Of a stretch of DNA of 64,000 nucleotides, positions 1 to 64,000 are shown piece after piece; positions within the stretch are counted from its first letter, which is position 1; every line of letters starts with the position of its first letter. The notes below the pieces were generated by a model. That model was given only the letters and a program-made list of their open reading frames with translations. It had not been told where the DNA came from and did not search any database. The stretch comes from Gordonia sputi NBRC 100414 (GTDB lineage Bacteria; Actinomycetota; Actinomycetes; Mycobacteriales; Mycobacteriaceae), in the NCBI RefSeq assembly GCF_000248055.1, contig NZ_BAFC01000093.1, forward strand, positions 1-64,000. Reading direction: 5' to 3'. The translations under genes were made by a program, and so were the position numbers.

Positions 1-179
1 CCCGCGGTCCCGGCCGCCTCGCTGGTGAGGCGGGCAACAAACTCGCGGGCCGCAGCGTCTGCGGCAACCACGTCGGCGGGATCGACCTCGGAAGCCTCCA
101 ACGCGATCGGATCGATCACGCTCGACGCATCGTCGTCGGTGAGGGTTGAGCCTTGCGGACTGCGGCTTGATTCGATCAT
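1..179 (-). CDS. Hypothetical protein, N-terminal fragment
   Basis: Only the first 59 codons lie in the window; the gene continues beyond the left edge. The ATG is preceded by an AGAGG-type ribosome binding site at good spacing. The visible part is acidic and alanine-rich, with no signal peptide or membrane segment. It follows pepD on the same strand after about 160 bases. In M. tuberculosis the gene after pepD is moaB2, but this sequence does not look like the start of a MoaB protein. I do not recognise it. Confidence 0.55.
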   Translation of the reverse strand, partial: MIESSRSPQGSTLTDDDASSVIDPIALEASEVDPADVVAADAAAREFVARLTSEAAGTA

Positions 180-340
180 GCTCGCCTCTTTCTCGTTCTC
201 GCCTGTTCTCGCCCCTTGCTCATGGTCTCAGATCGGGGGCCTCGATGATCAGTCGGTGGCATATCACTCTGTGGCATACGAGTCGGTGACACATCACTTG
301 GTGGCCGGCAGATGCTCGAGTGATCGAGCGACGGCACCGG

Positions 341-1726
341 TCAATTGGTGGTGAGCGTCCCCAGTGTCACCGACGCTGTGCGGGTCTGCCCATCCGCCAC
401 GTAGGTGACCGTCACCTTCTCGCCGGGTGCGTGCGAGCGCACCGCGGCGACCAACGCATCGCCCGACGCGATGTTCCTGTCGTCGAGTTTGGTGACGATC
501 GCGTTCTTGGGGATACCCGCCTGCGCGGCAGGCCCACCGGCCGTGACGTCGGAGATCACAGCACCGGGCGTGCTCGCGGGACTGTTCGGCCGCACCGACA
601 CCCCGAGGCTGGCATGTGTCGCCTTGCCGCCGTTGTTACGGAGTTCGTTGGCGACGCGGATGGCCTGGTCGATCGGGATCGCGAAGCCGAGGCCGATACT
701 GCCGCTCTGCTGCTGTTCGGATGCACCGAGCGATGCGATCGCGGTGTTGATGCCGATCAGGGCGCCCCTGGCGTTGACCAGAGCGCCACCCGAGTTACCC
801 GGATTGATCGCGGCGTCGGTCTGAATGGCGTCGATCACCGACGTCGTGCCGCCGTCGCGCGAGGTTGATACGGGACGGTTCAACGCGCTGATGATGCCCG
901 TGGTGACGGTTCCCTGAAGCCCGAGGGGTGCGCCGATCGCGATGACCGACTGCCCGACTGCAAGGTTCTTCGACGTTCCGACATTGATGGGTAGCAGGTC
1001 GTTCTTCTCCACCTTGATCACCGCGATGTCGGAGATCGAGTCGGCGCCGATCAGTTTCGCCGCTGCGCGCGTGCCGTCTTGGAAGTTCACCTGGATCGCC
1101 GACGGCTTGCCGCTGCCGGATGAACCGGCGACCACGTGGTTGTTGGTCATGATGTATCCGTCTTCGGAGAGGATGACGCCCGATCCCTCGCCCGCCTCCG
1201 AGCCGCTGACCACATCGATCGACACCACGGAAGGGAGCGTCTTGGCGGCGACCTCCTGCACTGACCCCGCTGGCGCGGCAGCAACGCTTTCGCTGTTGGT
1301 GTTCGGATCGCCGCCAAGCGGCGCCGAACTGCTCGACGTCGAATCATCGTCGGAGACCTTTGCTCCGACGACGCCGCCGATTCCGCCTGCGACCAAACCG
1401 ATCACCAGTGCGCCACCGACAAGCGCAGCGATGAGCCCGCCGCGCGACTTCTTGGGCGGCGTCGGCTCACCCGCGTCAGGTGCGTCGAATCCTGTCGGAG
1501 GCCCCGGAGGCCCGGGCGGCGTCGTCGAACCCGTTGCGCTCCACGCCTGGTTGGGCTGCTGGCCCGCAGGTGGTCCGTAATACTGCTGCGTCGGTGGTGC
1601 ACCGAAGCCCTGCTGCCCGCCCGGACTCTGCTGAGAATCGCCGTGACCCGAGCCGTACGCGGGAAATCCACCGGTATGCGGGTCGTTTCCGTACGGATTT
1701 CCCCCGTGCGGGCCTCCACCTGTCAT
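341..1726 (-). CDS. pepD: Membrane-anchored HtrA-type serine protease with PDZ domain (PepD)
   Basis: Trypsin-like protease/chaperone of the DegP/HtrA family. It should act outside the membrane on misfolded envelope proteins in the MprAB stress pathway. The 461 residues comprise a Gly/Pro/Gln/Tyr-rich cytoplasmic N-terminus (1-95), one membrane helix (about 97-122), the protease domain with catalytic triad His197 (NNHVVAG), Asp233 (SDIAVI) and Ser312 (GNSGGA), and a C-terminal PDZ domain (about 372-456). The reading frame extends further upstream, but this ATG follows a GAGGAAAG element and gives a length close to the mycobacterial protein. It lies downstream of mprB on the same strand, as in M. 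tuberculosis. Confidence 0.93.
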   Translation of the reverse strand: MTGGGPHGGNPYGNDPHTGGFPAYGSGHGDSQQSPGGQQGFGAPPTQQYYGPPAGQQPNQAWSATGSTTPPGPPGPPTGFDAPDAGEPTPPKKSRGGLIAALVGGALVIGLVAGGIGGVVGAKVSDDDSTSSSSAPLGGDPNTNSESVAAAPAGSVQEVAAKTLPSVVSIDVVSGSEAGEGSGVILSEDGYIMTNNHVVAGSSGSGKPSAIQVNFQDGTRAAAKLIGADSISDIAVIKVEKNDLLPINVGTSKNLAVGQSVIAIGAPLGLQGTVTTGIISALNRPVSTSRDGGTTSVIDAIQTDAAINPGNSGGALVNARGALIGINTAIASLGASEQQQSGSIGLGFAIPIDQAIRVANELRNNGGKATHASLGVSVRPNSPASTPGAVISDVTAGGPAAQAGIPKNAIVTKLDDRNIASGDALVAAVRSHAPGEKVTVTYVADGQTRTASVTLGTLTTN

Positions 1727-1899
1727 CGTCGTGCTTCTTTCCTCGCCTTGTTCGGACCGCGCCTTGGCAGACCGCGGACCCATCGACCGATCTTCGACGC
1801 CGGACCGCACTTCCCGTCCGGCGCTCACTTGTTGCTCAACACTATTGGACCGTCTGCTCGCGTAGGTAAGCGATAGGCCGGAAGTGTCGTCTCCCGAAA

Positions 1900-3390
1900 C
1901 TATTGACGAATCACCTTCGGTGAAGGTTCCACCGGAGTCGGGCGACCGGGCAGAGTCATCGTGATCATCGCGCCACCGAGACTCGACTGATCAGCGCGGA
2001 CGGTCCCACCCATCCGGTCGACGACCTGCCGCACAATCGCGAGGCCGAGTCCCGAACCTGGCATCGACCGCGACTGCGTCGACCGATAGAAGCGTTCGAA
2101 CACCAACTCCCGATCCTCCGGCGGGATACCAGGACCCGCGTCGGAGACGGAGAACTCGGCTGTGCCGGTATCGAGCTGTCGCAGCGTCACGAGTACCGAA
2201 CGCCCACGCGGACTCCACTTGGCTGCATTGTCGAGGACGTTGACCACCGCACGCGAGAGCCCGTGCTGCTCACCGAATACGAACCACGGCTCGAGATGCA
2301 CCTCGAATTCGACGTCAACGCGGCGTCGACGTACTCGCTCGAGCGCTGTCTCGACGAGTTCGTCGAGGTCGACCTCCTCGAAGACCACCTCGGGGGTGTC
2401 CTCGCGCGCGAGGTCGACGAGATCGCCCACCAGAGTGGACAATTCCTCGATCTGCGCCACGATGTCGGAGCGGAGTTCGATCATGTCGGCCGCGGGCACC
2501 GCGGGCGCGCCGGGTTCGCTTGCGGCCATGAGCAATTCGAGATTCGTGCGCAAAGACGTGAGCGGAGTACGCAATTCGTGGCCCGCGTCGGCAACGAGTC
2601 GCGCCTGCTGGTCACGCGACTGAGCCAACGCGCGCAGCATGGTGTTGAAACTCTCGGTGAGACGCGCCAATTCGTCGTTTCCCGCCACCGGGATCGGGGT
2701 GAGGTCCTGCGTGCGCGCGACCCGTTCGGTCGCGCGAGTGAGTCGGGCGACCGGTCGAAGACCCGCACGCGCGACCGTCATACCCGCAATCGCCGCGAGC
2801 GCGACGCCGCCACACCCCACGACGAAGAGGACCCACGCGAGTCGTTTGAGGACACGATCGGTGTGCAGCAGACTCTGCGCGAGGATGAGGGTGTTGCCGT
2901 CGTCGAGTTTGCGTGCGAGTACCCGTTGGTTGTTGACGGTCCGCAGACTCTGCAGGTTGTTCCCCGGATTCGACGGCGAGCGCGCGACTTTGCGCTCCAC
3001 ATCCTCGAACGGCACCGAGCCGACGAGGTAGGTTTGCCCGCTCGGTTTCACCAGAGCGAGAGAAATGTTGGTGGAGAACACCGTTCCCGCCACCAGCGAC
3101 TCGGGCCTGTCGTTGAGTGTCCCCATCTTCGCGAGCGCGGTCATGCCGTCGGCGCGGGACTCGAGCTGGTTGTCGACCTCGTTGTACATCGCTCGGTACA
3201 CCACGAAGTACGCGGCAGCGGCCATCAGGCCCACCGAGACCAAAACGACCGTCGCCGACAACAACGTGACGCGCAGGCGCAGCGAGACCAACCTGGTCAA
3301 GGGCATCGGGTCGCGCATTTCGCCCGACTTGCCCTCCGGACGCACCCGCAACCACATCCGTGCGAGGCGGAGTCGAAGCACAGACGGCAC
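1900..3390 (-). CDS. mprB: Sensor histidine kinase MprB
   Basis: Membrane sensor kinase of the MprAB envelope-stress system. Two membrane helices (about 41-64 and 185-207) flank an extracytoplasmic sensor region. A HAMP linker follows, then the phosphoacceptor His271 in DAGHELRTPLTSL, and an ATPase domain with N-box (NVLDNAAKWSP), G1 (DAGPGIP) and G2 (GSGLGLAIV) motifs. Long stretches match mycobacterial MprB. The GTG start shares one base with the stop of mprA (TAGTG), implying translational coupling; in-frame ATGs 24 and 28 codons later are possible alternatives. Confidence 0.93.
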   Translation of the reverse strand: MPSVLRLRLARMWLRVRPEGKSGEMRDPMPLTRLVSLRLRVTLLSATVVLVSVGLMAAAAYFVVYRAMYNEVDNQLESRADGMTALAKMGTLNDRPESLVAGTVFSTNISLALVKPSGQTYLVGSVPFEDVERKVARSPSNPGNNLQSLRTVNNQRVLARKLDDGNTLILAQSLLHTDRVLKRLAWVLFVVGCGGVALAAIAGMTVARAGLRPVARLTRATERVARTQDLTPIPVAGNDELARLTESFNTMLRALAQSRDQQARLVADAGHELRTPLTSLRTNLELLMAASEPGAPAVPAADMIELRSDIVAQIEELSTLVGDLVDLAREDTPEVVFEEVDLDELVETALERVRRRRVDVEFEVHLEPWFVFGEQHGLSRAVVNVLDNAAKWSPRGRSVLVTLRQLDTGTAEFSVSDAGPGIPPEDRELVFERFYRSTQSRSMPGSGLGLAIVRQVVDRMGGTVRADQSSLGGAMITMTLPGRPTPVEPSPKVIRQ

Positions 3391-4076
3391 TACGGCGGCG
3401 TCTCACGTAGCACGTAGCCGACGCCGCGCACGGTGTGAATCAGCCTCGACTCGCCGTCGGCTTCGGTCTTGCGACGCAGGTATCCGACGTAGACCTCGAG
3501 CGCGTTGCCCGATGTCGGGAAGTCGTAGCCCCACACCTCTTCGAGGATGCGGCTGCGGGAGAGCACCCGACGGGGATTGGCCATCAGCATCTCCAGCAGC
3601 GCGAACTCGGTGCGGGTGAGGCTGATCTGGCGTTCGCCGCGCGAGACGTCGCGGGTCACCGGGTCGAGCGAGAGGTCGGCGAAGGTGAGCGCCTCCGAAT
3701 CGGCGTCTTCCTCGGGTGCCGCGCGGCGCAGCAGTGCGCGCAGTCGCGCGAGCAGTTCTTCGAGAGCGAATGGCTTGGGCAGGTAATCATCGGCGCCGGC
3801 GTCGAGGCCGGAGACCCGCTCGGAGACGGTGTCGCGTGCGGTGAGCACCAGGATCGGCAGGTCGTCGCCGGTCGATCGGAGTCGGCGACACACCTCGAGA
3901 CCGTCGAGCCGGGGCATCATCACATCGAGAATCGCCACGTCGGGCCGCTCGGCCACGATCTTCTCCAGCGCTTCGATGCCGTCACCCGCGGTGTCGACGG
4001 TGTATCCGTTGAACGTCAGCGAGCGGCGCAGCGACTCGCGGACCGCCCGGTCGTCGTCGACAACAAGAATGCGCAT
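3390..4076 (-). CDS. mprA: Response regulator MprA (OmpR/PhoB family)
   Basis: DNA-binding partner of MprB, 228 residues. The receiver domain has the acidic pocket (DDD at 7-9), phosphoacceptor Asp51 (ILDVMMP), Thr79 and Lys101. The C-terminal winged helix (about 128-225) has the typical [13 protein letters not shown] and VRGVGYVLR segments. The open frame continues upstream through sequence antisense to dctA, but homology starts at this ATG. In M. tuberculosis MprA controls sigma factors and pepD under envelope stress; the conserved order mprA-mprB-pepD suggests the same here. The 171 bases to dctA must hold its promoter, but I could not identify a clear MprA box. Confidence 0.95.
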
Positions 4077-4247
4077 GTAGACAGTCTTATCGACTTCGAC
4101 TGAGAACCCGCTGAGCAACGCGCCGATTACCGACAACTTCGTGACACTTCGCGGCCTTCGGCGGGTTGAGCATGCTTCGCAAACGTTTTTACCTGTCCGC
4201 AACCGCTCGCTCACGGAGCCGCACCCGAACGGTCGGACACTTGCGCG

Positions 4248-5663
4248 ATGACAACAGACATCGCACTCGCGGAGGGCCCGGTCGAGTCGTCGAAAACACC
4301 GTGGTACCGATCGATGTTCATCTGGTTGCTGGTGGCGATCGTCGCGGGCATCGTCGTCGGGGCGGTGTGGCCGGACTTCGGCTCGGCCCTCAAACCGCTG
4401 GCAGACGGTTTCATCAAGCTGATCAAGATGTTGATCGCACCGATCATCTTCTGCACGGTGGTGCTCGGCATCGCCCACGTCGGCGACATGAAGGCCGTCG
4501 GGCGGATCGGGGTCAAAGCACTCATCTACTTCGAGGTCGTCACCACGTTTGCCCTGATCTTCGGGCTCGTGATCGGCAACATCGTCAAACCCGGTGCCGG
4601 TTTCAACGTGAACCCCGAAACCCTGGCGACCGGAGCCGAAGCCGTCGCGAAGAAGACCAGCAACGGCGAACTCCCCCACACTGTCGAGTTCTTGATGAAC
4701 ATCATCCCGACGTCGGCGATCTCCGCCTTCGCCGAGAACGAGTTGCTGCAGGTGCTGTTCTTCGCGGTCCTCTTCGGACTCGCGCTTGCCAAGATCGGCG
4801 AGAAGGCGCCCATCGTGCTGGGGTTTGTCGATCAGTCCAGCCACGTCTTCTTCACCATGATCGGCTGGATCATGAAGCTGGCTCCGCTCGGAGCATTCGG
4901 CGCGATGGCGTACATCATCGGCCAGTACGGCATCTCGTCACTGGGCAGCTACGGCAAACTCATCGCGTGCTGCTACCTCGCAGCGGTGCTGTTCATCCTG
5001 GTTCTCGGGGTGATCGTCCGGGTCTTCGCGGGCGTCAACCTGTGGAAGTTCATCGTCTATATCAAAGACGAGCTGTTCGTCGCACTCGGCACCGCGTCGA
5101 CGGAAGTGGTGCTGCCGCGCATCATGACCAAGCTGACCTACGCGGGGTGTTCGCGGTCCGTCACGGGACTCGTTGTCCCGACCGGCTATTCGTTCAACCT
5201 CGACGGCGCGACCCTGTACCTCTCGATCTGTGTGCTGTTCCTCTCACAGGCGATGGGCGTGCACCTCAGCCTCGGCGAGCAGTTGACCGCGATGCTGGTG
5301 CTGATGCTGACGTCGAAAGGCATGGCGGGAGTACCCGGTTCGTCGTTCCTGGCATTGTCAGCCACGATCTCGGCCATCGGTCACGGATCGATTCCCGTTG
5401 CGGCCGTTGCCCTTCTGCTCGGCGCCGACCGCATCATGGACTCGATGCGGGTGTCGGTGAACCTGATCGGCAACTGCGTCGCCACCTTCGTCGTCGCCGC
5501 ATGGGAGGGCGAACTCGACAAGGAGAGAATGGCACTCGTGCTCGCCGGCCAACCTGTCCCCCCGCTCGAGGAAACCAACCCGATCACCGGCGAGAAGCAA
5601 TTGCTCCCCGAGGAGGAAGGGCTCGGCCTGCACACCGTCGAAGCCGAAACCAAGCAGGACTGA
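4248..5663 (+). CDS. dctA: C4-dicarboxylate/cation symporter DctA
   Basis: Sodium- or proton-coupled uptake of succinate, fumarate and malate (DAACS/glutamate transporter family). The 471 residues are close to the family's usual length and form multiple membrane segments. Family landmarks are a first hairpin region [12 protein letters not shown] (280-291), [10 protein letters not shown] (311-320), the second hairpin [13 protein letters not shown] (355-367), and GADRIMDS with a following NLIGN that line the substrate site. The serine-rich hairpin motif is slightly degenerate (TAST). It is divergent from mprA and convergent with fprB. Its last codons and stop lie in a tandem duplication. Confidence 0.92.
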
Positions 5664-5696
5664 ACCGCGCCGAAACCAAGCAGGACTGAACCGCGC
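5645..5696. repeat. 26-bp tandem duplication over the dctA stop codon
   Basis: Two identical 26-base units lie head to tail. The first contains the last dctA codons and its stop; the second lies wholly in the intergenic space before the convergent fprB. A recent duplication of the gene end is the simplest reading. No strong terminator hairpin was seen here. Confidence 0.85.
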
Positions 5697-5757
5697 AGAA
5701 CTGAGAGTTGCAGGGCTGCACGGTTTCAGCGCAGGAAACGTCGAATGTGCTCGGCTG

Positions 5758-7353
5758 CTACCGCTTACGCCAGCCCGCAGCGCCGACCATGTCGCCCACG
5801 CGGGTGAACTTCACTCGCGGACGGCCTTGTTCGGAGCCGCGTCGACGTTCGATCCGGTCGATTGCGCGCATACCGCGATAGCCGATGACGTGGCGAGTTC
5901 GCTTGCGTAGCAACGAGCTGAACTCGCCGGGCTGACGCGTGGTACGACTCAGCTTGCCGTCGACCGCGTCGCGGATGAAGTCCTCGACCGTCAACTGGGC
6001 GCACTTCTTGTTCGCCCCGATGCCGCCACTCGGACCGCGCTTGGCCCAGCCGAGCACGTACGAACCGGGAATGATCTCGCCCGAGTCGTCGAGCATCCGT
6101 CCGTCGACGTTCGGGAACAGTCCACGAGCGTCGTCGAAAGGAAGTCCCGCAATGGGAACCGAGCGGTATCCGATGCTGCGCACGGCGAGGTCGGCGTCGA
6201 TCCGATGCGTCTGCCCGCCGGTAGTGACGGTGACGCCTTCGACGCGCTCGTCACCGAGTATCTCGTCGGGAGTGCTGTGGAACAGGAACACGATTCGTCG
6301 GTGGTCGGGGTCCGCAGGCCCGGTCAGGTCGGGAACTCCGGCGCCGTCGGCGTCGTCGACGACGAGCACCTCGACACCCGGAATCGTCGACAGCGCACGG
6401 TATTCGGCCGACGTGTAGGCCGCGTGCGCCTGATCTCGACGACCGAGCAGGACAACCTCGTGGACGTTCTGCTGCTCCAGGATGCCCAGTGCGCGGTCGG
6501 CAATGTCGGTGGTGGCCAACAGTTCCGGTGGCGACACGAGGATTCGCGCGACGTCGAGGGCCACGTTTCCGGTTCCGACGATCACGGCGCGTCCGCTCGC
6601 CGGATCGGCGTCGGTCGAGCGACGGATCGGCGGAGCAGCGTCGGCGCCGGGCACCGCGTTGTACCAGGCGACGAGTTCGGTCGCCGACGTCGAGCCAGGC
6701 AGGTCCTCACCCGAAATGCCAAGGCGTCGTGACTCACTCGCGCCGACCGCGTAGAACACGGCGTCGAAGTGCTCGGCGAGTTCGGCGGGCGTGATCTGAC
6801 CCTCCGACTCGCCGACCTCGACATTGGTCGCCATCGTGACGCGCGGGTCGCGGTAGAGCAGATCGAATCCGCGCAGGACGCCCTTGGTGCCGGGATGGTC
6901 GGGGGCGACGCCCGCGCGAACCAGGCCGCCGGGCGTGGGCAATTTGTCGATAACGGTGACCGAAGCCTCGGTGCGGTCGAGCAGCGTACGCAGCGCGTAG
7001 CCGCCCGACGGTCCGGTGCCAACCAGCGCAACACGAAGTCCCGCAGGCAATTTCGGAATCTCGGGGTAGACAACGTCAGACCAGCCCGACTTCACGTCCG
7101 GGTTGTTCTTGTAGTAGTCGGCGTTGATCTCGATGAAGACCTTGTCCCTGGTGCCGAGGTTCTCGGCCGGGAAGATCGCGTCGACAGGGCACGCGTCTGC
7201 ACATGCACCGCAGTCGATGCAGGCCTGCGGATCAATGTGCAGGATGTCGGAGGTGCCGAAACCGCGCTCCTCCGGCGTCGGATGAATGCAGTTGACCGGA
7301 CACACGGATACACATGCTGCGTCGCTGCAGCAGGACTGAGTGATGACGAACAT
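5758..7353 (-). CDS. fprB: Ferredoxin-fused ferredoxin-NADP reductase FprB
   Basis: Flavoprotein moving electrons between NADPH and iron-sulfur proteins. An N-terminal 7Fe-type ferredoxin domain carries Cys9, Cys14, Cys18, Cys22 and Cys45, Cys48, Cys51, Cys55 (CIDCGACADACPV). The adrenodoxin-reductase-like part has the FAD motif VGTGPSGG (111-118), a second dinucleotide motif VGTGNVALDVA (261-271) and a C-terminal RGPSGGIGANK segment. The layout matches M. tuberculosis FprB. Its ATG shares one base with the stop of the upstream diiron oxygenase (TGATG), so the pair should be co-translated and the reductase probably feeds that oxygenase. Confidence 0.92.
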   Translation of the reverse strand: MFVITQSCCSDAACVSVCPVNCIHPTPEERGFGTSDILHIDPQACIDCGACADACPVDAIFPAENLGTRDKVFIEINADYYKNNPDVKSGWSDVVYPEIPKLPAGLRVALVGTGPSGGYALRTLLDRTEASVTVIDKLPTPGGLVRAGVAPDHPGTKGVLRGFDLLYRDPRVTMATNVEVGESEGQITPAELAEHFDAVFYAVGASESRRLGISGEDLPGSTSATELVAWYNAVPGADAAPPIRRSTDADPASGRAVIVGTGNVALDVARILVSPPELLATTDIADRALGILEQQNVHEVVLLGRRDQAHAAYTSAEYRALSTIPGVEVLVVDDADGAGVPDLTGPADPDHRRIVFLFHSTPDEILGDERVEGVTVTTGGQTHRIDADLAVRSIGYRSVPIAGLPFDDARGLFPNVDGRMLDDSGEIIPGSYVLGWAKRGPSGGIGANKKCAQLTVEDFIRDAVDGKLSRTTRQPGEFSSLLRKRTRHVIGYRGMRAIDRIERRRGSEQGRPRVKFTRVGDMVGAAGWRKR

Positions 7354-8297
7354 CAGAGCATGTGCACTTTCCGGTAGTAGTACGCGGCGGGCTTGGTCAG
7401 GAGGCCGACCTCGTCGAGGAACTCCATGAGGTGCGCACAGCTACCGCGGATCATCGAGTGGAAGTGCGAGTTGGTATTCATCTCTGCGACAGCACGATCG
7501 GCGTCGAGCCCGGCGTCGACGAAGGCCTGACGCTGCACGAGGCTCGACACGATGAAGTAGCCACCGAGCGCGACGTAGAGCGCGCTGAACTGACGGCGGA
7601 ACCAGCCGACACCCTTCATCGAATCGCGGACCTCTTCACGCGCGAACTTCATGTGGCGCGACTCTTCGAGGACGTGAATCTCGTTGACGGTACGGATGAA
7701 CGGAAGCACGCGCTCGTCGCGCATGCAGCCGCGCTGGAAGACGTCGAGGACCTCTTCGGCGACCAGGATGCCCGCGAACGCGACCTCGTCCTTGGCGGTG
7801 CGCTTGAACAGCTTGCCCGCGCGACCGACCCACTTGGTGGGCTTGTACGACGTGCCGACCATCTTCTCCGACGCCTTGGCGAACATGATCGAGTGACGGC
7901 ACTCGTCGGCGATCTCCGTGAGCGCGAACTGGAACTCATTGCTGTGATAGGCGCCGAGGTACTGGTCGCGGATGACCATCTCCTGCAGGATCATCTCGAA
8001 CCAGATTCCGATATTCATGATCGACGCGAACTCGTGACGCGTCACCGAGATCCGCTGTTCCTCGGTCATCTCGTCCCAGTAGTCCGTGCCGTAGAGCGAC
8101 GACCACTCCGGGCTGCACCCGTACTTGGTCGGGTCCATCGGAAGACTCCAGTCGATCTCCGTCATGGCGTTGCGCGAGAGCCGCGCCGCCGACGCAAGGA
8201 GACGCTCGGACACGACGTCGGCACCCTCGTCACGAAGACTCACGACGTTGCCGACGACGTCGTCGGTGGGTTCGGTGCGGTCCATTGCAGCAGTCAT
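7353..8297 (-). CDS. AurF-like diiron oxygenase
   Basis: Ferritin-fold non-heme diiron protein of the AurF (p-aminobenzoate N-oxygenase) family, about 314 residues. Likely iron ligands are seen in HEF (88-90), EMILQE (101-106), EIADECRH (128-135), EE (181-182) and HVLEESRH (208-215). Homologues sit next to fprB in M. tuberculosis (Rv0885/fprB), but their substrate is unknown; N-oxygenation of an amine is only inferred. The frame extends 20 codons further upstream; this ATG is preferred because it follows a GGGAAG element. It is divergent from an SDR gene. Confidence 0.85.
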   Translation of the reverse strand: MTAAMDRTEPTDDVVGNVVSLRDEGADVVSERLLASAARLSRNAMTEIDWSLPMDPTKYGCSPEWSSLYGTDYWDEMTEEQRISVTRHEFASIMNIGIWFEMILQEMVIRDQYLGAYHSNEFQFALTEIADECRHSIMFAKASEKMVGTSYKPTKWVGRAGKLFKRTAKDEVAFAGILVAEEVLDVFQRGCMRDERVLPFIRTVNEIHVLEESRHMKFAREEVRDSMKGVGWFRRQFSALYVALGGYFIVSSLVQRQAFVDAGLDADRAVAEMNTNSHFHSMIRGSCAHLMEFLDEVGLLTKPAAYYYRKVHML

Positions 8298-8385
8298 GGT
8301 GCTCGACTTCCCATCTCCGCCTGCGGCGGAACTCGGCGACCTGAATTTCAGTGGCACAGCGGTGAGGTGTTGACCCTCAGTTTTG

Positions 8386-8468
8386 TATCAACGACTAATG
8401 TCATATCAACGTTTGTTGTCAAGATAGCACCCAGGTGTGAGGTAGTAAACAACTCGGACATCTATACT
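8386..8468. promoter_or_regulatory. Divergent control region of diiron oxygenase and SDR genes
   Basis: An AT-rich island in GC-rich DNA holds two direct copies of TATCAACG, 18 bases apart (starts 8386 and 8404), followed by GTTTGTTG. A good minus-10 hexamer, TATACT (8463-8468), faces the SDR gene. The repeats could bind a regulator of both genes; no matching regulator gene lies alongside. Confidence 0.45.
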
Positions 8469-8523
8469 GGCGAGTAAGTTACGGAAGCGGAACGTCGTCG
8501 CAGTTCAGAAGGGCAGGAACCTC

Positions 8524-9294
8524 ATGTCATCGATCTTCATCACCGGTGGGGCCGCGGGTATCGGCCTGGCCACGGCGGAGCGTTTCGCACGCGAGGGGTG
8601 GACCGTCGGCGTGTACGACGTCGACAACGACGCGCTCGACAAGGTGAAGGCGAACCACCCCGATTTCATCACCGGCAAGATCGACGTCCGCGACCCCAAG
8701 GAGTGGGACGACGCCCTCGCCGACTTCACAGCACACACCGGCGGAACCCTCGACGTCCTCGACAACAACGCCGGCGTGCTCACCGAGGGCAAGCTCGCCG
8801 ACATCTCCCCCGACGCCGTGCGTCGCCAGATCGACATCGACGCCCTCGGCGTGACGCTGGGAGCTCAGGCCGCACACAAGTACCTCAAGAAGACGCCGGG
8901 CTCGCACCTGGTGAACATCGCCTCGGCGTCGGCGATCTATGGGCAGCCGGGCATCGCCACCTACAGCGCCAGCAAGTTCTACGTCGCGGGACTCACCGAG
9001 GCACTCGAGCTCGAGTGGGAACCCGACGGCATCCGCGTCGTGAGCATCTGGCCGCTGTGGGCCAAGACCGCGCTGGCGGCCAACGGCGCCAAGTCGACCA
9101 AGACGCTGGGCGTGCGGATCACCCCCGAGCAGGTCGCCGACAAGATCTGGGAGTCGGTCCATCCCACCAAGAATGATCTGCGGCTGCACCGCACGAGTTA
9201 CTCCGTCGGCACCCAGACGCTCTTCCTGGGCAACGCGGCAAAGTTCATCCCCAACTCGCTCAACCGACTGGTGAACAAGGTCATCGCTCAGTAG
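8524..9294 (+). CDS. Short-chain dehydrogenase/reductase
   Basis: NAD(P)-dependent oxidoreductase of the classical SDR family, 256 residues. It has the cofactor motif TGGAAGIG (7-14), NNAG (81-84) and catalytic Ser134, Tyr147 and Lys151 (YSASK). Asp32 after the second strand (VYDVD) suggests NAD rather than NADP. The ATG follows a GGGCAGGA element. It is divergent from the AurF-like gene and may process the same substrate, but that is inference from position only. Substrate unknown. Confidence 0.88.
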   Translation: MSSIFITGGAAGIGLATAERFAREGWTVGVYDVDNDALDKVKANHPDFITGKIDVRDPKEWDDALADFTAHTGGTLDVLDNNAGVLTEGKLADISPDAVRRQIDIDALGVTLGAQAAHKYLKKTPGSHLVNIASASAIYGQPGIATYSASKFYVAGLTEALELEWEPDGIRVVSIWPLWAKTALAANGAKSTKTLGVRITPEQVADKIWESVHPTKNDLRLHRTSYSVGTQTLFLGNAAKFIPNSLNRLVNKVIAQ

Positions 9295-9302
9295 TCACCC
9301 GA

Positions 9303-9334
9303 GACGGGCGGTGAGAGGTGTATCGCCGCCCGTC
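9303..9334. terminator. Bidirectional terminator between SDR and TRIC-like genes
   Basis: Arms GACGGGCGG and CCGCCCGTC form a perfect 9-bp stem around a 14-base loop. It lies between two convergent genes, and its right arm overlaps the stop codon of the minus-strand gene. No U-tract is present, as is common in actinobacteria. Confidence 0.6.
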
Positions 9335-9977
9335 ACCCGCGACGACGCCGGTTGTAGCCGACGCCGCGTGGCGCCATCGGCAGCCGCCAACCGAGGACGA
9401 GCGCAACCAGGCGTAGCAGTGCGCCGACGATGAGTCCTGCGATGACCCAGACCTGCGACGGCAGGTCGGAGTACGTTCTGCCGATCGCGACTACCGCGGC
9501 AGCGACGATTGCGGGCACCGCGTAGAGATCGGCTGGTTGCAGGAGCAACGGAATCTCGTTGGCGAGCACGTCGCGCAGGACGCCACCGCCGATCGCCGCG
9601 AGCATCCCGATGAGGGTTGCGGCGAAGGCGTGCGCGTGATGGTCGATCGCGATACTCGCGCCGGTGGCGGCGAACAATCCCATGCCGATCGCGTCGAGGA
9701 CAACGATGGTCCGACGCAGCAGCGCAAACGACGGATGAAAGATCACGGTCACCAGCGCGGCGATCAGTGCTGTCGTGACGGGGACCCAATTGTCGAGCGC
9801 CGAGGGCGGGGTGATGCCGAGCAGAAGATCGCGCAGAATGCCGCCGCCGACTCCGGTCAGCACCGCAACCGTCGCGATCCCCCAGATGTCGAAGTCCTTT
9901 CGGATTCCGACCAACGCTCCCGACGCAGCGAACACCCCGATACCCGCGATGTTCAAGATCGCAAGCAGCATCGGCAC
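9333..9977 (-). CDS. TRIC-family (UPF0126) cation channel-like membrane protein
   Basis: Integral membrane protein of 214 residues with about seven hydrophobic segments. It is an internal duplication: each half has the family signature GGG-x-LRD (GVGGGILRD at 42-50 and GGGVLRD at 130-136). Bacterial members are related to trimeric intracellular cation channels; the YadS/YicG group is also called a glycine transporter, so the substrate is uncertain. The start is GTG, with an ATG two codons later as alternative. It ends convergently with the SDR gene. Confidence 0.82.
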   Translation of the reverse strand: MPMLLAILNIAGIGVFAASGALVGIRKDFDIWGIATVAVLTGVGGGILRDLLLGITPPSALDNWVPVTTALIAALVTVIFHPSFALLRRTIVVLDAIGMGLFAATGASIAIDHHAHAFAATLIGMLAAIGGGVLRDVLANEIPLLLQPADLYAVPAIVAAAVVAIGRTYSDLPSQVWVIAGLIVGALLRLVALVLGWRLPMAPRGVGYNRRRRG

Positions 9978-9981
9978 CTCG

Positions 9982-10065
9982 CTTTCACGGCGACCACCCG
10001 CGCTTTCACGGTGTACTTCCGCACTGGAGGACTTTCACGGCGTAGTTCCGGAGGAGTGCACATCC
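9982..10065. repeat. Short imperfect repeats upstream of the TRIC-like gene
   Basis: Three copies of CTTTCACGG (starting 9982, 10002 and 10032) lie just upstream of the GTG start; two continue as GTAGTTCCG or GTACTTCCG. A fourth partial copy (GCGTACTTCC) follows near 10058. No known regulator site is recognised. Confidence 0.5.
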
Positions 10066-10083
10066 AGGCGTACTTCCACAGAA

Positions 10084-10128
10084 CAGCACAACTGCCGCAA
10101 CGTCTGGGACGTTGCGGCAGTTGTGCTG
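10084..10128 (-). terminator. Perfect 21-bp hairpin after rpmF
   Basis: Arms of 21 bases (CAGCACAACTGCCGCAACGTC and its complement) are perfectly paired around a 3-base loop, 27 bases after the rpmF stop. This is a very strong intrinsic-type hairpin. There is no run of T after it on the rpmF strand. The fully symmetric stem could act on both strands. Confidence 0.7.
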
Positions 10129-10155
10129 GATTAAGTCGCTGAGGTTATGTCGCGA

Positions 10156-10329
10156 TCAGCGGCGGTCGAGATCGATGATGCCAGCGCGCGCAGCCTTGAC
10201 CAGACGACGCGGGATGCGCTGAGCGACACCGTTCACCTTGACCTCCTGCAGCGCGGGGTTGTCCGCTTTCCACTGCGAACGACGGCTGCGGGTGTTGGCC
10301 CGCGACATCCGGCGCTTCGGTACAGCCAT
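10156..10329 (-). CDS. rpmF: 50S ribosomal protein L32 (cysteine-free form)
   Basis: A 57-residue basic protein beginning [20 protein letters not shown], the invariant L32 start. The C-terminal half ([20 protein letters not shown]) has no cysteines, so it lacks the zinc knuckle of many L32 proteins, like M. tuberculosis RpmF. GAAGGG lies upstream of the ATG. In M. tuberculosis rpmF is also near mprA. The leader carries an array of small hairpins, annotated separately. Confidence 0.95.
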
Positions 10330-10350
10330 GGTTGTGCCCTTCTCTACTGT

Positions 10351-10434
10351 GTCCTTACGGACTGTGTCTCACTGTGGTCCTCGCGGACAGGTCACTGTGG
10401 TCCTCGCGGACCTGCAACCGTGGCCCTCGCGGAC
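10351..10434 (-). repeat. Array of four small palindromes in the rpmF leader
   Basis: Four units with core GTCC-N4-GGAC or a close variant lie at 10351-10362, 10377-10388, 10400-10411 and 10423-10434. The second and third share the flank CACTGT before the core. Each can form a 4-bp stem with a tetraloop in the rpmF transcript. Spacing is 26, 23 and 23 bases. They end about 20 bases before the rpmF start codon. Confidence 0.6.
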
Positions 10435-10603
10435 CGTGCCCTCAGGTCGTCCGTTCTCCACAGAGTGGGGCGTCGACCGGCGTGGTGGACGTGCCACGCA
10501 ACCCTCGGGCGCAGCACGCAACCTCTCTAGACTACCGGTCGCGCGGTCAACCTCCAAAACGACGGGAGTGAATGGCGCCGACGTCGGGCGCGATCAGCCT
10601 CTG

Positions 10604-11560
10604 TCAGTACGTCGAGCTGTCGCTCAGATCCCAGTTGCCCGAGCTCAAGAACGCAATCCAATAGATGACCCCGATGACCACGCCGATCGCGCCGATGATG
10701 ATGCCCGCGAGTGCCATCCCGTCGCCCTTCTGGGTTCCATTGGAGGCACTGATCTGTTTACGCGCGACGAAACCCAGCACGATGCCCACCGCCGGGACCA
10801 CGATGGTGAAGCAGCACGCAAGGGTTCCGACAATCGACACGATCAGCGACGCGATCGCCATACCGTTCGTCGTCTGCCCCGCTGGATAGCCGGGCTGACC
10901 GTACGCGGGCTGACCGTACGCGGGTTGTCCGTACGCCTGCTGGCCATAGCCGGGCTGACCGTACGAGGACTGGCCGTAGGGCGGTTGACCGTACGGTGAC
11001 TGCCCGGACTCGGCGGACGACTGACCGAAACCCTGCGGCGTGCCGTAGTCGGGCTGCGCCGAGGACTGGCCGTACTGGGGCGTCGAGCCGTAGTCGGGGG
11101 TCGAGCCGGGTGTCTGGCCGGGTGTCTGACCGTAGTCGGGTGTCTGGCCGTATTGCGGAGCCTGCGAGCCGGAGCCGTAGTCGGGTGTCTGGCCGTACTG
11201 CGGAGCCTGCGAGCCCGAGCCGTAGTCGGGCGTCGAACCGTACTGCGGCGGCTGGTACGTCGACTCGCCCTGCGAGGGCGGGCCGTAGGCGGAGGGGTCG
11301 AACTTGGTCGTCGGAGGCTCAGGTGATCCGCTGCCGGCCGGCGGAGTTGAACCCGAGGCCCCCGAACCCGAGGCCGCTGAACCAGAGGCCCCCGAACCAG
11401 CTGAGCCGGAGCTTGGCCGCTTGATCAGCGAGGTGGCATCGTCGCTCGGCGTCGACCCAGGTGCGTCGGCGCTGGGTGAGCCGGAAGCGTCGGAGCCGGT
11501 CGAGTTCTGGTCTGGGCGCTCTGGATCCGATGCGCTCGAACCTCCATACGGAGTGGACAT
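10604..11560 (-). CDS. DUF4190 membrane protein with Tyr/Gly/Gln-rich N-terminus
   Basis: A 318-residue protein of unknown function. Residues 1-230 are low complexity: Ser/Gly/Pro/Ala-rich, then many YGQ, DYGS and PAYGQ repeats. Residues 232-318 form the DUF4190 module: two hydrophobic helices joined by a short basic loop ([15 protein letters not shown]), then a short C-tail. The ATG has an AGAGGTGA site 7 bases upstream. It is divergent from the AEC transporter. The design, a disordered cytoplasmic tail on a small membrane anchor, recurs in the 34 kDa-antigen homologue in this window. Confidence 0.82.
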
Positions 11561-11739
11561 CTGCGTTCACCTCTCTGGGTTCGCCCCTTTGGGTTCCCTC
11601 GTTGGGATCGCCGTCGGCGTTATCGCCGCACCGACCGTACTGTCAGAGGGACCGGGCACGCCCCGCAGGGCGTGGTCACTCCAATGCTGCCGCCAGCTTA
11701 GTGAAAAGCGCACAAGCCCGGCTGCATACACTCATCCGA

Positions 11740-12678
11740 GTGTCAGGCGTCGTCTCAGGTTTCACCGTCATCTTCATTCTGGTGGCCATCGGATTCGCCC
11801 TGGGCCGGACGCAGATCCTCGGTGAACACGCCCATGACGTGCTGTCGCGACTGGTGTTTTTCGTCTGCACGCCGGCGCTGCTGTTCTCGTCGCTGGTGAC
11901 CTCCGACCTCTCGGTCATCTTCTCGTCGACGCTCGTCATCGCAGGAGTCTCGGCGTTTGCGACCGGAACGCTCTACATCGTGATCGCGCGCGGGGTGCTG
12001 CGACGTCGCGAGGTGCCGGAGCTGACCATCGGCGCGCTCTCGTCGTCGTACGTCAACAGCGTCAATCTCGGTCTACCGATAGCGATCTTCGTTCTCGACG
12101 ACGCCTCGTTCATCGCGCCGTTGCTGCTGTTTCAGATTCTGATCTACTCGCCGCTGGCGTTGGGCGTCCTCGACGTCACCGCGTTGGACCGCACCGCGGG
12201 AAAGTCGGTGCTGCGCGACACCCTGCGACTCCCCCTGACCAACCCGATCGTGATCGGCGGGCTGATCGGAGTGGTCGTCTCGCTGATCGGGTGGCATCCG
12301 CCCACCGCGATCCTCGAACCGATGAAAATGCTCGGCAGTGCGTCGGTGCCCGCGGCGCTCCTGGCATTCGGAATGTCGCTGACAGGCGTGCCGCTGTTCA
12401 AGAAGGGGCAGAGTCCGCGGCGCGAGGTCGCACTCGCGACCGTACTCAAGATGCTGTTCATGCCCACGTTGGTCTACGTGATCGCGCGATGGGGGTTCGG
12501 CGAGTCAGGACACACGTTGTTCGCACAGGTCGTGATCGCGGCGCTGCCGACCGCCCAGAACGTGCTGGTCTACGCGACGCGGTACCGGCGGGGGCAGGTA
12601 CTCGCGCGCGACACCGCACTGCTCACCACCCTGGTATCGATCCCCGTCATCGCGGTGATCGCGTGGTTGCTGGCCTGA
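11740..12678 (+). CDS. Auxin efflux carrier (AEC) family transporter
   Basis: Secondary transporter of about 312 residues with ten predicted helices in two halves. Family features are the early segment GFALGRTQILGEHAHDVLSR, the NSVNLGLPIA stretch in the middle, and ALPTAQNVLVYA near the end. Bacterial members move malate, malonate or other organic acids; the substrate here is unknown. I chose the GTG at 11740 because TACACT (11727-11732) lies 7 bases upstream, fitting a leaderless transcript; an in-frame GTG at 11701 is an alternative. It converges on the MFS gene. Confidence 0.83.
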   Translation: MSGVVSGFTVIFILVAIGFALGRTQILGEHAHDVLSRLVFFVCTPALLFSSLVTSDLSVIFSSTLVIAGVSAFATGTLYIVIARGVLRRREVPELTIGALSSSYVNSVNLGLPIAIFVLDDASFIAPLLLFQILIYSPLALGVLDVTALDRTAGKSVLRDTLRLPLTNPIVIGGLIGVVVSLIGWHPPTAILEPMKMLGSASVPAALLAFGMSLTGVPLFKKGQSPRREVALATVLKMLFMPTLVYVIARWGFGESGHTLFAQVVIAALPTAQNVLVYATRYRRGQVLARDTALLTTLVSIPVIAVIAWLLA

Positions 12679-12705
12679 GCGACCGAGTTGCGGCGGAATC
12701 CCCTC

Positions 12706-12757
12706 AGTTGCGTGGGACGCTCGGGGGCATTTTTGTACCCCTGTGTCCCACGCAACT
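12706..12757. terminator. Bidirectional terminator between AEC and MFS genes
   Basis: Arms AGTTGCGTGGGAC and GTCCCACGCAACT form a perfect 13-bp stem. Inside it, a G-run and a CCCC flank an ATTTTTG stretch, giving a second stacked stem. It sits between the stops of two convergent genes. Confidence 0.75.
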
Positions 12758-12769
12758 CGAGCCAGATCG

Positions 12770-14290
12770 TCAGTCGACGTCGACGGACCCGGTCGCGAAC
12801 TCGCCCGCGGCACCGAGCGCGATCTCTTCTTCACGCTGGTGCGCCGTCAGGTGGTGCGGGCTTCGACGTGGAATCCCGAAGGCCGCGAGCAGGGCAGCGA
12901 GCGCGAACGCTCCGGCGCCGAGCAGGAACGCGGCGCGGTAGGCGTTCTCCGTCGGAAGCGAGACCGCGGTGCCACCCACGACGTGAATCGCGACCTCGGC
13001 AGCGAGCACGGTGATGATGACCGCGCTGCCGATCGCGCCACCGACCGTGCGCATGATGGAGTTGATCGAATTGGCGATGCCGGTTTCATGCGGCTCGACA
13101 TTTTCGACCAGGAGCGCAGGCATGGCCGAATATGCCGCGGCCACAGCCACATTCGCAACGATGAGGCCGGCGATCATCTCGCCGGTGTTCTCGTGCAAGA
13201 AGGTCAGCATCAGCATTCCGACCACGCCGATCACGCTCGCACCGAGCAGCACGATGCGGGGACCCACACGGCCGACCAGTCCGCCCGCGACCGGGCCTAC
13301 GAGGATCGACACGATCGCGCCGGGAAGCATGAACGCCACACTGGTCCGTAGGACAGAGGCGCCGAAGCCGTAGCCCGCCAACGCATCCGGCGTCTGCACG
13401 AAGTACGTCGCGCCGAGGAACACGCTGAACATCGCGAACCCGACGCACAGCGACGCGACGTTCGTGGCGAGAACTGCTCGCTGCTTGAGCAGGTCGACGG
13501 ACACCAGCGGCTCGCCGCGTCGACTCTGCAGTATCCAGAAGCCGCCGAGCACGACGACGGCGGCGACGTAGAGGCCGATCACACGTGCCGACCCCCAGCC
13601 CCACGTGTGGCCCTGCGACGTCGGCAGCAGGAGGCACACCAGACCGATCGCGAGCACCAGCGCACCGAAGTAGTCGACGCGACCGCCCGTTCCCGGTCGA
13701 GACGGAATCGCGAAGATCACGAGCACCAGAACGACGGCCGACATCGCCACACACAGCCAGAAGATGCGCCGGTAGTCGGCGCCGCCCTGTGTCAGCAGAC
13801 CTGTTGCCACGAGCGCCAGCCCGCTACCGACTCCCAACGACGACGCCGTGATCGCCATCGCCCCGGTGAGACGTTCGCGGGGCAGCTCCTGCCGCAGCAC
13901 GCTGATCGCCAGCGGGAAGAGTCCGAAGCTCGCACCCTGCAACACGCGACCGACGATGAGCAAGTCGATCGAATTCGCCAGCGCCGCAATGAGACTGCCC
14001 ACCAAGGTGATCAGCAGCACCGCGACGATCACTCGCTTGTGCCCGTAGACGTCGCCGAGACGCCCGAACAGCGGAGTGAATGCCGACGCCGCCAGCATCG
14101 TCGCCGTGGTCACCCATCCGACAGTCGTCAGCGAGACGCCGAGCTGCTCACCGATCTGCGGCAGCGCGGGCACCGCGAGGGTCTGAATCATCGAGAGCAA
14201 CAGCACCGACGCCGCCGCGGCAACGACGATCAGTGCTGTCGACGAGCGCACCTTCGAGGGTGCCTGCTCCGGAGCTGCCGCTTGTGTCAT
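12770..14290 (-). CDS. MFS drug-resistance transporter (14-helix, DHA2-like)
   Basis: Proton-driven efflux protein of 506 residues with about 14 hydrophobic segments. The loop after helix 2 holds the MFS motif A version GRLGDVYGHKR, and VGSGLALVATG resembles antiporter motif C. The ATG is preferred over an upstream TTG because TAGATT lies 7 bases before it, fitting a leaderless transcript. It is divergent from a TetR gene that probably represses it. The drug or metabolite exported cannot be told. Confidence 0.87.
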   Translation of the reverse strand: MTQAAAPEQAPSKVRSSTALIVVAAAASVLLLSMIQTLAVPALPQIGEQLGVSLTTVGWVTTATMLAASAFTPLFGRLGDVYGHKRVIVAVLLITLVGSLIAALANSIDLLIVGRVLQGASFGLFPLAISVLRQELPRERLTGAMAITASSLGVGSGLALVATGLLTQGGADYRRIFWLCVAMSAVVLVLVIFAIPSRPGTGGRVDYFGALVLAIGLVCLLLPTSQGHTWGWGSARVIGLYVAAVVVLGGFWILQSRRGEPLVSVDLLKQRAVLATNVASLCVGFAMFSVFLGATYFVQTPDALAGYGFGASVLRTSVAFMLPGAIVSILVGPVAGGLVGRVGPRIVLLGASVIGVVGMLMLTFLHENTGEMIAGLIVANVAVAAAYSAMPALLVENVEPHETGIANSINSIMRTVGGAIGSAVIITVLAAEVAIHVVGGTAVSLPTENAYRAAFLLGAGAFALAALLAAFGIPRRSPHHLTAHQREEEIALGAAGEFATGSVDVD

Positions 14291-14293
14291 ACG

Positions 14294-14369
14294 GGACAAT
14301 CTAGAACAAAATCGACGCTTCGTCGATTTTTGTCGACGACTAGTCGAAATTGTCCGGATTTCCTACTAT
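14294..14369. promoter_or_regulatory. Overlapping divergent promoters and operator of MFS/tetR
   Basis: Outer arms GGACAAT (14294-14300) and ATTGTCC (14349-14355) enclose an exact palindrome AAAATCGACG-CTT-CGTCGATTTT (14308-14330) and a weaker one, TCGAC-N5-GTCGA (14333-14347). Minus-10 hexamers TAGATT (minus strand, 14303-14298) and TACTAT (14364-14369) each lie 7 bases or less from the start codon of their gene, suggesting leaderless mRNAs. The palindrome is the likely TetR site. Confidence 0.65.
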
Positions 14370-14375
14370 GGAGGT

Positions 14376-15023
14376 ATGACGACCAAGGCGCCCGACGATT
14401 CGCAGGCCAACCCGGCCCGCCGTAGAGGTGCTCGCACCAAGGGCGACGAGCGTGAAGATCAGATTCTGAGCGCGATGCGTTCACTTCTCGCCGACCATCC
14501 GATCGACGACGTCACCATCGACGACATCTCTTCTGCGGCAGGCATTTCACGAACGAGCTTCTACTTCTACTTTCCGTCGAAGCAGGCCGTCCTCACGACG
14601 CTCATGGAACGGATCTGGGACGACTTCGCCAGCACTCACGACTGGTTCGACGCCGTCGGACCCGACCCCGACGGCCTGCGCGAGCAACTCGACGCCGTCG
14701 CCGCGATCTGGCAGACGAACGGATCGATCATGGCGTGCGCAGCCCGGACCGGATACACCTCCGGTTACGCGCCGCTACAGGACTTCCTCGCGCGAGCACG
14801 CGCCCGATTCGTCGAACGACTCGCCGCCAAGATCGAGCGCGATCGATCAGCGGGGCTGGCGCCCGACGGTCCGCCCGCCGCCAATTTGGCAACCCTGGTG
14901 GCCGTGATGCGCGACGCAGGCCTGAGCGAACTGACATCGTCCGCGGGCACGGTCCCCGCGAGGGACGCGCTCGACACACTCACCGTTGCCATCCTGCGGA
15001 TGATCTACGGTCGCATCGACTGA
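14376..15023 (+). CDS. TetR-family repressor, EthR-like
   Basis: A 215-residue regulator. The helix-turn-helix covers about 43-68 (VTIDDISSAAGISRTSFYFYF), with the FYFYFPSKQAVL segment seen in EthR-type proteins. The C-terminal ligand domain is not assignable to a ligand. It is divergent from the MFS gene and should control both genes through the palindrome between them. GGAGG lies only one base before the ATG, too close to be used, while TACTAT is placed for a leaderless start. Confidence 0.88.
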   Translation: MTTKAPDDSQANPARRRGARTKGDEREDQILSAMRSLLADHPIDDVTIDDISSAAGISRTSFYFYFPSKQAVLTTLMERIWDDFASTHDWFDAVGPDPDGLREQLDAVAAIWQTNGSIMACAARTGYTSGYAPLQDFLARARARFVERLAAKIERDRSAGLAPDGPPAANLATLVAVMRDAGLSELTSSAGTVPARDALDTLTVAILRMIYGRID

Positions 15024-15028
15024 CGACG

Positions 15029-15097
15029 CCGCGCGAGCGCGATCAACAGCACCGCGCGAGCGCGATCAACAGCACCGCGCGGGCACGATCAACAGCA
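15029..15097. repeat. 23-bp tandem repeat, three copies
   Basis: Units at 15029-15051, 15052-15074 (identical) and 15075-15097 (two changes), plus a truncated fourth. They fill the gap between the convergent tetR and DUF1707 genes, starting 6 bases after the tetR stop. Confidence 0.85.
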
Positions 15098-15103
15098 CCG
15101 CGA

Positions 15104-15928
15104 TCAACGACGCTCCTTGCGCTTGACGTCCACCCCGCCCATCAACGCGAATCCGGTGACGTGGACCGTCGGAGCGCCGGGGCGCCCGGGCCCCTCGTCC
15201 TTGCTCTCGAATCCGCCCATGATGGCGAGACCACCGACCTCGAGGGCCACATCCGGCGGAACGATGACGTCGACGCCACCCATGATCGCCACACACTGGA
15301 CAGTCAGCACGGGTTCGGTGAACTCGACCTCTCGCAGATCGATCTCGACGCCGCCCATGACCGCGGTCGCCTCGAGCTGATCAGCAACCGCCGCATGGCC
15401 TTTCAGCTCCGAGCCGGACATGATCGCAAGTCGATGCCGCACCGGCTTACGCCCCGACCCCGTGCCGGGACGCGTCACGCCCGTCGGGTACGGATCGCCG
15501 GGTCGCGGCAGGGGCACGCCGAGTTGTCCGACGGGAAGATCGTCGGTCAATGCGTCGAGATCGCCGAAAGTCTTTGCGGTAGAGGCCTTCAGCGCCCGCT
15601 CCTCGTATTCGCTCGGCGTCAGCGCGCCGCTGGTCATCGCCGCGGAGAGGATCTGGTGCACGAGTTCGCGGTCGGCGTCGGCCGCTCTGAGTCGGTGATC
15701 GGGCGCAGGCGTACCGCCGGGAGCCGCGGCCTCGTGCTGGGCGGGACCGAGCTTGGTCAGGTCGGGCTTGGCGGGCTCAGCGTTTGCCTGCTCAGCGTTG
15801 GCCGGCTCAGGCTTGCCCGACTCGGGCTTTGTCAGATCCGGCCCGGTCGATTCAGGAGCTGCCGGGTCATGCCCAGTCGAATCGGGTTCTGGCAGTTCGG
15901 GCTCTGGCAGTTCGGCGGGAACGCTCAT
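15104..15928 (-). CDS. DUF1707 (SHOCT-like) domain protein
   Basis: A 274-residue protein. Residues 1-78 are Pro/Glu/Ala-rich low complexity with PELPEP and AEQANAEPAK repeats. Residues 80-133 are a DUF1707 domain (LRAADADRELVHQIL... GALTPSEYEERA). The C-terminal part (about 165-274) has repeated IMGG/VMGG/LMGG turns (AIMSGSEL, AVMGGVEIDL, AIMGGVDVIVP, AIMGGFES, ALMGGVDV), the beta-helical pattern of LiaF-type cell-wall-stress proteins. M. tuberculosis has a relative in this neighbourhood (around Rv0966c). The biochemical role is unknown. Confidence 0.82.
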   Translation of the reverse strand: MSVPAELPEPELPEPDSTGHDPAAPESTGPDLTKPESGKPEPANAEQANAEPAKPDLTKLGPAQHEAAAPGGTPAPDHRLRAADADRELVHQILSAAMTSGALTPSEYEERALKASTAKTFGDLDALTDDLPVGQLGVPLPRPGDPYPTGVTRPGTGSGRKPVRHRLAIMSGSELKGHAAVADQLEATAVMGGVEIDLREVEFTEPVLTVQCVAIMGGVDVIVPPDVALEVGGLAIMGGFESKDEGPGRPGAPTVHVTGFALMGGVDVKRKERR

Positions 15929-16020
15929 ACCGTCGACGTTAGTGATCGCATGCGGCGCCCGACACCCTGAAATACCCTGACTCGTCCCCTGATTTCTCCG
16001 AGATCCGCCCCACGCGCCGA

Positions 16021-18021
16021 TCAGCCGCGGCGCGGACGCCGTGACCGCAGGTAGTCTCCAACCACCGCGGCGCCGAGTCCGTCGACGTCTGGGGCCACCA
16101 CGCGACCGCCGATCCTGCGGGCGATCTGGTCCATGAAGTGCGCGAGGCCGGGGTCCTCGCCCAGCCGGAAGAACGTGACCTGCGCACCCATCCGTGCGAC
16201 GTGGTCGAGTTCGCGCACGGTGAGCGCGATGGTCTGCGGGTGCGGCGGATAGAAGAAGAACGGCTCGCCGCTCGGGTCGAGGTGCGCGGTGGGCTCGCCG
16301 TCGGTGACGACGAGGACCACCGGCTGCGCGTTGGGAAATCTCCGCAGGTGCCGCTGTGCGAGCAACAGTGCGTGGTGCAGGTTGGTTCCCTGTTCCATCC
16401 GTGGCTGCAGCCCGGTGAGTTCGGCGATGTCGATGCTGCGGGCATATCGTCCAAACGCGATCACTTCGAGTTCGTCGCTCCGAAACCTGGTGGAGATCAA
16501 GTGATTCAGCGCGATCGCGGTCCGCTTCATCGGCGTCCAGCGACCCTCCATCTCCATTGAGAACGACGTGTCGACCAGCAGCACCACCGCGGCCTGTGTC
16601 CGCGCCTCGGTGTCGGCGACCTCGACGTCGCGGACCGAAATGTGCACACCGTCGCGAGCCATCGCCGACGGCGCGTTCACGGGATCGGAACTCTCGGAGA
16701 TGGTGCGCAACACCGCATTCGAGACAGTTCTCGTGACATCCCACGGGTCGGTGTCGCCGAACTCCCACTCGCGCGTCGCCCCGGTAGGCTCGCCGAGCAA
16801 TCCTGATTTGCGGGTCTGTCGGTCACCCCGACGCCCCGACATCTGGTCGGCGATGTCACGAAAGATGGTCTGCCCCAACTGCCTCATCGCCTTGGGGCTC
16901 AGCCGCAGAGTCCCGTCAGACGTGCGGTCGAAGAATCCCTGCTCGGTCAACGCCTTCTCGAGCTCGGCGAGTGTTCGGGCGTCGACCGCCGCCTGGTCGC
17001 CGAGTTGTCGTGCGAGGGCGTCGAGGTCGATGTCGTCCATGCGCGCGCCAGCGTACTGCTGCGAGAGTTGCTCGGAGAGCGCGTCGAGTTCGGAGATGTC
17101 GCGCAGCGCCGCCGCACCCTGCCCCAGTCCCATCTGCTGATCGCCCGAGAACGACTCGCCGCCATCCCAATCGAGGCCGGGCCTGGCCTCGCGCAGCGCC
17201 GAATCCATTTGCGCGAGTTGATTCATCAGGTCGGGTGACCCGAACGCCTGCTGCGCGAGCTGATCGAGCTCTGCTCGCTGTTCGGGCGTGAGCGAGTTGT
17301 AGAACTGCTGTGCCGCGGCGGCACGTTGCGCGAGCGAGTCGATGAGTTCTTCTGTGTTGCGCGGGTTTTCGGGGAAGTACTCGCCGTGATTGCGCATGAA
17401 GTCGTCGAATTGCTCAGCGGTGTCCTCGCCGCGATTGTGTGCGTCGAGAAGCTTGTTGAGGTCGGTGAGCATCTCGGAGATGGCCTCACGGTCCTGATCG
17501 GTGGCACCCTCGAGCGCTTCTTTCATTCCCGCGAAACGCTGGTCGAGCAGTTCTCGCCCGAGCAGATCCTTGATCTTCTCGAAGTCCTCGCGCGCCTGAG
17601 GACTCCGCCAGTTGTACTCCGACAGTTCCTCGACGGCCTGGGCGGTCGACGGCGGCAAACTCCCGATCTGCATCTCGGCGAAACGCGCGTCGTCGTCGAG
17701 GTCGCGTGCGAGTTGCTTGCGCTCCTCGAGTACCGCGCGGTCGAGGAGCTCGCGGATCTCATTGAACGTTCCGTCGAGGTTCCGTTGCTTCAACAGCTCC
17801 TGCCGCCGACGGTTGACCTCTTCGCGCAGCTTGTCCAGCCCGCGCATGTCCTGAGTCCCGCGCCGCAGGAATTCGCGCAACGCGCGCTGCGGCGACGCCC
17901 CCGCCATCACGTCGTCGCCGATCTCCTCGAGCGCTTCGCGGAGATCGACCGGCGGCGCAAGCGGGTCGGGGCCACCGGTGTACCGCTGATAGCGCGAACG
18001 GTGAAAGTTCTTCTGAGCCAT
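16021..18021 (-). CDS. VWA-domain protein, partner of the adjacent AAA+ ATPase
   Basis: A 666-residue cytoplasmic protein resembling M. tuberculosis Rv0959. A long charged alpha-helical region (about 30-400) precedes a C-terminal von Willebrand A domain with an intact metal site: DTSFS (484-488), Thr546 and Asp574 (VTDGEP). Together with the ATPase 35 bases upstream it forms a MoxR/Mg-chelatase-like pair. Such pairs often act as chaperones that insert metals or assemble complexes, but the client is unknown. No signal peptide or membrane segment is seen. Confidence 0.85.
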   Translation of the reverse strand: MAQKNFHRSRYQRYTGGPDPLAPPVDLREALEEIGDDVMAGASPQRALREFLRRGTQDMRGLDKLREEVNRRRQELLKQRNLDGTFNEIRELLDRAVLEERKQLARDLDDDARFAEMQIGSLPPSTAQAVEELSEYNWRSPQAREDFEKIKDLLGRELLDQRFAGMKEALEGATDQDREAISEMLTDLNKLLDAHNRGEDTAEQFDDFMRNHGEYFPENPRNTEELIDSLAQRAAAAQQFYNSLTPEQRAELDQLAQQAFGSPDLMNQLAQMDSALREARPGLDWDGGESFSGDQQMGLGQGAAALRDISELDALSEQLSQQYAGARMDDIDLDALARQLGDQAAVDARTLAELEKALTEQGFFDRTSDGTLRLSPKAMRQLGQTIFRDIADQMSGRRGDRQTRKSGLLGEPTGATREWEFGDTDPWDVTRTVSNAVLRTISESSDPVNAPSAMARDGVHISVRDVEVADTEARTQAAVVLLVDTSFSMEMEGRWTPMKRTAIALNHLISTRFRSDELEVIAFGRYARSIDIAELTGLQPRMEQGTNLHHALLLAQRHLRRFPNAQPVVLVVTDGEPTAHLDPSGEPFFFYPPHPQTIALTVRELDHVARMGAQVTFFRLGEDPGLAHFMDQIARRIGGRVVAPDVDGLGAAVVGDYLRSRRPRRG

Positions 18022-18056
18022 GTGTATACGTCCAGCCCGATGTCGTACGGCCGAGA

Positions 18057-19502
18057 TCAGCCGTAGATGGTCTGCCCCTCGTCGTCGGCTTCCTTGCCGA
18101 TGCGACGGGCCAGAAATAGTCCCTCGAGCGCCAATTCGAGTGCGCTCGCACGCTCACCGTCGGCCTCGGCGTCGAGACGCTCGGCGATGCCGTCGAGGAC
18201 ACCGGCCGTCGTCTCGGGTGAGGGGATCGACGCCAAGAAGTCCGACGCCGTGACCCTGTCGCCGGTGACGACGGGCTCTCCGTTCTCCAGGGCGTCGACG
18301 AGCGGCGCCATGTCGATGCCGCCGAGGTGTGCGCGCACGGTGTCAGCGACGGATTTGCGGAGCAGGTGCTCGAGGATCTCGAGCTCGCGCCCCTCCTCAC
18401 CCGACTCGAACTCGATCTTGCCGCGCAGCACCTCAATCACCGATTCGAGGTCGACGACGCGCGCAACGGGCACGTCCTCCCCGGTCACGGTGGCGCGATG
18501 CAACGCTGCGGCGGCGACGGTCTCTGCGGCCGCGATCGAGAACCTCGCCGAGACGCCCGACCGCTGATCGATCGACGGATGGTCACGCGCGTAGCGGGTG
18601 AAGCGGGCGAGGATCTCGGTGATGAACGTCGGAACCGTCGCCGTGAGGTCGGCTTCCTGCTCGATGACGGAGATCTCGTCGTCGAGTTCTAGTGGGTAAT
18701 GCGTCCGGATCTCGGCGCCGAAGCGGTCTTTGAGTGGTGTGATGATGCGGCCGCGGTTGGTGTAGTCCTCGGGGTTCGCGCTCGCCATGACCAGCACGTC
18801 GAGCGGAAGCCGCAGCGTGTAGCCGCGCACCTGAATGTCGCGCTCCTCCATCACGTTGAGCATGGAGACCTGGATGCGTTCGGCAAGGTCGGGCAGCTCG
18901 TTGATGGCGACGATGCCGCGGTGCGCACGTGGAATGAGTCCGAAGTGAATGGTCTCCGGATCGCCGAGGCTGCGCCCCTCGGCCACCTTCATGGGGTCGA
19001 TGTCGCCGACGAGGTCTGCAACGGAGGTGTCGGGTGTCGCGAGCTTCTCGCTGTAGCGCTGGCTACGGTGACGCCACTCGATCGGGAGCTCGTCGAGAAG
19101 TGCGGCCGCACGTCGAACCGACGCGGGCGTGATCGGCTCGTACGGATGCTCGCCGAGTTCAGAGCCCTCGATGACCGGCGTCCACTCGTCGAGCAAGCCG
19201 ACCAATGTGCGCAGAATGCGCGTTTTGCCCTGACCGCGTTCGCCGAGCATGACCACGTCGTGGCCTGCGATCAGCGCACGCTCGAGCTGCGGGATGACCG
19301 TTGCCTCGAACCCGACGATTCCCGGCCACGGGTCGTCGCCCTCGCGAAGCGCGGTGAGCAGATTGTGGCGGATCTCGTCACGCACACTGCGCTGCACATG
19401 GCCGCTGGCACGCAGCTCACCGACGGTTCTTGGTGAGGGTGGGCGACTTTCGGTGGTTTGGGAGTTGGATGTGGTGAAGTTCTCCTCTGGCACCTTCTCC
19501 AC
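18057..19502 (-). CDS. AAA+ ATPase of the Mg-chelatase ChlI/MoxR type
   Basis: A 481-residue ATPase like M. tuberculosis Rv0958. It has Walker A GERGQGKT (87-94), Walker B region GIVAINELPDL (196-206) with Asn201-Glu202 in place of Asp-Glu, and sensor 1 SANPEDY with Asn243. A helical lid follows. The GTG start has a GGGAG site just upstream. It precedes the VWA gene on the same strand and probably drives its conformational cycle. Chlorophyll synthesis is not implied. Confidence 0.86.
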   Translation of the reverse strand: MEKVPEENFTTSNSQTTESRPPSPRTVGELRASGHVQRSVRDEIRHNLLTALREGDDPWPGIVGFEATVIPQLERALIAGHDVVMLGERGQGKTRILRTLVGLLDEWTPVIEGSELGEHPYEPITPASVRRAAALLDELPIEWRHRSQRYSEKLATPDTSVADLVGDIDPMKVAEGRSLGDPETIHFGLIPRAHRGIVAINELPDLAERIQVSMLNVMEERDIQVRGYTLRLPLDVLVMASANPEDYTNRGRIITPLKDRFGAEIRTHYPLELDDEISVIEQEADLTATVPTFITEILARFTRYARDHPSIDQRSGVSARFSIAAAETVAAAALHRATVTGEDVPVARVVDLESVIEVLRGKIEFESGEEGRELEILEHLLRKSVADTVRAHLGGIDMAPLVDALENGEPVVTGDRVTASDFLASIPSPETTAGVLDGIAERLDAEADGERASALELALEGLFLARRIGKEADDEGQTIYG

Positions 19503-19557
19503 GGTACTCCCGTCGACGTCGCGGGCGCCGGGTTCACGACTGCGTTCGCCGCTGGAC

Positions 19558-20130
19558 TCAAGGACGCCAGGCGGGATCGCGACCGATGAATCCGACGAGC
19601 CGCGTGACCGGATCGGCGTCGTCGTCGACGGGCACCGCCGGTCCGTACTGACCTGAGGATCGCAGCAGCTCCTCGATACCGGTCATGCCGTCGAGCAGTC
19701 GTTGCGCGAACACGGGGTCGAGGTCGGGGGCGCGACCTCCCGCCGCCGCGAGATCCCACGTGTGCATGAAGACGTCGGCCGTATAGAACTGATCGACCGC
19801 GTCGGCGAGGCGATGTTCACCGACCATCGGGTGCGCGAAAGCCGAGTCCGACGACGGGCCGTCGAGCAATTCCCCGATCGCCGCGCTGCGCGCCTGCCAG
19901 GCGGCGAGTGGGTCGTCGGCGACTGTCGGGCCGTCGGGTAGCTGCACTCCCCCGGCGGCGAGGAAGCCCGCGAACCAGTCGACGAGATGAGCGACGACGT
20001 CGCGCGCCACCCATCCATCGATGGGCGTCGGAGCATCCCAGTCTTCTACTGCTGCAACCTCTTCGGCGAATCCGTTCGCGACGATGCGATGCCGGTCGGC
20101 CGGGGTGAGCTCGGTGAGCGACGTCGTCAT
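19558..20130 (-). CDS. Maleylpyruvate-isomerase-like DinB-fold protein (TIGR03086 type)
   Basis: A 190-residue protein of the mycothiol-dependent metalloenzyme/DinB superfamily. The N-terminal VVAHLVDWFAGF segment with His48 and the later DVFMHTWDLA with His123 and Asp126 are the usual helix motifs supplying metal ligands. Its ATG begins one base after the stop of the SRPBCC gene, so it is the third member of an arsR-SRPBCC-DinB operon. A role in thiol-dependent modification or detoxification is inferred from family; the substrate is unknown. Confidence 0.78.
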   Translation of the reverse strand: MTTSLTELTPADRHRIVANGFAEEVAAVEDWDAPTPIDGWVARDVVAHLVDWFAGFLAAGGVQLPDGPTVADDPLAAWQARSAAIGELLDGPSSDSAFAHPMVGEHRLADAVDQFYTADVFMHTWDLAAAGGRAPDLDPVFAQRLLDGMTGIEELLRSSGQYGPAVPVDDDADPVTRLVGFIGRDPAWRP

Positions 20131-20131
20131 G

Positions 20132-20617
20132 TCAGAGTTCTCCGAGCAGGCCGTCGAGCTTGGCGTAGCCCTCGTTGACCCCGACCTCCATGCCCGACGA
20201 CAACCAGCCATCGCGGGCTTCGAAACTGTCGCAAAGGGATTGGGCGTGCAGGCGCGTGGTGCCATCGCCGAGGTCCTCGAAGTGCAGCGTCTCGAGCGCC
20301 ACCTGATCGGGCATGCCCTCCCAGGTGAAGGTCTGCACGATCGTGTCGTCGGACACCGTGTGGAAGCAACCGCGGAAGGCGAATTCGTCGTCGTCGCGCG
20401 ATGACACATAGCGCCAACTCCCACCGTTGCGGACGTCCCACTCGACGATCCTGCTACTGATCGAGTCCGGCCCCACCCAGCGCACGAAGAGCTCGGGATC
20501 GGTGTGTGCCTTCATCAATTGGGCTGGGGTGCCACGGAAGTCGCGTGTGATGCGGATTATCGGCACCTCCTTGTCGGCCTCGATGGTGGCTTCCGGATAG
20601 CGCGTCTGCGTGCTCAT
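20132..20617 (-). CDS. SRPBCC (AHSA1-like) domain protein
   Basis: A 161-residue START/Bet v1-like hydrophobic-pocket protein. Typical features are the start of the domain (ITRDFRGTPAQLMKAHTDPELFVRWVGP) and the Trp/Gly strand segment VRNGGSWRYV. These proteins commonly sit behind an ArsR regulator, as here: the ATG overlaps the arsR stop by four bases (ATGA). The ligand or client is unknown. Confidence 0.85.
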   Translation of the reverse strand: MSTQTRYPEATIEADKEVPIIRITRDFRGTPAQLMKAHTDPELFVRWVGPDSISSRIVEWDVRNGGSWRYVSSRDDDEFAFRGCFHTVSDDTIVQTFTWEGMPDQVALETLHFEDLGDGTTRLHAQSLCDSFEARDGWLSSGMEVGVNEGYAKLDGLLGEL

Positions 20618-21012
20618 GATGCCTTGCCCTTCTTCGTCGGTGTCTCGTCGCCGCGGCGAACCGCGTCGCTCATCTGTGCGTCGTTCATCTGTACGTCGTT
20701 CATCTCTGCCAGTACGGCGTCGAGACGCTGATAGCGATCCTCTGCCGCGCGGCGATACCGCTCGATCCACTTGGTCATGAGGTCGAACACCTCGGCTTCC
20801 AGATGGACAGGACGGGTCTGCGCCTCCCGGGTGCGGGTCACCAGGCCTGCGTCTTCGAGCACTTTCAGATGCTTCGAGACCGCCTGGATGCTGACGTCAT
20901 AGGGCTCGGCGAGCTGACCGACCGTCGCGTCACCGACCGCGAGCCGCGCGACCATGTCACGCCGGGTCGGGTCTGCCAGCGCGGCGAATACTCTGGACAG
21001 CTCGTCTGCCAC
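20614..21012 (-). CDS. ArsR-family transcriptional regulator
   Basis: A 132-residue winged-helix repressor: FAALADPTRRDMVARL followed by the recognition region VSIQAVSKHLKVLEDAGLV. No metal-binding cysteine motif is present, so it belongs to the non-metal ArsR group paired with SRPBCC proteins. The C-terminal tail repeats MNDVQ/MNDAQ/MSDAV. The GTG start follows GAGGAGGA. Two identical-type operator sites lie just upstream, suggesting autoregulation. Confidence 0.88.
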   Translation of the reverse strand: MADELSRVFAALADPTRRDMVARLAVGDATVGQLAEPYDVSIQAVSKHLKVLEDAGLVTRTREAQTRPVHLEAEVFDLMTKWIERYRRAAEDRYQRLDAVLAEMNDVQMNDAQMSDAVRRGDETPTKKGKAS

Positions 21013-21021
21013 TCGTCCTCC

Positions 21022-21083
21022 TCAACCGTTTGGTTGAATACGAGTGTGCGACGGGGCCATTGGATTGTCAACCCTTTGGTTGA
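21022..21083 (-). promoter_or_regulatory. Twin ArsR operators upstream of the arsR operon
   Basis: Two 16-bp palindromes, TCAACC-GTTT-GGTTGA (21022-21037) and TCAACC-CTTT-GGTTGA (21068-21083), are 46 bases apart. This half-site type is familiar from ArsR/SRPBCC operons. The first begins 10 bases from the start codon and would also mask the ribosome binding site region. Confidence 0.75.
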
Positions 21084-21463
21084 ATACTCCGCGCGCCGCA
21101 CTTGTCGCTGGTCGAGCTTGTCGAGACCACCCGCTGGCCGAACGCACCCGTCGCTGGTCGAGCGCACTTGTCGCTGGTCGAGCTGAACCCGCTGGTCGAG
21201 CCGAACCCGCTGGCCGAGCGCACCATCGCTGGTCGAGCTTGTCGAGACCACCCGCCGATCGAGCGCACCCATCGCTGGTCGAGCTTGTCGAGACCACCCG
21301 CTGGTCGAGCTTGTCGAGACCACCCGCTGGTCGAGCTGGACGCGTCGCCGGTCGAGCGCACCCGTCGCTGGTCGAGCTTGTCGAGACCACCCGCTGGTCG
21401 AGCTTGTCGAGACCACCCGCTGGTCGAGCTTGTCGAGACCACCCCGCTGGCCGAGCTGCCCAG
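21084..21463. repeat. Field of CTGGTCGAGC-type repeats
   Basis: Gene-free DNA made almost wholly of units ending CGCTGGTCGAGC. At least seven carry the full palindromic core GTCGAGCTTGTCGAGACC; others are truncated and followed by variable 8-12 base linkers (for example GCACCCGTCGCTGG). The same element occurs inside or at the end of genes near 42.4, 45.3, 52.3 and 58.5 kb. No transposase is near. Confidence 0.9.
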
Positions 21464-21748
21464 CCAAAGTGGTTTCGACTCGGGTGCTCGCTGCGCTCGC
21501 GCCCGCTCAACCAGCGGAAGACGGGCCCGGCCCGCTGCTCGAGCTGAATCCGCCAAAGTGGTTTCGACTCGGGTGCTCGCTGCGCTCGCGCCCGCTCAAC
21601 CAGCGGAAGACGAGCCCAGCCACCCCGCTAGTCGAACTGACCCGGATCCTCGCTACGCTCACGCCCGCTCAACCAGCGGAACACGGCCCCAGCCCGCTGG
21701 TCGAACTGACCCGGATCCTCGCTACGCTCGCGCCGGCTCAACCAGCGG
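21464..21748. repeat. Two families of ~50-60 bp direct repeats at the tauD 3' end
   Basis: A 60-bp unit is perfectly repeated at 21464-21523 and 21553-21612. A related unit (GTCGAACTGACCCGGATCCT...) occurs at 21631-21680 and about 21700-21748. All end in GCTCAACCAGCGG, a variant of the neighbouring repeat. The last copy contains the tauD stop codon. Confidence 0.85.
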
Positions 21749-22679
21749 CCGACGGGCCAAGCGGCTCGTCGCCGCGGAGCGTGATGCGGTGCATCACTCG
21801 GCGGTTGTCGCCGTAGTCGCGGTTCGCATAGTGCAGGGTATTGCGGTTGTCCCACAGCACCAGGTCGCCGAGGCGCCAGCGGTGTCGCACAATGTGTTCC
21901 GGCTTCGTCAGGTGCGCGTAGAGCAGATCCAGAATGCCGCGGCTCTCGGCGTCGGACACGCCCTCGATGTGCGACGTGAAGCCCGGGTTGACGAACAGCG
22001 ATTTGCGCCCGGTCTCCGGATGCACTCGCACGACGGGGTGGGTCACCGGAACCAACTCGGTGACTTCCTTTCCGTCCCAGACGTTTCCGCGACCGCCACG
22101 ACGCTGCTTCAGGTAGTAGCCGAACTCCCGGTTACCGTCGTGCACGGCAGAAAGATCTTCGACGAGGCGCTGCACCGGAGCCGACAGCGACTCGTATGCG
22201 AGCTCCGCGTCGGCCCAGTTCGTGTCGCCTCCGTTGCGCGGCAACACAACCGGGCGCAGGATCGAGCCCATTGGCGGTCGGGGCATGAACGTGACGTCGG
22301 TGTGCCAGACGTCGGCGAAACCGTTGTCGGTGCTGTCGAGCGAGTACACCTCGGCGGGCACGTCGCCGCTGTTCCACACGGGGTGTCCCGCGGTGAGATC
22401 GCCTATGCGACGGCCGAATTCGACGTGCGATGCGTCGTCGAGCTGTTGGTCGCGCAGCACGATCACCTTGTACTCGATCAGCGCGGCCCGGATGGCGCGG
22501 ATCTCGTCGTCGGAGGCCGAGGCGACGTCGACGCCGCGGATTTCGGCGCCGAATCGTGGGCCGAATTCGTCGATGTCGAACTCGACACCCGACGCGACCG
22601 TTGCCGTCGGATCAATAGGCGTCGAATCAAGCGGGGCTTGCGCGCCGGTACGTGAGGATTCAGGAAGTGAAATGGTCAT
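21738..22679 (-). CDS. tauD: TauD-type 2-oxoglutarate-dependent dioxygenase
   Basis: Fe(II)/2-oxoglutarate oxygenase that releases sulfite from taurine or a related sulfonate. The 313 residues include the iron ligands His126-x-Asp128 (WHTDVTF) and His297, and arginines 298/302 near the 2-oxoglutarate site (MHRITLRG). It lies downstream of a sulfonate ABC transporter and near a TauE-like exporter, which supports the assignment; related alkylsulfatases share the fold. The last codons and the stop are formed by the dispersed repeat. Confidence 0.85.
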   Translation of the reverse strand: MTISLPESSRTGAQAPLDSTPIDPTATVASGVEFDIDEFGPRFGAEIRGVDVASASDDEIRAIRAALIEYKVIVLRDQQLDDASHVEFGRRIGDLTAGHPVWNSGDVPAEVYSLDSTDNGFADVWHTDVTFMPRPPMGSILRPVVLPRNGGDTNWADAELAYESLSAPVQRLVEDLSAVHDGNREFGYYLKQRRGGRGNVWDGKEVTELVPVTHPVVRVHPETGRKSLFVNPGFTSHIEGVSDAESRGILDLLYAHLTKPEHIVRHRWRLGDLVLWDNRNTLHYANRDYGDNRRVMHRITLRGDEPLGPSAAG

Positions 22680-22702
22680 GGTGGGTCCTTCTCGGGGAGT
22701 CG

Positions 22703-22915
22703 TTAAGTGGTTGCGAGTCCGAGAGAGACCGGCGGCGAGCCGTGGTGGCTGCCGTCTGCCCATGTCATCCGGTGAATCATCTGCGCGTACCCCTGCTGCT
22801 CCTGAAAGGCCGTGGTCCGCGCCGACCCACCGTCGACAACAGAGTCCCACACACGACACCGATCGGCAGCGCGAAGCGTGCCGGCGGGTGCGATGAGGTG
22901 GGAGGTTGTGCTCAC
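22703..22915 (-). CDS. Possible small protein between transporter and dioxygenase genes
   Basis: A 70-codon frame starting with GTG after an AGGTG stretch, in the 304-base gap between the ABC ATPase and tauD genes on the same strand. Codon third positions are moderately GC-rich. It has no signal or membrane segment and resembles nothing I know (segments GYAQMIHRMTWADGSHH, PPVSLGLATT). It may be only an untranslated spacer; nothing else was seen in the gap. Confidence 0.25.
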   Translation of the reverse strand: MSTTSHLIAPAGTLRAADRCRVWDSVVDGGSARTTAFQEQQGYAQMIHRMTWADGSHHGSPPVSLGLATT

Positions 22916-22983
22916 ATCACCTGTTTAGTCACCGACGAGCAGACCGAACAGGGTTTACCGCAGCGCGATAAAAACCCCGACAC

Positions 22984-23881
22984 TCACTTCTTCCCCGTGG
23001 ATTCGCCGCGCGCCGCACTCTTGACCGCGCTCGCGATCTCGGTGCGTAGGACGGTGTACTCGGCGGAGTCCCTGATGTCGTCGGCGCTGACACCGGTACG
23101 CGGAATCGGCGACGAGATGTCGAGCGCCACCCGACCGGGACGGCTGGTCAACACCACGATCCGCGATCCGAGGAACGCGGCCTCCTCCGCACTGTGCGTC
23201 ACAAAGACATTCGTGCGACCCAGCTCCGCACTCACAGTGCGAACATCCTCCTGAAGCGTCTCTCGAGTCAGTGCGTCGAGAGCCGCGAACGGCTCGTCGA
23301 GCAGGAGCAACGACGTGTCGCCTGCCAACGCACGCGCGATGGCGACGCGCTGCTGCTGACCACCCGAGATCTCCCAGATTCGACGATTCGCCGTGTCGGA
23401 CAATCCCACTCGCGCGAGCAGTTCCTCCCGACGTGCCGGCCGATCCGAACGCGGGACGCCTGCGTACTTCAACGCGAGGTCGACGTTGCCTCCGACGGTG
23501 CGCCACGGAAACAGCCTCGGCTGCTGAAACACCACGCCAGACGAGCTGCCGGGCACCGGCTTTCGTCCGGAGACCTCTACGACGCCCGACGCGGGGTCCT
23601 CGAATCCGGCGATCAGCCTCAGGAGCGTCGACTTGCCACAGCCCGACGGCCCGACGAGCACGAGTACTTCACCGGGGTCGACCTCGAGGTCGACCGGCCC
23701 GACGGCGGTCACGGCGTCGGTGCCCTTGCCGTACCGCTGCGTCACGCCGCGCAGGCTGATGCTGCCTTCACCCTGCGCCGCAGCGGGACTCGACGCCGCT
23801 TGGCTGTCGGTCACCGTCGCGTCGGCCTTCTGAGCATCGGCCTTCTCGGCGTCGACCTTGCTGCCGCTATCGGTCTTGGTA

Positions 23882-23901
<20 letters not shown>
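22984..23901 (-). CDS. Sulfonate/taurine ABC transporter ATP-binding protein
   Basis: ATPase subunit of the SsuB/TauB type, 305 residues. Walker A GPSGCGKS (84-91), Q-loop FQQPRLFPW, signature SGGQQQR (179-185), Walker B LLLLDEP (198-204) and switch His236 are intact. An unusual N-terminal extension of about 45 residues is Asp/Lys/Ala-rich with AEKADAQKADA repeats. The GTG start lies inside the end of the binding-protein gene (20-base overlap) and follows AAGGGG at good spacing; the open frame further upstream is probably not used. Confidence 0.85.
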
Positions 23902-24958
<1,057 letters not shown>

Positions 24959-24964
24959 TGTTGT

Positions 24965-25834
24965 TCAGGCCTTTCCACGCCACGGCACCAGGCGGTGCTC
25001 GATTATCCGAAGTATTCCGTCGATGATGAGACCCGACAGTCCGATGAGGACGATGCCGACCAGCACGACGGGAGTGTTGTTGTAGTTGCTGGCATCTTTG
25101 ACGACGCCACCGATGCCGGGAATGCCGTTGAAGAGCTCGGCCGCGACCACCGACGAATAGGCGATGCCGACCGAAAGCCTGATGCCCGTGAATGTTTCGG
25201 GTAGCGCGGCCGGGATCACGACGTCGGAGATCACCTCACGCCTGCTTGCCCCCAGGGCGCGTGCAGCCTCGATCAGCGAGACCGGAGTGGCGCTGACGGC
25301 CGTGGTGGTCGCCACCGCTGCCGGGGGAAGAGCGGCCAACGCGAGAAGCGTGATCTTCGGCGCCTCGTCGATTCCCAGCCAGATGACCAGGAGGAAGAAG
25401 TACGCCAGCGGAGGCAGTGCGCGCAGGAATGTCAGCCACGGCTCGAGAAGTCGTCGGACCCACGGGATCGACCCCATGATCAGCCCCAGGACCACACCCG
25501 CGGCGACGCCGATCACGACACCGACGAAGACACGACGCAGCGTCATGTACAGGTGTTCCCACCAGTAATAACCGGCATATCCGACGACGCCGTTGTGCGT
25601 CGTCGACATTTCGACGAAGGCGTGCCAGACAGTACCGAGGCGAGGTACGAACGTCTCGCTCCAGACGCCGCTGACGGCGACGGCTTGGTAGACGGCGAGG
25701 AACAGAACCACCGAGAGCACCGGAAGCCCGAACTGGAGTGCAGCAGAACGAAGTCTGCTGCCGGTCGAGGTCTTCTCGACCCCTGGTTGTCCGCCCTGCT
25801 GCTCCTCGGGCGTGATGTCGACGAACAAAGTCAC
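24965..25834 (-). CDS. Sulfonate/taurine ABC transporter permease
   Basis: A 289-residue inner-membrane permease of the TauC/SsuC type with six hydrophobic segments after a 30-residue cytoplasmic N-terminus. The EAA loop reads EAARALGASRREVISDVVIP, the docking site for the ATPase. It starts with GTG without a clear ribosome binding site. It is the first gene of the permease-binding protein-ATPase set. The 210 bases upstream hold an AT-rich patch with a possible minus-10 CATAAT (25949-25944) beside an imperfect palindrome near 25950. Confidence 0.86.
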   Translation of the reverse strand: MTLFVDITPEEQQGGQPGVEKTSTGSRLRSAALQFGLPVLSVVLFLAVYQAVAVSGVWSETFVPRLGTVWHAFVEMSTTHNGVVGYAGYYWWEHLYMTLRRVFVGVVIGVAAGVVLGLIMGSIPWVRRLLEPWLTFLRALPPLAYFFLLVIWLGIDEAPKITLLALAALPPAAVATTTAVSATPVSLIEAARALGASRREVISDVVIPAALPETFTGIRLSVGIAYSSVVAAELFNGIPGIGGVVKDASNYNNTPVVLVGIVLIGLSGLIIDGILRIIEHRLVPWRGKA

Positions 25835-26044
25835 CGGCTATGTGTACCGGTCCGGGCAGCGCGCGACCATCCTTTTCCTCAGCGTGAGAAAAAGGCCCAC
25901 CGGATTGGCGCCATGGGTCGTCGATTCTTTAGGGACGTCGACGATTATGTACGCCAAGCATACGTCCGCGCAAGGGATTTCGACTCGACGGCGGGTACGG
26001 ACCTACACCTGCGGCCGGCCGCTCCGAGTAGACGTCAGCAGCAA

Positions 26045-26788
26045 TCAGCTGAACGCCAGCCACACAGCAAGACCGAGCCCGCCGAGTCCCACCGCGATGC
26101 GGAGGGGCCCGGCGGGCAGTCGTTTGACCACAGGTGGACCGCACCAGCCGCCGATCAGACAGCCGATCGCCATGGCAATCGCCGCCGGCCAGTGAACCGG
26201 ACCCCAGATGATGAACCCCACGGCCGCAACAAGATTGGCGACGCCGAGAAACAGAGACTTCAACAGCGTTGCGCGCCAGAGTGGTTCGCTCGTCACGACG
26301 AGAGTCAGCGCGAGGAGCACAATGCCCGCGCCAGCGCCGAAGTAGCCGCCGTAGATGGAGATCAGGCCGAGTCCGACGACGAAGAGCCACGGACGGTCGG
26401 CGTGGCGTGAGGCGAGTCGTCGAAGCTGTGGCTGAACGAGCAGAGCGATCGCCGCAAACCCGACGAGGTACGGCACGATCACCTTGAAGCTATCGGGGGG
26501 CGTGATCAAGAGAATGATCGCGCCGATCGTGCCGCCGATCAGCGACGCGACCACACCGGCGTACAGCGGCCGACGATCACCCGCGAGCAGTACCTTGCCG
26601 GACTGGCCGAGACTCCCCGCCCCCACCGCGACGAGCGACACCGTGTTGGTGACGTTCGCCGCGATCGGGCTGAGTCCCACTGCCAGGAGCGCGGGATAGC
26701 TGACCACCGACGCCAAGCCGGTGACGTATCCGATCAGCCCGGCACCGAACCCCGCGACGAACAGCAGCGCGAGGTCGAGCACGCTCAT
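26045..26788 (-). CDS. TauE/SafE (TSUP) family sulfite/sulfonate exporter-like protein
   Basis: A 247-residue membrane protein with about eight helices. Both halves carry the family pattern, GxGAGLIGYVTGLASVVSYPAL near the start and YGGYFGAGAGIVLLALTL in the second half. TSUP members export sulfite, sulfolactate or related anions. Its position upstream of the taurine-uptake genes suggests removal of sulfite formed by the dioxygenase. Direction and substrate are inferred. Confidence 0.85.
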   Translation of the reverse strand: MSVLDLALLFVAGFGAGLIGYVTGLASVVSYPALLAVGLSPIAANVTNTVSLVAVGAGSLGQSGKVLLAGDRRPLYAGVVASLIGGTIGAIILLITPPDSFKVIVPYLVGFAAIALLVQPQLRRLASRHADRPWLFVVGLGLISIYGGYFGAGAGIVLLALTLVVTSEPLWRATLLKSLFLGVANLVAAVGFIIWGPVHWPAAIAMAIGCLIGGWCGPPVVKRLPAGPLRIAVGLGGLGLAVWLAFS

Positions 26789-26807
26789 CGGTCACGCCCA
26801 CTCTGCC

Positions 26808-26888
26808 CGACAGAGCGCCCAGTCGACACGACAGAGCGCCCAGTCGGCAGTACGCGACGCCCAGCCGGCCCGACGGAGCGCACAGTCG
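26808..26888. repeat. 21-bp tandem repeat, four copies
   Basis: Imperfect units of core CGACAGAGCGCCCAGTCG start at 26808, 26829, about 26850 and 26871, an exact 21-base period. They fill the gap between the purH stop and the TauE-like gene, at the junction between the conserved purH block and the sulfonate block. Confidence 0.75.
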
Positions 26889-26899
26889 ACGAGATCAGG

Positions 26900-28480
26900 T
26901 CAGTGCGCGAAATGCCGTGCACCGGTGAGGTACAGGGTGATGCCGGCCTCTGCGGCGGCCTCGATGACCTCTTTGTCGCGGATCGACCCGCCGGGCTGCA
27001 CAACCGCCGATACCCCACCGTTGATCAGCACCTGCAGACCGTCGGGGAACGGGAAGAAGGCGTCCGACGCTCCGACGCTGCCACTGGCCCGCTCGCCTGC
27101 GCGGGTGACGGCGAGGTGCGCCGAGTCGACCCGGTTGACCTGCCCCATACCGACGCCGACAGAGGCGCCGTCCTTGGCGAGCAGAATGGCGTTCGACTTC
27201 ACCGAGCGGCATGCGCGCCAGGCGAATTCGAGATCGGCGAGGGTGTCGGGATCGGCCGGGGGTCCTGCGACGAGTGTCCAGTTGTCCGGGTTGTCGCCCT
27301 CGGCGTCGAGGATGTCGCGATCCTGCATGAGCAGGCCGCCGGACACCGGACGGAACTCGAGTCCTGCGCGCACCGGCGGGGTGGCGCGAAGGATGCGAAT
27401 GTTCTTCTTGCGCTGCAACACCGAGAGCGCGCCGTCGGCGAAGCCCGGAGCGATGATCACCTCGGTGAAGATCTCGGCGACCTGCTCGGCCATCTCGACC
27501 GTGATCTCACGGTTGGCCGCGATCACGCCGCCGTAGGCGCTGACGGGGTCGCACGCATGGGCGAGGCGGTGCGCTTCCCCGATCGTCTCACCAATGGCGA
27601 TGCCACAGGGGTTGGCGTGCTTGATGATTGCGACGGCGGGTGCGTCGAAGTCATGGGCGCTACGCCAGGCGGCGTCGGAGTCGGTGTAGTTGTTGTAGCT
27701 CATCTCCTTGCCGTGCAACTGTTCTGCCGACGCGAGGCCCTCGGGAGCAGCGGTGGATAGGTAGAGCGCCGCGGCCTGGTGAGGGTTCTCGCCATAGCGC
27801 AGCACGTCGGAACGCTTCCAGGTGAATCCGGTCCACTCGGGGAACTTCGATCCGTCAGTCGCGGGCGCAACCTCCTGCGACATCCAGGAGGCAACAGCGA
27901 CGTCATAGTCAGCGGTGTGGCGAAATGCCTTGGCGGCCAACTCACGTCGCTGTGTGAGCGTGAATCCACCCTCGGCGACGGCAGCGGAGACCTGCTCGTA
28001 GTCCATCGGATCGACGACGACGGCAACGCTGGGATGGTTCTTGGCCGCGCCGCGCACCATCGACGGTCCGCCGATGTCGATCTGCTCGATGCACTCGTCG
28101 GGCGTCGCACCAGACGCGACGGTCTCGGTGAACGGGTACAGGTTGACCACGACGAGATCGAAAGGGGCGACTCCCAACTCGTCGAGCTGAGCGACGTGCG
28201 ACTCCTTGCGACTGTCGGCGAGGATGCCCGCATGCACCTTGGGGTGGAGCGTCTTGACCCGACCGTCGAGGCATTCCGGGAATCCGGTGAGCTCCGACAC
28301 CTCGGTCACCGGAATTCCAGCTGCCGCAATGGTTTTCGCAGTCGACCCGGTCGAGACCAGTTCGACGCCCGCCTCGTGCAACGACGACGCGAGATCGGCG
28401 AGGTCGGTCTTGTCGTACACACTGACCAACGCGCGCTTGATGGGGCGTCGACCTGTGTCTGCGGGGGTGGCTGCGTTCAC
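26900..28480 (-). CDS. purH: Bifunctional AICAR transformylase/IMP cyclohydrolase
   Basis: Catalyses the last two steps of IMP synthesis: formylation of AICAR by 10-formyl-THF and ring closure. The 526 residues contain the N-terminal MGS-fold cyclohydrolase ([36 protein letters not shown]) and the C-terminal transformylase with the catalytic Lys-His pair in IIKHANPCG. The open frame runs further upstream but the GTG overlapping the purN stop by four bases (GTGA) fits homologues. It is last in a perM-purN-purH operon. Confidence 0.95.
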
Positions 28481-29115
28481 GGAATCCGGGCCTTTCGTCC
28501 GTCGATGACAACTCCTCGGGTGACGAGTTTCGCCACAACGTCGGCGAGCAGGAATCGCTCGACCGACTTGATGCGTTCGTGCAGGGTCTCCTCGGTGTCG
28601 CTCGGTGAGATCATCACCGGCGCCTGCGCGAGAATCGGACCGGTGTCGACGCCGTCGTCGACGAGGTGGATCGTCGCGCCGGTCACCTTGACGCCGTGCG
28701 CGAGAGCGTCGGCGACGCCGTGCGCGCCGGGAAACGACGGCAACAACGCCGGGTGAGAGTTCACGATGCGACCACCGAAACGCGACAGGAACGCCGGGCC
28801 GAGGATCTTCATGAAACCTGCGGTCACCACCCACGCGGGCGCTACCGCTGCCACCTGCTCGGCCAGCGCCTCGTCCCAGCGGGCACGGTCGGCGTGGTCG
28901 GAGACACGACATACGACGACGGGAATCTCGTGGCGTTGCGCGATCGACGCTGCGCGACAATCACGGTCGACGACGACTGCCGTCACCTCGAAGGCGGAGT
29001 CGGGGCCGTCGGCGCGGTCGATGAGTGACTCGAGCAGTGTTCCCGTACCCGACGCCATCACGACGATCGGGACGCGTACCGGGTTACCGGCAGCGTCTAC
29101 GGGGGTTCTGTTCAC
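28477..29115 (-). CDS. purN: Phosphoribosylglycinamide formyltransferase
   Basis: Transfers formyl from 10-formyl-THF to GAR in purine synthesis. It is 212 residues long. Catalytic residues are Asn119, His121 ([12 protein letters not shown]) and Asp157 (GVDTGP); ASGTGTLL (21-28) binds the phosphate. The GTG start overlaps the perM stop by four bases, and its own stop overlaps purH in the same way, so all three genes should be translationally coupled. Confidence 0.95.
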
Positions 29116-30683
29116 ATCTGCGAGCCTAGTGGATCGCTTTTCGCGCCCTGTGAGCGAGTCGTTGCGTCCCCGGCGCTGATCGGATCGACGTCGGTGCCGT
29201 CATCGTCAAACCCGGTATCGCCGTCGAAACGGGCATCATCATCGACTGCACCGCTGTCGGAGCCGACGCCGTCGTCGTCGCTGTCGCTGAGATCGCTGCC
29301 CTCCTCGAACTCCGCGGCGTCGTCGAACTCCACGTCATCACTGGCGCCGCCGTAATAGGAGTCGTCCTCGTCCCAGGAGTCGTATTCTTCGCGGGAGTCG
29401 GCGACGTAGTCGTCGTCGTATCCGGAGTCGTCGAGCCAGGTGTCGAGGTCGTCGGCATCCTCGGCGCCGGACTCCGCCTGCAGCCTGGCGCGCCGAGTCG
29501 ATGGCAGGCACCCGTAGATGAGCGCGACGATGAGTCCGACGACGACAATCCAACCGAGCGTGAACACTCCCGCCGCTGCGACGTTGATGCCCGTCGCGCC
29601 GATCTCGCCGAGTTGGCCGCCTGCGGGCCATGCGAGGAGCACGACGATCGACGCCGCAACCGCTCCGGCCACGCCTACAGCGCGGACGTGCGCGATCGGG
29701 TCGAGTGATCGGCATCGCCAACCCACGTAGCCGGCGACGGCAGCGGGGACAACGAATCCGACGACGCCGAGCGTGCCGTAATCGGCATCGGGGAGCGCTG
29801 CGAGTAGCGGCACGGGCGGCATCGGCCCGCTACGTACCGACAGAAGGTCCACCGACATCGCCCCGACGTGGACGTTGGCGCCAACGAGAACAGCCGTCGC
29901 GCCCACGATCACGTTGGGAAGGTAGAGGATCGACAGCACGGTCAGTCCCAGGTAGCCGTCGAAGCGGTAGCCGCCGCTGATGACGTGCCCGACGTCGGAA
30001 AAGCTCAGCAGCAGTCGTACGAGAACGAGAACCGACCCGGCAGCGAGGAGCGCGACCGCGGCAAGCAGACCGAAGCGAAATCCTCGACGGTCGGGTGCGG
30101 TCACCGAGGTCAGTGCCGCCAGGTCGCGACGACGTCGCCAGGCAACACCTGCGGCTGTCGCCAGCCCGTGCAGAGCGATCGTGCAACCGAAGGCCGACAA
30201 CGCATTCGGGGCGGCAACAGGTGTATCCGACGATCCGTCCATGAGCACGGCCAACGCCATCGCGGTGATCACCAGCGGTCCACCGATCGCGGCCGCCACG
30301 ATCGCCGCGAGCTCAGACGCCGACCGCCCGACGCGGCTCGCCGACGATGCGAATCCGGCAGTCCCCGCCGCGACGAGCAGCGTCGGCAGCATCGGAAGCA
30401 CGCTGAGCGTGACGCCGTTCATCGTCATCGGCACCTGGTGGATGGCCAACCAGCACGCCGAGATCACGTTCGCGATGCCCGAGATATCTCCGCCGGACAT
30501 GAGGAGTACGGCGAGTACACAGACCACGAGGACCATCAGCGTGAGGACCGGCACCCCGAATGCGACGAGGATCAACTCCCGCGCGCTGCCCTCGGTGCCG
30601 AGGCGCTGCGCGCGGGTCGTCCGCCGCACCTGACGCAGACGCGCGGAAAGACTCTCTCTGGGCACAGACCTGATCGACGACAT
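29112..30683 (-). CDS. perM: PerM-like integral membrane protein (DUF6350)
   Basis: A 523-residue polytopic protein with about ten or more helices, similar to M. tuberculosis Rv0955/PerM, a protein linked to cell division and persistence. Homology is judged from neighbours (Rv0954-like gene upstream, purN downstream) and topology. The last 130 residues form a very acidic, Asp/Ser-rich cytoplasmic tail (DDDGVGSDSGAVDDDARFDG). The ATG used here is 21 codons inside the longest frame, where the conserved part begins. Confidence 0.8.
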   Translation of the reverse strand: MSSIRSVPRESLSARLRQVRRTTRAQRLGTEGSARELILVAFGVPVLTLMVLVVCVLAVLLMSGGDISGIANVISACWLAIHQVPMTMNGVTLSVLPMLPTLLVAAGTAGFASSASRVGRSASELAAIVAAAIGGPLVITAMALAVLMDGSSDTPVAAPNALSAFGCTIALHGLATAAGVAWRRRRDLAALTSVTAPDRRGFRFGLLAAVALLAAGSVLVLVRLLLSFSDVGHVISGGYRFDGYLGLTVLSILYLPNVIVGATAVLVGANVHVGAMSVDLLSVRSGPMPPVPLLAALPDADYGTLGVVGFVVPAAVAGYVGWRCRSLDPIAHVRAVGVAGAVAASIVVLLAWPAGGQLGEIGATGINVAAAGVFTLGWIVVVGLIVALIYGCLPSTRRARLQAESGAEDADDLDTWLDDSGYDDDYVADSREEYDSWDEDDSYYGGASDDVEFDDAAEFEEGSDLSDSDDDGVGSDSGAVDDDARFDGDTGFDDDGTDVDPISAGDATTRSQGAKSDPLGSQM

Positions 30684-30750
30684 CGTTACGAGCGTGACAC
30701 GAGTGACTGCAGTTGAGTTGGAGACGCGCCGAGAGATAACACTCACGGCA

Positions 30751-30790
30751 TACGTGTAGGGCCCCGCAACGTGGCGGGGCCCTACATGTA
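30751..30790. terminator. Strong hairpin after the 34 kDa-antigen homologue
   Basis: Arms TGTAGGGCCCCGC and GCGGGGCCCTACA form a 13-bp perfect stem with a 6-base loop; with one G-T pair it extends to 17 bp. It lies about 60 bases after the stop of the minus-strand gene and upstream of perM, so it likely separates the two transcripts. Confidence 0.75.
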
Positions 30791-30852
30791 GTTAGTTGTT
30801 CGCGTTGGTTCTCAGCTGCCCGGCGATTCACTGCCGGGATGCCGGCCGGGCA

Positions 30853-32274
30853 TCAGGTCGACGACGAACTGCCCTTACCCGACTGATCTTCGGGCCGGTG
30901 GAACGCCGTGGTGCGGTCCCCGTATCCACTCTCGGCCGACGGTGACGACGCCTGCGGCGCCGCGCCCCTCGACGCTGCCCCCGTGGAGCCGGCTCCTGTG
31001 GAGCCGGCTCCCGTCGATTCCGACGCGGCCGGACCGCTCGGGTACCCACTCGAGTGCGAGGCGGGACTCGACGACGGCTGAGCCTGCGAGTACGACGAGG
31101 CCGAATAGGGCGAGTAAGACGATGACTGCGGTGATTCCTGAGCCGACGCGGCGCCCGCACCGTACGCAGCCGAGTCTCCCGCCTGATGAGACGGCGACTG
31201 GCCGTAGGTGTAGGCCGACTGTCCGTAACCCGCGGCGGAGGGGCTCGGTGTAGCGGAACCAGCGGCAGCGGGCGTGGAGGCGACAGGTGCCTGCGCCTTG
31301 CCCGATGCCCGTGCGTCGCCATAGCCGGTCGCCGTCGCCTGCCCGTATGCCTGTGTGGCGGGAGTCGTCTCGGCCACGACGGTCGTCTGTTCGACGGCGC
31401 TCACGGTCGAACCCGCGGGAACCGACCCGGTGGTTGTGTCAGCGCCCGGCGCCGGTGCGAGTTTGACCGCTCCGAGCACGATGAGCAGCCAGAAGATGGC
31501 GAGGCCCGCGATCAACAACGAGATAACCATCTGCACGTAGTCTTCCCACGACGATGAGGGAGCCGTCACGCCGTAGTTCGCGTAGTTCGATACGTCTGTC
31601 AACGAGGTGTGGATGAGCGAGTAGATCCGCGTGATCGCGTCGGCGCCGGTCAATGCGGCCAAGACCGGAACGAGCGCGTTGACGGCGACCTTGCTCGGGA
31701 ACAACGCGGCGAGCAGCGACAGCGCGATCACGATGACCCCGAGCGACAGTCCCGACCCGTAGCTCCAGAAACCGACGAACAGGTTCAGCACAGCGAGCAC
31801 GCTCAGCGCGATGGCGAGGAACAGCGAGGTGTTCGCCGGAAGTCCCTGGCTCACAGGCTTCGGCGTGGCACCGTAGCCGTACTGCCCCTGCCCGTACTGG
31901 TTGTAATCGGCCTGACCGTATCCCGGCTGCGAGTACCCGGACTGGGGATATCCCGATTGTCCGTACTCCTGCTGGCCGTAGCCCTGCTGCCCATAGCTCT
32001 GTTGGCCGTAACCCTGGGTCTGTCCGTATCCCCCGGCAGCCTGCTGGCCGTAGCCGCCAGTCTGTCCGTAGCCGTACTGACCGGCAGCCTGCTGTCCGTA
32101 GCCCTGCGGGGACGATCCCTGTTGGGACGGCCCTTGCTGGGATGATCCCTGCTGCTCAGAGCCGCGCTGCCCGCTCCCGGCCTGCGGATATCCGGCTTGT
32201 TGTCCGGCCTGTTGTCCATAACCCTGGCCCGAGTCGGAGGCGCCGAAACCGGAGCCCCCCGGCTGATAGCTCAT
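30853..32274 (-). CDS. 34 kDa antigen homologue, DUF5336 membrane protein (Rv0954-like)
   Basis: A 473-residue membrane protein. Residues 1-140 are low complexity with dozens of YGQ, QQGYGQ and GYPQSGY units. A middle region of about four hydrophobic helices ([20 protein letters not shown] to [17 protein letters not shown]) is the DUF5336 domain. The C-terminal 180 residues are Ser/Ala/Pro/Tyr-rich. In mycobacteria the relative lies beside perM, as here. Function unknown; an envelope or growth-pole role is speculation. AGGAG sits 8 bases before the ATG. Confidence 0.85.
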
Positions 32275-32374
32275 ACGTCATATCTCCTGGTCGAAGCGTG
32301 CGGGCCGCGCCCGCACAGACACGTGGCACGGCAGTTCCCCGACCACGCTAGTACATCGGTGTGAGACGGATCCC

Positions 32375-34396
32375 TCACCACTGATGTTCGCGACCACGTG
32401 CTGCGTACCAGTCGATGAGGCCCGGATCGTCGATCGACCGGGGGTCGACGTCGACGCCGGTGCGGCCCGCGAGGATCGCGGTCACCGGCACCTCGAGCTT
32501 CTTACCCGTGCGGGTGTGCGGGATGCCTGGCGCCTCGATCGCCTCGTCGGGCACATGCCGTGGCGACAATCGTGTGCGGATCGACGAGGCGATCATCGAG
32601 CGCAGATCGTCGTCGAGCGTGGCGCCGGGCATCAGGGTCACAAACAGGGGCATCCAGTACTTGCCGTCGGGTCCGTCGACGCCGAGTACGAACGCCTCCG
32701 CGACCTCCGGGAGGCTTTCGACGACCTCGTAGATGTCGGCCGATCCCATGCGCACACCCTGCTTGTTGAGCGTCGCATCGCTGCGGCCGTGGATGATGAG
32801 CGAACCCCGATCGGTGACCGTGACCCAATCGCCGTGTCGCCATACCGGTTCCGAATCGGAGTCGGTGCCCGACCATTCGTGCGCAAAGTACGCCGCACGA
32901 TAACGAGCACCGTCCGGGTCGTTCCAGAAGCCCACCGGCATCGAGGGCATCGGTGCGGTGACGACCATCTCGCCGACCTCACCGATCAGCGGCGTGGTGT
33001 CGGGAGCCCAGCTGGCAAGCGCCACACCGAGGTAACGCACCGAGAGCTCACCGGGCACGACCGGCTGACCCGACGAACCGCCTGCGAACGCGGTCACCAC
33101 GTCGGTGCCGCCACTGATCGACGACACCGGAATCCCGGGGCGTACGTTCTCGTCGATCCAGTCGAACAGATCGGCCGACAACGCCGAACCGGTGCTCCCG
33201 ATCCCCCGTAGCGCCGCCAGGTCGTGGTCGCGGCCCGGTTGCAGGCCTGCCTTGCGGCTCGCCTGCAACTGTCCGGGACTGGTGCCGAAGTAGGTGACAC
33301 CTTCGTCGGCGACGAGTGCCCAGAGCCGATCGGCGTCGGGGTAGAGCGGTGAGCCGCTGTAACAGACGATCTCAGCGCCCACCAGCAATCCCGCGGCCCG
33401 GAAGTTCCACATCATCCAACTCAGCGCGGTGTGCCAGAAGAAGACGTCATCACGCGACAGATCGGCATGCAGGCCGGCGGCTTTCAGATGTTCGACGACG
33501 ACGCCGCCGTGCCCGTGCACGATTCCCTTGGGACGCCCCGTTGTTCCCGAACTGAAGAGCACCCACAGCGGATGATCGAACCCGACCCGCACCGGGATGT
33601 CGGCGTCGGGAACGTCGGACTGCGCCTGCGAATTCGACGCAATGGCGCTCTCGTAGCTCAGAATTTCGATTCCGCGGGCAGGCTGTCGCGACGGATCTCC
33701 GACGACGATGTGGGAGCCCAGCCCTTCGAGAAGGCCTGCCAGTTCGGCGCTGTCGGCCGTCTTGTCGATGTCCTTGCCGTTGTATCGGTAGCCGTCGGCG
33801 GTCACCAGCACCTTGGGCTCGAGTTGGGCGAGTCGGCCCGCGGCACCCGACGGCGCGTAGTCCTGTCCGCAACCCGACCAGATCGCGCCGACCGCGGCGG
33901 TGCCGAGGAACGCCACCAACGCCTCGGGAATGTCGGGCAGGTAGGCGGCGACCACATCGCCGACACCGACCCCGAGCCCGCGCAGCGTGCGCGCGAACGC
34001 CAGCGACTGCTCGCGCAACTGTGCCCACGTCAGCGACACACGCGTGCCGCTCTCGTCGACTCCGACGATCGCGGTCCGCGCGGCGGCGTCGGGATCGTCG
34101 GCGTGCCGGAAGACCTGATCGACGTAGTTCAGGGTGACGTCGGGAAACCATTGCGCGCCTGGCATGTCCGTCGACGCGAGGACGGCGGCGGCGCCTTCGG
34201 CGAGCGGACCGGCAACGGCGTCGAGGTCGAAGAAGTCCCACACCGCGCGCCAGAACTGCGCAGGACTGTCCACCGACCAGGCCCACAGCGTCGCGTACGA
34301 CGACGTGTCGACGCCGTGGCGCTCGGCGACCTCTCGCGCGAAATCGTCCATGCGCGTTGTTGTTTCGCCTCGGCCCGAAGATCCGGGGTCGGTCAT
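32375..34396 (-). CDS. Acetoacetate-CoA ligase
   Basis: ATP-dependent synthetase converting acetoacetate to acetoacetyl-CoA via an acyl-adenylate. The 673 residues fit this family, including its N-terminal segment (ATLWAWSVDSPAQFWRAVWDFF). The P-loop is LFSSGTTGRPKG (280-291), and a C-terminal TRTGKKLEVPV supplies the catalytic lysine. The ATG shares one base with the stop of the FadD-like gene (TGATG). In M. tuberculosis the matching cluster holds scoA/scoB, a CoA transferase for the same substrate; this enzyme probably fills that step in leucine degradation. Confidence 0.88.
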   Translation of the reverse strand: MTDPGSSGRGETTTRMDDFAREVAERHGVDTSSYATLWAWSVDSPAQFWRAVWDFFDLDAVAGPLAEGAAAVLASTDMPGAQWFPDVTLNYVDQVFRHADDPDAAARTAIVGVDESGTRVSLTWAQLREQSLAFARTLRGLGVGVGDVVAAYLPDIPEALVAFLGTAAVGAIWSGCGQDYAPSGAAGRLAQLEPKVLVTADGYRYNGKDIDKTADSAELAGLLEGLGSHIVVGDPSRQPARGIEILSYESAIASNSQAQSDVPDADIPVRVGFDHPLWVLFSSGTTGRPKGIVHGHGGVVVEHLKAAGLHADLSRDDVFFWHTALSWMMWNFRAAGLLVGAEIVCYSGSPLYPDADRLWALVADEGVTYFGTSPGQLQASRKAGLQPGRDHDLAALRGIGSTGSALSADLFDWIDENVRPGIPVSSISGGTDVVTAFAGGSSGQPVVPGELSVRYLGVALASWAPDTTPLIGEVGEMVVTAPMPSMPVGFWNDPDGARYRAAYFAHEWSGTDSDSEPVWRHGDWVTVTDRGSLIIHGRSDATLNKQGVRMGSADIYEVVESLPEVAEAFVLGVDGPDGKYWMPLFVTLMPGATLDDDLRSMIASSIRTRLSPRHVPDEAIEAPGIPHTRTGKKLEVPVTAILAGRTGVDVDPRSIDDPGLIDWYAARGREHQW

Positions 34397-36039
34397 CACG
34401 CCAACCCGAGAAGGTCGACGGACTCCGCGCGCATCGCCACCTTGCGTACCTTGCCGGTCACGGTCATCGGGAATTCCTTGACCACGTGGACGTATCTCGG
34501 GATCTTGTGGCGCGCGATCTTTCCGGTCGCGAACTCGCGCACGTCGTCGGCGGTGAGGTCGGCGACGCCGTCGCGCAACTGAATCCACGCCATGAGTTCT
34601 TCGCCGTAACGCTCGTCGGGCACGCCGATCACCTGCGCGTCGAGGATGTCGGGGTGGGTGTAGAGGAACTCTTCGATCTCGCGCGGGTAGATGTTCTCTC
34701 CCCCGCGGATCACCATGTCCTTGATGCGCCCCGTGATTCGCGCGTACGAGTTCGGGTCCATGACGGCCAGGTCGCCGGTGTGCATCCAACCGTCGGCATC
34801 GAGCGCCTCCGCGGTCTTCTCGGGTTCGTTCCAGTACCCGCTCATCACGCTGTAACCGCGAGTACAGAATTCGCCGGTCTCACCGCGCGGCAGTGTCTCT
34901 CCCGTGATGGGGTCGATCACCTTGATCTCCAGATGCGGCCCCACCCGCCCGACGGTGCCGACCCGCAGTTCCAGCGGATCGTCGACTCTCGTCTGACACG
35001 ACACCGGCGACGTCTCCGTCATCCCGTAGCAGATCGAGACCTCGCCCATGTGCATGCGATCGACCACCTGCCGCATCACGTGTTCGGGGCACGGCGAACC
35101 CGCCATGATCCCTGTCCGCAGACTCGACAGATCGTACTGGCCCGGCTCGACGTGATCGAGGAGCGCCAGCTCGGCGATGAACATCGTCGGCACACCGTAG
35201 AGGCTCGTGCAGCGATAGTCGACGACGGCCCGCAATGCGGCTTCCGGATCGAAGGTCGGCGACGGAATGACCATGGCCGCACCATGACTCGTCGCGGCAA
35301 GGTTGCCCATCACCATGCCGAAGCAGTGATAGAACGGCACCGGGATGCAGATGCGGTCGGCGTCGGTGTAGGCGAGTAGTTCGCCGACGAGGTAACCGTT
35401 GTTGCTGATGTTGGCGTGCGTGAGTGTCGCACCCTTCGGGAAACCCGTTGTACCCGAAGTGTATTGGATGTTGATCGGATCGTCCGACCGCAGCGTCGCC
35501 GCGCGTTGCGCCACCGCGGACAACTCATCGTCCGACGGCCAGGTGAGCAGTTCGTCCCACTCGGGCGTCTCGAAGAGGATCACCTCACGCAGTTCCGACG
35601 CCGCGGGCCGGGCGGCGTCGAGCATGCCCCGATAGTCGGAGTCCTTGTACCGCTCGGCGGCGAGCACGACGCTGGTGCCCGACTGGGTGAGCGCATAGTC
35701 GAGCTCGTTCTGCCGGTAGGCGGGGTTGAGATTGACCAGGATGGCACCGATCTCGGCGGTCGCGTACTGCACCATCACCCATTCGGGTCGGTTCGGCGCC
35801 CACAGGCCCACCCGATCGCCCGCCTGAACGCCGTGCCGGAGCAGTCCCGCGGCGAGCGCGAGTACCTCGGCACGGAACTCTCGATACGTCCAGGTTCGTC
35901 CGCTGGGAGCGTCGACGAGGGCGAGGTTCTCCCCGTACGCCTCGGTGGTGCGCGCGAGCGTCTGCCCGATCGTCTCCGTCAGCAGCGGCGGGTTGTCTTC
36001 ACCACGGGCATAGGCCAATTCGACCTTCTGCTCGGCCAT
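34396..36039 (-). CDS. Acyl-CoA synthetase, FadD35-like
   Basis: AMP-forming acyl-CoA ligase of 547 residues. It has the P-loop [13 protein letters not shown] (193-205), the adenylate motif [19 protein letters not shown], and the C-terminal [16 protein letters not shown] hinge and [12 protein letters not shown] lysine. It resembles FadD35, which lies in the leucine cluster of M. tuberculosis. Acyl chain preference cannot be read. ATG preferred over the GTG three codons earlier; GAGAG lies upstream. Confidence 0.87.
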
Positions 36040-36086
36040 TCGGATCACTCTCTTCTCGTGGACTCATATCCTGATCATGCGGTCAT

Positions 36087-37007
36087 TTACGTGTCGAGGT
36101 TTTCGGCTGCGGCGGCACGCGCCAGCACAGCCTCGGCCTGACGAAGCACGGGGCCGTCGATCATCTGCCCGTCGAGGCTGAAGACGCCACCGTGATACTC
36201 CTCCGACTTTTCGAGAACCTGCTTGGCCCAATCGATCTCGTCGGCATCCGGGCTGTATCCGGCACGGATGATCTCCACCTGTGAGGGGTGAATGCATGCT
36301 GTCGCGGCATACCCGAGTGCGACGGCGTCGCGGACCTCTGCTGCGAGGCCGTCGGTGTCGGGGATGTCGATGTGTACCGAGTCGACGGCGAAGATCCCCG
36401 CGGCCGCCGAGGAGATCCGCACCATCGCACGTGCGTAGCGGGCAACGTCGCGATAGGTGCCCGCCCCCGGCTCAGCCTGACCGAATCTGCTCGACTTGCC
36501 GCCCAGACCGGCCACGAGATCCTCTGCACCCCACATCAATCCGATGCAGTTGACGGCCTGAGCTATCTCGTTGACGTTCACCACGCCGAGCGGTGTCTCG
36601 ATGAGTGCGATGGTCTGGAACGCCGTCTCGATGACCGACGCTGCGGTCTCGGCCTTCGCCTGCATGACCACCCGATAGTTGGTGTCGCTCAATGCCGCGA
36701 GGTCGCGCCGATAGTCACCGGTACCCGCCGGGTTGATACGCACGACGGTTCGGTCCGGGTCGATCGGGTTGGCGACCAACGCTTCCCGTGCTGCCACGCG
36801 ATTCTCCGGTGCGACCGCGTCCTCGAGGTCGAGGATGACGACGTCGGCTCGCTCGAGTGCCTTCTGGTAGCGGTCGGGACGGTCGGCCGGACAGAACAGC
36901 ATCGCCGGACCCGAGGGCAGCCAGGCGTTGACCAACATCTGTGGTTCACTGCCGATCTGGCTGGAAATACCGAACTGATTGGGCGGCACGATCGGGCCGG
37001 TGGTCAC
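36087..37007 (-). CDS. CitE-like HpcH/HpaI-family acyl-CoA lyase
   Basis: A TIM-barrel lyase of about 306 residues. Magnesium-site and substrate features are DVVILDLEDAVAPENR, ALIETPLGVVN and GAEDLVAGLG. It matches the position of Rv2498c (CitE-like) in the M. tuberculosis leucine cluster, an enzyme of beta-hydroxyacyl-CoA (citramalyl-CoA/HMG-CoA type) cleavage; no citrate lyase alpha or gamma subunit is nearby, so citrate is not the substrate. GTG start with AGGAG 8 bases upstream. Confidence 0.86.
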   Translation of the reverse strand: MTTGPIVPPNQFGISSQIGSEPQMLVNAWLPSGPAMLFCPADRPDRYQKALERADVVILDLEDAVAPENRVAAREALVANPIDPDRTVVRINPAGTGDYRRDLAALSDTNYRVVMQAKAETAASVIETAFQTIALIETPLGVVNVNEIAQAVNCIGLMWGAEDLVAGLGGKSSRFGQAEPGAGTYRDVARYARAMVRISSAAAGIFAVDSVHIDIPDTDGLAAEVRDAVALGYAATACIHPSQVEIIRAGYSPDADEIDWAKQVLEKSEEYHGGVFSLDGQMIDGPVLRQAEAVLARAAAAENLDT

Positions 37008-37057
37008 GATTCTCACTCCTGTTCGTTCAGACGTCGGCGGAGTTGTCTCCGGCGGCG

Positions 37058-37567
37058 TCAGTCGTCGGGTCGCTTCCGTACCAGTGTGGCCCTCGCGGCT
37101 CGGGCGACAACCACCCCGTCCTGATTGCGACCGACGTGAAGCAGGTTGACCACCCCTTCGCCGGGACGCGACCGGGACTCGCGGATGCCAGTGCACTCCG
37201 TCTCCGCGTACAGCGTGTCGCCCGCGAACAACGGTGCGGGAAAGGAGACCTCGCTGAAACCGAGGTTCGCGACGAGCGTCCCCTGTGTCAGTTGCGACAC
37301 CGACAATCCGACGATCGTCGACAGCGTGAACATTGAATTGATGAGTCGCTGACCGCCGAAGCCGGGCTGCTGAGCCGACCACGCGGCGTCGAGATGCAGT
37401 GCCTGCGTGTTCATGGTCAACGTGGTGAACAGCACGTTGTCGGCCTCGGTCACGGTCCGACCCGGCCGATGCTCGTACACCGTGCCCTCGTCGAACTCCT
37501 CGAACCACAACCCGCGTTGTATCACCCTGCGAGCCGTCGATGTGGGCGATTGCGTGCCATCACTCAT
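37058..37567 (-). CDS. MaoC-like enoyl-CoA hydratase
   Basis: A hot-dog-fold hydratase of 169 residues, similar to Rv2499c. The catalytic Asp/His region reads TVTEADNVLFTTLTMNTQALHLD, with SFPAPLFAGDTLYAETE downstream. In a leucine pathway it would hydrate 3-methylglutaconyl-CoA, and in itaconate use itaconyl-CoA. Its ATG overlaps the acyl-CoA dehydrogenase stop by four bases (ATGA). Confidence 0.86.
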   Translation of the reverse strand: MSDGTQSPTSTARRVIQRGLWFEEFDEGTVYEHRPGRTVTEADNVLFTTLTMNTQALHLDAAWSAQQPGFGGQRLINSMFTLSTIVGLSVSQLTQGTLVANLGFSEVSFPAPLFAGDTLYAETECTGIRESRSRPGEGVVNLLHVGRNQDGVVVARAARATLVRKRPDD

Positions 37568-38709
37568 GAGAACCCCAGTTCGCGTGCGATCAGCATGAGT
37601 TGCACCTCGGTGGTGCCCTCCCCGATCTCGAGGATCTTCGAGTCCCGGTAATGGCGGGCCACGGGATACTCATTCATGAACCCGTAACCGCCGTGGATCT
37701 GTGTCGCCATCCGCGCGTTGTCCATCGCGGCTTCACTGGCGATCATCTTGGCGATCGACGCTTCCTTCTTGAACGGCTTGCCCGCCAACATCTTCGCTGC
37801 GGCGTCGTAGTACGCAGTGCGGGCTACGTGTGCTCGCGCCTCCATTCGGGCGATGGCGAACGAGACCGATTGGTAGTTGCCGATCGGCTGCCCGAAGGAC
37901 TGCCGCTCCTTGGCGTACTTCACGCTCTCGTCAACACATCCCTGCGCCACACCCGTCGCGAGTGCCGCGATGGCGATGCGCCCCTCGTCGAGGATGGACA
38001 GGAAGTTGGCGTATCCGCGGCCACGCTCGCCCAGGAGATTCTCGGTCGGTACCCGCGCGTCGGTGAAGGTCAGCGGGTGGGTGTCCGACGCGTTCCAGCC
38101 GACCTTGTTGTACGCGGGTTCAGCGGTGAACCCGACCGTGTCCGACGGCACGATGATGGTCGAGATCTCCTTGCGCCCATTGTCTTTGACGCCGGTCACC
38201 GCGGTCACCGTCACCAGCGACGTGATGTCGGTACCGGAGTTGGTGATGAACTGCTTGGCGCCGTTGATGATCCACGTGTCGCCGTCGTCGCGCGCCGTTG
38301 TGGCGGTGGCTCCTGCATCCGAGCCGGCTCCCGGCTCGGTGAGCCCGAATCCGGCCAGCGCGACACCGGAAGTCAGGTCGGGCAGGTAGCGCTGCTTCTG
38401 CTCCTCGGTACCGAACTTGTAGATCGGCATCGCCCCGAGCGACACACCGGCCTCGAGCGTGATCGCCACCGACTGGTCGACCTTGCCGAGTTCCTCGAGC
38501 GCGAGCGACAGCGCGAAGTAGTCGCCACCCATGCCGCCGTACTCTTCGGAGAACGGGAGTCCGAAGAGTCCCATCTTCCCCATCTGCGAGACGACCTCGT
38601 ACGGAAAGCTGTGTTCCGCATCGTGTTTCGCCGCGACCGGCGCAACCACCGACTGCGCGAAGTCGCGCACGGTGTCGATCAGGTCGGTGTAGTCCTGTGT
38701 CAGTTCCAT
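37564..38709 (-). CDS. Acyl-CoA dehydrogenase (FadE19-like)
   Basis: FAD enzyme of 381 residues: PFSEEYGGMGGDYFA, the FAD/substrate segment FGLTEPGAGSDAGAT, and IHGGYGFMNEYPVARHYRDSK. Glu364 in EIGEGTTE stands at the catalytic position of short/medium-chain dehydrogenases rather than that of isovaleryl-CoA dehydrogenase. The gene order matches fadE19 of M. tuberculosis, so a branched short acyl-CoA is the likely substrate. The ATG shares one base with the carboxylase stop (TGATG). Confidence 0.9.
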   Translation of the reverse strand: MELTQDYTDLIDTVRDFAQSVVAPVAAKHDAEHSFPYEVVSQMGKMGLFGLPFSEEYGGMGGDYFALSLALEELGKVDQSVAITLEAGVSLGAMPIYKFGTEEQKQRYLPDLTSGVALAGFGLTEPGAGSDAGATATTARDDGDTWIINGAKQFITNSGTDITSLVTVTAVTGVKDNGRKEISTIIVPSDTVGFTAEPAYNKVGWNASDTHPLTFTDARVPTENLLGERGRGYANFLSILDEGRIAIAALATGVAQGCVDESVKYAKERQSFGQPIGNYQSVSFAIARMEARAHVARTAYYDAAAKMLAGKPFKKEASIAKMIASEAAMDNARMATQIHGGYGFMNEYPVARHYRDSKILEIGEGTTEVQLMLIARELGFS

Positions 38710-40772
38710 CAGTTGGCCTGCTCCATCGAGTTCTCATCCGTTACGTGTGCAAGTGTTTGGCCCGCCGCGACCTTGTCGCCGACCTTCGCCGCGAGCGCGA
38801 CCACGCCCGTGATCGGGGCTGTCAGCGTGTGCTCCATCTTCATCGCCTCGACGACGAGCACGGGTACCCCTGCCTCGACATCGTCACCGTCGACGACCGA
38901 CACGGCAACGATGGTCCCCGGCATGGGCGAGGTGATCTCTCCGGCCTTCTCATCTGCGGCCTCGTCGAGAATCGGTCGGGCGAGTTCGAGAGTCCACGAC
39001 CCCGTTGGTCCCGACACCCACCACGAGCCGTCGATCTCCGCGTGCGACCACGACTGACTGACACCGTCGACGATCAAGCGGTCGACGTGATCACCGTTGC
39101 CGCCCTGGTCGATTCGACGGTATTCGACGTCGGCTTCCCAGGAGTCGACGTCGTCGCCGGAGACCGACGCGCGTCCGCGCAGAGTGTCGTCGGTGGCGGC
39201 GTCGACACGGAACGAGACCGTCCAGTGCTTGTTGTCGCCGTCGACGATGCGGGTCACCACCGGTGCAGGTGCACCGATGCGCCAGCCGACTTCGGTATTC
39301 CAGACGTCGCCGGGTTGCCGAAACCCGGTGCGGGCAGCACCCAGGAGCACCAGCGCTTCCGGAACCGGTTGCGGCGCAGCGTAGTCGACGACGAGCCTGT
39401 CGAGCAGTTCGGTGTCGAGCTCGGCGTCGCGGACGCGGTCCTGCGCCAACACGAAGCGGCAGAAGTCGATGTTGGTGACCACACCGAGCACTCTGGTGTG
39501 CGCGAGAGCCTGGTCGAGACGCTCGATCGCCTCGTCGCGGTCGCTGCCGTATGCGATGACCTTGGCCAGCATAGGGTCGTAATCGCTCCCGACTACCATG
39601 CCCTCGAACATCGCGGAATCGACACGGATGCCGCTGTATTCGGACGTCTCACCCGGCACGGCCGGCTCTTCGAGCGCCACGATCGTGCCGCCGGTCGGCA
39701 GGAATCCCCGCGCCGGATCTTCGGCATACACCCGCGCCTCGATCGCGTGCCCCGACAAGACGATGTCGGACTGGGTGAGCGCGAGCTTCTCACCGCGCGC
39801 AACCCGGATCTGCTGCTCGACGAGGTCGACTCCGGTGACGAGCTCGGTGACAGGATGCTCGACCTGCAGCCGTGTGTTCATCTCCATGAAGAAGAACTGG
39901 TCGGGTCGCTTGGCGGAGACGATGAATTCGACGGTGCCCGCTCCGGTGTAGCCGACACTGCGCGCCGCGTCGCAGGCGGCCTCGCCGATACGTGCGCGCG
40001 TCGCTTCGTCGAGAAGCGCCGAGGGTGCCTCCTCGATGACCTTCTGGTGTCGACGCTGCAGCGAGCACTCGCGCTCGCCGAGATGAATCACGTTGCCGTA
40101 CTGGTCGGCAAGGACCTGCACCTCGATGTGGCGTGGGGTGTCGACGAAGTGCTCGAGGAACAACGAGTCGTCGCCGAACGCCGATCCGGCCTCTCGTCGT
40201 GCACGTTGCAGCGCCGCCGGGAGTTCGTCGGCGTTCTCGACGCGGTGCATGCCCTTGCCACCGCCGCCGGCGCTGGGCTTGATCAGGACCGGGAATCCGA
40301 TCTCGGGGGCTGCGGCGATCAGATCCTCGTCGGTCAGCCCCGGCCGTGACAGACCGGGCACCACCGGAACGTCGCGTTCGACGACGGCGGCGCGCGCGGT
40401 GATCTTGTCGCCCATCGTCGCGATCGCATCCGCCGGGGGCCCGATGAACGCAATCCCCGCGGCGTCGAGCGCTGCCGCGAACTTCTGGTTCTCCGAAAGG
40501 AATCCGTATCCGGGGTGCACCGCATCGGCGCCGGTCTGCTGCGCCGCGCGCACCACCGCGTCGATGTCGAGGTAGCTGCGTGCGGCGGACGCAGGCCCGA
40601 GTCGTACTGCCACGTCGGCCATCCGCACATGCAGAGCGTCGGCATCGGCGTCGGAGTAGACGGCGATGCTCCGAATCCCCATGCGGCGCAATGTCTCGAT
40701 GACGCGGCACGCGATCTCGCCTCGGTTGGCCACGAGCACGCTGCGGATCGGGCGGGCTGTCGGTGTCGTCAT
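38709..40772 (-). CDS. accA1: Biotin carboxylase/biotin carboxyl carrier (AccA1-like)
   Basis: Alpha subunit of a biotin-dependent acyl-CoA carboxylase, 687 residues. Biotin carboxylase domain: [17 protein letters not shown]-grasp loop [27 protein letters not shown]-terminal carrier domain with EAMKMEH, biotinylated Lys645. The gene pairs with the carboxyltransferase 34 bases upstream and fits the 3-methylcrotonyl-CoA carboxylase of leucine breakdown. An alternative ATG lies five codons earlier (at 40787). Confidence 0.93.
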
Positions 40773-40806
40773 GACGTTCTCATCCATCTCGTGTCGCATC
40801 GGTCGG

Positions 40807-42552
40807 TCACATCCGGAAGACGCCGTAGCGCTGATCGGCCAGCGGTGCGTAACGGGCGGTTTCGAGCGCGAGCCCGAGCAACGTGCGGGTGTGTGCCGGA
40901 TCGACGATGCCGTCGTCCCACAGGCGCGCCGTCGAGTAGTACGCGTCGGACTGTTCGTCGAACTGCTCGCGGATCGGCGTCTTGAACGCCTCCTCGTCGT
41001 CGGCCGACCACTCCTTCCCGGATCGTTCGATCTGGTTGCGGCGCACCGTCGCAAGGGTGTCAGCGGCCTGTGGTCCGCCCATCACGGAGATGCGCGCGTT
41101 GGGCCACGACCACAGGAACCGCGGCGAGTAGGCGCGGCCACACATCGAGTAGTTGCCCGCCCCGAACGAGCCACCGATCATCACGGTGAACTTCGGAACG
41201 CGTGCGCACGCAACGGCATTGACCATCTTGGCGCCGTTTTTGGCGATACCGCCTTCCTCATAGGCACGCCCGACCATGAATCCGGTGATGTTCTGTAGGA
41301 ACACCAACGGAATTCGACGCTGGTCGCACAGTTCGATGAAGTGCGCTCCCTTGAGCGCCGATTCGCTGAACAGCACACCATTGTTGGCGACGAAGCCGAC
41401 GGGATGACCGTGCACGTGCGCGAACGCCGTGACCAGCGTCGTGCCGTAGTTCGCCTTGAACTCGGTGAATTCGCCTGCATCGCTGATGATCTCGATGACC
41501 TGTCGAACGTCGTACGGGGTACGCGCGTCGGTGGGCACGACGTCGTAGATGTCGGTCTGGCTGCGCGCGGGTTCACGCGGGGCGATCGTGTCCCACTGCG
41601 GTTGCTCGCGCGGCCCGAGGGTCGCGATGATCTCGCGGACCTTGGCCAGCGCCTGCTGGTCGTTGTCGACGAGGTGGTCGGTGACCCCGGAGACCGACGA
41701 GTGCATGGCACCGCCGCCGAGGTCCTCCGCGCTGACGTCCTCGCCGGTCGCGGCCTTCACCAACGGGGGTCCCGCGAGAAAGATGGTGCCCTGATTGCGG
41801 ACGATGACGGTCTCGTCGCTCATCGCGGGCACGTAGGCGCCGCCTGCCGTCGATGATCCCAGCACCGCCGCGATCTGCGGGATGCCCGCCGCACTCATCG
41901 TCGCCTGGTTGTAGAAGATCCGTCCGAAGTGTTCCCGGTCGGGAAACACCTCGTCCTGCGCCAGGAGCATCGCGCCACCGGAATCGACGAGGTAGATGCA
42001 GGGCAGCCGGTTGGCGGCGGCGATCTCCTGCGCACGCAGGTGCTTCTTGACCGTCATCGGGTAGTAGGTGCCGCCCGACACCGTGGCGTCGTTGGCGACG
42101 ATCATGCACTCACGCCCGGCGACACGCCCGACACCGGCGATCACACCGGCCGACGGCGCCTTGTCGTCGTACATGCCGAACGCCGCGAGCGGCCCGACCT
42201 CGAGGAACGGCGACCCGACGTCGAGCAGGCCGTCGACGCGATCGCGCGGGAGCAGTTTGCCGCGGGAGATGTGCCGCTCACGGGCGCGCTCGCCGCCGCC
42301 GACCGCGACGCGCGCAAGACGCTCGCGCAGCGTCGCGACGTTGGCCTCGTGCACCGCCCGACCGCTGGCCGAGCCATTGCCGCCGCCCGAGCCCTCACCG
42401 CTGGTCGAGCCCTTCTCGCTGGTCGAGCTTGTCGAGACCACGCTGGCCGAGCCCTTCTCGCTGGTCGAGCTTGTCGAGACCACGCTGCCCGAGCCGCTAC
42501 CGCTGGCCGAGCCCTCACCGCTGGTCGAGCTTGTCGAGACCACCCTCGTCAC
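40807..42552 (-). CDS. accD1: Acyl-CoA carboxyltransferase (AccD1-like) with repeat-encoded N-terminus
   Basis: Beta subunit, 581 residues, likely of methylcrotonyl-CoA carboxylase. The conserved enzyme begins about residue 65 ([17 protein letters not shown]) and shows [34 protein letters not shown] and [17 protein letters not shown]. Residues 3-64 are Ser/Thr/Gly-only low complexity ([14 protein letters not shown]) encoded by the dispersed CTGGTCGAGC repeat read in reverse. The GTG start has AAAGG 8 bases upstream, before the repeats, so the extension is probably translated unless an internal start is used. Confidence 0.9.
42361..42543. repeat. Dispersed repeat inside the accD1 5' end
   Basis: At least three copies of the GTCGAGCTTGTCGAGACCA core and several truncated GCTGGTCGAGC or GCTGGCCGAGC units lie directly after the accD1 start codon. 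Total length keeps the reading frame. Confidence 0.9.
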
Positions 42553-42592
42553 AGGCAGACCTTTCGCTTCGCAGGGATGCGTGCAGCCATCC

Positions 42593-42622
42593 GCTTTCAG
42601 TTAGCTGCAATTAACTGAAAGC
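42593..42622. promoter_or_regulatory. Large palindromic operator between accD1 and the oxidoreductase gene
   Basis: Arms GCTTTCAGTTA and TAACTGAAAGC match perfectly over 11 bases around an 8-base spacer (GCTGCAAT). It lies 40 bases from the accD1 start and about 175 from the divergent gene. Size and symmetry fit a TetR-type site; the TetR gene at 47 kb is a candidate binder. Confidence 0.7.
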
Positions 42623-42797
42623 GACTCTAGCGGATCGCGGCGCGGCTGTCATCTACTTGTCATTGTCGTCCCAGACGTGACGGGCATCACGCAATTTCGT
42701 ACTGTGGGTGATGAGGTCCACCACCCCCGGACCCAGCCCACACGTCGTCGGCCACACCCGCGCCGACGCCGACACACCACGAAGGCCAGGTGAACCC

Positions 42798-45700
42798 GTG
42801 ACCCTCGCAGATGATCGAGCCGACCGATTCCGGCGCGACGCAACCGCGAAGAATTCAGCATCGACGCAGGCAGGAGTGCGTGCGACGACACGCCCCACCG
42901 ATTTCACACTCGACGACCGCTACACCCGCGAAGAAGGTCCGATCTTCCTCGGCGGGATCACGGCGCTCGTCCGGATGATCGCCGACCGCGCCCGCGTCGA
43001 CCGGAGACAGAATCTGCGCACGGCGTCGTTCATCTCCGGCTACGAAGGCTCGCCGCTCGCGGGCTTCGACCTCGAACTCATGCGCCGCCAGTCGCTCCTT
43101 GCACCCTTCGACGTGGCGCACCGCCCGGGTCTCAACGAAGAACTCGCCGCGACGTCGGTGATGGGATCGCAACTCGCCCCGACACTCGGCCCGCTCGCGG
43201 CCGACGACGACGGCCAGCAGCGCAACGGCGTCGTCGGCTACTGGTACGGCAAGGCACCCGGCCTCGACCGCGCGTCAGACGCCATACGCCACGCCAACCT
43301 CATCGGTACGCATCCCGACGGCGGTGCCGTCGCTCTCGTCGGCGACGATCCAGCCGCCAAGAGCTCGACGGTCCCGTGCACATCGGAGATGGCGCTCGCC
43401 GACCTCTACATCCCGACGCTCTACCCGGCCGATTCTCAAGACATCCTCGACCTCGGCGTACACGCCGCGGTCATGAGCCGGGTCAGCGGTCTGTGGACCT
43501 CGCTCAAGATCTCTGCACACGTGGCGGATGGGTCGTCGACCGCGGTGGTGCATCCCGATCGAGTGGTTCCCGTCTACGGCGATCTGGGGCGCAGCCCGCA
43601 CGTACCCAGCTGCAAGCTGCTCGGCGCCAATCTCATGGAGCTCGAACAGAATCAGTTGACGACGCGCATCCCGCGCGCGCTGGCATATGCACGACACAAC
43701 GGCATCAACCGCATCGCGGTACGCAGTGGTGACGACAGGATCGGACTGGTCGCCGCGGGAAAGACGTACCTCGATCTTCGGAATGCGTTGCGACTCATGG
43801 GACTCGACGACGCCGATCTACAACGGGCCGGTATCCGCATCCTCAAACTCGGCATGGTCTACCCGCTCGACCGCGAGATCCTCGAGCGCTTCATCACCGA
43901 TACCGCCGCCGGTCGACTCGACGAGGTGATCGTCGTCGAGGAGAAGCGCGACTTCATCGAAACCATGATGCGCGACATGCTGTATCGCCATCCGCGGGCC
44001 CCGCGCATCGTCGGAAAGGTTCATGAGGACGGTTCGACGTTGTTCTCGCGTTTCGGCGAACTCGACGTCGACGCAGTCACTCTCGGCCTCGCGACACGCC
44101 TGGCAAGACACCATCACGTCGACGCCGCGCAGGCGTGGCTCGACGAGCACAACGCGCGTCGGTCGAGTACCCGGATCGACCTTCCGCTCGCTGTCCGCAC
44201 GCCGTATTTCTGTTCGGGATGTCCGCACAACAGCTCGACCAAGGTCAGTCCCGGCACGCTCGTCGGCGGCGGAATCGGCTGTCACGCAATGGTGTTGCTG
44301 ATGGATCCGGAACAGGTCGGCGATATCGCCGGCGTCACCCAGATGGGCGGCGAGGGCGCCCAGTGGCTCGGCATGGCACCGTTCGTACCCGCCGACCATT
44401 TCGTGCAGAACATCGGCGACGGCACGTTCACGCATTCGGGATCACTCGCCCTGCGCGCTGCTGTCGCCTCGGGTGAGAACATCACCTACAAGCTGCTCTA
44501 CAACGGCACCGTCGCGATGACCGGCGGACAGGACCCCGTCGGCGAGTTCAGCCTCGCCCAGTTGACGCGACTGCTTGCCGCAGAAGGGGTGTCGCGCATC
44601 GTCGTCACCTCCGACGACCCGTCGCGCACACGGTCTGCCGACCTCGCCGACGGCGTCGTGGTGCGTGATCGCGGCGACCTCGCCGACGTGCAGACCGAAC
44701 TGGCGGCGGTCCCCGGGGTCACGGTGTTGATCCACGATCAGCACTGCGCGGCGGAGAAACGTCGGAAACGCAAGCGCGGCACCATGTCCACCCCGACGCA
44801 GCGGGTCGTCATCAACGAGCGTATCTGCGAGGGATGCGGCGACTGCGGTGAGAAGTCGAATTGCCTCTCGGTGCATCCGGTACAGACCGAGTTCGGACGC
44901 AAGACCCGCATCGACCAGAGCTCATGCAACCTCGACTTCTCGTGCCTGAAGGGCGATTGCCCGTCGTTCGTCACCGTCACACCCGGCCACACCCCGGCAT
45001 CGCGGCGTGCGACCGAGATCGACGCCGCTGCCGTCCCCACTCCCCGTATTGCCCGACCCGTCACGTCCGACACCGACTTCACGATGCGCATCACGGGCAT
45101 CGGCGGGACCGGCGTCGTCACCGTCTCCCAGATCCTCGCCACCGCAGCATTTCTCGACGGCCACGCAGCCCGCACGGTCGACATGACCGGCCTCGCCCAA
45201 AAGGGCGGCGCCGTCGTCAGCGACATCAAGGTCTCGGCGCTGCACTCCGTCGACACCGATTCCGCTGATGCCGCTGGTCAAGCCGACCCCGCTGGTGAAG
45301 CGTCGTCTTCCGCTGGTCAAGCCGATCCCACCGCTGGTCGAGCTGATTCCACCGCGGGTCAAGCCGATCCCGCTGGTCGAGCTTCCACCGCTGGTCGAGC
45401 TTGTCGAGACCACCTCCCCAGCCCCGTCGAGCAGGCAGCCAAGGCCGCGGCCGACACGTGCGATCTGTACCTCGCGTGCGACTCCCTCGTCGGCACCGAC
45501 CCGGTGAACCTCAAGGTCACCGCGCCGGATCGGACCGTCGCGGTGGTGTCGACGACCCGAATTCCCACCGGCGCCATGGTCATCGACACCTCGGTCGGCT
45601 TCCCCGCCGACACCGCTGTCCATGACTCGATCGACGCCCGTGTCGCACGAGCCGCATACCTCGACGCGGGCGCGCTCGCGACGGAGTTGTTCGATGACGA

Positions 45701-46589
45701 GCAGTTCGCCAACATGCTGATGGTCGGCGCGGCGTATCAGACCGGGGCACTACCGATCTCGGCCGAGTCGATCGAGCGCGCCGTCGAACTCAACGGCGTT
45801 GCAGTGTCGGCAAACCTGCAGGCGTTCCGGCGTGGTCGTCAGGTGATCGCGGATCCGGATGCCGTGTCGCGAGAGGTCACCGGCGTCGAATCAACTGCAG
45901 TCGAGCCGAGTTCGTATGCGCGCGAGCAGGTTGCGCGACTACACCTCGACGACGACCTCGCCCACAGCGTCGGCATTCGCGTCGACGAATTGGTCGCTTA
46001 CGCCGACGAGCGTTATGCCGCTGAGTATCTCGGCGTCGTCGACCGCGTGTCGCGCGAGTCGGACAGCCCCGAACTCGTCGACGCGGTGGCACGGAACCTG
46101 TACAAACTGATGGCGTACAAGGACGAGTACGAGGTGGCGCGCCTCACCGCCGATCCGACCTTCGCCGCCCAAATCAGCGGCGATTACGGCGACGACGCGA
46201 AAGTCGCTGTGCGACTGCATCCCCCGCTGCTGCGGGCACTTGGCCGCAAGGAGAAGATGTCGTTCGGTGCGCGGACGGCCCCGATGCTCGCCGGTCTCGC
46301 GAAGATGAAGAAGTTGCGCGGTACGCGCCTCGATCCGTTCGGCTACACCGAGATTCGACGCACCGAGCGCGAGCTCATCGTCGAATATCGGGAACTCGTC
46401 GACGCGATCCTCGGCGCCGTCGGCTCGGGGTCTGTCGATCCTGGCACTCCTGATCCGCGTCGGCTGTCGGCGCTGGCCGAGTTGGCGGCGCTGCCCGACA
46501 TGGTCCGCGGCTACGAGCAGATCAAGATGGACAACGTCGCGCGGTATCGCGCCGAGGTCGCACGCCGCCGGGCCGAGCTCGGGATCTGA
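42798..46589 (+). CDS. Fused indolepyruvate/2-oxoacid:ferredoxin oxidoreductase
   Basis: A 1263-residue single-chain enzyme oxidising aryl- or branched 2-oxoacids to acyl-CoA. Order: IorA-like pyrimidine/TPP region (FISGYEGSPLAGFDLE; PYFCSGCPHNSS; GGGIGCHAM; NIGDGTFTHSG), iron-sulfur segment ICEGCGDCGEKSNC, IorB-like gamma domain (GIGGTGVVTVSQIL; MTGLAQKGG), and a C-terminal DUF6537 region. Residues about 823-873 are an Ala/Gly/Asp/Pro insert encoded by the dispersed repeat. GTG chosen because AGGTG precedes it; longer in-frame ATG starts exist. It is divergent from accD1. Confidence 0.9.
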   Translation: MTLADDRADRFRRDATAKNSASTQAGVRATTRPTDFTLDDRYTREEGPIFLGGITALVRMIADRARVDRRQNLRTASFISGYEGSPLAGFDLELMRRQSLLAPFDVAHRPGLNEELAATSVMGSQLAPTLGPLAADDDGQQRNGVVGYWYGKAPGLDRASDAIRHANLIGTHPDGGAVALVGDDPAAKSSTVPCTSEMALADLYIPTLYPADSQDILDLGVHAAVMSRVSGLWTSLKISAHVADGSSTAVVHPDRVVPVYGDLGRSPHVPSCKLLGANLMELEQNQLTTRIPRALAYARHNGINRIAVRSGDDRIGLVAAGKTYLDLRNALRLMGLDDADLQRAGIRILKLGMVYPLDREILERFITDTAAGRLDEVIVVEEKRDFIETMMRDMLYRHPRAPRIVGKVHEDGSTLFSRFGELDVDAVTLGLATRLARHHHVDAAQAWLDEHNARRSSTRIDLPLAVRTPYFCSGCPHNSSTKVSPGTLVGGGIGCHAMVLLMDPEQVGDIAGVTQMGGEGAQWLGMAPFVPADHFVQNIGDGTFTHSGSLALRAAVASGENITYKLLYNGTVAMTGGQDPVGEFSLAQLTRLLAAEGVSRIVVTSDDPSRTRSADLADGVVVRDRGDLADVQTELAAVPGVTVLIHDQHCAAEKRRKRKRGTMSTPTQRVVINERICEGCGDCGEKSNCLSVHPVQTEFGRKTRIDQSSCNLDFSCLKGDCPSFVTVTPGHTPASRRATEIDAAAVPTPRIARPVTSDTDFTMRITGIGGTGVVTVSQILATAAFLDGHAARTVDMTGLAQKGGAVVSDIKVSALHSVDTDSADAAGQADPAGEASSSAGQADPTAGRADSTAGQADPAGRASTAGRACRDHLPSPVEQAAKAAADTCDLYLACDSLVGTDPVNLKVTAPDRTVAVVSTTRIPTGAMVIDTSVGFPADTAVHDSIDARVARAAYLDAGALATELFDDEQFANMLMVGAAYQTGALPISAESIERAVELNGVAVSANLQAFRRGRQVIADPDAVSREVTGVESTAVEPSSYAREQVARLHLDDDLAHSVGIRVDELVAYADERYAAEYLGVVDRVSRESDSPELVDAVARNLYKLMAYKDEYEVARLTADPTFAAQISGDYGDDAKVAVRLHPPLLRALGRKEKMSFGARTAPMLAGLAKMKKLRGTRLDPFGYTEIRRTERELIVEYRELVDAILGAVGSGSVDPGTPDPRRLSALAELAALPDMVRGYEQIKMDNVARYRAEVARRRAELGI
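45264..45417. repeat. Dispersed repeat inside the oxidoreductase gene
   Basis: About eight units of CCGCTGGTCAAGCCGA or CCGCTGGTCGAGCT, with one full GTCGAGCTTGTCGAGACC core at the end. In frame it encodes AGQADPAGEASSSAGQADPT-like peptide within the gamma domain, just after the conserved SDIKVSAL strand. Confidence 0.9.
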
Positions 46590-46611
46590 CGGCTGTCCCC
46601 GACTGAGTGCG

Positions 46612-46910
46612 CGGGAAGTGGGGGAAGGGTTCTTCCCCCACTTTCTGCGTGGCGCTCGGGCCGTCCCGCAGCAGGCTGGCCGAACTCTTCCCCGTGGGTC
46701 TGACCGTTCCCCGCGAAGCAACCCGCGGAAACGCCGAAACCCCGCGGAAAGAACCCTTCCCCTACTTTCTGCACCGCCCGACAACCGCCGAACAGACCAC
46801 CCCCACACCCTTCCCCGCAGTCCTGACCTTTCCCCGCGAAACAACCAACGGAAACGCCCAAACCCCGCGGAAAGAACCCTTCCCCTACTTTCTGCACGGC
46901 CCGACGGCCC
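46612..46910. repeat. Gene-free repeat array between oxidoreductase and TetR genes
   Basis: Two long copies of about 75-80 bases (46698-46773 and 46821-46897) share GAAACGCC(G/C)AAACCCC and GAACCCTTCCCCTACTTTCT. A third partial copy is the hairpin at the left end (GGTTCTTCCCCCACTTTCTG). The family differs from the CTGGTCGAGC repeat. No open frame with good features is seen in these 364 bases. Confidence 0.8.
46616..46643 (+). terminator. Hairpin after the oxidoreductase gene
   Basis: Arms AAGTGGGGGAAG and CTTCCCCCACTT pair perfectly over 12 bases with a 4-base loop, 27 bases after the stop codon. The sequence also belongs to the neighbouring repeat family, so it may be a repeat acting as terminator. 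Confidence 0.65.
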
Positions 46911-46953
46911 GGCTGCCCGAGAGCTGCTCCCCGCCGACGCCGCGCGCCCCCGC

Positions 46954-47601
46954 TCACCCAGCCGCGCACTCCAGCGCGGCGGTGGCCATGGCGGTCAGGA
47001 CGGTGCGGAGGCGGGCGCTGTCGAGTGCGGGCAGTCGCGGCGAGGAGTTGAGCAGGCCGAACATCGCGTGCACCCGGACGCGGGCTTCCGGCCGCGCGAG
47101 TGTCGCGCCGCGTTCGGTCATCAGCGCCAGCAGCACGTCAACCCACTGCTCGACGTAGCGGCGCTGCAGCGAGCGAACCTCGTGGTTGGCCTCCGGTGTC
47201 AGGTTGTGCAGGTCGCGATCCTGCACGACGATCAGGTCCGGCTTGGTGACCAGCACATCGATGTGGAAGTGGATCAACGCCTCGAGGGTCTCGGCAGGTG
47301 GGAGGCCGCGGTCGACGACCTCTGCCCCGCCGTCGCGGAGTCGGCGGCTGATGTCGAGCAGCATCTGATCGAGCAGGTCGGTCTTCGACGCGAAGTGCCG
47401 ATACATCGCGGGACCACTCACGCCGACGGCGCCGCCGATGTCCTCGAGACGTACTCCGGCGAATCCCCGTGCGGCCATTTGTCGGGCAGCGGCGTCGAGC
47501 ATTTCTCGACGCCGAGCGGCTTTCGCCTCGCCACGCTTGGTGAGCGGCGGCGTGACAGACGCGGCGAGCGTCGCGGTCTCAACGGGGTCTGCTGGCGTCA
47601 T
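46954..47601 (-). CDS. TetR-family regulator (Rv2506-like)
   Basis: A 215-residue repressor. HTH at about 51-70 (RLEDIGGAVGVSGPAMYRHF), then FASKTDLLDQML. The C-terminal region with LHNLTPEANHEVRSLQRRYVEQW and MFGLLNSSP resembles the TetR beside the M. tuberculosis leucine cluster (Rv2506), so I propose it controls the acc/fad cluster. It lies downstream of the nitroreductase on the same strand, 47 bases apart. Confidence 0.84.
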   Translation of the reverse strand: MTPADPVETATLAASVTPPLTKRGEAKAARRREMLDAAARQMAARGFAGVRLEDIGGAVGVSGPAMYRHFASKTDLLDQMLLDISRRLRDGGAEVVDRGLPPAETLEALIHFHIDVLVTKPDLIVVQDRDLHNLTPEANHEVRSLQRRYVEQWVDVLLALMTERGATLARPEARVRVHAMFGLLNSSPRLPALDSARLRTVLTAMATAALECAAG

Positions 47602-47618
47602 GGTGTCATCGAATCTAC

Positions 47619-47640
47619 CGCCGGTACGGCGATACCGGCG
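47619..47640 (-). promoter_or_regulatory. Inverted repeat upstream of tetR
   Basis: Arms CGCCGGTA and TACCGGCG, 6-base spacer, lie 18 bases before the tetR start and 8 bases after the nitroreductase stop. It could be an autoregulatory operator or a terminator for the upstream gene; the sequence does not decide. Confidence 0.45.
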
Positions 47641-47648
47641 ACGCTAAT

Positions 47649-48269
47649 TCACCAACCGTTGATGTGCAGTACATCGTCGAGCGGCTTGCGTTGTGCCGGC
47701 GCGAAGTCGGTGCCCTGCGTGTAGGCGACCGGTAGCAGCACGCCCTGGTGCACGCCGTCGGGAATGCCGAGCAGGTCGGCCACTTCTTGTTCGTACACGA
47801 GGTGCAGGGTGGTCCACGCAGAACCCAATCCGCGTGCACGCAGTGCGAGCATGAGGTTCCAGGCCCCCGGAAGCAACGATCCCCACACCCCTGCCTGGTT
47901 GCCTGTCGGCAGGTCAGCGCCCGTCTTGATCGCTCCCACTATCAACACCGGCACCTCGCCCATCACGTCGGCGAGGTACTGGGCGCTGGCGGCGACACGG
48001 CGGGCGGTGTCGGTCGACACTGTGCGCTGTGCCGAGTAGTCGGCGAACGAGCGGGCGTAATAGTCGGCGACCTGGCGCTTGAGGTCGGCGTCGGTGATGA
48101 CGATCCAATGCCACCCCTGCGCGTTCGACCCCGTCGGGGCCTGAATCGCGACCTCGAGTGCTTCACGGACGACCTCGATCGGAACAGGTCGCTCCAGGTC
48201 GAGGCGCTTGCGAACCGAACGGGTAGTCGTCAGCAGCTCATCGGGGTTCAGCGGCAGAAGGTCGGTCAT
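47649..48269 (-). CDS. Nitroreductase-family flavoprotein
   Basis: FMN-dependent oxidoreductase of 206 residues. Conserved parts are the N-terminal TTRSVRKRLDLERPV with the FMN-binding Arg, APTGSNAQGWHWIVITD, and SLLPGAWNLMLALRARGLGSAW. It is close in type to nitroreductases acting on nitroaromatics or enones; the physiological substrate is unknown. It begins 13 bases after the metI stop on the same strand, so it may be the last gene of the met operon transcript. Confidence 0.86.
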   Translation of the reverse strand: MTDLLPLNPDELLTTTRSVRKRLDLERPVPIEVVREALEVAIQAPTGSNAQGWHWIVITDADLKRQVADYYARSFADYSAQRTVSTDTARRVAASAQYLADVMGEVPVLIVGAIKTGADLPTGNQAGVWGSLLPGAWNLMLALRARGLGSAWTTLHLVYEQEVADLLGIPDGVHQGVLLPVAYTQGTDFAPAQRKPLDDVLHINGW

Positions 48270-48282
48270 CGTGCTCCTCGGG

Positions 48283-48969
48283 TCATCTGTGCCGTGCGCG
48301 GCGTGCCAGCCAGTTCCCAAAGTACTGGCCCACTTGCACCAGGATCACCAGGAGGGCGATCACCACGACGGTCAGTTTCCAGTCGAACTGCTGATAGCCG
48401 TACTGGAATGCGAAGTCGCCAAGACCCCCACCGCCGACGTACCCGGCCATTGCCGACATGTCGACGATGGCGACAAAGATGAAGGTGTAGCCGAGAACCA
48501 GCGGCGCAAACCCTTCGGGAACCACGACGGTCAGCAACGTACGCAACCGACTGGCACCAGACGCTCGCGCCGCTTCGACCACGCCCGGATCAACAGACAC
48601 AAGACTCTGTTCGACGACGCGCCCGATGACCACCATCGCCATCAGCGTCATCGGGAAGATCGCCGCCTCGGTACCGATGCGCGTGCCCATCACAGCTTTG
48701 GTGAGTGGGGCGATCGCGGTGATGAAAATGATGAACGGGATCGGACGGACGATATTCACAACGACGTTGAACCCGTTGAAGATCCACGCGTTGGACCAGA
48801 GATTTCCGGGGCTCGTCGCGTACAGGATCACTCCGATGACCAGCCCGAGCAGACCTCCGATCAGCAGCGTCACGCCGACGAGTTCGAATGTCTCCCAGAT
48901 GGATTGGATCAACAACGGCCGCAGCTCCGGCCCGAAGACCCGCGTGAAGCTCTCACCGTCGGCGAGCAC
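48283..48969 (-). CDS. metI: Methionine ABC transporter permease
   Basis: A 228-residue permease with five to six helices and the EAA loop VVEAARASGASRLRTLLTVVVPE. The NIVRPIPFIIFITAIAPLT and DMSAMAGYVGGGGLGDFA segments are characteristic of MetI. The GTG start lies 17 bases after the metN stop. Part of the metQ-metN-metI set for uptake of D/L-methionine. Confidence 0.9.
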   Translation of the reverse strand: MLADGESFTRVFGPELRPLLIQSIWETFELVGVTLLIGGLLGLVIGVILYATSPGNLWSNAWIFNGFNVVVNIVRPIPFIIFITAIAPLTKAVMGTRIGTEAAIFPMTLMAMVVIGRVVEQSLVSVDPGVVEAARASGASRLRTLLTVVVPEGFAPLVLGYTFIFVAIVDMSAMAGYVGGGGLGDFAFQYGYQQFDWKLTVVVIALLVILVQVGQYFGNWLARRARHR

Positions 48970-48986
48970 GAACGTCTAGGCGGCGG

Positions 48987-50081
48987 TCACTGCTGTGTCC
49001 CCTCGTGTACGACGACGCCGTCGATGCGCACCAGTTGCGCACGCGCGGCGTCGACCGACGTTGCGTCGCCGGTGATCTCGTAGGTCAATGCTCCGAACGG
49101 TCGGCCCGCGATGTCGCTGATGCCGCCCGCGATCACCGTCGACCGAGCGCCGTGTTCCGCGACGGCCGCGGGTAGGTCGAATGTGGCGTCCTGATGACCG
49201 CTAGCGGCAGCGTCGTCGCGCACCGACACGGTTGCGAGCAGTCCGGGGTGCCGGGCGCGCAGCGTCGCCAACGCATCGGCGTCCGGGACTCCCGCGACGG
49301 CGTGTCGCAACAGTCCTCGTGTGACGTCCGACGTGGGATGCTCGAAGACGGAGTACACATCTCCGTTGTCGACGAGCCGACCCCGATCGAGGACCGCGAC
49401 CGACTCGCACACGTCACGCACGACATCCATCTCGTGGGTGATCACGACGATCGTCGTACCGAGATCGGAGTTGATGCGCCGCAACAACTTCAGGGTGTCC
49501 GACGTCGTCTGCGGATCGAGCGCGCTCGTCGCCTCGTCGGCGATGAGAATCGACGGCGAGGTGGCGAGTGCTCGCGCGATTCCGACGCGCTGCTTCTGTC
49601 CGCCCGAGAGCGCTGCGGGCCATTGATCGGCCTTGTCGGCAATGCCAACGAAGTCGAGTAGCTCCTCGATTCGACTGCGCCGCTTGTCCTTCTGAAAGTG
49701 AGCGACCTTCAAAGCGAAGTCGACGTTGCCCGCCACGGTCCGCGAGTTGAACAGATTGAACTGCTGGAAGATCATGCCGATATCGGTACGCAGCCGGTTG
49801 AGCTCCCGCTCCGACGCCCGGCTGTGTTCTGCACCGTGCACGAATACCTGCCCGCCGGTTGGTCGTTCGAGACCGTTGATGAGCCTGGCGAGCGTCGACT
49901 TTCCCGCACCGGACGGACCGATGATCCCGACGATCTCCCCCGAGCGGACACTCAGATCGATCCCGTCGAGGACTTTCGGCCCCGACTTGTCGAAACGCTT
50001 TGAAACGCCGACGAAGTCGATCGCGGTGTCGGACCCCGCAGGTGAACCGAGGTCCGACGCCGCGTCGACGTCAGGAACCAT
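48987..50081 (-). CDS. metN: Methionine ABC transporter ATP-binding protein with NIL domain
   Basis: A 364-residue ATPase: Walker A GPSGAGKS (55-62), signature LSGGQKQR, Walker B LIADEATSALD, switch His in VITHEMDVV. The C-terminal NIL domain (about 285-360), which senses methionine and inhibits transport in this family, is present. The start overlaps the end of metQ by 11 bases. Confidence 0.92.
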   Translation of the reverse strand: MVPDVDAASDLGSPAGSDTAIDFVGVSKRFDKSGPKVLDGIDLSVRSGEIVGIIGPSGAGKSTLARLINGLERPTGGQVFVHGAEHSRASERELNRLRTDIGMIFQQFNLFNSRTVAGNVDFALKVAHFQKDKRRSRIEELLDFVGIADKADQWPAALSGGQKQRVGIARALATSPSILIADEATSALDPQTTSDTLKLLRRINSDLGTTIVVITHEMDVVRDVCESVAVLDRGRLVDNGDVYSVFEHPTSDVTRGLLRHAVAGVPDADALATLRARHPGLLATVSVRDDAAASGHQDATFDLPAAVAEHGARSTVIAGGISDIAGRPFGALTYEITGDATSVDAARAQLVRIDGVVVHEGTQQ

Positions 50082-50943
50082 TGGTGTTGACGGACGCTTG
50101 CAGGTCCTTCGTCGTCTGTTGGAGATCGGAAGCCGAATTGTCCTTGATCACACCGCTATCGCCGAGTGAACGCTTGACGGCGGCGATCACCTCGGGGTCG
50201 TGGTAGATCTTCACCAGCTTCGCGTAGGTGGGGTTGTCCTTGTCGTCGTTGCGGGCGACGAACGCGTTGATGTACGGCTTGGCCCCGGCCGAGTTTGGAT
50301 CGTCGGACGCGATGATCTGGTCCTTGGTCAGCTTCGCCGACGTCGCGTAGTTGTTGTTGACGATCGCGGCGTCGACCGAATCCAGATTTGCCGCTGTCTG
50401 ACCGGCGTCGACGGCGATGACCTTCACCTTCGACTTGCCCTGGTCGATGTCGGCGAGGGTCGAGAACGCATTGCCCGGCTTGGTGAGCGTGATCAAGCCC
50501 GCCTGCTCGAGAACCAGTAGTCCGCGCGCCTGGTTGGTCGGGTCATTGGGGATCGCGACCTGCCCACCCTGGGGGATCTCCGACACCGACTTGTGCTTGG
50601 TCGAGTACAGCGGCAACGGGTAGACGGCCGTCGCGCCGATCGGCACCAGGTTCTGCTTGTTCTTCGCGTTGTACGTGGCGAGGTAGAGCAGGTGCTGGAA
50701 CTCGTTGAGGTTGAGTTCACCCTCTGCGAGAGCAGGATTGGGCTGGTTGTAGTCGGTGAAGTTCACCAGCTCGACATCGATGCCCTGCGCAGAAGCCTTC
50801 TGCTTGAACACATTCCAGTATTCCTCGGACGCGTCGGCGACACCGATCTTGACCTTCGACGAGTCGTCGTCGCCACCACAGGCCGTCAGCACCGCCCCAC
50901 CGAACACGAGCAACAACAAGACGGCGAGAACTTTCGACCGCAC
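50071..50943 (-). CDS. metQ: Methionine-binding lipoprotein
   Basis: NlpA/MetQ-type substrate-binding lipoprotein, 290 residues. Signal with lipobox LTAC, lipidated Cys22. Family segments: KIGVADASEEYWNVFK, LNLNEFQHLLYL, QVAIPNDPTNQARGLLVLE, DAAIVNNNYA. First gene of the metQNI operon. I looked for a SAM riboswitch or S-box in the 160-base leader and did not see one. Confidence 0.92.
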   Translation of the reverse strand: MRSKVLAVLLLLVFGGAVLTACGGDDDSSKVKIGVADASEEYWNVFKQKASAQGIDVELVNFTDYNQPNPALAEGELNLNEFQHLLYLATYNAKNKQNLVPIGATAVYPLPLYSTKHKSVSEIPQGGQVAIPNDPTNQARGLLVLEQAGLITLTKPGNAFSTLADIDQGKSKVKVIAVDAGQTAANLDSVDAAIVNNNYATSAKLTKDQIIASDDPNSAGAKPYINAFVARNDDKDNPTYAKLVKIYHDPEVIAAVKRSLGDSGVIKDNSASDLQQTTKDLQASVNTNGS

Positions 50944-51106
50944 GACGACCTCCGCGAATCACAATCGACACTGATCTGACTCTGCAAAACGCTAATGCCC
51001 GCACACCAGGCTTCCGACCACACGCCGATGTCACGATCATCACCCACCGTGCGGACCTGCGGATTCGACGCGTCGTCGAATTGTGTTCACGATGAACCGA
51101 ATTGGC

Positions 51107-53158
51107 TCACTCGACGAACCCGCCCGCTGTCAGATGCTCGAGCAGGCCCTCGGTGAGTGGCAGCGCGCGCATCTCGTCGACCGTGAACCATCCGGCGTCA
51201 GCCGCATCGTCGGCGGCCCGCACCGTGCCACCGACCGCGACCGCGACGTAATCGTGGATTTCGAAGACCCCTCCCCTGCCGTCGGGGATGTCGACCACCC
51301 ATGCCTTGGCACCGACCTCGACGTCGAGTCCGGTCTCCTCCGCGATCTCGCGGATCACCGCCGCGACGAGCGTGTCCGCGTCGTCACGGGGTCCGTAGGG
51401 ACCGACGGCGTCGACCGGATCGACCTTGCCGCCGGGCACCGTCCACCGGCCGGCTTGAGGGTCGCGAAGTCGCTGCACGAGAAGAAATCGTCCGTCGTCG
51501 TCGCGAATGATCGCACCGACGGCGAGTATCCGACGCCCGCGCTTGTCTGCCGAATGACGCACGCGCCGTTGATGATCGGGCATGAGCCCCGCCAACACCC
51601 GGCCGATACTCGCGCGGAGGTCGCCAGCTGCGTCGGCTCCCCAGCGCACGATCTCGTCGATCTCACCGTGTGCGGCGAGGTCGGTGGCCGCAATACCCTG
51701 TGCCGCAGCGAGTTCTGGTGCGTGCTCCGTGTCACGATGCACGATGACACTCGCGCCCTCCGGCGGCAGAGGCGACAGCCACGCGTCGTGCGCGGCGAGT
51801 CGACGATCTGTCGGGAACAACGCGAGCGCCGCACCACCCGCCCCCTCCCCGAGCAGCACCGACACCGTTGGCCGTGGCACAGCGATGAGATCTGCCAGAC
51901 AGAGCGCGATCTCACGCGCGAGACCACCCTCTTCGGCGTCGACGGACAGGTCGGCGCCGGGTGTGTCGATCACCGTGACGACGGGCAGGCGCAGTTCGGT
52001 CGCCAACGCCAGACCTCGCCGGGCGACCCGCAGGTCAGCGGGGCCGATCAGCCGACCGTCGGCCTGCACTGCCCTGTCCTGCCCGATCACCACGGCCGTC
52101 GTTTGCCCGAATCGACTCAGCGCCAGCACAATTGGACCGGTGTCGTGGATCACGGCGGTGCCGGAATCGAGCAGCAGCGCGCGCAGCCCGCGACGACCTG
52201 CGGCGCGCGTCGCCAGCACGCTGGGCCAGGTCTCGACAAGCTCGACCAGCGGAGATGGGGCGTCGACCGGCGGGGATGGATCGTCGACCGGCGGGGATGG
52301 ATCGTCGACCGGCGGGGATGAGGCGTCGACCGGCGGGGATGAGGTCTCGACTGGCGGGGATGAGGTCTCGACCGGCGGGGATGAGGTCTCGACAAGCTCG
52401 ACCGACGAAGATGAGGCGTCGACCGGCAGGGATGGGGCGTCGACCAGCGGAGATGAGGCCTCGACCGGCAGATCAGCAGGCTCACCGAGCAATGCGACGA
52501 CCTCGGCTACGCGGCCGGGGAGTTCGCCCAGCGGCACGATGGCGTCGATGATGCCGTGGGCGGCCAGGTTCTCCGACACCTGCACGCCGTCGGGAAAGGG
52601 CTTGTGGTGCAGGCCTTCGTAGACTCGTGGTCCCAGGAACCCGATCAGCGCACCGGGTTCGGCCCAGGTGATGTGCCCCAGAGAACCCCACGAGGCGAAC
52701 ACCCCGCCGGTGGTCGGGTTGCGCAGATACACGAGGTACGGCAACCCCGCTCGTCGGTGACTGCCGACCACCTCGGCGATCGACGCCATCTGCAGGAAAG
52801 CGGCCGTGCCCTCCTGCATTCGAGTGCCACCGGAAGCGGGCAGTGCCAGCACCGGAAGTCGCTCACGTGTCGCGCGTCGAACAGCGTTGACCACACGCTC
52901 ACCGGCGGCGCGCCCGATCGATCCCCCCAGGAACCCGAATTCGCTGACAACCAACACAATCGGAGCGCCGGAGATCACTCCGACACCGGTGATCACCGAC
53001 TCGTCGGTACCGGTTCGCTTGCGTGCACGCCCCAACGCCGCGGCGTAGTCCCGGTCGAGCGCAACGTAGCTGGGCGCTTCGTCCCAGGACTGCCAGGTGC
53101 CGTCGTCGACGAGTGAAGTCACCAGTTCTACTACCGTCACTCCCACCGACTCAGCCAC
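51107..53158 (-). CDS. AccD3-like carboxyltransferase fused to a Nudix hydrolase
   Basis: A 683-residue fusion. Residues 1-225 are the N-terminal and about 315-525 the C-terminal half of an acetyl-CoA carboxyltransferase of the AccD3 kind (VSEFGFLGGSIGRAAGERV; ALPASGGTRMQEG; VTVIDTPGADLS; LLGEGAGGAALAL). Residues 231-310 are a Ser/Pro/Val/Asp linker in seven-residue periods encoded by the dispersed repeat. Residues 543-680 are a Nudix domain: GGKVDPVD...VIREIAEETG, with about ten extra residues inside the Nudix box. No biotin subunit is adjacent; activity of either part is untested. GTG start is likely but later GTGs are possible. Confidence 0.85.
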   Translation of the reverse strand: MAESVGVTVVELVTSLVDDGTWQSWDEAPSYVALDRDYAAALGRARKRTGTDESVITGVGVISGAPIVLVVSEFGFLGGSIGRAAGERVVNAVRRATRERLPVLALPASGGTRMQEGTAAFLQMASIAEVVGSHRRAGLPYLVYLRNPTTGGVFASWGSLGHITWAEPGALIGFLGPRVYEGLHHKPFPDGVQVSENLAAHGIIDAIVPLGELPGRVAEVVALLGEPADLPVEASSPLVDAPSLPVDASSSSVELVETSSPPVETSSPPVETSSPPVDASSPPVDDPSPPVDDPSPPVDAPSPLVELVETWPSVLATRAAGRRGLRALLLDSGTAVIHDTGPIVLALSRFGQTTAVVIGQDRAVQADGRLIGPADLRVARRGLALATELRLPVVTVIDTPGADLSVDAEEGGLAREIALCLADLIAVPRPTVSVLLGEGAGGAALALFPTDRRLAAHDAWLSPLPPEGASVIVHRDTEHAPELAAAQGIAATDLAAHGEIDEIVRWGADAAGDLRASIGRVLAGLMPDHQRRVRHSADKRGRRILAVGAIIRDDDGRFLLVQRLRDPQAGRWTVPGGKVDPVDAVGPYGPRDDADTLVAAVIREIAEETGLDVEVGAKAWVVDIPDGRGGVFEIHDYVAVAVGGTVRAADDAADAGWFTVDEMRALPLTEGLLEHLTAGGFVE
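52229..52468. repeat. 21-bp repeat array inside the AccD3-Nudix gene
   Basis: About ten 21-base units (GTCGACCGGCGGGGATGAG variants) are bounded or interrupted by two full GGTCTCGACAAGCTCGACC cores (52229-52247 and 52385-52403). Every unit is seven codons, so the frame is kept. Encodes repeats like SSPPVDA and SSPPVET. Confidence 0.9.
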
Positions 53159-53185
53159 CTCACCAACGCTAGTCTTCGACCAGGC

Positions 53186-53236
53186 CTCAGCGGGTGAAGA
53201 ACCTCGGCGGGTGAAGAACCTCAGCGGGTGAAGAAC
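53186..53236. repeat. 17-bp tandem repeat, three copies, at the RDD gene end
   Basis: Units at 53186-53202, 53203-53219 and 53220-53236 (one base change), followed by a fourth truncated copy that contains the stop codon of the RDD gene. The array lies in its 3' flank, upstream of the AccD3-Nudix start. Confidence 0.85.
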
Positions 53237-53237
53237 C

Positions 53238-53798
53238 TCAGCGCGAGTACACGACTCGCGTCCGCAGGATCAGGTCGGCAACCGAGCGTCGCTTGGTGTC
53301 GACGCCGGCCCACAGCAGTCCGATGGCGAAGAACACGCAGATCGCGGCCCGAATCACAGCCACCGATGGCCGCACACGGCCTCCCTTGCGATTCACCACC
53401 CGGATGCCCATCACGACGCTCCCCAGCGTGCGCCCGGACACCGCCCAACACGTCGCGAGGTAAATGATCGACACGACGACGAATGCACCGACCGTGAAGA
53501 ACCCGTTGGTGCTCGGCATCGAAAAGTCGTGGACGTTGTAGAGCAGTCGGGCCATCACGACGCCCAGGTAGATGGCACTCATGATGACCAGCACGACGAT
53601 CAGGTCGAGCACCGCACCCACTCCGCGACTCACGATGCCCGCCGACTTCGAGGTGTCGTGCACCGCGTGGGCCTTGGTCTTTCTGGCCTCTGAGCGAGCG
53701 GCGTGCTCGTCGGCGGCAGTGTCAGAGGGATCGCCGCCGTCGGGCTCATGGTGCGAATCGGATTCGGACGAATCCCGTTGGGGCTCAGTCACGCTCAC
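53238..53798 (-). CDS. RDD-family membrane protein
   Basis: A 186-residue protein. A charged 50-residue N-terminus precedes an RDD domain: SRGVGAVLDLIVV with the Arg/Asp signature, GRTLGSVVMGIRVVNRKGGR, and RRSVADLILRTRVV at the C-terminus. About three helices. Function of RDD proteins varies (ion exchange, osmolyte); none can be chosen here. GTG start overlaps the end of the upstream nonapeptide-repeat gene by 14 bases, implying co-expression. Confidence 0.83.
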   Translation of the reverse strand: MSVTEPQRDSSESDSHHEPDGGDPSDTAADEHAARSEARKTKAHAVHDTSKSAGIVSRGVGAVLDLIVVLVIMSAIYLGVVMARLLYNVHDFSMPSTNGFFTVGAFVVVSIIYLATCWAVSGRTLGSVVMGIRVVNRKGGRVRPSVAVIRAAICVFFAIGLLWAGVDTKRRSVADLILRTRVVYSR

Positions 53799-54567
53799 CG
53801 GATTCCACCTCCGCGGCCACGCGTCGGCGCAGCAGCCGGCCGACCATGACGGCGACGGCGTCGTCGGCGCGTTCGCTGGTGCTGCGTACGTCGGTCATCA
53901 CGTCGGCGGTGACCGACGTGCTCGCCTCGCGGATGATCCCGGGAAGGTCGACGCCGTCGATGATGACGTCGGCGAGTCCGATGAGGTCGACGCGGTTGAT
54001 CACGGCGTCGACGTCCACATGCGAGACGGCACGGTCGAGGTCGACGGTGTCGATGATCGCGTCCAGGTCGACGGTCGCGATCACCGCCTCGATGTCGACG
54101 CGCGCGATTGCAGCGTCGAGGTCCACCCGAGCGACCGCAGCGTCAAGATCGACCCGCGCGACCGCGGCGTCGAGATCCACTCGCGCGACGGCGGCGTCGA
54201 GATCGACACGCGCGACAATGGCGTCGAGGTCAAGAAGGTCGACGATCGCGTTCATGTCGACCGACGCGATGATCTTGTCGAGGTCGACGTTGTCGAGCAC
54301 CAGCGCGGTGAGGTCGATCTCGGACGTGAACACGTCGACGATCTCGCGGATCAGCGCACCCATGCCCGACTGCACACCGGCCGTTGCCAACACACCCGCA
54401 GAGTCGACGACGTTGTGCGCGGACCGTCGTACATCACGAACGACCGAACCTGCCACGGGGACATGCTCGGCGACGTCGAACATCGCCGACGCGGCGCGGA
54501 ACGGGAGCTTCAGCACGCCCAGGACAGGAGTCCGGTCCCCGCCAGCCGCCGTGGCATCGTTGGTCAC
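53785..54567 (-). CDS. Nonapeptide-repeat protein of unknown function
   Basis: A 260-residue protein, no signal peptide or clear membrane helix. From residue 94 to 201, Val/Leu-Asp pairs recur every nine residues without a gap (94, 103, 112 and so on to 193): twelve units of consensus ARVDLDAAV. The regular pattern fits a solenoid or amphipathic rod. The N-terminus has helices (LPFRAASAMFDVAEHVPVAG), the C-terminus is basic then acidic. GATAAT lies 6 bases before the GTG, fitting a leaderless start. It overlaps the RDD gene, so the product may act at the membrane with it. Confidence 0.75.
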   Translation of the reverse strand: MTNDATAAGGDRTPVLGVLKLPFRAASAMFDVAEHVPVAGSVVRDVRRSAHNVVDSAGVLATAGVQSGMGALIREIVDVFTSEIDLTALVLDNVDLDKIIASVDMNAIVDLLDLDAIVARVDLDAAVARVDLDAAVARVDLDAAVARVDLDAAIARVDIEAVIATVDLDAIIDTVDLDRAVSHVDVDAVINRVDLIGLADVIIDGVDLPGIIREASTSVTADVMTDVRSTSERADDAVAVMVGRLLRRRVAAEVESGERD

Positions 54568-54648
54568 CCGAGCATTATCCCACCCGGGCGACCGGAGCAC
54601 CCTGACAACAAGGACTCCTCCGAAACACGAAACCCGCACCAACAAGAA

Positions 54649-54681
54649 ACCCCCGGTGACGCGGAGGGCGTCACCGGGGGT
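54649..54681 (-). terminator. Rho-independent terminator of sucCD
   Basis: Arms ACCCCCGGTGACGC and GCGTCACCGGGGGT form a perfect 14-bp stem with a 5-base loop, 23 bases after the sucD stop. On the sucD strand it is followed by TTTCTTGTT. Confidence 0.88.
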
Positions 54682-54704
54682 GTGAATAATCGCGAACTAC
54701 GCGG

Positions 54705-55607
54705 TCACAGATTCTCGTAGAGCTCGCGGGCCAGCTTGGCGGTCTCGCTCGGCGTCTTGCCGACCTTCACGCCTGCCGCCTCGAGGGCTTCCTTCTTCGC
54801 CTGAGCGGTGCCGGAGCTGCCCGACACGATCGCGCCCGCGTGACCCATCGTCTTGCCCTCGGGGGCGGTGAAGCCCGCGACGTAGCCGACGACCGGCTTG
54901 GAGACGTTGGCCTTGATGTAGTCGGCTGCGCGCTCCTCGGCGTCGCCGCCGATCTCGCCGATCATCACGATGACCTTGGTGTCGGGGTCCTTCTCGAAGG
55001 CCTCGATGGCGTCGATGTGCGTCGTGCCGATGACCGGGTCGCCGCCGATGCCGATGGCGGTCGAGAAGCCGAGGTCACGCAGCTCATACATCATCTGGTA
55101 GGTCAGGGTTCCCGACTTCGAGACGAGGCCGATCGGACCCTTGCCGGTGATGTTGGCAGGCGTGATGCCGACCAACGACTCCTCCGGCGTGATGATGCCC
55201 GGACAGTTCGGTCCGATGATGCGGGTCTTGGCGCCCTTGTCGACGTTGTAGGCCCACGCGTACGCGGTGTCCTGCACGGGAACGCCCTCGGTGATGACGA
55301 CGAGCAGCGGGATCTCCGCGTCGATCGCCTCGATGATGGCGTCCTTGGAGAACTTCGGCGGCACGAACGCGATCGACGTGTCGGCTCCGGTCTTCTCGAT
55401 CGCCTCGGCGACAGATCCGAAGACCGGCAACTCGATGTCGTTGCCGTCCTTGTCCTTGTGGGTGACGGTGGTGCCGGCCTTGCGCGCGTTGACACCGCCG
55501 ACGACGTTGGTGCCCGCCTTGAGCATCAGCGCGGTGTGCTTGGTGCCCTCACCGCCGGTGATGCCCTGGACGATGACCTTGTTGTCTTTGTTCAGAAAGA
55601 TCGACAT
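54705..55607 (-). CDS. sucD: Succinyl-CoA synthetase alpha subunit
   Basis: TCA-cycle enzyme subunit, 300 residues. CoA-binding Rossmann region ([21 protein letters not shown]), [11 protein letters not shown], and the phosphorylated His256 in GHAGAIVSG. The open frame continues upstream, but homology begins at this ATG, 14 bases after the sucC stop. Forms the ligase with SucC; substrate-level ATP or GTP formation from succinyl-CoA. Confidence 0.97.
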
Positions 55608-55621
55608 TGATTCGTCGCCCC

Positions 55622-56785
55622 TTACTTGCTCGCCAGTTCGGCAGCCTTGTCGGCGCCTGCGTCCATCGTTTCGGCGAGCGTCACCAGGGGGTGATTCGCA
55701 TCGGCCAGGATCTTGCGGCCTTCTTCGACCTTGTTGCCGTCGAGGCGGACCACCAGAGGCTTGTCGGCCTCGTCGCCGAGCTTGTTGAGCGCTCCCACGA
55801 TGCCGTTGGCCACCGCGTCGCACGCGGTGATGCCGCCGAAGACGTTCACGAACACGCTCTTGACCTGCTCGTCTCCGAGGATGACGTCGAGACCGGCAGC
55901 CATGACCTCGGCCGACGCGCCGCCGCCGATGTCGAGGAAGTTGGCAGGCTTGACGCCGTTGTGGTTCTCACCCGCGTAGGCGACGACGTCGAGCGTGCTC
56001 ATCACGAGTCCCGCGCCGTTGCCGATGATTCCGACCTGGCCGTCGAGCTTGACGTAGTTGAGGTCGTTCTCCTTGGCCTTCTGCTCGAGAGGATCGGTGG
56101 CGTCCTTGTCCTCGAACTCGGCGTGGTCGGGGTGACGGAAGTCGGCGTTCTCGTCGAGTGTCACCTTGCCGTCGAGGGCGAGGATCTGATCGTCGGGGGT
56201 GCGGACCAGCGGATTGACCTCGACCAGCGTGGCGTCTTCTGCGACGAAGACCTCCCACAGCTTGGCGATGGTCACGGCAGCGGCGTCGAGCACCTCGGCG
56301 GGCAGGTGGCCCTGCTCGGCAATCGATCGCGCGGTGGCGATGTCGACACCCTTGACGGCGTCGACGGGCACCTTGGCCAGCCGCTCCGGCTTGGTCGCTG
56401 CGACTTCTTCGATCTCCATGCCGCCCTCGACCGAGCACATCGCCAGGTAAGTGCGGTTGGCGCGATCGAGAAGGAAGGAGATGTAGTACTCCTCGGCGAT
56501 GTCGCTGGCTTCCGCGACGAGGAGTTTCTTGACGATGTGCCCCTTGATGTCGAGGCCCAGGATGTTTTCTGCGTTGGTCTGCGCGTCGTCAGGGGTCGCG
56601 GCGTACTTCACGCCGCCTGCCTTGCCACGTCCGCCGGTCTTGACCTGCGCCTTGATCATCACGGGCTTGCCGATTTCCTCGGCGATCGCTCGTGCATCGG
56701 TGGCGGAGTCGGTGACCCGACCGGGTGTGGTGGGAACCCCATGCTTGGCGAACAGTTCCTTCGCCTGGTATTCGAAGAGATCCAT
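55622..56785 (-). CDS. sucC: Succinyl-CoA synthetase beta subunit
   Basis: ATP-grasp subunit of 387 residues. [18 protein letters not shown] start, [16 protein letters not shown] nucleotide-binding loop, LVEVNPL metal site, and [12 protein letters not shown] and VFGGITACD in the succinate-binding part. First gene of sucCD, with GGTGAG before the ATG. Confidence 0.97.
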
Positions 56786-57245
56786 TCAGCTCACCATTTC
56801 GTCGTTGTGCCCGCTGATGTTGGGTGTAACACGGGCCATATCGGACTCTAAACCTGCCGGACACAGCCCTGATGGGGGCCTCCGTGGCTTGTGCGACAGA
56901 TCACTCGTTCGGTCGGCGGTCCCCATCGCAGGACACCGGCCATCGATCAGCGCGCCACGCTCCTCGTATAGAGTCTGCCCTCGGTCCGCCGTACGCGGGC
57001 ACGAAGTCGGGAAGAAGGGCGCAGCGCAACGGTTTTGGGTGAGATTCGACATCTAGAACACCGCCTTCACGATGGGTGTACGCACAGCCGGTATTGGTGA
57101 CTCAGCTCACATTTGAGCGGGTTCTTACCGTCGATCGTTGGACTTGCCGCAATCGTTTCGTTACCGTCAGTCGAGCAGAACGGATCACGAATCGGTCACG
57201 AACAGTAACAAGACCGATATCGGGAACGAAGCAACAGGAATTGAG
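56786..57245. other. Divergent control region sucCD / M23 peptidase
   Basis: 460 bases without a convincing gene. The half next to the peptidase gene is less GC-rich and holds GTCACG (57195) and GTAACA (57205), ten bases apart, loosely like direct repeats bound by MtrA-type regulators of cell-wall genes. I looked for a ydaO-type c-di-AMP riboswitch, found before some actinobacterial cell-wall hydrolase genes, and saw none. Confidence 0.4.
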
Positions 57246-58415
57246 GTGGGCGACTTGGCGGAACGCGGAGCTCCGAGCAGGTCGACGTCGACGGTGGGCA
57301 CCGTGGCATCACGACGCGGAAATACCTACGACGACATCCCGGCCGAGGAGATGACCGCGATCATCCCGATCGACGACCTCGACTCGTACGATCCCTGGGC
57401 CGCCGATTCCGCCGAGCGCGAGTACGCCGACGGTTACGACCAGACAACATGGTCGCCGTCCACGTGGGACCCCTACTACCGGCCCACCCGCTCCGAACTG
57501 ACGCAGGACATCCTCATTCCCGAGGGCGGATTCGAGGCGTACGCCGACGATCCCTTCGAGAGCGAGGGCGCGCAGCTCGATTCGTTCCCCGCCGACGCCG
57601 ACCTCGACCTCACCCACAGCGGCGAGATCGACCTACGGCCCGCTGAGAAGCCGTTCCGGCAGGTTCCCGAGCCTGGCCGCACCCGCACCCGCGGAAAGCA
57701 CCGCCTTGCCGCACCCCCGACCGCTCTGCGCGGGGGTCGTGCAGCCCTCATCGCCATGGCCGCAGGCGCAGCAGTCGCCGCGGCAGCCCACGCCGGCACC
57801 ACCGAGAAGGCGCCGGCACCCGCGACGACGCCCACCAACACCGCGAACGTCGACAAGGCAGCTCCCGTCGCCGATCTGGGACCGGGAGTCGCGGCGCCCG
57901 ACAACTCCTCGCAGGACATGAGCGTCTTCACCTCGCAGCTCGCAGAGGGTGAACAGCTCGTCAAGGACGAGGCTGCACGCAAGGCAGCCGCGAGCCGTCC
58001 GTACTTCGAGTCACCGGTCCCGCTCGGCGTCTACCAATTCACCTCCGGTTTCGCGATGCGCTGGGGCAGCATGCACGGCGGCGTCGACTTCGCCGCCCCG
58101 CTCGGTACCCCGATCCACGCGGCGACCGACGGTGTCATCAAAGAAGCCGGACCGGCGTCGGGCTTCGGTAACTGGATTCAGGTCCAAGCCGCCGACGGTA
58201 CGGTCACCGTGTACGGCCACATGTACTCGTCCGGTGTGCTGGTTCAGAAGGGCCAGACCGTCAAGGCGGGCGACGTGATCGGCCTCGTCGGCTCCGACGG
58301 TCAGTCGACCGGCCCGCACTGCCACTTCGAGGTCTGGAAGAACGGCACCACCAAGATCGACCCGGCCCCGTGGCTCGCCGAGCACGGCGTCCGGATGTCG
58401 GCCTACACGGGCTGA
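57246..58415 (+). CDS. Membrane-anchored M23 peptidase (Rv0950-like)
   Basis: LytM-type metallo-endopeptidase, 389 residues. An acidic cytoplasmic N-terminus (1-140), a basic stretch, one Ala-rich membrane helix (about 163-183), a linker, then the M23 domain with zinc ligands His277 and Asp281 (HGGVD) and His358/His360 (HCHFEVW). The metal site is intact, so peptidoglycan cleavage or regulation of it is likely. The position between sucC and pcrA matches Rv0950c. GTG start preceded by AGGAA; upstream in-frame ATGs look unused. Confidence 0.88.
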   Translation: MGDLAERGAPSRSTSTVGTVASRRGNTYDDIPAEEMTAIIPIDDLDSYDPWAADSAEREYADGYDQTTWSPSTWDPYYRPTRSELTQDILIPEGGFEAYADDPFESEGAQLDSFPADADLDLTHSGEIDLRPAEKPFRQVPEPGRTRTRGKHRLAAPPTALRGGRAALIAMAAGAAVAAAAHAGTTEKAPAPATTPTNTANVDKAAPVADLGPGVAAPDNSSQDMSVFTSQLAEGEQLVKDEAARKAAASRPYFESPVPLGVYQFTSGFAMRWGSMHGGVDFAAPLGTPIHAATDGVIKEAGPASGFGNWIQVQAADGTVTVYGHMYSSGVLVQKGQTVKAGDVIGLVGSDGQSTGPHCHFEVWKNGTTKIDPAPWLAEHGVRMSAYTG

Positions 58416-58464
58416 GTCACCTCACCCGACCCTGATCCGGGGCCCAACCTACCGGGTCGCTCTG

Positions 58465-58549
58465 ACCCGCTGGTCGAGCGATACCCCGCTGGTCGAGCGA
58501 TATCCCGCTGGTCGAGACTGACCCGCTGGTCGAGCTTGTCGAGACCTCA
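58465..58549. repeat. Dispersed repeat at the pcrA stop codon
   Basis: Four CCGCTGGTCGAG units, the last with the full GTCGAGCTTGTCGAGACC core, begin directly after the pcrA stop (read from the minus strand). They fill the gap to the convergent M23 gene. Confidence 0.88.
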
Positions 58550-61063
58550 GAGCTTGTCGCCCGGAATTCCGCCCGCGGTCAGCAAGGTGATACGACCGGT
58601 CTTGCCGCCGTAGTCGATGACCACCCGCTCGGTGGCACCGCTCCCCTCTTTGCCCACTACCTTCCCCATGCCGTACTTGGGATGGTTGTGTCGATCGCCG
58701 ACGTCGAGGTGGATCTGCTTGTTCCGGCCACGATTGGGGTCGGTCGAGTACTGCGAGCGACCCAGCGTGCGCGACGATCCACTGTCGGATCGCCCGAAAA
58801 CGCCTCCGGTGGAACCGAATCCACGCGCGCCACGTCGAGGCTCGGTGCGTCGCCAATCGATGAGATGTTGCGGGATCTCTTGCAGGAAGCGCGATTCCGG
58901 ATTGGAGACGGGTTGCCCCCAGGATGCGCGCGTCACCGAACGGGTCAGGTAGAGCCGCTCCTTGGCACGGGTGATGCCGACGTAGGCGAGTCGACGCTCC
59001 TCGCTCAACTCCGCCGGATCGCCCAGGGCACGCATGTGCGGGAAGTGGCCATCCTCCCAGCCCGTGACGAACACGACCGGAAACTCGAGCCCCTTCGCGG
59101 TGTGCAAGGTCATCAAAGTGACGACACCGTCGCCCTCGTCGGGCACCTGATCGGCGTCGGCGACGAGCGCGACCTTCTCGAGGAAGGCGGCCAGTGAACC
59201 GGGTTCGGGTTCGCCGTCGGTTCCGCCCAGGTCTTCATCGCCATCCGCTTCGTCATCGAATTCGACGTCGAGTTCGGCTGCCTCCGTGCTGAACTCGGCT
59301 GCGACGGAGATCAGCTCGTTGAGGTTGTCGAGGCGTGCGGCGTCTTGCGGGTCGCTCGAGCCCTCCAGCTCCGCCCGATACCCGCTGCGGTCGACGATGG
59401 CGGCGACCAGCTCTCCGATGTCGGCACCCTCCTCCGTCGCATCGGACACGGTCGCGACGTCGGCGCCCTCGTCGTCGGCCTGGCCGAAGGTGGTCAGGAA
59501 GTCGCGGCGCAATCCCTCGATCAGGTCGACGAATCCACCGATCTGTTTGACCGCGCGCGAATTGAGCAGGGCCACTTTGCCTTCGGCGCCGTCGAGCAGC
59601 GCCTGGTAGAAGCTGACACCCGCGTTCTCGGCGTGCACCGCGACGCACGCCTCGGCGCGGTCGCCGATGCCACGTCGGGGTGTGTTGAGGATGCGGCGCA
59701 GACTCACCGAATCGTCGGGATTGGCGACGGTGCGCAGGTAGGCCACGACGTCGCGGACCTCCTTGCGCTCATAGAAGCGGGTGCCGCCGACCACCTTGTA
59801 CGGAATGCCGTGGCGCACAAAGACTTCTTCGATCGGTCGTGAGCCGGTGTTGGTTCGGTAGAACACGGCGATGTCGGAGTATTTGTACGACTCCGACACC
59901 CCGCCGATGGTGTGGTCGGTGAGGCGTTCGATCTCGGTGCCGATGAACATCGACTCGTCGCGGTCGGAATCCGACACGTAGCCGACAATGAGCTCACCGT
60001 CGCCCGAATCGGTCCACAGCCGCTTCTCGCGTCGATTCGGGTTGCGCGCGATGACCGCGTTCGCGGCAGACAGGATGGTCTGAGTGGAGCGGTAATTCTG
60101 TTCGAGCAGAATGGTTTCCGCGTTCGGGAAGTCGCGCTCGAACTCCTCGATGTTGCGGATCGTCGCGCCACGGAACGCGTAGATCGACTGGTCGGCGTCG
60201 CCGACGACGCACAGTTCCGACGGCTCGACGCTGCGGGCATCTGGCTCGTCGGCGGAGTCGTCCGAGGTGCTTCCGAGTACCAACTCGCGCACCAGAACGT
60301 ATTGCGCGTGGTTGGTGTCCTGATACTCGTCGACCAGTACGTGGCGGAAGCGTCTGCGGTAGTACTCGGCGACCTCGGGGTGGCGTTGCAGCAACCCGAC
60401 GGTCTCGCCGATCAGGTCGTCGAAGTCGAAGGCATTGGCGGTGCGCAGCCTGCGCTGGTATTCGGCGTAGATCTGCGCGATCGCCTGCTCGGTCGGGTCG
60501 CCCTGCGCTGTCGCGGTGATGGCTTCGTCGGGCGTGACCAGTTCGTTCTTGTAGTTCGAGATGATCACCGACACCCCGCGCGGCGCGAACTTCTTGGGGT
60601 CGAGGTCGAGATCTCGGATGATCATGCCGAGGAGCCGCTTGGAGTCGTCGGCGTCGTAGATCGAGAAGTTGGAGTTACGGCCCTCCAGGAGCGCCGACTG
60701 TGCACGCAGAATGCGCACGCACGTGGAGTGGAAGGTCGAGATCCACATGAAGTTGGCGCGCGGACCGACGAGGCCGATGACGCGCTCACGCATCTCGGCG
60801 GCCGCTTTGTTGGTGAAGGTGATTGCCAGGACCTGACCGGGCGAGACGTCGCGCTCGGCGAGCAGATAGGCGATGCGGCGGGTCAGCACCGCCGTCTTAC
60901 CCGACCCCGCGCCCGCCACGATCAGTAGCGGCGAGCCGGAATGCAACACAGCCTCGCGCTGCTGCGGATTGAGCCCGGCGAGCAGGCGCGCGGACGCGTC
61001 GTCGGGGCTTGCTGCCGGAGCGCGGCCGGCGGGCGTGGCGGGGGTGCGGGTGGAACTGGTCAT
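58547..61063 (-). CDS. pcrA: ATP-dependent DNA helicase PcrA/UvrD1
   Basis: Superfamily 1A 3'-5' helicase of 838 residues for nucleotide excision repair and clearing of replication forks. Walker A AGAGSGKT (50-57), TFTNKAAAEMRERV (Ia), DEYQDTN (II), GDADQSIYAFRGA (III), LEQNYRSTQTIL (IV), TLHTAKGLEFPVVF (V) and AYVGITRAKERLYLTR (VI) are all present. The C-terminus has the Tudor-like RNA-polymerase-binding part (VGDRHNHPKYGMGKVV). An acidic loop (ADGDEDLGGTDGEPEPG) is inserted in domain 2B. Confidence 0.96.
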   Translation of the reverse strand: MTSSTRTPATPAGRAPAASPDDASARLLAGLNPQQREAVLHSGSPLLIVAGAGSGKTAVLTRRIAYLLAERDVSPGQVLAITFTNKAAAEMRERVIGLVGPRANFMWISTFHSTCVRILRAQSALLEGRNSNFSIYDADDSKRLLGMIIRDLDLDPKKFAPRGVSVIISNYKNELVTPDEAITATAQGDPTEQAIAQIYAEYQRRLRTANAFDFDDLIGETVGLLQRHPEVAEYYRRRFRHVLVDEYQDTNHAQYVLVRELVLGSTSDDSADEPDARSVEPSELCVVGDADQSIYAFRGATIRNIEEFERDFPNAETILLEQNYRSTQTILSAANAVIARNPNRREKRLWTDSGDGELIVGYVSDSDRDESMFIGTEIERLTDHTIGGVSESYKYSDIAVFYRTNTGSRPIEEVFVRHGIPYKVVGGTRFYERKEVRDVVAYLRTVANPDDSVSLRRILNTPRRGIGDRAEACVAVHAENAGVSFYQALLDGAEGKVALLNSRAVKQIGGFVDLIEGLRRDFLTTFGQADDEGADVATVSDATEEGADIGELVAAIVDRSGYRAELEGSSDPQDAARLDNLNELISVAAEFSTEAAELDVEFDDEADGDEDLGGTDGEPEPGSLAAFLEKVALVADADQVPDEGDGVVTLMTLHTAKGLEFPVVFVTGWEDGHFPHMRALGDPAELSEERRLAYVGITRAKERLYLTRSVTRASWGQPVSNPESRFLQEIPQHLIDWRRTEPRRGARGFGSTGGVFGRSDSGSSRTLGRSQYSTDPNRGRNKQIHLDVGDRHNHPKYGMGKVVGKEGSGATERVVIDYGGKTGRITLLTAGGIPGDKL

Positions 61064-61095
61064 CGAGAGTTCAGGTTACTCGCCACCACCGACAC

Positions 61096-63099
61096 TCAGC
61101 CCCCGAGGAGGCGCGCGTCGACAACCTCACCCACACGCCCCGCTCCGGTGTGCAGTGCGAGGCCGGGCGTGAGCGGCCGAACGTCGAGTTCGGTGCCGCG
61201 ACCGTCGAGTTGCACGTAGACGACGTGCAACCCGGCTGTGACCGGCACCGTGACGGGCGCTCCACCGTCGAGCGAGAAATGCACCTGCCCAGCGGAATTG
61301 GCGCAGTATCCCAGTGCGATGGTCCATTGCCACTGGATCAGCGGACCGTCGAGTCGGAGTCGGCTCGGGCCGTCGAGTTCGGGTCGCGCGCACGACCCGC
61401 GCCCGGCGGTGATCGAGCGCCGCGGCGTCACGGCACCGGGCACGGCGTTGCCCGAGTTGTCGAGCACGATGAGACGGTCGGTGTGGGTGCCGAATGTCGG
61501 CCGATCACGCAGCTTGCCGAAGGTATGACTGATCTGGTTCTCCGGATAGGCGACCGGAAGCAACACCTCGAGGGGTAGTGCCTGGTCGAACATCGTCGTG
61601 TCCTTGTTCGCGGCGAGTGCGCGCTTGGCGTTCGCGAGATACGGGCCGGTCGGATCGTCATTCCACGACGCCGAGTAGGCCGCGGTGGAGATGATCGACG
61701 ACGCGACCGCGAACGCCACGGCCATGACGCCGACGAGCAGCAGCGGCGATGTACCCGCCTCGCGTGCGTGCCGCGCGGGACCCCGATCGGCGCCATCCGT
61801 CTGCGACGCCCCGGTAGACGCACGGTTCGGCGAGATCAGGAGCAGCGTGAACGCCAGAGCCAACACCAGCGCGGCGTCGGGGAGATAGCGCATCGTCTGT
61901 GCGAGTTCGAGCGCCGTGTTGGCGCTCGACCGATTCCACATGGGCGGGATCTGCACGACCACCACGTACAACGCGACGGCAACGAGCACGCCGATCGCAC
62001 CGACGCGCGTTCTGATCGCCCAGATGACGAAACCGGCAACCACGATCCAGCCGAGCACGATCATCCAGATCGACGGGAACCCCATCGGCGGAGAAGGTAC
62101 CCAGCGTTCCCAGTCCCACGGACCTCCCACCAGGGACGGCACGAGCGCCTTGTTGATCGAGCGCCACACCAGTTGCGCGGTCTGCGACACCGAGTGCGTC
62201 CCCGCCGTCGCGTCGGAGACCGAGAAGTAGACGATGACCCACACCACGAAGACGACGGTCAGCGGAGTCCACAGCGCGCGACCCCGCGTGAAGGCGACGA
62301 TGAGCGGGGTACGCGGGAGCGCCGAGACAGTGCGGTCGGCAGGCTCGCCGGTGTCATCCGAGGGCTCTGAGGTGCGGTCGAAACGCACGACCAGCACGGC
62401 CGCGATGAAGGCCACCGGCAGGATGAACAGCGACTTCTCGAAGAAGGCGAGCGCGACCACGAAGATCACCGTCGACCTGATGACGACGAGTCGTCGCGAC
62501 GATTCCGGCACGCGGCCGGTGCACAAGAGAATGGCGTCGGCGACGATCCAGGCCATCGCCGCCTGCATCGGCAGCGAGTTGAGGCCCGCGGCCCACCAGA
62601 TGTACGCGGGCACGGTCAGCGGAGTGAACAGATAGAACGCCAGGGCGGCCAATGCGCCGACCTCGAGCGCGGGCCGTCGACGACCCGCCCGGTCACCTCC
62701 CGCCGCCGATCCCACCACGCGAATCATTCGCCACACCGACAGCGACGCGAGCGCTTGCAACACGACCAGCGTGACCGCCGGGATCACCCAGTTGACCGGT
62801 GCTGCCAGCGTCGAGAGCCCGGCGACCAGGAAGGCCGCAGGCATGAAGTGGCCGTCGTGACTCTGGCCCAGGTAGTCCCACGACCAGAGGGGAAGGGTCG
62901 ACGCGCGGCCGATGAGGATGAGGTCGTCCCAGTAGAAGTTGCCGGTCGCGACCAGCCACGCGCGGACCACCAGATGCGCGACGATCAGCACGATCGCCGT
63001 CACCACGGTGAGTGAGCCGATCCGGCCGGCGAGGGATCGGTGTCGATGCGGCTCGTCGGATGTGTGTGACTGCGACGTCACCGTCGGGCTGCTCGGCAT
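61096..63099 (-). CDS. Polytopic membrane protein, possible GT-C glycosyltransferase
   Basis: A 667-residue protein with about twelve hydrophobic segments and a soluble C-terminal domain of about 150 residues. An Asp-Asp pair after the first helix (GNFYWDDLILIG, Asp58-Asp59) is the hallmark of GT-C enzymes that use polyprenyl-phosphate sugars outside the membrane. I cannot name the sugar or acceptor. It lies 32 bases upstream of pcrA on the same strand, in the backbone between pcrA and chorismate mutase. Confidence 0.7.
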   Translation of the reverse strand: MPSSPTVTSQSHTSDEPHRHRSLAGRIGSLTVVTAIVLIVAHLVVRAWLVATGNFYWDDLILIGRASTLPLWSWDYLGQSHDGHFMPAAFLVAGLSTLAAPVNWVIPAVTLVVLQALASLSVWRMIRVVGSAAGGDRAGRRRPALEVGALAALAFYLFTPLTVPAYIWWAAGLNSLPMQAAMAWIVADAILLCTGRVPESSRRLVVIRSTVIFVVALAFFEKSLFILPVAFIAAVLVVRFDRTSEPSDDTGEPADRTVSALPRTPLIVAFTRGRALWTPLTVVFVVWVIVYFSVSDATAGTHSVSQTAQLVWRSINKALVPSLVGGPWDWERWVPSPPMGFPSIWMIVLGWIVVAGFVIWAIRTRVGAIGVLVAVALYVVVVQIPPMWNRSSANTALELAQTMRYLPDAALVLALAFTLLLISPNRASTGASQTDGADRGPARHAREAGTSPLLLVGVMAVAFAVASSIISTAAYSASWNDDPTGPYLANAKRALAANKDTTMFDQALPLEVLLPVAYPENQISHTFGKLRDRPTFGTHTDRLIVLDNSGNAVPGAVTPRRSITAGRGSCARPELDGPSRLRLDGPLIQWQWTIALGYCANSAGQVHFSLDGGAPVTVPVTAGLHVVYVQLDGRGTELDVRPLTPGLALHTGAGRVGEVVDARLLGG

Positions 63100-63146
63100 G
63101 GGATCTAGTAGAACCGCCGCGGGTGGCGCGTGGCAAAATCACCCCG

Positions 63147-63515
63147 GTGAGCGATGCGAGCAACGATCAGAACCCTGCGACGACACCCGACGCCTCGTCG
63201 GACGTGCCGGTGCCGTTCGAGGAAACGATCGATCTCGAGTACTACCGCCTCGACCCCTCCATCGACGACCTGTCAGACGAGATCGACGACCTGCGGGTCG
63301 AGATCGACCGCCTCGACGCGATCATCCTGGCCGCGATCAAGCGCAGGACTGCCGTGTCGAAGAAGGTCGGCGCCACCCGGATGGCGTCGGGTGGCCCGCG
63401 GCTGGTGCATTCGCGCGAGGTGAAGGTCATCGACCGGTTCGCCGTGCTCGGCCAGGAGGGCCACACGCTCGCCATGCTGCTGCTGCGCCTCGGCAGGGGT
63501 CCGCTCGGTCGCTGA
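63147..63515 (+). CDS. Chorismate mutase (AroQ, cytoplasmic mycobacterial type)
   Basis: Converts chorismate to prephenate for Phe/Tyr synthesis. The 122 residues align with M. tuberculosis Rv0948c: VEIDRLDAIILAAIKRRTAV, then RMASGGPRLVHSREVKVIDR and the C-terminal LLLRLGRGPLGR through which the mycobacterial enzyme is activated by DAHP synthase. The N-terminal 35 residues are a variable acidic extension. GTG start chosen; CAAAAT 7 bases upstream suggests a leaderless mRNA. Confidence 0.9.
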   Translation: MSDASNDQNPATTPDASSDVPVPFEETIDLEYYRLDPSIDDLSDEIDDLRVEIDRLDAIILAAIKRRTAVSKKVGATRMASGGPRLVHSREVKVIDRFAVLGQEGHTLAMLLLRLGRGPLGR

Positions 63516-63614
63516 CCGCTCGCCGGGTTCGCGATTGGTGAACCATCGGTTACGAGACGTCGGTCTCCCCTCTTATCGAGCACGCGCCACGCCGTGAAGA
63601 CCTAGTGTTGGTTC

Positions 63615-64000
63615 ATGGGCACCGACGTCTCGCGCAGCGGCAAGGACATCACCACTACTCAACCCTGGCAGGCGTTGGAGGCTCACAAGCCGATCCTCGC
63701 CGCACGCAATCTCCGGGAGTTGTTCGCCGACAACCCCTCCCGTGGACGCGAGCTCACCATCGACGTCGGCGATCTGCACATCGACTACTCCAAACACCTC
63801 ATCGACGCCGAGACCATCGAGCTCCTCCTCTCGCTCGCGCGTGAAGCGAATCTCGAACAGCACCGCGACGACATGTTCGCCGGCGTGCACATCAATACCT
63901 CCGAAGACCGCGCGGTCCTGCACACCGCGCTCCGCCTGCCTGCCGACGCGCAACTCGTCGTCGACGGCCAGGACGTCGTACACGACGTCCACGAGGTGCT
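63615..64000 (+). CDS. pgi: Glucose-6-phosphate isomerase, N-terminal part
   Basis: Partial: 128 codons to the window edge. The start ([19 protein letters not shown]), [21 protein letters not shown], and [21 protein letters not shown] are characteristic of Pgi, which interconverts glucose-6-phosphate and fructose-6-phosphate. TAGTGT lies 6 bases before the ATG, fitting a leaderless transcript. The chorismate mutase-pgi neighbourhood matches M. tuberculosis. Confidence 0.95.

Follow-up and report, generated by a model that had tools for sequence, protein, structure and literature searches.

Rickettsia palindromic elements (RPEs) are AT-rich, and the Wolbachia palindromic elements form a kindred system. 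RPEs are palindrome-bearing repeats of about 150 bp that occur in many copies, in frame in unrelated genes as well as elsewhere (PMC10969869). The GTAG- and CGTC-tagged REPs are palindromes of 20-40 bp that are mostly intergenic, many of them near 3' ends; some are found within ORFs, where they occupy termini or flexible linkers and, when grouped, encode tens of residues, and the CGTC REPs apparently lack a dedicated transposase (PMC3733652). The main text of that source contains 0 mentions of Actinobacteria, Gordonia, Nocardioides, Arthrobacter, Corynebact or Streptomyc. PARCEL elements are dyad-symmetric tandem repeats within ORFs with a patchy spread, encoding a 25-residue amphipathic motif, many of them in membrane-targeted proteins (PMC2996958). 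The first-pass annotation of the present locus considered a repeat tolerated in frame within central enzymes to be unusual; palindromic repeats that lie in frame do, however, have precedents in RPEs and in intragenic REPs (PMC3733652). The literature searched yielded no report of a Gordonia or actinobacterial case.

We analysed a 64,000-nt stretch of Gordonia sputi NBRC 100414 (GCF_000248055.1, a draft genome of 157 contigs; NZ_BAFC01000093.1, positions 1-64,000), here called the window, and consider it highly probable that a dispersed palindrome-ended repeat, copied widely, grown locally and filtered within genes, has given rise to lineage-specific linkers in core enzymes. The 19-mer core GGTCTCGACAAGCTCGACC, of which no exact published copy was found, is present in 14 exact copies in the window, against a mean of 0.04 in 100 shuffles, and in 119 exact copies genome-wide, against none for the reversed, uncomplemented control; none of its six frames contains a stop codon. 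The half unit CGCTGGTCGAGC, with at most one mismatch, occurs 40 times in the window (1.77 expected), once as a lone copy (17537..17548, plus strand). The 26-bp unit GTGGTCTCGACAAGCTCGACCAGCGG of G. sputi is a palindrome-ended repeat with dyad ends TGGTC/GACCA; the consensus carries a GTAG or CGTC tag at neither end, and orthologue alignments established no target-site duplication. Exact cores were found in five of 59 Gordonia genomes (119, 97, 9, 2 and 1 copies).

As the first-pass annotation had noted, the repeat also lies between genes. Specifically, an array with seven exact cores (21106..21457, minus strand; spacings 121, 46, 26, 67, 26 and 26) holds the 26-bp unit outside supported ORFs and is accompanied by two identical long-form relatives, GGTTTCGA...TCAACCAGCGG (21471..21517 and 21560..21606, both plus strand), and an intergenic array of half units and one core (58467..58546, minus strand) adjoins the stop codon of a uvrD-like helicase gene. 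Across the G. sputi genome, the arrays are mostly outside genes, and the repeat resembles REPs in being short, present in many copies, mostly extragenic and often near 3' ends. Such placement, with converging gene pairs flanking 24 of the 46 non-coding-classed arrays for which both flanks could be typed and one array abutting the uvrD stop codon, could point to a functional DNA site (for protein binding, termination or mRNA stability) that is under selection and happens to be tolerated in some genes; but exact copies are missing from 54 of the 59 Gordonia genomes, copies within genes and at N-termini are a misfit for a terminator, and folding is not above that of shuffled sequences, which makes this explanation unlikely.

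For the three enzymes in which the first-pass annotation had recognized the repeat, the coordinates it gave agree with the arrays located here (42362-42541, 45271-45411 and 52229-52467), and the remaining parts of all three open frames match Pfam families. The accD1-like gene for an acyl-CoA carboxylase carboxyltransferase (40807..42552, minus strand; an ORF of 581 aa with a GTG start and PF01039 at residues 94-566) carries three exact cores (42362..42541, minus strand; spacings 42 and 60), read as VVSTSSTSG... at approximately residues 4-64. The GTG preceding the array (42552-42550) and the Shine-Dalgarno-like AAAGG upstream of it (42560..42564, minus strand; kept in L001, L002 and L036) are conserved in three further species, G. 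jacobaea, G. aichiensis and G. otitidis, and the N-terminal array is therefore probably translated. AccD1 of L001 and L036 has a shorter N-terminal extension with a one-base core variant, and orthologues without the DNA repeat lack the long extension. A later in-frame GTG of accD1, which would give VHEAN..., may instead be the start.

The gene of the indolepyruvate ferredoxin oxidoreductase family (42708..46589, plus strand; an ORF of 1293 aa matching NF009589) contains half units and one exact core, the latter on the minus strand, in its gamma (POR) domain (45264..45411, plus strand), read as AGQADP...GRACRDH. Among 36 aligned orthologues, this linker is common to one, replaced by a short insert in three and absent in 32. 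In an AlphaFold2 fragment model it is the sole segment with pLDDT below 50, the remainder being well modelled, and this linker, the only one with a usable model, is accordingly predicted to be disordered. Comparison of the oxidoreductase with solved structures gave no relative by sequence. The AccD3-like protein (51107..53158, minus strand; 683 aa) joins AccD and AccA halves to a NUDIX domain within a single ORF, as judged from family matches, and the solved structures that its halves match are separate AccD and AccA chains. Between the halves lies an array of 21-bp units with two exact cores (52229..52469, minus strand), read as SSPPVD...VELVET. The AccD3 linkers of L001 and L036 are short and without the core, and orthologues without the DNA repeat lack the long linker. 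The AccD3 structure model was unusable (mean pLDDT 48, 6 sequences); residues 227-321 were of low confidence and coil, but many other residues were low as well. Thus the orthologue alignments that had been proposed as a check found long linkers missing where the DNA repeat is missing, and no repeat-free orthologue with the same linkers was found. The suggested insertion at domain borders fits the AccD3 array but not that of the oxidoreductase, which forms a loop within the gamma domain.

A script assigned 30 of the 77 arrays to N-termini, 8 to internal and 3 to C-terminal positions and placed the other 36 in no supported gene. Coding status was then given by hand to 14 (7 internal, 2 C-terminal, 5 N-terminal); 25 N-terminal-labelled arrays were left out, 10 upon inspection of the translation and 15 without it, as was the internal-labelled L092, because the segment past the array resembled an antisense frame. 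In the release-factor gene (L124), also left out of the coding count, the repeat probably lies 5' of the real start. On re-check, array L096, labelled C-terminal on the wrong strand, proved to be the in-frame AccD3 array of G. jacobaea; it holds one core, so the spacing tallies are unaffected. In arrays classed as coding in this non-blind way, 18 of 18 spacings were multiples of 3, or 18 of 19 once an exception that came up later is counted, compared with 32 of 82 in the remaining arrays; adding L092, whose spacing is 59, gave 18 of 20 (p = 4e-5) and adding the broken PTS array as well gave 18 of 21 (p = 1e-4). When the labels were purely those of the script, spacings in internal and C-terminal arrays were multiples of 3 in 13 of 14 cases against 37 of 86 (p = 0.0004), and with N-terminal arrays included in 36 of 50 against 14 of 50, a comparison in which open frame and spacing are interdependent. 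In the three low-copy genomes, 11 of 12 exact copies are in frame in genes, 10 certainly and one less certainly (9/9 in G036, 1/1 in G067 and 1/2 in G070). The claim that the frame is kept holds for AccD1, the oxidoreductase and AccD3 but not for every genic array, since in the PTS gene of G. sputi the array leaves the gene's two parts in different frames.

Four of the six readings are used as main readings over 21 genes (11/4/3/3/0/0, p = 0.0003), a bias that is weak with Gordonia genes alone (n = 12, p = 0.075). Pfam positions were compared in 17 genes, with domain lengths entered by hand and leaving out DUF1365 (start uncertain), the polyprenyl synthase, a thioesterase (L134) and an Arthrobacter gene; arrays lay outside Pfam matches in 12 of the 17 (4.9 expected), and internal arrays alone in 5 of 10 (3.4 expected, p = 0.20), so that the preference for domain borders depends on the terminal arrays. 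The polyprenyl synthase array, scanned later, is within its Pfam match.

The 19-mer recurs in frame in Gordonia Pks13-, HtpG-, HU- and MenE-like genes, in the genes of a polyprenyl synthase and a PTS protein and in still others, and also in thymidylate kinase and further genes of other families. Like RPEs, the same DNA repeat is thus in frame in several unrelated genes, and the insert is missing from relatives' orthologues, including those of MenE, HtpG, Pks13 and thymidylate kinase. The first-pass proposal that the repeat supplies linkers generally throughout the genus is supported by nine further Gordonia genes, and its recommended genome search, besides the 119 G. sputi copies, recovered the core or a close relative in genes of other families; such a spread over unrelated genes and families suggests that linkers have been made in this way repeatedly. 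In AccD3, Pks13 and HtpG the linkers vary even in relatives without the core, and the repeat, lying in already variable linkers, therefore extends existing linkers no less often than it produces new ones.

The same variability, together with unit lengths that differ among arrays (18, 21, 26 and 42 bp), a core polarity uniform within 77 of 77 arrays and numbers of tandem units that differ between G. sputi and G. jacobaea, as in a VNTR or minisatellite, could indicate local minisatellites only, each linker having slipped from its own GC-rich seed with convergent likeness. We regard this as very improbable: the identical 19 bases are read in several frames, occur on either strand and are also present outside genes, convergence of 119 copies is very unlikely, and tandem-unit variation does not by itself account for dispersal, although local growth is accepted as a second step. 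Slightly less credible still is an artefact of annotation or assembly, in which AccD1 starts past its array and errors in repeats made the other frames, as the 157-contig draft with six contig ends no more than about 260 bases away from a copy, the internal GTG of accD1 and the release-factor case might suggest, because the G. jacobaea assembly has in-frame arrays of different lengths in the same three genes, internal arrays in several genes have matched domain on both sides and the accD1 start region is conserved in four species.

For the dispersed repeat, we propose a spread by copying into numerous sites, most of them extragenic and frequently flanked by converging genes, followed by local growth through tandem duplication of the unit or half unit by slippage. 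Within genes, selection would retain mainly frame-preserving copies with a mild peptide (STSSTS, VELVET, GRACRDH, GLDKLDQ), located at N-termini, C-tails, loops and inter-domain linkers, and core enzymes would thereby acquire linkers that are specific to a lineage and presumably disordered. Of the earlier description as a mobile or expanding repeat, expansion agrees with unit numbers that differ between G. sputi and G. jacobaea; mobility we infer. No RAYT-type transposase (PF01797) was detected in any of the 59 Gordonia genomes or the 9 repeat carriers, with positives in 5 of 14 control genomes; RAYT mobilisation was thus rejected. A phage vehicle was likewise rejected (exact 26-mer in 0 viral contigs), as was a plasmid vehicle (one of 72,556 plasmid records, from Arthrobacter, has, within a gene, a relative that is 90% identical across 94% of the query). 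A stable hairpin was discarded, the stem being 5 bp and the folding z of the 26-bp unit 0.18 and -0.27 on the two strands, not above shuffles; long forms gave -0.29, 0.14 and -1.05.

A scan of 1.17 Mb from relatives gave 28 related palindrome-ended repeats, distributed over 16 of 54 loci, with none for the reversed control, and in other species such repeats occupy the same Pks13 and HtpG linkers. In the mycolate synthase Pks13, the KS-AT linker contains at least three sequence types of such repeats across Gordonia species, and the HtpG linker two; we propose, tentatively and as a possibility somewhat short of even, that a class-wide Actinomycetes family of palindrome-ended repeats (GGTYGAG...TCGARACC) spreads with no RAYT and has time and again extended the same linkers between domains, so that core enzymes have in it a permanent generator of linkers. 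If our main interpretation is true, a small repeat would be a recurring source of new linkers in actinomycete core enzymes (AccD1, Pks13, HtpG, HU and thymidylate kinase), enzymes that exist both with the linker and without it would form a natural series for measuring its tolerance and effect, and one would have to ask what enzyme is able to copy a 26-bp repeat where there is no RAYT; at such arrays, moreover, both draft assemblies and assigned gene starts can be wrong in these genomes.

Compared with PARCEL elements (PMC2996958), the Gordonia repeat shares dyad symmetry, tandem arrangement in ORFs and patchy spread, but its core encodes 6-7 residues in several readings and also lies outside genes. 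With the intragenic REPs (PMC3733652) it shares a palindromic, mostly intergenic nature and genic copies at termini and linkers, and with their CGTC type the apparent lack of a dedicated transposase, no RAYT having been detected here, whereas the 26-bp unit has no GTAG/CGTC end tag and the genes hit are mostly not DNA repair genes. Like RPEs (PMC10969869), it is a short palindromic repeat in many copies, in frame in unrelated genes and elsewhere, but its unit is 26 bp, GC-rich, subject to local tandem growth and found in Actinomycetes; the likeness claimed is one of working alike, not of membership. The Gordonia repeat thus appears to work like RPEs and intragenic REPs but to be a different sequence.

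The first-pass annotation had described a dispersed repeat lying in frame inside AccD1, a 2-oxoacid oxidoreductase and an AccD3-like carboxyltransferase, and a search for its core in the whole genome and in related genomes bore out this dispersal. The window holds 14 exact copies of the 19-mer core, GGTCTCGACAAGCTCGACC, compared with 0.04 in shuffles; across the genome (4.95 Mb) the count is 119 (reversed control, 0). Exact copies were present in 5 of 59 Gordonia genomes; in a first sample of 37 from the genus, three carried the exact core (119, 97 and 9 copies), and all 24 genomes sampled from elsewhere in the order lacked it. With the two central bases left free, eight of the 59 genomes matched, including the five with exact copies, two of which hold merely 2 and 1. 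In a class-wide sample, the core was found in 10 of 394 genomes from 6 genera, this genome being counted. The consensus around 100 copies in this genome is a 26-bp unit, GT-core-AGCGG, which is also, up to rotation, the tandem unit at 21273-21337; the flanks in the low-copy Gordonia genome G036 and in genomes of other families differ from it.

The earlier suggestion that the repeat supplies protein linkers agrees with the alignments to orthologues, in which the long oxidoreductase linker and the VELVET core of AccD3 were restricted to the window and G. jacobaea. For the oxidoreductase, whose nearest relative is that of G. jacobaea (96% identity, best segment), followed by G. aichiensis (88%) and G. 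otitidis (87%), 37 sequences were aligned (the window and 36 of 54 loci); beside the two long linkers, three sequences (G. aichiensis, G. jinhuaensis and G. otitidis) have a short insert, which in the last contains one half unit, and the remaining 32 have a few residues at this site. In a model of residues 771-1293 (mean pLDDT 79), the sole stretch with pLDDT <50, 78-131 (window 45249-45410), nearly coincides with the array. A distinct intergenic repeat resembling CCGCGGAAAGAACCCTTCCCCTACTTTCTGCAC, with more than one copy by eye, lies at 46600-46930, in the gap separating the oxidoreductase gene from a TetR-like ORF.

Of 11 AccD3 sequences, only the window's and that of G. jacobaea have a linker containing the VELVET core; the linkers of G. 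aichiensis and G. otitidis are shorter, rich in Ser/Pro/Glu or Ser/Thr, and lack it, and SVETVETT in the linker of another locus, L031, is perhaps a worn copy of the core. Among solved structures, the matches to the two AccD3 halves are distinct chains, AccD and AccA. The carboxyltransferase shares one ORF, 51107-53158 (-), with a NUDIX hydrolase domain, as in G. jacobaea (L002) and in G. aichiensis and G. otitidis (L001 and L036); at L007, L010, L032 and L048 the two are separate tblastn pieces. In a further ORF, 53785-54645 (-), which has no Pfam match at 1e-5, 27-bp repeats give a regular VDLDAAVAR-like protein. For AccD1, 24 of 30 matching loci were read: the core follows the start in G. 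jacobaea and a one-base variant in G. aichiensis and G. otitidis, and the other 21 have N-termini without the core, many starting MVTST. Since the core or its variant thus occupies the same place in four species, with arrays of differing length, a single entry followed by growth is probable.

In-frame arrays were also found in other Gordonia genes, whose names are Pfam-based and in part presumed: acyltransferase 3 (L059), MenE-like (L060), Pks13-like (L063; also G. otitidis L231), the tail of a DUF1365 protein (L068), a zincin N-terminus (L069 and L115), a PTS protein between HPr and enzyme I (L111), an HtpG linker and an HU tail in G036 (L090 and L091), and a polyprenyl synthase in G067 (L228). 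The three low-copy genomes have 12 exact copies in total, of which 11 lie in frame inside genes (G036, 9/9; G067, 1/1; G070, 1/2). In other families, the core is in frame in a thymidylate kinase, a protein mannosyltransferase, an FAD dehydrogenase, the starts of two aldehyde dehydrogenases, the tail of a GIY-YIG protein, a molybdopterin enzyme and a probable thioesterase; Arthrobacter sp. ERGS1:01 has a related array at the tail end of an ABC transporter gene (RefSeq). The thymidylate kinase of genome G442 contains GLDKLDQRG at a site where each of the 29 further congeners in the alignment has six fewer residues. MenE carries the core at 2 of 30 loci examined (this genome and G. jacobaea; 41 genomes matched). 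Among 30 HtpG loci (40 genomes matched), the core is present in that of G036 and a variant with the reading VSTGSTGE in that of G004, neither type being seen in the other 28 peptides. In the Pks13 linker, G. jacobaea and G. otitidis have the core, as does this genome, and other members of the repeat family occur elsewhere: one type in G019 and G022, a second in G004, and a long form in G028 and G032. The G019 type also adjoins the core in this genome. Six copies of GGTCGAGCGGAGTCGAGACC, the G004 type, occur at a G. zhenghanii locus (L021), and one ORF tail in G036 (L226) consists of tandem PPSPVE units and finishes with a VEPVET variant of the repeat.

The stretches analysed, taken around listed copies, held 102 of the 119 copies in this genome (the window among them), 66 of the 97 in G. 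jacobaea and all 9 in G036; these copies formed 77 arrays with 177 cores, and polarity was uniform in all 77. We classed 14 arrays as coding and 63 as not, the latter including L096, in fact the in-frame G. jacobaea AccD3 array, whose omission leaves the flank numbers unaltered: 24 converging, 15 codirectional and 7 diverging gene pairs among 46 non-coding arrays with both flanks typed. Under this classification of our own, spacings of exact cores were multiples of three in 18 of 18 cases in coding arrays versus 32 of 82 in the rest; adding L275, a G. jacobaea acyltransferase with a spacing of 71, gives 18/19 (p 6e-6), and including as well this genome's PTS array, in which the frame is broken, gives 18/20 (p 3e-5). 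Automatic labels alone, for internal and C-terminal arrays, gave 13/14 versus 37/86 (p 0.0004). By our tally, the main readings in 21 genes were STSSTS (11), VELVET (4), GRACRDH (3) and GLDKLDQ (3), with 0 for the other two (p 0.0003; 12 Gordonia genes alone, p 0.075); the only occurrence of SSLSRP was a secondary reading, in L275. Arrays fell outside Pfam matches in 12 of 17 genes versus 4.9 expected (p 6e-5), the polyprenyl synthase, whose array lies within its own match, being left out; internal arrays alone gave 5/10 (p 0.20).

That exact copies are found outside genes, on either strand and in several readings points to dispersal by DNA copying, and uniform polarity with half-unit multiples points to later tandem duplication within arrays. 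Such growth would also break the frame, and copies staying in genes would be a filtered set, as the frame-broken PTS gene of this genome implies if the draft assembly is right. In that gene as assembled (L267, contig C142, around 52448-53400), the HPr and enzyme I parts lie in different frames across the array, unlike in G. jacobaea. No REP-associated transposase (PF01797) was found in 59 Gordonia genomes or 9 repeat carriers, nor the exact 26-mer in viral contigs, and the core repeat folds weakly. In 1.17 Mb of sequence surrounding the oxidoreductase, the general pattern GGTYGAG-N2-45-TCGARACC was counted 28 times, at 16 of 54 loci (reversed control, 0); the core thus appears to belong to a wider repeat family.

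Two kinds of in-frame palindromic repeats are already described, the Rickettsia palindromic elements (PMC10969869) and intragenic GTAG/CGTC REPs; for the latter, neutral insertion at loops or flexible linkers has been proposed (PMC3733652). PARCELs are a further case (PMC2996958). The literature searched yielded neither this repeat nor such a case in Gordonia. The kind of element is thus known, and the repeat itself appears to be new.
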